Origin: a virus
IMG/VR virus record: IMGVR_UViG_3300035670_001267
Location: 1-23,417 of that record
Length of the DNA stretch: 23,417 nt
Strand: one strand, 5' to 3'
Shown piece by piece: positions 1-23,417 of this stretch. The translations under genes were made by a program, and so were the position numbers. The number at the start of each line of letters is the position of its first letter. Within the stretch, counting starts at the first letter, position 1. The notes beneath the pieces are model-generated. The model was given only the letters and a program-made list of their open reading frames with translations, had not been told where the DNA came from and did no database searches.

Positions 1-3000
1 CAACTCGTATTGCCTCTTATACCGATTTTGAATCAATGGAATTCTTTCCAGAGATTTCCGCCGCGTTGGATATCTTAATGGAAGAGTCCACAACACAAGA
101 TAGTAAGGGTAAAGTATTACAAATCTATTCTGAATCAGATAGAGTTAAACGAGTTCTTAATGATTTATTTTTTAATCGTTTAGATATACACACGACATTA
201 CCAATGTGGACAAGGAACACTGTAAAATATGGTGATAATTTCGTTTATTTAGATATTGATGATAAAGAAGGTATCGTAAATTGTAAACAATTACCCAACA
301 TAGAAATAGAAAGACATGAAGGTGATGTTTATAACTCAATCAATGGGGTTATTGATGTGGATAGGAATAAAAAGAAGGGTGATGATTTAAAATTTGTTTG
401 GAAAAACAGAGAATTTGAATTTAACTCTTGGCAAATTGCCCATTTTAGATTATTGGGTGATGATAGAAGATTACCTTATGGGACTTCTGTATTAGAAAAA
501 GCGAGAAGGATTTATAAACAATTAATGTTATCCGAAGATGCGATGTTAATCTATCGTATAACAAGGGCACCAGAGAGAAGGATATTTAAAATATTTGTGG
601 GTAATATTGATGATAAAGATGTTGAACCATATGTACAACAAATTGCCAATAAGTTTAAGAGAACTCCTGTTGTAGATCCTAAAACTGGTCAGATAGATTT
701 AAGGTATAATCAAATGTCAAATGATCAAGATTTCTTCATCCCAGTGAGAGATCCTGCCGCTGGAAGTCCGATAGAAACATTACCAGGTGCGTGTATCTCT
801 TTGGATACTAGAATACCTTTATTGGATGGTAGAACACTTACATTAAATGAAATTATTGGTGAGTGGGATAATGGCAATAGAAATCTGTGGGTTTATTCTT
901 GTAATCCTAAAACTGGTGAGTTTGTTCCTGGTATGATTACTTGGGCGGGCGTAACCAGAAAAAATACCGATGTAATGAAAATTACTTTGGATAATGGTGA
1001 AGAGATTATCGCAACTCCTGATCATAAATTCGTCCATAGAACTAAAGGATTTGTACCAACCAATGAATTAAAAGTTGGTGATTCATTAATGCCTTTTTAT
1101 AAGAAAAAAACTAACTATTATAAAAATAGTGATTATCTACAAATATTTGATAATAAATTAGAAAAATGGGTTTGGGTTCATAAAGAAGTTGCCAAATTCC
1201 ACAAAGGTAATTTAGTTAATGAAACAACATATTTGGATGAATATAAAGATATGTCACATTGTACCATACATCATATCAATTTTAATCGATTTGATAATTC
1301 ACCAAATAATTTAACTTATATGAACGCCAAAGATCATATTAGATTACATTATAAAAATCAACATATTGCGGCCAAGGCCTTTTCTGAGAAATATAAAAAT
1401 AACCCTAATTTCGCCAAAAGAATAAGAAAACAATTAAATGAGGGTAATAAAATATTTCACGATAAGAGAAATTCTAACCCAGAATATAAAGAAGAAATTA
1501 GAACTAAACAAAAAGAAGGTATCAATAAATTCTTTGATAGTTTATCGATGGAAGAATTAAAACAATGGTGTGAAAGAATTAATAACCCAACCACTAAGGC
1601 GAAGACTACCGAAAAATTATTAAAATGGTGTGAAAATCCAGATAACTTAAAATTAAAAGGTCAATTAATTAGTGCGGTTAAATCTACACCAGAAGCCAAA
1701 GAAAAGATTAGTAAAATGTCTAAAAGTCTTTGGGAAAGACCAGGTTATAAGGAATCTGTATTCAATAAAAAACAAACATTAACATTTAGTGATAAACTAT
1801 ATAATATGTTTGTTAATGAGTTTGAGAAACACCTAAGAGCGGATATTACTTTGAATATTTTAAATAATAATTCAGAATTTATGTCCGAGTTCACCTTGAT
1901 AAATGGTGGAATCAGAAGTTCATTAACTAACTTAGACACTTTTACACATAATCATTTGGAAAAAATGGTTAAACAAAAAGGGTTTAAAAACTTTAGAGAA
2001 TGGAAACAGAATGAAATCACCAAAAGAGGATTTATTAACATTCGCCAATGGCAATATTATGTCGATAAAGAAAAGGGTAAATATGGTGATAAAAATAAGG
2101 GGAAGTCTATTAATCAATTCTATAACCATAAAATTGTTAAAATAGAATACCTAGAAGAGAGAATAGATACTGGCACGATTACTGTAGATGGCAACGAAAT
2201 CTATCATAATTACCATACATTCGCCTTAGAATCAGGGGTTTACATAAAAAATTCCAACCTTTCTGAAATTGCGGATATAGAGTACCTTCAAAAGAAATTG
2301 TTCGCCGCACTTAGAATTCCTAAACCATTTTTAGGATTTGAATCTGCGGTTGGAGATGGTAAAAATCTGGCTTTACAAGATATACGTTTCACTAGAACAG
2401 TAAATAGAATTCAACAATCTATGTTACAAGAATTGAATAAAATAGCTATCATACATTTATTCATTTTAGGTTTAGATGAAGAATTAAATAACTTTACATT
2501 AGCATTAAATAATCCTTCAACACAAGCAGAAGTATTAAGAACAGAACACTTACAAGCTAAAATGCAACTATATAAAGATTCTGTTAGTGATGCTGGTAAT
2601 GGGTTTGCTGCGATGTCAATGACTAGAGCTAAGAAAGAAATATTAAATTTCTCCAATGAAGAAATTCGTTTAGATATTGAACAACAAAGACTTGAAAAAG
2701 CCGCTGCTGCCGAATTGGCGAATACGGCTAATGTTATTAAGAAAACTGGTATGTTCGATAAAGTGGATAGATTGTATGGTGAAACAACCCCCGCACCGGT
2801 GGCAGAAGGTGGTGAAGTTATTCCGCCCGCACCAACAGAAGGTGGTTTAGAATCCCCAGAAATGGGTGGTGGCATTGAGACAACTCCACCAGAAACAGAA
2901 AGTACTCCACCAACAACGGAATCGGTAAATAAAAATGTTGAAAACTTATTAGTTGAGAGAAAAGAAATTTTATCTAAAACCTATGAGGCAAAAAAAGAAA

Positions 3001-3164
3001 GATACAAGGACAATTACTTAAATAAATTGATGGAAAGTCTTGAAAACAATGAAAAAGTTAAATTAATTGTCAACGAAAATGACGAGAATGTATCCGATTT
3101 AAATAAAAAATATAACGATGAAATAAAGAATATGACAAACAATATTGACAATTTATTAAAATAA
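1..3164 (+). CDS. 20: Portal vertex protein (T4 gp20-like), 5' partial, interrupted by an intein
   Basis: Forms the dodecameric portal at the unique capsid vertex, through which DNA is packaged and to which the neck attaches. The reading frame is open to the left edge (codons from base 3 read T-R-I-A-S-Y-T-D-F-E-S before the first ATG at 36), so that ATG is internal and the gene starts outside the window. T4-portal hallmarks are visible: PEISAALDIL near the start, the RAPERRIFKI segment with a following VGNI, and ETLPGA joined across the intein to SNLSEIADIEYL and the AALRIPKPF segment. Removing 487 intein residues leaves about 565 visible residues, somewhat longer than T4 gp20 (about 520). 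The excess is a Pro/Thr/Glu/Gly-rich linker followed by a charged helical tail, about 140 residues in all. Identification is secure; the function of the tail is unknown. Confidence 0.95.
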   Translation, partial: TRIASYTDFESMEFFPEISAALDILMEESTTQDSKGKVLQIYSESDRVKRVLNDLFFNRLDIHTTLPMWTRNTVKYGDNFVYLDIDDKEGIVNCKQLPNIEIERHEGDVYNSINGVIDVDRNKKKGDDLKFVWKNREFEFNSWQIAHFRLLGDDRRLPYGTSVLEKARRIYKQLMLSEDAMLIYRITRAPERRIFKIFVGNIDDKDVEPYVQQIANKFKRTPVVDPKTGQIDLRYNQMSNDQDFFIPVRDPAAGSPIETLPGACISLDTRIPLLDGRTLTLNEIIGEWDNGNRNLWVYSCNPKTGEFVPGMITWAGVTRKNTDVMKITLDNGEEIIATPDHKFVHRTKGFVPTNELKVGDSLMPFYKKKTNYYKNSDYLQIFDNKLEKWVWVHKEVAKFHKGNLVNETTYLDEYKDMSHCTIHHINFNRFDNSPNNLTYMNAKDHIRLHYKNQHIAAKAFSEKYKNNPNFAKRIRKQLNEGNKIFHDKRNSNPEYKEEIRTKQKEGINKFFDSLSMEELKQWCERINNPTTKAKTTEKLLKWCENPDNLKLKGQLISAVKSTPEAKEKISKMSKSLWERPGYKESVFNKKQTLTFSDKLYNMFVNEFEKHLRADITLNILNNNSEFMSEFTLINGGIRSSLTNLDTFTHNHLEKMVKQKGFKNFREWKQNEITKRGFINIRQWQYYVDKEKGKYGDKNKGKSINQFYNHKIVKIEYLEERIDTGTITVDGNEIYHNYHTFALESGVYIKNSNLSEIADIEYLQKKLFAALRIPKPFLGFESAVGDGKNLALQDIRFTRTVNRIQQSMLQELNKIAIIHLFILGLDEELNNFTLALNNPSTQAEVLRTEHLQAKMQLYKDSVSDAGNGFAAMSMTRAKKEILNFSNEEIRLDIEQQRLEKAAAAELANTANVIKKTGMFDKVDRLYGETTPAPVAEGGEVIPPAPTEGGLESPEMGGGIETTPPETESTPPTTESVNKNVENLLVERKEILSKTYEAKKERYKDNYLNKLMESLENNEKVKLIVNENDENVSDLNKKYNDEIKNMTNNIDNLLK
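792..2252 (+). mobile_element. Intein with HNH homing endonuclease, inserted in the portal gene
   Basis: A 487-residue in-frame insertion splits the conserved portal motif ETLPGA/SNL. It begins with Cys (block A: CISLDTRIPLLDG). Block B holds a T-P-D-H motif at 1014-1025, followed by the typical ELKVGDSL segment. The C-terminal part has NYHTFALESG followed by GVYIKN, with Ser as the first residue of the right extein. Cys-1, the TxxH motif, the terminal Asn and Ser+1 are the expected splicing residues. The penultimate residue is Lys instead of the usual His. Between the halves lies an HNH nuclease (C-T-I-H-H-I-N from 1260, then NNL and H-x3-H up to about 1340), followed by charged helical repeats that resemble modular DNA-binding segments. 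The unbroken frame suggests that splicing and probably homing are intact. Known for the family: self-excision from the host protein, and cleavage of intein-less alleles. Confidence 0.93.
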
Positions 3165-3181
3165 AAAATTTTTTTAAAATA

Positions 3182-3194
3182 TCAATATATTTAT
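3182..3194 (+). promoter_or_regulatory. Putative phage late promoter, copy P1
   Basis: TCAAT followed by ATATTTAT, ending 11 bases before the ATG at 3206. It is one of eight copies of TC-N3-ATATTTAT lying before presumed late genes. It would drive the 258-residue gene and the holin. Confidence 0.6.
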
Positions 3195-3205
3195 AGTTAT
3201 AGAAT

Positions 3206-3982
3206 ATGTATAATTTCGGGAATATAAAAAATACTTTTAATAAAATATTAACTGAATCTATCGTTAAGAAAGATAGGGTTAGAAAAAATTTATTCAAAGA
3301 ATATCTAAAAACATTAAAAGAAAGTAAGATTTTAAAATCACAATTTATTGTTTTAACAAATATTGAGAATAAATTCATTGAAGATCCTTATTTGGCGGGT
3401 GAATACGTAAAAGAATGTGTTGAAACCGTTAGAAGATTTGGGCAAAATAAAATCATTTCAGAAAATTCCAAATTATTAAGTATTCTTGAGAAGAATAACC
3501 TATCCATTTCCGAAGAAAATTCTAAACTATATGAATGTCTAAACGATTTAATCGTATTAAAAAGAGATTCAAAAAATGTTGATAAGATACAAGAATCATT
3601 TGAATTTGTTCGTTCATATGTAATGAATCCAAAAGAAAATGAAAAATATAGTTCACCAACTGTTTCTTTACCACCAAGTGTTCTCGCGAGTGTTATGGTA
3701 TCTAAATATAATACCAAATATGATAATTTATCTGAGTCTGAAAAAAAGGTTATTAGAGTCGCGTTGAATGGTGACGATAAAGAAAAGAATGAATTATATT
3801 CTGAACTTGTTCGAGAAACCATCGATATTGTAGATGTTAAACTACAAACAGAAGACGTAGAATTAAAAGAAAAGTTACTTAAGACGAAAGATAAATTATT
3901 AAGAATGGAGTATATTGGAGAATCTTTCACGAAAGATATCACTAAAATATTTTCACTTAAAAATGATTTATCTAACTTATGA
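3206..3982 (+). CDS. Hypothetical helical protein between portal and holin
   Basis: A 258-residue, highly charged, predicted mostly helical protein (Lys/Glu/Ser rich) with no signal peptide or membrane segment. I recognise no family. A central stretch around residues 145-175 is less helical and Pro/Ser rich (SSPTVSLPPS). It follows the portal gene, as T4 genes 67 and 68 do, so a minor prohead-core or head-associated role is possible, but nothing in the sequence proves it. The ATG at 3206 is the first in frame after the P1 promoter-like motif. The stop overlaps the holin start as ATGA, so the two are translationally coupled. Confidence 0.75.
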   Translation: MYNFGNIKNTFNKILTESIVKKDRVRKNLFKEYLKTLKESKILKSQFIVLTNIENKFIEDPYLAGEYVKECVETVRRFGQNKIISENSKLLSILEKNNLSISEENSKLYECLNDLIVLKRDSKNVDKIQESFEFVRSYVMNPKENEKYSSPTVSLPPSVLASVMVSKYNTKYDNLSESEKKVIRVALNGDDKEKNELYSELVRETIDIVDVKLQTEDVELKEKLLKTKDKLLRMEYIGESFTKDITKIFSLKNDLSNL

Positions 3983-4500
3983 GAACTTTTTTTAACTACA
4001 TTGTAACCAATTTTGGATTTTCAGATTGTTCTGATTTTTTAAATTCTTTTTTACATTTTAATTTAATGAACGTAACATTACCGATTGTTGGTATTTCGGC
4101 GTTTATTGAGAAATATTTTGGATTGGAACATTTAACCATTATGTCATTTGGTTTATTAATGATTCTTGAATTGGTAACTGGTTTAATGGCATCAAAAATT
4201 AAAAAGGTTAAGATTGAATCAAAAAAATTCGGAAGATTTGGTTTAAAAGTTTTGGTTTGGTTCTCATTAATCTTCATCACCAATTCATTAAGTATAGAAT
4301 ATAAGTCACATAAAGATGTTATTGGTTCAATGGCACACGCCATGTTTAATTGGGTTCACACATTCCTATTTATCTATATTAATATGGAATATCTTATCTC
4401 CATATTGGAAAATTTGGGTGTAATTACGGGTAATAAAAAGAATTCAAAAAACCTGATTAAAATAATGATGGATAATTTATTTTCCACATTTAAAAAATAA
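3979..4500 (+). CDS. Holin, phage_holin_4_1-like
   Basis: A 173-residue membrane protein with hydrophobic segments at about residues 31-44, 52-70, 89-105 and 120-142. The pattern is that of the Bacteriophage holin 4 family: an ELVTGLMASKIKK-type segment after the second helix, a Lys/Gly-rich loop (SKKFGRFGLK), and near the C-terminus the stretch YLISILENLGVITG, which matches the family's conserved S-I-x-E-N-x-G signature. Holins of this kind permeabilise the inner membrane at the end of infection. No endolysin is visible in the window. The start overlaps the preceding stop by four bases (ATGA), so expression is probably late and from P1. The assignment is by motif recognition only. Confidence 0.82.
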   Translation: MRTFFNYIVTNFGFSDCSDFLNSFLHFNLMNVTLPIVGISAFIEKYFGLEHLTIMSFGLLMILELVTGLMASKIKKVKIESKKFGRFGLKVLVWFSLIFITNSLSIEYKSHKDVIGSMAHAMFNWVHTFLFIYINMEYLISILENLGVITGNKKNSKNLIKIMMDNLFSTFKK

Positions 4501-4537
4501 TTCATTATTGTTCAAAAATAGTTGTCTTGAAGATTTT

Positions 4538-4571
4538 TTTTCGTTATTATTGTATTAATATATAACGAAAA
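4538..4571. promoter_or_regulatory. Perfect 10-bp inverted repeat before gene 4589
   Basis: TTTTCGTTAT at 4538-4547 and ATAACGAAAA at 4562-4571, separated by 14 bases. There is no T tract downstream on either strand, so it is not a normal intrinsic terminator. It ends 17 bases before the ATG of the next gene, which lacks the late-promoter motif. An operator or an mRNA structure is the likely role. Confidence 0.45.
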
Positions 4572-4588
4572 TGTAATGACAATGATGA

Positions 4589-5020
4589 ATGAAAAAGGGA
4601 AAAGAGATTTCAATTAAATCTAACAAAAATTATACTGTCTATTCTGGGACATTAAATAATAAAATCGCGAAAACAATTTATTTAAACATATCTGGTTGGG
4701 GAGAACCTAAATTGGATAATGAAATTAATTATGAAAGGGTTATCAGAGAATTACGTAAAAGAATATCTCAACACATCTTTAATAATTTAAGTGAAAGTGA
4801 TTTTAAAAAGAATAATACAATTGTTGATTTGGATATGAGATTTTCTGGCGTTCATTACGGTAAAAAAAGTTTTATGTCATGTGAGGTTACATTATTCCAA
4901 AACTCAAATAACCCAATAAATTCCCCACTCACAATTAATCGTATGACCAATCTATCCAACATGGTAATTGAAGATATATTGGAAAATAATGATTATTTTA
5001 AATTCACCAAATCAAAATAA
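4589..5020 (+). CDS. Hypothetical protein, 143 residues
   Basis: Soluble basic protein of mixed alpha/beta character. The N-terminus is rich in Lys, Asn and Ser (KGKEISIKSNKN). A helix around residues 48-68 (ERVIRELRKRISQHIF) is followed by a beta-rich part containing VDLDMRFSG. I recognise no family. A stop directly precedes the ATG (TGA overlapping ATGATGAATG), so the start is fixed. A competing 13-codon frame begins at 4576 and runs through this start to 4617. The gene ends with its TAA immediately against the stop codon of the convergent secreted-protein gene. It has no late-promoter motif, unlike its neighbours, and may be expressed earlier or by read-through from the holin. Confidence 0.7.
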   Translation: MKKGKEISIKSNKNYTVYSGTLNNKIAKTIYLNISGWGEPKLDNEINYERVIRELRKRISQHIFNNLSESDFKKNNTIVDLDMRFSGVHYGKKSFMSCEVTLFQNSNNPINSPLTINRMTNLSNMVIEDILENNDYFKFTKSK

Positions 5021-5043
5021 TTATTTCTTCTCCAAGAAATAAT
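5020..5043. terminator. Hairpin at convergent gene ends, probable bidirectional terminator
   Basis: ATTATTTCTT (5020-5029), loop CTCC, AAGAAATAAT (5034-5043): a perfect 10-bp stem exactly at the junction where a plus gene (stop 5018-5020) and a minus gene (stop 5021-5023) meet. It lies inside the last codons of the minus gene. The stem is AT-rich and lacks a long U tract, so its efficiency is uncertain. Confidence 0.5.
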
Positions 5044-5434
5044 CACAGATAGAAAATTCAACATAATCCCTTATCGTAATTTCTCCGGTAAGGGAATTAA
5101 TATCTTCTTGACCATCCTCAATTATTCTACTATAGGTTGATTGATTTTCAATATCAGCGGTATATGGTGCGATTCTAATGTGTGCCTCATAATCCGCCTC
5201 GATTTTTATTCTATGAATTCCTGGTAATAATTTAATGTATCTATCATAGTAATTAACTATCACAATTTCTGTATTACTAACCTCAATTTTATATTGACTC
5301 ATGTTCAACATATTAGTAACAGATTCTAATTTCATTGTAATATCAACATTTTCTTCTACTTTTGAAGAATTATCTTGAGAAAAAGTAGAAACGGAAAGTA
5401 ACAATAGTAGTGGTAATAGTACTATTTTTTTCAT
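5021..5434 (-). CDS. Small secreted protein with signal peptide
   Basis: A 137-residue protein starting MKKIVLLPLLLLLSVSTFSQ: two Lys, a strongly hydrophobic core and a cleavage-like Ser-Gln end, as in Bacteroidota type I signal peptides. No Cys follows, so it is not a lipoprotein. The mature part is acidic and beta-rich, with a segment like PGIHRIKIEADYEAHIRIA. No family is recognised. An upstream in-frame ATG (5479) would add 15 residues, but the late-promoter motif at 5451-5463 lies inside that extension, so 5434 is the better start. It is the only minus-strand gene within the head block and lies near the holin. An envelope or lysis role is conceivable but unproven. Confidence 0.8.
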   Translation of the reverse strand: MKKIVLLPLLLLLSVSTFSQDNSSKVEENVDITMKLESVTNMLNMSQYKIEVSNTEIVIVNYYDRYIKLLPGIHRIKIEADYEAHIRIAPYTADIENQSTYSRIIEDGQEDINSLTGEITIRDYVEFSICDYFLEKK

Positions 5435-5450
5435 GATATTTGTTTTATTA

Positions 5451-5463
5451 ATAAATATCTGGA
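5451..5463 (-). promoter_or_regulatory. Putative late promoter, copy M1 (minus strand)
   Basis: On the minus strand TCCAG then ATATTTAT, ending 16 bases before the ATG at 5434 of the secreted-protein gene. It has the same form as the plus-strand copies. Confidence 0.6.
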
Positions 5464-5532
5464 TATTCACCATAATCACCTATATGTCAATAAAATTAAT
5501 TTAGGTAAAAAGAAATAACACTTTATTCAACT

Positions 5533-5545
5533 TCTCAATATTTAT
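5533..5545 (+). promoter_or_regulatory. Putative late promoter, copy P2
   Basis: TCTCA then ATATTTAT, 18 bases before the protease ATG at 5564. It lies in the 129-base divergent region shared with copy M1, so the two face away from each other. Confidence 0.6.
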
Positions 5546-5563
5546 CTGAAAAGGATTTGAATA

Positions 5564-6247
5564 ATGACTAAAGTATTAAAACCTGGGCAAACTGGACATG
5601 GTGTTCTTATTGAATACGATTCTGGTTTTATTTCCCCAAAAGATAATCAAAAATTTATAAACGAAATAAAAAAACTTGATTCTGGTCAAAGAATCATTGA
5701 GGAACCATTAGTTCTATATGCCGTATTACAGAAATGTGGTGTTGAGAATAGAAATGGTAGAATTTATCCAAGAGAAATTTTGGAGAGAGAATCAAGAAAT
5801 TACCAGAAGATAATTCAAGAAAATAGGGCATTAGGTGAGGCCGATCACCCAGAGAGTTCCATTATTTCTGTGGATAGAATATCACATAATATAACAGAAA
5901 TATGGTGGGAAGGTAATACATTACTAGGTAAACTAGAGGTTATTATGTCACCAGGTTTCATTAATCATGGTATTATCTCTTGTCAAGGTGACCAAATCGC
6001 CAATCTAATTAGAAAGGGTATTATGATTGGTGTATCATCTAGAGGTGTTGGTTCATTGGATAAGAAAGATGGTAAAAATTATGTACAAGATGATTTTGAA
6101 TTAATATGTTGGGATGTTGTTACGTCACCATCAACACCAGGTTCATGGATATTCAATCAAAAAGAAGAATCCGCACCATTCGTAGAATCAAGACAAACAA
6201 AAAAACCATTAATAATAGATAGTCTAGATAATTTTTTAAACGATTAA
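5564..6247 (+). CDS. 21: Prohead core protease (T4 gp21-like)
   Basis: Serine protease that matures the prohead by cleaving scaffold and capsid proteins, usually after Glu in (I/L)-x-E sites. The 227 residues carry the family landmarks: NRNGRIYPR at about 62-70, GEADHPESS with the presumed catalytic His-95, GVSSRGVG at 156-163 with the presumed nucleophile Ser-158 or Ser-159, and a conserved WDVVTSPSTPGSW at 183-195. T4 gp21 is about 212 residues, so the length fits. It lies two genes before the scaffold and three before the capsid gene, as expected. Late-promoter copy P2 sits directly upstream. A weak AAGGAT about ten bases before the ATG might act as a ribosome site, but the leader is otherwise A-rich. 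Confidence 0.95.
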   Translation: MTKVLKPGQTGHGVLIEYDSGFISPKDNQKFINEIKKLDSGQRIIEEPLVLYAVLQKCGVENRNGRIYPREILERESRNYQKIIQENRALGEADHPESSIISVDRISHNITEIWWEGNTLLGKLEVIMSPGFINHGIISCQGDQIANLIRKGIMIGVSSRGVGSLDKKDGKNYVQDDFELICWDVVTSPSTPGSWIFNQKEESAPFVESRQTKKPLIIDSLDNFLND

Positions 6248-6248
6248 T

Positions 6249-6548
6249 ATGAAAATTAGAATCACAGAATCTCAACTAGAAGAATTGAGAAAAAAATATT
6301 CCATGGTTGAAAAATCAGAATCATCCGAAGGACGACATGACAACTCTGGTAAGGATCCTTATATTAAGAAGGGATTTTTATTTATCAAATTAAACTCAGA
6401 TAAATCTGTACCAAAAGATGCGTATTACTTTACCGAAGAGGATGCAACTGAGTTGAATCAGATGGGTCAAGATTTGGAATCACTTAAAGTTTCTTATGAT
6501 GAGAAATTGAAATCTATAACTGGTGAACGTAAAAAAAGTGAAGAGTAA
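6249..6548 (+). CDS. Small hypothetical protein between protease and scaffold
   Basis: 99 residues, charged and soluble. It opens with the helix MKIRITESQLEELRKKY and closes with a second helix (from about residue 62) rich in Glu and Lys. The middle contains GFLFIKLNSD and looks beta-stranded. The ATG follows the protease stop by one base, so the two are co-translated. T4 has no gene at this exact place, although its small prohead-core genes 67 and 68 lie nearby. A minor core role is a guess from position only. Confidence 0.7.
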   Translation: MKIRITESQLEELRKKYSMVEKSESSEGRHDNSGKDPYIKKGFLFIKLNSDKSVPKDAYYFTEEDATELNQMGQDLESLKVSYDEKLKSITGERKKSEE

Positions 6549-6568
6549 AAAAAATAATTACACTTTTT
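6533..6568 (+). terminator. Weak terminator-like hairpin after the protease operon
   Basis: AAAAAGTG (6533-6540) pairs with CACTTTTT (6561-6568) across a 20-base A-rich loop. It overlaps the last codons of the 99-residue gene and precedes promoter copy P3. The stem is short and AT-rich, so termination would be partial at best. Confidence 0.3.
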
Positions 6569-6596
6569 ATAATAAAAAATTGAACTTTTTAAAGTA

Positions 6597-6609
6597 TCAA
6601 CATACTTAT
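6597..6609 (+). promoter_or_regulatory. Putative late promoter, copy P3 (scaffold and capsid)
   Basis: TCAAC then ATACTTAT (one mismatch, C for T), 75 bases before the scaffold ATG. The capsid gene has no copy of its own, so this is its nearest upstream candidate. The long leader matches that of copy P4. Confidence 0.5.
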
Positions 6610-6627
6610 CTATAACTAATAGTAAAG

Positions 6628-6646
6628 TTACATTGTCATAATGTAA
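6628..6646 (+). other. Stem-loop in the scaffold/capsid leader
   Basis: TTACATT, loop GTCAT, AATGTAA: a perfect 7-bp stem within the presumed 5' leader of the scaffold-capsid transcript. It could stabilise the message at its 5' end; it may also be chance in AT-rich DNA. Confidence 0.3.
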
Positions 6647-6684
6647 AAATGTTAGTAAAATAACAATAAAAACAATAAAGAAAG

Positions 6685-7908
6685 ATGGCAAAATCAATTA
6701 TTGAAGAAGCTCTTCTTGAAGCAGAAAAACTTCAAGAGTCTCTTAAAAAAAACACGAAAGAAATACTTGCTGTTACTATGAGGCAAGAAATTGATGACAT
6801 CGTTAAAGAATCTTTCCTATCTGAACAAGAAGAGGAAGAGGTTAAAGAAGTAGATGTTAAAGAATCTGAAGGTGAAGAGCTTGAAACAATGGAAGCTTCC
6901 GAAACGGAAGAAAATGCTGGTGAGGAATCTGAAGTAGAATCAGAAGAAGAGTCTGAAGAAGCTACTGAGGAAGAAGCTGGTGAGGAAATGGAAACCCCAG
7001 AAATGGATGTTGAAATTTCTGATCTTGAAGGTACAGAAGATTTAGGTGATGAAGGTGATGTTGAATCACAAGAAATTGACCTAACTATGGCACCTCACGA
7101 TGAAGTAATAAAAGTTTTCAAAAAGATGAGTGATGAAGACGAAATTGAAGTTGTGAAAGATGGCAAGAATGTTAACTTGAAAGACAAGTCAACTGGTGCT
7201 GAATATCAAATTCAACTTGAAGAAGGTACTGAATCTATCTACGAAATCGAAATGGATGAAGAAGAATCTGAAGATGATGAAATGTGCAACGAATGTGGTT
7301 CGGGTATGTACGATGAGTCAAAAGAAGAGGAAGAAGAAACTATTTACGAAATCGAAATGGATGAAGAAGAATCTGAAGAAGAGGAAGAAATTGATGAAAA
7401 TAAACAACACATCAAACGTAATCGTTACTCCACTTTTGGTAATAACATGAAGACTGGTGGTAAAATGGAAGAAACTTATAAAGCTAAAATGAACCAATTG
7501 GTTAGCGAAAATAAGGAACTTAAAACATTAGTAAAAGAGTTTGAAAACAAACAAGACGAATATAAAAACGCCTTGAAAATTTTCAGAGATAAGTTAAACG
7601 AAATCGCTCTTTTCAATACCAACTTGACTTATGCAACAAAATTGTTTACTGAGCACTCAACGACTAAACAAGAAAAAGCTAATATTTTAAAAAGATTTGA
7701 TTCGGTAATTAATCTTAAAGAATCAAAAAATCTTTACAAAGTGATTTCTGAAGAATTAGTTGTTAGAACTCCTATCAATGAATCAATTGATAATAAAGTT
7801 AATAAAACTGTTTCTAAGGGTTCTATGATTAAAGAATCTACTGTTTATGTAGATCCTCAAATCAAAAATATTCAAAGTTTAATGGAAAAATTAGACAATA
7901 GAATATAA
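6685..7908 (+). CDS. 22: Prohead scaffold core protein (T4 gp22-like)
   Basis: 407 residues placed between the protease and capsid genes, as T4 gene 22 is. The N-terminal 45 residues are an amphipathic helix. Residues about 46-245 are extremely acidic and of low complexity, broken by a small globular-looking part around 140-180. The C-terminal third is a coiled coil (KMNQLVSENKELKTLVKEFE) followed by a segment with LTYATKLFTEHSTTKQEKANIL, a pattern I associate with scaffolds of T4-like phages. Several (I/L)-x-E triplets could be cut by the protease. Two copies of the block YEIEMDEEESE lie 35 residues apart and flank a CNECGSGMYDE segment. It presumably assembles the internal core and is degraded on maturation. 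Assignment rests on position and composition more than on sequence identity. Confidence 0.85.
   Translation: MAKSIIEEALLEAEKLQESLKKNTKEILAVTMRQEIDDIVKESFLSEQEEEEVKEVDVKESEGEELETMEASETEENAGEESEVESEEESEEATEEEAGEEMETPEMDVEISDLEGTEDLGDEGDVESQEIDLTMAPHDEVIKVFKKMSDEDEIEVVKDGKNVNLKDKSTGAEYQIQLEEGTESIYEIEMDEEESEDDEMCNECGSGMYDESKEEEEETIYEIEMDEEESEEEEEIDENKQHIKRNRYSTFGNNMKTGGKMEETYKAKMNQLVSENKELKTLVKEFENKQDEYKNALKIFRDKLNEIALFNTNLTYATKLFTEHSTTKQEKANILKRFDSVINLKESKNLYKVISEELVVRTPINESIDNKVNKTVSKGSMIKESTVYVDPQIKNIQSLMEKLDNRI
7240..7379 (+). repeat. Direct repeat inside the scaffold gene
   Basis: Two identical 35-base copies at 7240-7274 and 7345-7379, spaced 105 bases (35 codons), both in frame and encoding YEIEMDEEESE plus part of the next codon. 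Identity at the third codon positions points to a recent duplication or to recombination between copies. Confidence 0.85.
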
Positions 7909-7946
7909 TAATAAAATAAAATAACAAAAAAACAAAAGATAAAAAA

Positions 7947-9761
7947 ATGGGACATCTTTTAAATTCTGGCGAGGTTGGAAATATTGGTCTTGAGCACCTA
8001 AAACAAATCCGTCAAAAAACAATCAACAAATGGGATCAATTAGGATTCCTTAAAGGCCTTAAAGGTCATGTTAAAGAAAATATCGCTCAATTATATGAGA
8101 ATCAAGCTTCTCACTTATTGAACGAATCTACGACTGCTGCTGATGCTTCAGGTTCTTTCGAAACTGTAGTATTCCCTATCGTAAGACGTGTTTTCTCTAA
8201 ATTATTAGCTAACGATATCGTATCTGTACAAGCAATGAACATGCCAATCGGTAAGTTATTCTTCTTCGTACCAGTTACGTCTGATAAAATTGAAAGTGGT
8301 AATTGGCAAAACACACCTAATTCAGGTGATGCTGCTGGTGCTACTGCTAAAAACCCTATCATCTCTGGACAACTTCCTGAGTGTGTAACTGGTTTCAATT
8401 GTTCAGTTGCAACTTTCTCTAGTTGTGCAAAATCTTTGTATGATAGATTCTATAACGATGGTCTTTATGATCATTCAAAAGGAACTGCAACAATCAACAT
8501 TGCAACTGGTACTCCAGTAGTATTTACTGCTTGTACTAACGGTAATGAATTTGTTGAAGGAACTAATGCAACTGCGTTCGATAACTCAGTTAGAAAACAA
8601 ATCATCGAAGTAACTGGATTCAATCCATTACGTGCTGGTAGAATGGGTAACTCTTCTCCTGGATCTGATTCTCCTAATGGAAATGAAATGGATTCTGAAG
8701 AATTCTTAGCTTCTTTATCAGTTGTAGCTTCTGCTGCTATCTACGATAACGATGGTAAATTAATCGTTAACGTTGGTGATGAAGTTCCATTCCGTTTGGT
8801 AACTCAAAAATATGGTAAAGGTATCGTACAATATAGTGATATTTGTGATGCTGAAGGTAAATTATACATTGAAGTTGATTTAACTCACCCTGCTTGTGTA
8901 TCTTGTGGTACTAACACAGTTGATGGATATACTGGTGCTGAGTCAGGATGGACTGCAAGTACTGGATCTTTCGTTATCGGTTGGAGACAATATAGTTCAT
9001 TAGAACTTTCTGCTGAAATGGGTGAAGTTTCTTTCCGTTTGGACGAAGTAGTTGTTTCAGTTACTGAAAGAAAATTAAGAGCTAGTTGGTCTCCAGAATT
9101 AGCACAAGACGTTTCTGCGTTCCACAACATCGATGCTGAAGCTGAATTAACAGCTTTATTATCTGAACAAGTTGCTGCTGAAATCGATCGTGAAATTTTA
9201 CGTGACTTACGTAAAGGTGCTGCTTGGCAATTACGTTGGGATTACAACGGATGGAAACGTGTTTCTACCGCTGCTACTCCATACACACAAAAAGAGTGGA
9301 ATCAAACTTTGATTACTAAAATTAACCAAGTTTCTGCTCAAATCCATAAATCAACACTTCGTGGTGGTGCTAACTTTATCGTAGTATCATCTGAGGTTTC
9401 TGCAATTTTTGATGATTTGGAATACTTCCACGTATCAAATGCTAACCCTGAGCAAGATCAATATAACATGGGTATCGAAAGAATCGGTAGTTTAGGTGGA
9501 CGTTACACTGTGTATCGTGATCCTTATGCACCAGCAAATTCAATCGTAATTGGACATAAAGGTAAATCTTTATTAGATACAGGTTATATCTACGCACCTT
9601 ATGTACCACTTCAATTAACACCAACAATGTATAATCCATTCAATTTCGCACCAGTAAAAGGTATTATGACCAGGTACGCGAAAAAGATGGTAAATAATCG
9701 CTTCTATGGAGCAATTCGTGTTGATGGTATCCAAACATTTGATGTAAGAGAATTACGTTAA
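7947..9761 (+). CDS. 23: Major capsid protein (T4 gp23-like)
   Basis: 604 residues with the gp23 signature near the N-terminus: SFETVVFPIVRRVFSKLLAND followed by VSVQAMNMPIGKLFFF. The preceding 60 residues form the removable N-terminal region. LNE at 58-60, just before STTAADASGS, fits the (I/L)-x-E cleavage rule of the gp21 protease, so the mature subunit probably starts at Ser-61. T4 gp23 is about 521 residues; the extra length here probably lies in the variable part between about 130 and 330. Codon use differs from most neighbours: Ala is nearly always GCT or GCA and Arg is often CGT, as expected of the most abundant virion protein. The leader is purely A-rich without a Shine-Dalgarno sequence. 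A strong terminator follows. Confidence 0.97.
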   Translation: MGHLLNSGEVGNIGLEHLKQIRQKTINKWDQLGFLKGLKGHVKENIAQLYENQASHLLNESTTAADASGSFETVVFPIVRRVFSKLLANDIVSVQAMNMPIGKLFFFVPVTSDKIESGNWQNTPNSGDAAGATAKNPIISGQLPECVTGFNCSVATFSSCAKSLYDRFYNDGLYDHSKGTATINIATGTPVVFTACTNGNEFVEGTNATAFDNSVRKQIIEVTGFNPLRAGRMGNSSPGSDSPNGNEMDSEEFLASLSVVASAAIYDNDGKLIVNVGDEVPFRLVTQKYGKGIVQYSDICDAEGKLYIEVDLTHPACVSCGTNTVDGYTGAESGWTASTGSFVIGWRQYSSLELSAEMGEVSFRLDEVVVSVTERKLRASWSPELAQDVSAFHNIDAEAELTALLSEQVAAEIDREILRDLRKGAAWQLRWDYNGWKRVSTAATPYTQKEWNQTLITKINQVSAQIHKSTLRGGANFIVVSSEVSAIFDDLEYFHVSNANPEQDQYNMGIERIGSLGGRYTVYRDPYAPANSIVIGHKGKSLLDTGYIYAPYVPLQLTPTMYNPFNFAPVKGIMTRYAKKMVNNRFYGAIRVDGIQTFDVRELR

Positions 9762-9783
9762 TATGTTATAAATCAATAACTTA

Positions 9784-9813
9784 AAAGAGGGACTTATGTC
9801 CCTCTTTTTTTTT
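9784..9813 (+). terminator. Strong intrinsic terminator after the capsid gene
   Basis: AAAGAGGGAC (9784-9793), loop TTAT, GTCCCTCTTT (9798-9807), with the T run continuing to 9813. A perfect 10-bp stem with a GC-rich centre and a clear U tract: the best terminator in the window. Confidence 0.93.
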
Positions 9814-9831
9814 GGATAAAATTTAATTTGA

Positions 9832-9844
9832 GTCATATATTTAT
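9832..9844 (+). promoter_or_regulatory. Putative late promoter, copy P4
   Basis: GTCAT then ATATTTAT, between the capsid terminator and the endonuclease gene, 77 bases before its ATG. Here the TC pair is shifted one base closer to the core than in the other copies. Confidence 0.5.
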
Positions 9845-9921
9845 TTTTAGGTACAAAATTTAAATGGTTTAAATTTGACATTTTCAATTTATTTTATTAA
9901 TTTTATTAAAAATTAAATATT

Positions 9922-11514
9922 ATGGGTAAAACTAATTTAACAAAAGAAGATATTATTAATATTATTAATCTATATCAAACAGAACTTGGTAGTACACATA
10001 AATTGGCTGAAAAATTTAAAGTTGGTCATAAAAAAATTACACAAATTTTAAAAGAAAATGATATCTTAATTAATAAAAAAGGTGGTAAGATTAAGATGAG
10101 GAATAGTTCAGAAATCGAGAAAAATAAAATTAAAAAATTAACCCCAATTAATGGTTTTAAGTTGGTGGCAAAATGTAAAACTACCGGTATTATGATAGAT
10201 GATCCAAATAATTTATCTGGTGTATTAACTAATCACATTATTAAAACATATGGGGATGTTAAAATACCGACTAATACCTATCAACGAAAAAAATATGAAA
10301 TAGAAAATGGTAAAAAATGGTACGAAGAATATTTTGATATTATAGAAATAATTGAAGAAATTAAAATAAAGAAAGAAACTGTAAATAAAAAAGAGGAAAG
10401 GAGAAAGTTTTTATCGGACCCCAAAAATTATGTCATCTGTAATTTATGTGGCGAAAAGATGAGAATAATTAGTAACACACATTTAATTAATAGACACAAT
10501 ATCACCCCTAAAGAATATAAACTACTATACCCCAATCAAAAAATCGCATCAGATAATTTGACACTGACATTTAGTAAAAACGCGATTATTGGTAATACCA
10601 ATATGAAACCTACGTGGACATCTAAATCTGAAATTGAAATAAAAAATTTCATAGAAAGTTTGGGGTTTGAAGTGGAAAAAAATAGAAATAGACAGATACT
10701 AAATGGTAAAGAAATTGATATAATGATACCAGAAATAAATTTGGCTATTGAATATAATGGTTTATATTATCACACAGAAAAAATGGGTAAGAACTCTAGA
10801 TACCATTTAAATAAAACTACCGAGTGTAATAAAATAGGTTATAAACTAATCCACATATTCGAAGATGAATGGTTGAACAATAAAGAACTCATTAAAAATA
10901 AACTTAGTCATCTATGTGGTAAGAATACCAATCAATTAATTGGGGCGAGAAAATGTAAAATAAGTATCATCTCTCAAAAAGAAAAAAATGAATTTTTAGA
11001 TACGTATCACATTCAAGGTAAAGATAAATCAAAAATATCATTCGGCGCGTATTATAATGATGAATTGGTGGCGGTAATGACATTCGATAATAAACGAAAT
11101 ATGTCAAATAAATGTGATGATAATTCCTATGAATTAACCAGATTCGCGACCAATATAAACTATAGAATACCAGGAGTTGGGGATAAGTTATTAAAATATT
11201 TCATAAAAGAATATTCACCATCCTCAATTATTAGTTTCGGCGATATAAGATGGGTATTGGACGCGAATAATAATTTTTATACTAAGTTGGGTTTTAAATT
11301 GGTTAATATATTAAGACCAGATTATAGATATTATAATTCAAAAATACATAAACATAAAAGATTACACAAGTTTGGTTTTGGTAAAAATAATCTTAAAAAA
11401 AGATATCCACATTTAGATTTTTCAAAAACGGAGAAACAATTAATGACTGAATTGGGATATGATAGAATTTGGGATTGTGGATTGTTCAAATTTGAACTAA
11501 AATTAAACAATTAA
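9922..11514 (+). CDS. Free-standing homing endonuclease, Vsr-like (EDxHD type), with C-terminal GNAT-like domain
   Basis: 530 residues in four parts. Residues 6-50 form a helix-turn-helix (LAEKFKVGHKKITQILKEN). Residues 170-207 carry a zinc-finger-like C173-x2-C176-x10-H187-x4-H192 followed by ITPKEYKLLYPNQ, as in Ros/MucR-type fingers. Residues 234-320 are a Vsr-like nuclease core (SEIEIKNFIESLGFEV, EIDIMIP with Asp-266, IEYNGLYYH with Glu-277 and His-284, and HIFEDEW), the pattern of EDxHD homing endonucleases. Residues 340-475 resemble an acetyltransferase fold (SFGAYYNDELVAVMTF, ELTRFATN, GVGDKLLKYFI, FYTKLGFK); I have the impression that this C-terminal part recurs in phage endonucleases. 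It stands behind the capsid terminator with its own promoter-like motif, as a mobile insertion would. The frame is intact. Confidence 0.85.
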   Translation: MGKTNLTKEDIINIINLYQTELGSTHKLAEKFKVGHKKITQILKENDILINKKGGKIKMRNSSEIEKNKIKKLTPINGFKLVAKCKTTGIMIDDPNNLSGVLTNHIIKTYGDVKIPTNTYQRKKYEIENGKKWYEEYFDIIEIIEEIKIKKETVNKKEERRKFLSDPKNYVICNLCGEKMRIISNTHLINRHNITPKEYKLLYPNQKIASDNLTLTFSKNAIIGNTNMKPTWTSKSEIEIKNFIESLGFEVEKNRNRQILNGKEIDIMIPEINLAIEYNGLYYHTEKMGKNSRYHLNKTTECNKIGYKLIHIFEDEWLNNKELIKNKLSHLCGKNTNQLIGARKCKISIISQKEKNEFLDTYHIQGKDKSKISFGAYYNDELVAVMTFDNKRNMSNKCDDNSYELTRFATNINYRIPGVGDKLLKYFIKEYSPSSIISFGDIRWVLDANNNFYTKLGFKLVNILRPDYRYYNSKIHKHKRLHKFGFGKNNLKKRYPHLDFSKTEKQLMTELGYDRIWDCGLFKFELKLNN

Positions 11515-11519
11515 TATTA

Positions 11520-11532
11520 TCATTATATTTAT
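11520..11532 (+). promoter_or_regulatory. Putative late promoter, copy P5
   Basis: TCATT then ATATTTAT, starting six bases after the endonuclease stop and ending five bases before the ATG at 11537. It overlaps the alternative ATG at 11531. Confidence 0.5.
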
Positions 11533-11536
11533 GGTT

Positions 11537-12265
11537 ATGAGAAGAATTGTCACAGAAACAATAGTTTTGGATGTCCTATCCAAATTAACTAACGCAGAGA
11601 AATCCACATTGAAGTATCTACATAGAAAATATGGTAAAGAGAGTAGTCTTAATATTAATGGAATGATTGATAGTTTGGAAGATTTGGGTTTTAATTTTAC
11701 CAATTCAATGAAATTATCGACATTTTATAAAAAGAATAGAGAATACTTGTTTAAAGATGTTGAGGAAGAATATGAATCAACTTATGAATCTGAGATTGTT
11801 TATCAGGCAATCCAAAATTTTGTTAATAAAGTTAGTCCAAGTGTTATAGAGGACTACGCTAAAGGTAGGTTAAAGGTTTCTGAATTAACTAAAAAATATG
11901 GTAGAGAATCGTTTTCTGTTTCAGTTTGGCAAGGGTTTACTAGTTTCTCATTTTATTTATCTTATTATACAGAAAATCAATTTAAAGCCAAGTGGAATAT
12001 TATAATCGATTACAAATACGATAAAATGTTAACCAATAAAGGTAAAATAGCATCAATTCCATTCGATATGTCGGTTTATAAAATTGATGGCGATTTTCCA
12101 ATTCCAGAATTATCGGGTTCCAAAGATACTGTGGAAATTCCTGTTAATTTTGATATTAACGAAATGACCAAGGAAGATATCTATTTCTTATTATTTGACA
12201 TAGAAAATTCATTATTCTCCGATTTTGAGGATAGAATAATGGAAATTATGGGGGTTAACAACTAA
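11537..12265 (+). CDS. Hypothetical protein, last plus-strand gene of the head block
   Basis: 242 residues from the chosen start (244 from an ATG at 11531 that lies inside the P5 motif). No signal peptide or membrane segment, and no family recognised. The N-terminal half is helical and holds two loosely similar stretches, YLHRKYGKESS and LTKKYGRESFS. The middle (FSFYLSYYTENQFKAKWNIII) is aromatic and probably beta-stranded, and the C-terminus is acidic. The stop region overlaps the convergent gene by 11 bases, with no visible terminator. If P5 is a real promoter, the message would have almost no leader. Confidence 0.7.
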   Translation: MRRIVTETIVLDVLSKLTNAEKSTLKYLHRKYGKESSLNINGMIDSLEDLGFNFTNSMKLSTFYKKNREYLFKDVEEEYESTYESEIVYQAIQNFVNKVSPSVIEDYAKGRLKVSELTKKYGRESFSVSVWQGFTSFSFYLSYYTENQFKAKWNIIIDYKYDKMLTNKGKIASIPFDMSVYKIDGDFPIPELSGSKDTVEIPVNFDINEMTKEDIYFLLFDIENSLFSDFEDRIMEIMGVNN

Positions 12266-13667
12266 CTTCTTGTTCGTTAACAATCAAAAATTTCATCACA
12301 TCTTTTAATATGGTTACTTGTCTATTGTTGATAAGTTTAATATCCAAATAATATGTGTTTGGTATCATCCAAGATGTATCTAACATGAAGAAATTATGGT
12401 TATACGCCTTATTAATATTATCCCAATCAATTATCGTAACTTCCGCTTCACCTTCCTTAATATATAATCTATAATATAACCCATCTATTACATCCGTTTT
12501 AGTTATGGAATAAGGTACCCTACTCGTTACAAGTATCTTTCTTAAATCACCCCTCTTAATACGTTCATCTCTCTTAATCCCACTAATCGCAATCCCATAA
12601 TTAATCGGTTGATATTCATTTGTTCCCAAGTTATACCAAGAATCGTCATTAACCAAGGCGAATTCTAATTCCACATTTGGTCTTGAAACCCCATTTATTG
12701 ATATGTTCTTCCATATATCCGTAAATGTTGTACAATCTGTATATCCCGATGATGGTACTGATAAATTTACACAATAAACTCCTTCCATTACGTGTGAAAC
12801 TCCAGATGATGGAATTGATAAATAAAGATTATCTTGATCATCGTATATGTCAACCGATGGGATATTGTCCAAATTGGTTGGAGTATTTCCCAAATTCACA
12901 TATAAACATAGATTATTATTTTTATCCATGTAGAATTTTGACCTATCATCATCAATAATCCCACTATATTTTGTCTCTAAGAATGGTTCAAAATAGGTTT
13001 GTGTATGTCTAGTAAAAAAACCCACATAATTATATTCTGAGGTTTGAATATCCTCAATTTCTGATGGGAACGCAATACCAAATCCATAATTTTCGGTTGT
13101 TCCGGTAATCAAATCATTAATGGTTGATGTCATATCCATACAAAGGTTTTCATTACCCAAATCAAAATGTTGTGTGGTTATTGTCATACCACTACTTGAA
13201 CCCGAATATATTCCAGAAGTTGTCCACAAATCTACGCCAGAACGATAGAACCAATTACTTGGACTATAACTTGACCCTTCACAATTAATATTACATTCCG
13301 CACAAGTATCACAATTATAAGTAAATCCTACACCTTCATCCCAAAATTCTGGTACTCTGAATAAGATTAAATCAAATGATGATGTTCTTTGTTTTAAATC
13401 TGAGGTTTTTTTACCCAATAAATCTGGGTTAAATGTTGATGTATTGGTCATTTTAAGGGTGTGGTTAACTTGACTCAAATCACCTAAATTACCCTTATTA
13501 TATTCTTGTTTTAACTTATCAACATCGAAATAGAAGATATGTCTGGTGTATTTTTGTTTATCTCCCTCACCACCATAATATAATTCTGTTATAGAATTTA
13601 ATCCAGTATTTAATCTACTATGACTAATTAGTGTATTATCTTTTTCTATGTAAGTTCTTATGACCAT
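12255..13667 (-). CDS. Virion structural protein with DNRLRE-like adhesive domain
   Basis: 470 residues, beta-rich, no signal peptide. Residues about 40-236 resemble a DNRLRE/CBM-type beta-sandwich: an early strand with the FYFDVDKLK region, then MTSTINDLITGTTENYGFGIAF, and a closing FEPFLETKYSG. Inside it sits a cysteine knuckle, C119-x2-C122-x2-C125-x3-C129, that may bind metal. Residues about 245-345 look like an Ig-type domain, and the rest is again beta-rich. Its own late-promoter copy M2 lies 14 bases upstream, and it follows the baseplate operon, so a tail, baseplate or fibre role is likely. Convergent overlap of 11 bases with the plus-strand gene at its 3' end. The DNRLRE resemblance is by eye. 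Confidence 0.75.
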   Translation of the reverse strand: MVIRTYIEKDNTLISHSRLNTGLNSITELYYGGEGDKQKYTRHIFYFDVDKLKQEYNKGNLGDLSQVNHTLKMTNTSTFNPDLLGKKTSDLKQRTSSFDLILFRVPEFWDEGVGFTYNCDTCAECNINCEGSSYSPSNWFYRSGVDLWTTSGIYSGSSSGMTITTQHFDLGNENLCMDMTSTINDLITGTTENYGFGIAFPSEIEDIQTSEYNYVGFFTRHTQTYFEPFLETKYSGIIDDDRSKFYMDKNNNLCLYVNLGNTPTNLDNIPSVDIYDDQDNLYLSIPSSGVSHVMEGVYCVNLSVPSSGYTDCTTFTDIWKNISINGVSRPNVELEFALVNDDSWYNLGTNEYQPINYGIAISGIKRDERIKRGDLRKILVTSRVPYSITKTDVIDGLYYRLYIKEGEAEVTIIDWDNINKAYNHNFFMLDTSWMIPNTYYLDIKLINNRQVTILKDVMKFLIVNEQEVSC

Positions 13668-13681
13668 GTTTTACTTTATCT

Positions 13682-13694
13682 ATAAATATTTAGA
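13682..13694 (-). promoter_or_regulatory. Putative late promoter, copy M2 (minus strand)
   Basis: On the minus strand TCTAA then ATATTTAT, ending 14 bases before the ATG at 13667. It fills most of the 31-base gap to the spike gene. Confidence 0.6.
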
Positions 13695-13698
13695 TAAA

Positions 13699-14604
13699 TT
13701 AATTTGTCCTTACATTATTATTCAAAATACTATTTAAATCGAAATTTAATAGTTTAGTTACACTTTCATCTGGATCTGGTGGCATCGCGTGGTATGGATG
13801 ACTATGTGTGGCAACAAAATTTTTCACTAATTTAAGGAAATTAACCAAAATATCACCAAATGGTATTGGATGTGTATTTAGATTAATATAAGATTGATCT
13901 TGATTTGAAATCATATTTTCCCTATCTGTTAAAACAAATTTACTTGAGGTATTACCCCTATGACTCAAAATATTAATATAATTACCAACAATGTTAATAT
14001 TACTACCTAATGTATTTGTTGTATTAGTCACAGAAGGATCCTCTTCTGTTAGATATCTAATTTGAATATATCCTGGATCTTTATCATTGTATTGTTTTGG
14101 TTGTGATGGTACGAATTTACCCGACCTAAATAATACTTCTTTGTCTTTAAATATTAAATCCGAATTATTTCTACCTTGAATCGCAACATAATCTTTTTTG
14201 GGATAAATTCCATCCGCGTTTGGTGTAACTTCTAACCCACTAGATAATTTAATATAACCATCTGGTCTATCTGAAAATGAATTGATATAATCTTCTCCAG
14301 TTAATTTTTGAGGTTGGGAAATCCATGGACCAATCCAATATCTTGTTGAACTATTGGACGATTGATTACCCAATTCTACGTTGGGTACTAATACTGTTAC
14401 CCTTTCACCAACTTTTGGAAAAACATTGATATATTTAGGTAATAATGGTAAGGCGATTGGTATTTCAGAATCTGGATTATTACCATCAATATTTAATCTT
14501 ACCTTAATTTGACCAGTACTATATGGATCATCAATAGAAATAACTTCTCCATCAAATAATATTTGGAGTTTATAATCTCTTATTGATTTTTCGTTTAAAT
14601 TCAT
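13699..14604 (-). CDS. Baseplate central spike / hub protein, gp5-like OB-fold
   Basis: 301 residues. Residues about 12-110 form an OB-fold like that of T4 gp5 and VgrG spikes: LFDGEVISIDDPYSTGQIKVRL, then IALPLLPKYINVFPKVGERV with its Pro-x-Val-Gly-Glu turn, then VLVPN and a YWIGPWIS strand. No lysozyme domain is present, unlike T4 gp5. The later part has short beta repeats (SNINIVGNYINILSH) suitable for a trimeric beta-helix. Near the C-terminus there is a His cluster, H267-S-H269-P-Y-H272. HxH motifs at spike tips of P2 gpV type bind iron, so this may be a metal-binding tip. It starts in an ATGA overlap with the small gene upstream and belongs to the late operon beginning at 16969. Confidence 0.82.
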   Translation of the reverse strand: MNLNEKSIRDYKLQILFDGEVISIDDPYSTGQIKVRLNIDGNNPDSEIPIALPLLPKYINVFPKVGERVTVLVPNVELGNQSSNSSTRYWIGPWISQPQKLTGEDYINSFSDRPDGYIKLSSGLEVTPNADGIYPKKDYVAIQGRNNSDLIFKDKEVLFRSGKFVPSQPKQYNDKDPGYIQIRYLTEEDPSVTNTTNTLGSNINIVGNYINILSHRGNTSSKFVLTDRENMISNQDQSYINLNTHPIPFGDILVNFLKLVKNFVATHSHPYHAMPPDPDESVTKLLNFDLNSILNNNVRTN

Positions 14605-14786
14605 TCTACACCTCTTTTAGTTAATTCTTCCTTCGCCTTTTTATAATTTTTTTCCAATTCTTCCAACTTATCACAAAGTTTAACAATTTGTTGTTTTGTG
14701 AATTCATATTCCATACCAAATTCTTTTATTTTTACCTTGATATTGGTATTGGATAGTTCACTGAAATTATTATTGAATGATTCCAT
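14601..14786 (-). CDS. Small coiled-coil protein
   Basis: 61 residues. The second half is one long charged helix (KLCDKLEELEKNYKKAKEEL), probably a coiled coil. Function unknown. It is credible as a gene because it starts inside the preceding gene (17-base overlap) and ends in an ATGA overlap with the spike gene, which implies coupled translation. It could be a small chaperone or an assembly partner of the spike, but that is only positional inference. Confidence 0.65.
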   Translation of the reverse strand: MESFNNNFSELSNTNIKVKIKEFGMEYEFTKQQIVKLCDKLEELEKNYKKAKEELTKRGVE

Positions 14787-15162
14787 ATCCTTGTGTGTAA
14801 TTTGTTGTTACTCCTTGTGATAATACTGGACCACCCGCGTTACCACCAACTGTTGTTACTGGTGTTCCTGGTGGTATTACGATTGTAATCCTCGCCTCAC
14901 TTATTAACGCATTTACAATTTCTTCTATTCTAATTCTTTCCATTTTTTCATCAACACTCTCTGAGCCTGATGATAATGGTCCAACTGGTGCACCCGCTTC
15001 ACTTTTCCTTGTTATGATTCTAGTAGTAATTAATCTAGAATTCATACCAGGTCTCTGTGCACCACCTACTAAAATTAATGGTGGCGGTATTATTGGTGCC
15101 GATGATATACTCGTCCTCAATAACGCAGAAATCGCATCTAATACTGATTTTAAATTATTCAT
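14770..15162 (-). CDS. Hypothetical virion-operon protein, Pro/Gly-rich
   Basis: 130 residues. A short N-terminal helix (LKSVLDAISALLR) is followed by a Pro-rich stretch (SAPIIPPPLILVGG), a basic strand region (SRLITTRIITRKSEAG), a central helix (VDEKMERIRIEEIVNALI) and a Gly/Thr-rich C-terminus. No family recognised. Its ATG shares one base with the preceding stop (TAATG), so translation is coupled to the 473-residue gene. Location within the baseplate operon suggests a virion or assembly protein. Confidence 0.7.
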   Translation of the reverse strand: MNNLKSVLDAISALLRTSISSAPIIPPPLILVGGAQRPGMNSRLITTRIITRKSEAGAPVGPLSSGSESVDEKMERIRIEEIVNALISEARITIVIPPGTPVTTVGGNAGGPVLSQGVTTNYTQGYGIIQ

Positions 15163-16583
15163 TATCTAATACCTAACGATGATAAGTTATTTGCCAATTG
15201 TAATAATTCTATCGCTCTACTTCCAGTTAAACCTTTCATAGTTGATTGAAATTGTTTTTGCATTTGTTTTGTATTATTAACTAAATTACAAATAATAATT
15301 TCTTTTAATACGTTAAATAAAAATCTTAATAATGTTTTTTGTATGGTTTCTATCATAACTCGTTTAACCATATCCACATAAAACTTACTATTATTAACTA
15401 TAAAATCTTTTAATGTATTGAAATTTAAATTACCATATGCCAACTTCAAATAAATTGAAAATATTAAGACCATCGCTGGACCAATTAATGTTTTCAAAAT
15501 AACCATTATTAAACCCTTAATTAATCTTAGAAAAAATTGTAAATCACTAATGTTTTTATTTTCTTCCGAAACATTTTGACTTGATTCATCCGCAAGTATT
15601 TGTAATTGTTTCGTTAAAATAGTTTTTCTTTCCCCAGCAGTAGTCGAACCACTCAACGAATTTAATAGATTAGTCACACTTTCCAAACTAACTTGTGATA
15701 CTACTGATTGACATTCTTCTAAAATTAGTGTACCAGTTTGTAAAAGTAAGGCTCTTTTTTCTATATCATATAACTCTTGATTTGAAAACTCAAAAAATGT
15801 ATTATCAATTTCTGTTTCAACCTCAACTGTATTATATAATATTTTATCCATCAATTGTTCAAATTCAGCTTCTTTTTTTAGACTGAAGTAATCTTTCGAT
15901 ATTGAACTAGAAATTGTACCAAAAACTGTATCTATGATTCTTGGTGTCGTATTTGTTTCTGGTAAAAATCTCATTGAATCAATGAAATCTGTTAAGAATG
16001 TAAAAATACTTTTATTCACATAAGATGGATGTATTTTAATGTTAATAACATTATTCTTCACTTGACCATCAACTAATGCGCCAGTTTGAATGTACGTAAC
16101 AATTAGTATGTTCTTCCAAGTATTAGGTGAACCTAATTGAATGGTGTCATATAAGAAGTAATTAAAATCATTATCTGGATTACCATAAATGACCCCTCCC
16201 TCGACTGAGTTTGGATCAACTTTTAATATGTTAAAAAAATCCACCCTTTCTAAATCAAAGTTAATACCATTACTGATTAAACTTAAAGGAATGGTTGGGC
16301 TAATGTTACAAGAAAAAACTTCTTTAATTAAAGATTTTAATGTTTTTTTAATTGCCAACTCAAAACCTTCAACCTCATAACTAAGCATATCGATTAACTT
16401 TTCTTTTAAGGCTTCGACACCAACAACACTTTTAATTAAGTCTAGTAAGAATGCAATCGCATTTAATCCATTAGATATTGATGGCAAAGAATTGTTTAAT
16501 TTTAACGTAGGGAATCCGTCACAACTCGCTTTAAAAGCAATTATGTCATTAACAACCTTTAATTTACTTTGTTTAGGATCCAT
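15162..16583 (-). CDS. Large hypothetical structural protein, 473 residues
   Basis: A helical and hydrophobic protein with a mixed middle part (FNYFLYDTIQLGSPNTWKNI, about 145-165). Residues about 350-385 include a strongly hydrophobic run (LIKGLIMVILKTLIGPAMVL) that could be a membrane-active segment or a buried helix. A second amphipathic series follows to the C-terminus, ending in a Ser/Leu-rich tail. I do not recognise the family. As the largest gene of the late operon with the spike, it is plausibly a baseplate, tail or internal virion protein. No signal peptide. Starts five bases after the preceding stop. Confidence 0.72.
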   Translation of the reverse strand: MDPKQSKLKVVNDIIAFKASCDGFPTLKLNNSLPSISNGLNAIAFLLDLIKSVVGVEALKEKLIDMLSYEVEGFELAIKKTLKSLIKEVFSCNISPTIPLSLISNGINFDLERVDFFNILKVDPNSVEGGVIYGNPDNDFNYFLYDTIQLGSPNTWKNILIVTYIQTGALVDGQVKNNVINIKIHPSYVNKSIFTFLTDFIDSMRFLPETNTTPRIIDTVFGTISSSISKDYFSLKKEAEFEQLMDKILYNTVEVETEIDNTFFEFSNQELYDIEKRALLLQTGTLILEECQSVVSQVSLESVTNLLNSLSGSTTAGERKTILTKQLQILADESSQNVSEENKNISDLQFFLRLIKGLIMVILKTLIGPAMVLIFSIYLKLAYGNLNFNTLKDFIVNNSKFYVDMVKRVMIETIQKTLLRFLFNVLKEIIICNLVNNTKQMQKQFQSTMKGLTGSRAIELLQLANNLSSLGIR

Positions 16584-16588
16584 ATCAA

Positions 16589-16969
16589 TTAAACATCATA
16601 ATCAACATCTTTCTTTATTTTTTGTTCCTTCATCATTTCCCTGAGTAATTTTTTATCATCATCACTTAGAGCCTTTGGTGTATTAACTTTTTCCTCACTC
16701 TGATTATTATTCATCAATATTTGGGCTTGTAATTTAGCCAACATTAATTTTTTCTCAACCGCGGAATCAATAATCTTTAAAGATTCATTATTAACCTTAC
16801 CAATCTGGTAAGCATCATGGGAATCTTCAACCTTTAATTGAGTTTTTCTTTCAGTAATATCGGTTTGAGCTTTTCTCTGAACATTAAGACAATCATTATA
16901 GATTTCTTGCATCAAACCAGACATACTATCAACATCTAATCTGATTTTGGTTTTTTTAGGTCTAGGCAT
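16589..16969 (-). CDS. Small helical protein, first gene of the tail operon
   Basis: 126 residues, basic N-terminus (MPRPKKTKIRL) and almost entirely helical, with a Lys/Glu-rich C-terminal helix (KLLREMMKEQKIKK). It might bind DNA or act as an assembly factor; a small-terminase-like role cannot be excluded from composition alone, but no family motif is visible. It is the first gene behind late-promoter copy M3, with an A-rich leader, and heads the run 16969 to 13699. Confidence 0.7.
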   Translation of the reverse strand: MPRPKKTKIRLDVDSMSGLMQEIYNDCLNVQRKAQTDITERKTQLKVEDSHDAYQIGKVNNESLKIIDSAVEKKLMLAKLQAQILMNNNQSEEKVNTPKALSDDDKKLLREMMKEQKIKKDVDYDV

Positions 16970-16985
16970 TTTATTTATTTTCCAT

Positions 16986-16998
16986 ATAAATATAATGA
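16986..16998 (-). promoter_or_regulatory. Putative late promoter, copy M3 (minus strand)
   Basis: On the minus strand TCATT then ATATTTAT, ending 16 bases before the ATG at 16969. It lies in the 39-base gap behind the sigma factor gene and would drive the five-gene tail operon. Confidence 0.65.
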
Positions 16999-17008
16999 AA
17001 CTGATTTC

Positions 17009-17746
17009 TCAAATGAGTCCTTTGTCCAATCTATCATTTTTCACAAATTTATACAATTCCTTGTATTTTTTCATGGAAATCCGAATATCTTTTGTATTTA
17101 GTAGAGTATATTCTCTAATAAACGATAAAATACTATTTTTATTGAATTTTGAACTACCAGAGACATTATTATCAAAGATATCCTCCCAATTAGATAACAA
17201 TTCCAATAAAGCCTCACCAACTTTTAATTCATTTTCATTCATTTTACGATCAGTTTCCATCCTAGTTCTGATTTTGTTAGAAATGTCTTTAAAAAATTCT
17301 TCAATGTTACTAGATGGATTATCTATCGTATAACTATATTGCTCATTACTATCGATATTGTGGTACATATCTTCATATGATGAAAATTGTCTCACATCTT
17401 TTTCATATTTAATTATCCTACCTAATAGGTAATTTTTAACAATGGTACCAAAATATGAATAGGCTTTCTTATTTTCGCTAGGATCAAATTTATTGAACTT
17501 TGTCATTAAAAATGATAGAGTATCACAATGAAGATTTTCAAACGACATATCTTTCGCATATAATTTATATCTCCTAATGATACTCTCTATCATTGTATTC
17601 AATGGCTCTTTTAGATGCTCTTCATAAATTTTAGATTTTTTAAGTTGATTTTTCTCCTTAATAAATCTAACCACTGCCTTCTCTTGTTTTACACCAAAAT
17701 AGGGTATACTTGGGGTAACATTTTCTTTTTTTTCTGTTTGTGACAT
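17009..17746 (-). CDS. 55: Late sigma factor (T4 gp55-like)
   Basis: 245 residues. Residues about 48-112 match sigma region 2 as in T4 gp55: IIRRYKLYAKDM, then LSFLMTKFNKFDP and KAYSYFGTIVKNYLLGRI. SYEDMYHNID follows shortly after. The rest is helical and not recognisable, and an obvious C-terminal clamp-binding motif is not seen. T4 gp55 is about 185 residues, so this one is longer. It should direct the host RNA polymerase to late promoters, presumably the TC-N3-ATATTTAT sites found here. The ATG at 17746 is preferred; a GTG two codons upstream directly after a stop is the only longer option. It is the last gene of the operon that starts at 20676 and has no late motif of its own. Confidence 0.88.
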   Translation of the reverse strand: MSQTEKKENVTPSIPYFGVKQEKAVVRFIKEKNQLKKSKIYEEHLKEPLNTMIESIIRRYKLYAKDMSFENLHCDTLSFLMTKFNKFDPSENKKAYSYFGTIVKNYLLGRIIKYEKDVRQFSSYEDMYHNIDSNEQYSYTIDNPSSNIEEFFKDISNKIRTRMETDRKMNENELKVGEALLELLSNWEDIFDNNVSGSSKFNKNSILSFIREYTLLNTKDIRISMKKYKELYKFVKNDRLDKGLI

Positions 17747-17760
17747 TTCCACTCATCGTA

Positions 17761-18546
17761 TTATTCGCTATAGGTTATATCTCTGTCTTGAGTGAAAAAG
17801 TACTCCTTCTTTGCCAAATTCATCCAAAATCTAGCCTCATCTGGGTTGATGAATTCTTTATATGATTTAAATAAAGAACCTTCGCGTTGATTGGTATGTT
17901 TATAACCTAATTTAGGGATAACCATAGTTCTACAACTATTGTGAGTCATTCTTAATAAAAATTCATAGATAAAACTTAATTTCATTGATGATTTATATCC
18001 ACCAAATTCTTTATATTTTTCAGTTTTAATTACCATACCACTTGTATTGAAGTTTGGATAACTTTGAATGGTATTTTCATCAATAATCCCCATTTCTTCT
18101 GAGAAATCTTTTGCCCAAACTGGTTCATTGGTGAATGATAAGAAATTTCCAGATGTGTCAGTTTCAACAACCATTGATAAGAAGATATCAGTTTCAGGAT
18201 ACGAACTAATATAGGTTTTTACATTTTTAAACCAGATTTTAGAATACTCATCGTCTGCCTCTAGTACACTAAAATATTCGGTATCTATATGTGTCACACC
18301 AAAATTAACTTGTGATGCGAAATCTTCTTTACCAGTATTATTTTCAACAATTCTCACGATATCTTTAATATCACCTAAATCAATTGATTCAATTTCTTTT
18401 TTCAATTCTTCATTAGTACCTCTTACGATTAACACTGAATCTGGGCGTACTGATTGATTCTCCACACTTTTAATTGCGTTTTTTAACCAAAGGATTAAAT
18501 TATTTTCTGTTGTATGAATTGGGATAATTACACTAATTTTACTCAT
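17761..18546 (-). CDS. Glycosyltransferase family 2
   Basis: 261 residues with a GT-A fold. SKISVIIPIHTTENNL at the start is the nucleotide-sugar binding strand, QSVRPDSVLIVRGTNEE the second, and LEADDE at about 95-100 stands where the metal-binding DxD motif is expected. The later part holds FNTSGMVIKTEKYKEFGGY, typical of GT2 acceptor regions. Sugar and acceptor cannot be read from the sequence; virion proteins, modified phage DNA or the host surface are all possible. Lies between a GT-B enzyme (4-base gap) and the sigma factor gene in one operon. Confidence 0.88.
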   Translation of the reverse strand: MSKISVIIPIHTTENNLILWLKNAIKSVENQSVRPDSVLIVRGTNEELKKEIESIDLGDIKDIVRIVENNTGKEDFASQVNFGVTHIDTEYFSVLEADDEYSKIWFKNVKTYISSYPETDIFLSMVVETDTSGNFLSFTNEPVWAKDFSEEMGIIDENTIQSYPNFNTSGMVIKTEKYKEFGGYKSSMKLSFIYEFLLRMTHNSCRTMVIPKLGYKHTNQREGSLFKSYKEFINPDEARFWMNLAKKEYFFTQDRDITYSE

Positions 18547-18550
18547 TTTA

Positions 18551-19639
18551 TTATGCGTTTACTGTATTGTTATTTAATAATGATACTAATTCCATTTTTC
18601 TCTTTTGAATCAAATTAGTATAAACTGATTCAACTTCTTTTCTTTGTTCTTCTGTCGTATACTTTCCATTAACAGATGAATCCATTTTTTCATAGATTTC
18701 ACTAGGGATATTATCTTCTAACCAAAGTCTAATATAGGTTGAAACTAAATCCGCGATTTTTAATGTATCATTAGTCCAAATACCATTATCCTTGATATAA
18801 ACATTATTTTGATCATCAGTTTCTTCTAACCATTCTGGAACAACATTAGGGATTTTACCAATAACTGGTACACCACATTTCATTGATTCGATAGGGAAAG
18901 TACCAAAAGAAGCGATATCATCAACCCACACAGAAACACAAGACTCAGATAATGTCGTTGCGAAGTTCTTCTTAGGGATACCTCTTAAATCTCTAAATGT
19001 TACCCACTTAAATAAAGGATTTTTTAAATAGAATGTCTTAACGATTTTTAACATATCCTCTTGTTTTCTAGTACTAATTGCGACAACAGGTTTTTGAGGT
19101 TTACTTGATTTTGTAAAATACTCTGGAATACTAACTGGTACTAAATCTACGTTAATTGATGGGAATAATGAATTGATATATTCCTTTTGTTTTTTGGTTG
19201 TAGTAATTACGTCAGTAATGCCATAATCAGACCAACTAGAACCTAAATTTAAAATTTCCAAGATATAATCATAACATTGTGATAATACGATTCTTTTACA
19301 AGGCATCTTGGAAGTCTGTTCCATAATATTGGCAAATATTTCTGGAATAACCAAGAAGTCTGCTGCGGAAATTTTTAATTGTTGCGCCTCAATTGAAACG
19401 TGAGGTAATGATGCGTATTCTTCACCTAACCAACTTGAAACACTGGTATAATCGTTTTTTTCATGTAAGATGTAGGAATTATATCCTAAATCATTTAACA
19501 TTTTGGCGTGTTCATAAACATTTGCCACCCAACCTACTGGATTATTTTTTGTGTCCATCACAAAGAAGTAAAAACCAAAATTTTTATCTTCTAACTTTTT
19601 TAAATTTTCTTGTACCTGATTGTTTGTTGTGTTTTCCAT
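18551..19639 (-). CDS. GT-B type glycosyltransferase (family 4-like)
   Basis: 362 residues. N-terminal Rossmann half (FGFYFFVMDTKNNPVGWVAN, then YEHAKMLNDLGYNSYIL) and a C-terminal half with the nucleotide-sugar motif FGTFPIESMKCGVPVIG at about 245-261, where the Glu before SMKCG is the usual sugar-phosphate ligand. This is the pattern of GT4-like retaining transferases. The acceptor is unknown. Adjacent to the GT2 gene, so the two probably add sugars in sequence to the same target. A-rich leader, no late motif. Confidence 0.85.
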   Translation of the reverse strand: MENTTNNQVQENLKKLEDKNFGFYFFVMDTKNNPVGWVANVYEHAKMLNDLGYNSYILHEKNDYTSVSSWLGEEYASLPHVSIEAQQLKISAADFLVIPEIFANIMEQTSKMPCKRIVLSQCYDYILEILNLGSSWSDYGITDVITTTKKQKEYINSLFPSINVDLVPVSIPEYFTKSSKPQKPVVAISTRKQEDMLKIVKTFYLKNPLFKWVTFRDLRGIPKKNFATTLSESCVSVWVDDIASFGTFPIESMKCGVPVIGKIPNVVPEWLEETDDQNNVYIKDNGIWTNDTLKIADLVSTYIRLWLEDNIPSEIYEKMDSSVNGKYTTEEQRKEVESVYTNLIQKRKMELVSLLNNNTVNA

Positions 19640-19658
19640 ATTATTTGTTTTTGTTTTT

Positions 19659-20084
19659 TTATTCTTCTTCCTCTAATACATTATATTTTAATAGAGTGTT
19701 AAATGCGATTTTGAACGGGATTGGTGTACTATTATTTAATCCGGCAATACCCAATTTATCATCAACTTCAACGTGTAAATTCATAATTGCCTCAATCATT
19801 AATCGTAATATCTCCCATTTAGAAACATCAATCTGAATACCAGAATTCATTTCACGAAATAACATCATTTCCTCTTCCGTAGGATAATAAGGATCATTTT
19901 CTTGAATCGGTTCAGGTTTCTTCTTGGATTTAGTTTTCTTGGATTTTTCTTCAACAATAATCGTTGGTTTATTGTTGGGTTCTTCTGATGAATCAATTTT
20001 AATTACATTCAGAATAGAATCTAGGTTGATGTAAAATACATTACCACCAAATTCTAGGTAGGGTTTTTGTTTTTTATTACTCAT
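19659..20084 (-). CDS. Hypothetical protein, 141 residues
   Basis: Acidic overall, with a Lys-rich linker in the middle (EEKSKKTKSKKKPEPIQ). The N-terminal strand region contains LEFGGNVFYINLDSIL. The C-terminal helix region (KWEILRLMIEAIMNLHVEVDDKLG) is followed by PIPFKIAFNTLLKY. No family recognised. It starts within the end of the preceding gene (8-base overlap), so translation is coupled to the HAD-like gene. Confidence 0.72.
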   Translation of the reverse strand: MSNKKQKPYLEFGGNVFYINLDSILNVIKIDSSEEPNNKPTIIVEEKSKKTKSKKKPEPIQENDPYYPTEEEMMLFREMNSGIQIDVSKWEILRLMIEAIMNLHVEVDDKLGIAGLNNSTPIPFKIAFNTLLKYNVLEEEE

Positions 20085-20676
20085 TAATATCAGTATATTC
20101 TATGGTTATACTATTTGTTAATTTATCGATTAGATTTTGTTCGATAATATCTTTTAGTTTTTCAACCACATAATCAGACTTTACAACTTGATTATATGTG
20201 GATTCAACTTTAATTGTAATTTTATCTTTTGGTTTATTTAAAATAACTTCTGGGTTGGCGGTAATGATAATATCACTTTCTGACCACATTTCAGTCACAT
20301 CAGATACAAATCTGATTCTATCAACCTTACAACTAGTTTTACTTAAAAAGAATAATGTGGATGGTTTACTATTACCTTTTTCAATACCAACAATCTCTAA
20401 TTTATGACCTAACTTTTTAATCTCATTATTTAGTTGATTAAGATATGAAATAGTATTAATTCTTATTTCATCCGCGTGACCAAATACTTCCAATGAGGAT
20501 TCTTCATATAAGAAAGTTTCCAATGTTTCATCTTCATCATCAAAGATAAAATATTGTGTTAAATCTAAACTTTCGATGGGTTCAATCGGATCTTTACCAG
20601 TATATTTGGTATAAGTCTTTTTTAGTTTACCTAAAAAATCTCTTAAAACTTCATTTATATCAACAGATATTGTCAT
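20077..20676 (-). CDS. HAD-like protein, probably degenerate
   Basis: 199 residues. The N-terminus TISVDINEVLRDFLGKL looks like motif I of HAD phosphatases of the NT5C type (usually D-x-D-G-V-L-A-D-F), but the second Asp is Asn-8 here. Later SKPSTLFFLSK (103-113) and DIIITANPEVILNKP (135-149) lie where the Lys motif and the final acidic motif would be, and the latter lacks the paired Asp. If this reading is right, it is a catalytically inactive relative with a binding or structural role. The alternative is an unrelated protein with chance likeness. First gene of the operon that ends with the sigma factor. The start is the only ATG near the promoter-like region at 20683-20710. Confidence 0.5.
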   Translation of the reverse strand: MTISVDINEVLRDFLGKLKKTYTKYTGKDPIEPIESLDLTQYFIFDDEDETLETFLYEESSLEVFGHADEIRINTISYLNQLNNEIKKLGHKLEIVGIEKGNSKPSTLFFLSKTSCKVDRIRFVSDVTEMWSESDIIITANPEVILNKPKDKITIKVESTYNQVVKSDYVVEKLKDIIEQNLIDKLTNSITIEYTDINE

Positions 20677-20682
20677 AGAATA

Positions 20683-20710
20683 ATTTTATGAAAATATCCT
20701 ATTTTGTAAA
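20683..20710 (-). promoter_or_regulatory. Possible sigma70-type promoter for the glycosyltransferase/sigma operon
   Basis: On the minus strand TTTACA (20710-20705), 16 bases, TAAAAT (20688-20683). It lies between the phoH terminator and the ATG at 20676. It resembles a housekeeping promoter and would suit an early or middle operon. Such matches are common by chance in AT-rich DNA. Confidence 0.3.
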
Positions 20711-20734
20711 CACTAATTAATTATTTTTTGAAAT

Positions 20735-20766
20735 AAAAAATCCTAACCTCTGGATGATTAGGATTT
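20735..20766 (-). terminator. Intrinsic terminator of phoH
   Basis: Read on the minus strand: AAATCCTAA (20766-20758), an 11-base loop, TTAGGATTT (20746-20738), continuing into a T run to 20735. Perfect 9-bp stem, 29 bases after the phoH stop. Confidence 0.8.
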
Positions 20767-20785
20767 AATGAGTTATAAATGAATA

Positions 20786-20794
20786 GGGGGGGGG
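20786..20794. repeat. Run of nine G directly behind the phoH stop
   Basis: Nine G on the plus strand (nine C in the phoH message), touching the TAA at 20795-20797. The longest G/C run I noticed in this AT-rich window. It is either a real tract or a sequencing/assembly artefact. Confidence 0.9.
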
Positions 20795-21538
20795 TTATCT
20801 AAATAAATTTAAGAAATAAGAGGTTAATCTATGTCTAAGGATATCGTTATCTTCTAATCTAACGACATCAACACCCTCAACTTTGTTCTTAATCATTTTA
20901 TCAGCAATTATTTCTAAAGAACTTTCTTTTTTATTTTTCATATCGATTTGTTCACCATCACCCATGATAATATATTTAGTATCTTCAGATATTCTTGTTA
21001 ACAATGTTCTAGTATTATCTATGTTAATATTTTGATGCTCATCGCTAATTAGTATGACATTCGAAAAACTTCTCCCTCTGATAGAACCTAGTAGTTCAAA
21101 TCTAATAATACCCAATTCCAATAATTTATTTGTTAATCCTTCACCAATTAATTTATAAAATGAATCCATATAAGAGGCCATGATATATTTCATCTTCTCG
21201 TTGATATCACCTGGTAATGTGCCCGCATCTTCAGATTTTAATTGAATAATTGATTTTACTAAAAGTATTCGTTTATATTTATCTGGGTGTTCTTTTAATA
21301 ATTTTAATGCTTGGGAGCAAGCGATAAAAGTTTTACCACATCCGCTAGGTCCAATAGCTAATGTAACATCATTATCTCTAATGGAATTCATTAGTTTTCT
21401 TTGATTTTCAGTTTTTGGTTTAACTTCAATTCTAATATCTAAAAGAGGATTTTCATTTTTAATTTTTTTATTGGATTTGTATTCTACAATCTCCGCAATT
21501 TCTTCTTCCGTAAATTTTTTATTTTTTCTTCTTGACAT
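20795..21538 (-). CDS. phoH: PhoH-like ATPase
   Basis: 247 residues, the PhoH family core. Walker A is GPSGCGKT at 63-70. GTLPGD at 106-111 and LLGSIRGRSF at about 149-158 are family signatures. Walker B ends in SDEHQN (165-170), where DEAQN is usual, and GDGEQID follows at 193-199. The N-terminal 40 residues are charged and probably disordered. PhoH proteins are putative RNA helicase or nuclease-associated ATPases and are common in T4-like phages. Monocistronic: no late motif upstream and its own terminator downstream. The C-terminus is followed at once by the poly-C tract. Confidence 0.93.
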   Translation of the reverse strand: MSRRKNKKFTEEEIAEIVEYKSNKKIKNENPLLDIRIEVKPKTENQRKLMNSIRDNDVTLAIGPSGCGKTFIACSQALKLLKEHPDKYKRILLVKSIIQLKSEDAGTLPGDINEKMKYIMASYMDSFYKLIGEGLTNKLLELGIIRFELLGSIRGRSFSNVILISDEHQNINIDNTRTLLTRISEDTKYIIMGDGEQIDMKNKKESSLEIIADKMIKNKVEGVDVVRLEDNDILRHRLTSYFLNLFR

Positions 21539-21658
21539 AATTAATAAGTTTTATAATTAAAAATAATATATTTTAATAAAATTCATAGTGTATTTAGTTT
21601 TTTTTGTTAGTTCATTTTCTTAAAAAAGATATTAATTATTTTATTTTTAAAAAAATGT

Positions 21659-22522
21659 TTAATATGAATTAATAATCTCAAGTAATGACTTACTTCTACT
21701 AAAATAAGTGTGTTCATTCTTAGATTTGTTGTACCCAGCCAGTTCAATTTTTTTTCTTTCAGATTCATTATTTAAATAATATTTAACCTTTTCATCTAAA
21801 TCATTAATATCATCGTATACAACAATTTCCTCATTAATTTTAAATAATTTCTCTAACCCTGGAGTATAATTTGTCATTAATAAGGTGGCACATCCAGTAG
21901 TTTCGAAAGTTCTATAGTTAATATCATTCGATATATTTCTATTAAAATGTATTTTATATGAATTGATTGCTTTAACCATGTCATCGCCAATCACAAATAA
22001 ATCTTTTTTAATATTAAATTTATCTAAATGGTTAACATAATGACCTCTATTCAATAAATTACCGCAAAAACCAATGTTATGTATTTTATCAATACCCATT
22101 GGAGACATTAAGTCATCGGGATACGCATTCGGAAACCAAAATGATTTTTTAACTATATTATTAAAATAAGTTATGTAACTTTCAGTTGAGTTTAAAAGAA
22201 TATCTATCTTTAATAATGAACATAATTTTTGATGTTGACTCAATACACAGTGACTATCAATACTCCAATATATTTTTATTTTTTTACTTTCTTGTATATC
22301 TTTAATTGGTAACCATTCTGGTCTGTAATTCTCAATAACAAATATAACGTCAGCCCATTTTTCTATTTCAGAAAATGGGGTTGAAAAGTTTGGATAATTT
22401 AATCCCCAAACAATTACTTCTACACCATCGTTTTTTAATAACGCTCTTTGTAGATTCAATGATTCGCGATAATTTTTATTCGCTTCGTGTCTACCACATT
22501 CTTGTATTATAACTATTTTCAT
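21659..22522 (-). CDS. CgeB-like glycosyltransferase
   Basis: 287 residues, GT-B fold of the Glyco_trans_1_2 / CgeB type. The N-terminal half runs from MKIVIIQECGRHEANKNYRE to WADVIFVIENYRPEW and IYWSIDSHC. The C-terminal half has GFCGNLLNRG at about 151-160 and the diagnostic YRTFETTGCATLLMTNYTPG at 203-222, followed by VVYDDINDLDEKVKYYL. Sugar and acceptor are unknown. It stands between the MptE-like gene (92-base gap) and phoH (120 bases, AT-rich, where I see no clear signal). Likely part of a sugar or surface-modification group that continues to the right edge. Confidence 0.83.
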   Translation of the reverse strand: MKIVIIQECGRHEANKNYRESLNLQRALLKNDGVEVIVWGLNYPNFSTPFSEIEKWADVIFVIENYRPEWLPIKDIQESKKIKIYWSIDSHCVLSQHQKLCSLLKIDILLNSTESYITYFNNIVKKSFWFPNAYPDDLMSPMGIDKIHNIGFCGNLLNRGHYVNHLDKFNIKKDLFVIGDDMVKAINSYKIHFNRNISNDINYRTFETTGCATLLMTNYTPGLEKLFKINEEIVVYDDINDLDEKVKYYLNNESERKKIELAGYNKSKNEHTYFSRSKSLLEIINSY

Positions 22523-22614
22523 TTAAAAATTTTCAAATATAACAATCATTGGGTAATGATATATACCACAAATATTATTTTTACCATCATAGTAATCCAA
22601 TTTTTTCATTATTT

Positions 22615-23286
22615 TTATTGTGTTATTAATTCTTCGAATTTTTTAGTGGGGTAAATTTTTAAATTACCATCTATAGATATATTCAAAATATTCAAATCAT
22701 TTTTTTCTTTAATTTTTACCCAACCATTCAAAGAATTTTGTAAATGAATATCAATTAAACTACTATTAGCACTAGAACTTTCTCTAATAATATTTTTATA
22801 TTGAGTTGGTGCCGATTCTATTAAATCTTGTGAGTATGGATATTTTTGATTACTATTTATATGTTTCAAATCAACACCAACTAAAATTATTGTCGAAGCA
22901 CCCATAACCCAAGCAATGTGTGTGGCACAATGAATAACATCTATACCACAAATAACTTTATCATTGCTTGATTTAAAATCCCAAGTATTATGTTTACTAA
23001 AAATTATTGTATTATCTTTAATAACATTTATACGTTCATTACACAGTAATATATCACAATTTTTATTTATTAAATTTAAATACCATTCAGAGTAGTTAGC
23101 CATTTCATCAGTAAAAACTCCATAATTAAAATTTTGAAAATGGTATGTTGATGAATTACAACAAATAATAATATCTTCTTTAGGGATTAAATTGGGATTA
23201 ACATCCATTAAAGATGGTCCAGAACCACAAATCCAAATTCTTTTACCTTTATGTTTATCTTTTAAAATATTTAGTGATGAAATCAT
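22615..23286 (-). CDS. MptE/Maf-like (DUF115-type) protein
   Basis: 223 residues from the chosen start. GKRIWICGSGPSLMDVNP at about 14-31 is the nucleotide-binding loop typical of DUF115/MptE-like and GT42-like proteins (G-x-G-P-S-L). CCNSSTYHF and YGVFTDEM follow, then IDVIHCATHIAWVMGASTIILVGVDL, all as in that fold. Relatives include the flagellin-glycosylating Maf proteins and pterin pyrophosphokinases. Together with the adjacent CgeB-like enzyme, a glycan-transfer role is the better guess. A longer frame with an ATG at 23319 would overlap the preceding gene by 32 bases; the ATG at 23286 follows that stop by one base and lies just before the conserved part, so I prefer it. Confidence 0.7.
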   Translation of the reverse strand: MISSLNILKDKHKGKRIWICGSGPSLMDVNPNLIPKEDIIICCNSSTYHFQNFNYGVFTDEMANYSEWYLNLINKNCDILLCNERINVIKDNTIIFSKHNTWDFKSSNDKVICGIDVIHCATHIAWVMGASTIILVGVDLKHINSNQKYPYSQDLIESAPTQYKNIIRESSSANSSLIDIHLQNSLNGWVKIKEKNDLNILNISIDGNLKIYPTKKFEELITQ

Positions 23287-23287
23287 A

Positions 23288-23417
23288 TTAATTTTTTTCA
23301 AATGCAATGTCATAACCATATAAATCCGATGATTTTGTGGGTATATATCCCATAGATATGAATAAATTATTTACATTATCTTTATTACCACCTAAATGTA
23401 AATGTTCAATATCAACT
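23288..23417 (-). CDS. C-terminal end of a further gene, possibly FkbM-type methyltransferase (5' outside window)
   Basis: The last 42 codons of a minus-strand gene entering from the right edge. They read VDIEHLHLGGNKDNVN and then FISMGYIPTKSSDLYGYDIAFEKN, stop at 23288-23290. The pattern of a V-D-I-E strand, a helix, then M-G-Y and a closing D-I-A-F-x-K strand is like the end of FkbM-family (Methyltransf_21) enzymes. This is suggestive only at such length. Its stop is one base from the ATG of the MptE-like gene, so the two are in one operon. Confidence 0.5.
   Translation of the reverse strand, partial: VDIEHLHLGGNKDNVNNLFISMGYIPTKSSDLYGYDIAFEKN

Follow-up and report, generated by a model that had tools for sequence, protein, structure and literature searches.

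Late transcription in bacteriophage T4 uses promoters with an 8-bp TATAAATA box and no conservation at -35, together with gp55, gp33 and gp45 (PMC2988020, PMC7892883). The late promoters of cyanophage S-PM2 and of phages KVP40, 44RR and Aeh1 closely follow the T4 consensus, with Aeh1 two positions off (PMC2988020). The primary promoter of the Bacteroidota, on the other hand, has TAnnTTTG at -7 and TTTG at -33 (PMC7366714). Here we analyze an 8-bp box, ATATTTAT, that is very probably the late promoter of an environmental T4-related phage and its relatives, and that resembles the Bacteroidota -7 box more than it does the classical T4 late promoter. In the open-access literature, which was the scope of our search (subscription papers lay outside it), we found no description of this box or of late promoters in T4-like phages of Bacteroidota.

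The ATATTTAT box in the window and its relatives

The stretch of DNA analyzed, hereafter the window, is the 23.4-kb virus record IMGVR_UViG_3300035670_001267, which encodes a T4-type portal, a head-maturation protease, a gp23-type capsid protein and PhoH. The portal gene (36-3164) is split by an intein (Intein_splicing PF14890, E 5e-10), which carries an HNH endonuclease (HNH phrog_7545). A sequence-only reading of this DNA had proposed that eight copies of a signal, consisting of TC followed by a core octamer, mark late genes, and all eight are present at the positions and on the strands that it gave. They are listed here with the other features discussed below; fractions are orthologues of the downstream gene that have the motif, and these orthologous sites are not independent of one another.

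3170-3173, plus strand: T-rich upstream element TTTT, at -17 to -14 of the next core
3182-3194, plus strand: probable late promoter core, (TC)AAT-ATATTTAT, exact and co-directional, 11 nt ahead of the ATG at 3206 (gene 3206-3982)
5451-5463, minus strand: probable late promoter core ahead of a secreted-protein gene, ATG 5434 (minus)
5521-5524, plus strand: T-rich upstream element CTTT, ahead of the core at 5533-5545
5533-5545, plus strand: probable late promoter core ahead of the prohead protease gene 5564-6247 (56/64)
6585-6588, plus strand: T-rich upstream element CTTT, ahead of the core at 6597-6609
6597-6609, plus strand: probable late promoter core, variant ATACTTAT, ahead of the scaffold-position gene 6685-7908 (67/72), which is followed by the major capsid protein (MCP) gene
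9832-9844, plus strand: probable late promoter core, no TC in register, ahead of the homing endonuclease gene 9922-11514 (3/7)
11520-11532, plus strand: probable late promoter core, 4 nt ahead of the likely gene start, ATG 11537 (3/3)
13682-13694, minus strand: probable late promoter core ahead of gene 12255-13667 (35/38)
16986-16998, minus strand: probable late promoter core ahead of gene 16589-16969 (21/24)
17009-17746, minus strand: candidate gp55-like late sigma factor, 245 aa, its own gene without the motif
22534-22541, minus strand: TATATTTG, possible host-type (early) -7 box 11 nt ahead of the glycosyltransferase gene 21659-22522; a weak single instance with no TTG at -24

The sequence-only reading was also accurate on the make-up of these sites. 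The core is an exact ATATTTAT in seven of the eight, the exception being 6597-6609; TC stands 5 bases ahead of the core in seven, the exception being 9832-9844; every site is directed into the next gene; and the sole further exact core in the window, at 21275-21282 within phoH, lacks the TC. Two gene starts should be corrected. The gene behind 5451-5463 should begin at ATG 5434, and the gene behind 11520-11532, where the first ATG (11531) shares bases with the motif, likely begins at ATG 11537. In all three orthologues of the latter the core is likewise followed 4 nt later by an ATG; the mRNA of this gene is possibly leaderless. A terminator-like hairpin (about 9785-9813) precedes the late-type promoter of the homing endonuclease gene.

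As a word, ATATTTAT is no commoner in the window than chance would have it (8 observed vs 9.3 ± 3.4 expected). What is unusual is its position: the 1,157 intergenic bases contain 7 copies where 1.6 are expected (Poisson P = 0.0015), and the genes contain 1 where 7.4 are expected. The window by itself is only moderately convincing; with the relatives added, the evidence for a signal is overwhelming.

These relatives are 80 contigs gathered by a search with the window's capsid protein, with genes called as the longest ATG frames. Together with the window they hold 377 intergenic copies of ATATTTAT in 63.5 kb vs 146 genic copies in 1.07 Mb, and of the intergenic copies 357 are directed into the gene that follows and 17 are not. 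When 8-mers of the upstream regions are ranked by strand bias, ATATTTAT comes first, being found in 292 regions vs 46 with its reverse complement, and it is likewise first in G002, G014 and phage Mel-JY01 taken separately. The bias is seen individually in eight large relatives (71-345 kb) and in a cultured isolate, Flavobacterium phage immuto (MW353175, L092-L095), where 22 intergenic copies are co-directional vs 2 that are not. The motif, its strand and position, and its conservation are established. T4 and Cronobacter phage GAP32 show the opposite pattern, with TATAAATA enriched and ATATTTAT not. In LR756508 (L200-L219), a 484-kb phage genome of which 400 kb was examined, ATATTTAT is not enriched, and no such box was seen in Rhodothermus phage RM378.

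A probable late and a host-type early promoter class

We assigned late and early labels by hand, from annotation and from homology to proteins annotated in immuto and T4, and counted a gene as marked when an exact core lay no more than 160 bp upstream. By this measure 60 of 136 late or structural genes are marked vs 2 of 68 early or replication genes (Fisher P = 5e-11, with orthologous genes not independent), so that the box is located ahead of late genes and hardly ahead of early ones, as a T4-type late promoter is. The outcome that, by the sequence-only reading, would speak against it was a motif just as frequent within genes and ahead of early genes, and this is not what the relatives show. 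Upstream of orthologues of the sigma gene the motif occurs in 0 of 26, and for the glycosyltransferases in 0 of 18 and 0 of 9. In immuto the box precedes the genes for terL, groES, sheath, tail completion, hub, tail fibre and tail spike.

Early genes of the relatives have promoters of a different class, TTG-N20-TATATTTG/AG. G001 has 83 copies of TTG-N17-23-TAnnTTTG in gene direction and 17 against it, with 3.4 expected; this motif lies mostly outside the structural region, within which ATATTTAT is dominant, and in both G001 and G005 the early and late classes sit in different genome regions. Immuto has 19 ATATTTAG sites, nearly all at 60-77 kb in a region of small genes. About 17 near-identical promoters, AGTTGC-N-TATATTTAGGTAT, make the early class of this phage very regular. 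Phage Mel-JY01 (PP395634, L180-L189), filed with Microcystis elabens as its host, also has both ATATTTAT late sites and early promoters of the TTG-N-TATATTTG type; its recorded host may be wrong, the true host being a Bacteroidota member of the culture.

The two boxes, ATATTTAT and the host-type ATATTTG/ATATTTAG, are one or two bases apart and in the same register, which gives them the Bacteroidota -7 element TAnnTTTG as a common skeleton; a motif model fitted on all upstream regions fuses both classes into TATATTT followed by AT or GC. A sigma-ABfr-type promoter has TAnnTTTG at -7 and a TTG or TTTG about 20 bp upstream, whereas the late sites have no final G, and their T(-1) frequency is 0.27-0.41, down from 0.89-0.95 at early sites (0.89 at those of G001, G005 and Mel-JY01). 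The TTG lies exactly 24 bases ahead of the core A in 68% of ATATTTG/ATATTTAG early sites and in 89% of those of immuto, vs 0-2% of the large relatives' ATATTTAT sites and 9% (2/22) of those of immuto. Late-gene specificity and the existence of two promoter classes are in this way directly observed.

Upstream of the late core, the TC that the sequence-only reading had included in the signal did not hold up as a conserved part of it: it is found at 28 of 375 sites in relatives and at 0 of 5 in L088, which is 76% identical, and we rejected it, the TC of 7/8 window sites being private to the window. The commoner second element in relatives is a T-rich stretch at -17 to -14 of the core, where at least three of four bases are T in between about one half and two thirds of the sites of the eight large relatives, vs about 15% at neighbouring offsets. 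It is absent from immuto sites and present at 3 of 8 window sites. We also rejected TTTT as a universal second element; a first count of 88% was inflated by orthologous sites, and counting genome by genome gave the fractions above, with none in immuto.

A candidate reader of the box and the alternatives

The sequence-only reading had proposed a late promoter of a type unlike that of T4, and strand, position, orthologues, the early/late contrast and the isolate immuto all back it. We consider that the late box is a -10/-7-type element of a T4-related clade, read by host RNA polymerase with a phage gp55-like sigma, and we put the probability of this at roughly 0.7; that transcription starts from the motif, and where, we infer from sequence patterns. 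Late in infection, host RNA polymerase carrying the gp55-like sigma (17009-17746) would bind ATATTTAT and melt the box, and RNA would initiate some 5 nt past the core. The T-rich element that many relatives have in addition would lie about 30 bp ahead of this RNA start. Early genes of these phages have host-type promoters with the closely similar -7 box TATATTTG (TATATTTAG in immuto) and a TTG 24 bases before the core A, and one or two box bases plus the upstream element make the difference between the classes.

The gp55-like sigma is the likeliest link in this scheme for reading the ATATTTAT box. Its relatives occur in about 35 loci, and a gene for a sigma-region-2 protein is conserved adjoining the structural genes. 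The window protein matches phrog_234, "late sigma transcription factor", at E = 0.0023, and family members have weak profile matches to phrog_234 (20/26) and to Pfam Sigma70_r2 (21/26, best 2.6e-6). Against solved structures the family profile finds SigA best (E = 0.013), with T4 gp55 at 0.21, and in a Foldseek search of the predicted structure against PDB sigma factors lead and fill most of the top ranks, none below E = 0.05. Of the earlier claim that a gp55-type sigma is encoded here, the sigma-region-2 protein is supported, and the similarity to gp55 itself is distant (hhalign probability 11%, E 0.003). The C-terminal domain is well modeled (pLDDT 85) and has no recognised match, sigma-4 included, so that a sigma-4-like domain reading the T element is not supported. 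LR756508 carries the same sigma family yet lacks ATATTTAT enrichment in the part examined. Searches of the five large relatives G001-G005 and complete immuto gave no match for gp33 (PF16805) or gp45 (phrog_223), of which distant versions are possible, with T4 as a positive control giving clear matches for both; nor was a bacterial beta clamp found in these genomes. It is conceivable, though we would not favor it as a whole, that a diverged gp55-like sigma was retuned to a Bacteroidota-type -7 box one or two bases from the early box and works without gp33 and the gp45 clamp, that the T-rich element was gained in one subclade, and that late control lies in the box sequence and not in replication coupling.

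The host's primary sigma, of the sigma-ABfr type, could itself read the box as a degenerate -7 without -33, helped by a late phage activator on the T-rich element, in the way that MotA/AsiA serve the middle promoters of T4. The near identity of ATATTTAT to the early box in the same register and the fixed position of the T-rich element in relatives would both suit such an arrangement. However, the early sites have their TTG and T(-1) and the late sites nearly lack the one and lose much of the other, immuto and most window sites offer an activator no upstream element, and the sigma-region-2 protein is kept beside the structural genes, all of which makes a host-sigma reader unlikely.

A signal acting in RNA, through ribosome binding, translation enhancement or mRNA stability, is very improbable. 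Many sites do lie 12-20 nt ahead of the start codon, but the distance from core end to ATG ranges from 4 to over 100 nt, with peaks at 12-20 and 4-6 and almost nothing at 7-11. In addition, genes inside operons are without the motif (MCP, behind the scaffold gene, just 4/82 orthologues; gene 14604, 0/29), as are early genes, while the homing endonuclease and secreted-protein genes have it. The two peaks are most simply read as RNA starting about 5 nt past the core; with a start fixed there, genes with their ATG at the short peak would have leaderless mRNAs and other genes leadered ones. Several gene families (window 11520-11540 and relatives) have the ATG 4-6 nt after the core, and their late mRNAs are likely leaderless.

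That the sites are ordinary TATAAATA promoters on the opposite strand, or chance in gaps that are 82% A+T, is hardly credible even though the core and the T4 box read in reverse complement overlap with a shift of one base, and it is refuted by the 357:17 orientation toward the downstream gene and by orthologue conservation, with TATAAATA matches moreover commoner on the strand against the gene in G001, G002, G004 and G005.

Relation to known promoters

The sequence-only reading had taken the core to be the reverse complement of the T4 box, which is inexact: base by base ATATTTAT complements TATAAATA directly, and the T4 box in reverse complement would read TATTTATA. The relation is probably uninformative because the octamer consists of A and T only. 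Of the two changes that had been offered to account for it, recognition or the recognised strand, the former fits, since the box resembles TAnnTTTG, the -7 element of the Bacteroidota, with a different final base. Hosts of the clade of T4-related phages that includes the window are most likely Bacteroidota, given the host of immuto and the type of the early promoters.

T4-family late promoters known so far lie near the one consensus TATAAATA, whereas the large environmental group described here, with at least one cultured member in immuto, has a different box that tracks its host phylum's own promoter. This makes the adaptation of phage sigmas to the host polymerase testable and provides a simple sequence rule by which the early and late genes of uncultured Bacteroidota-type phages can be told apart. 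It also prompts the question what turns on the late genes when neither clamp nor coactivator is detectable.

Judged from sequence, the mechanism would be like that of a T4 late promoter, with membership in that type failing on the box and, as far as detectable, on clamp and coactivator. Like T4 late promoters, the sites have a single A+T box of 8 bp in the -10 position and lie near late structural genes of either strand, in a genome encoding a phage sigma with sigma-region-2, here the gp55-like candidate by similarity. Unlike T4, the box on the coding (non-template) strand is ATATTTAT and not TATAAATA, no gp33 or gp45 homologue was detected in immuto and the five large relatives, and a T-rich element stands in many relatives, though not in immuto or at 5/8 window sites, where T4 has no sequence conservation. 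A T4-type late promoter also has its RNA start about one helical turn past the box and depends on replication; for the present box the core-to-ATG distances suggest no more than a start some 5 nt beyond the core. S-PM2, KVP40, 44RR and Aeh1 are likewise T4-family phages with variant late boxes, but none of their boxes is ATATTTAT. Compared with the Bacteroidota primary promoter, the late box has the final G changed to A then T, a dispensable first T and no fixed upstream TTG, and it shares with that promoter the A..TTT skeleton and the start-codon register of the phages' own host-type early promoters.
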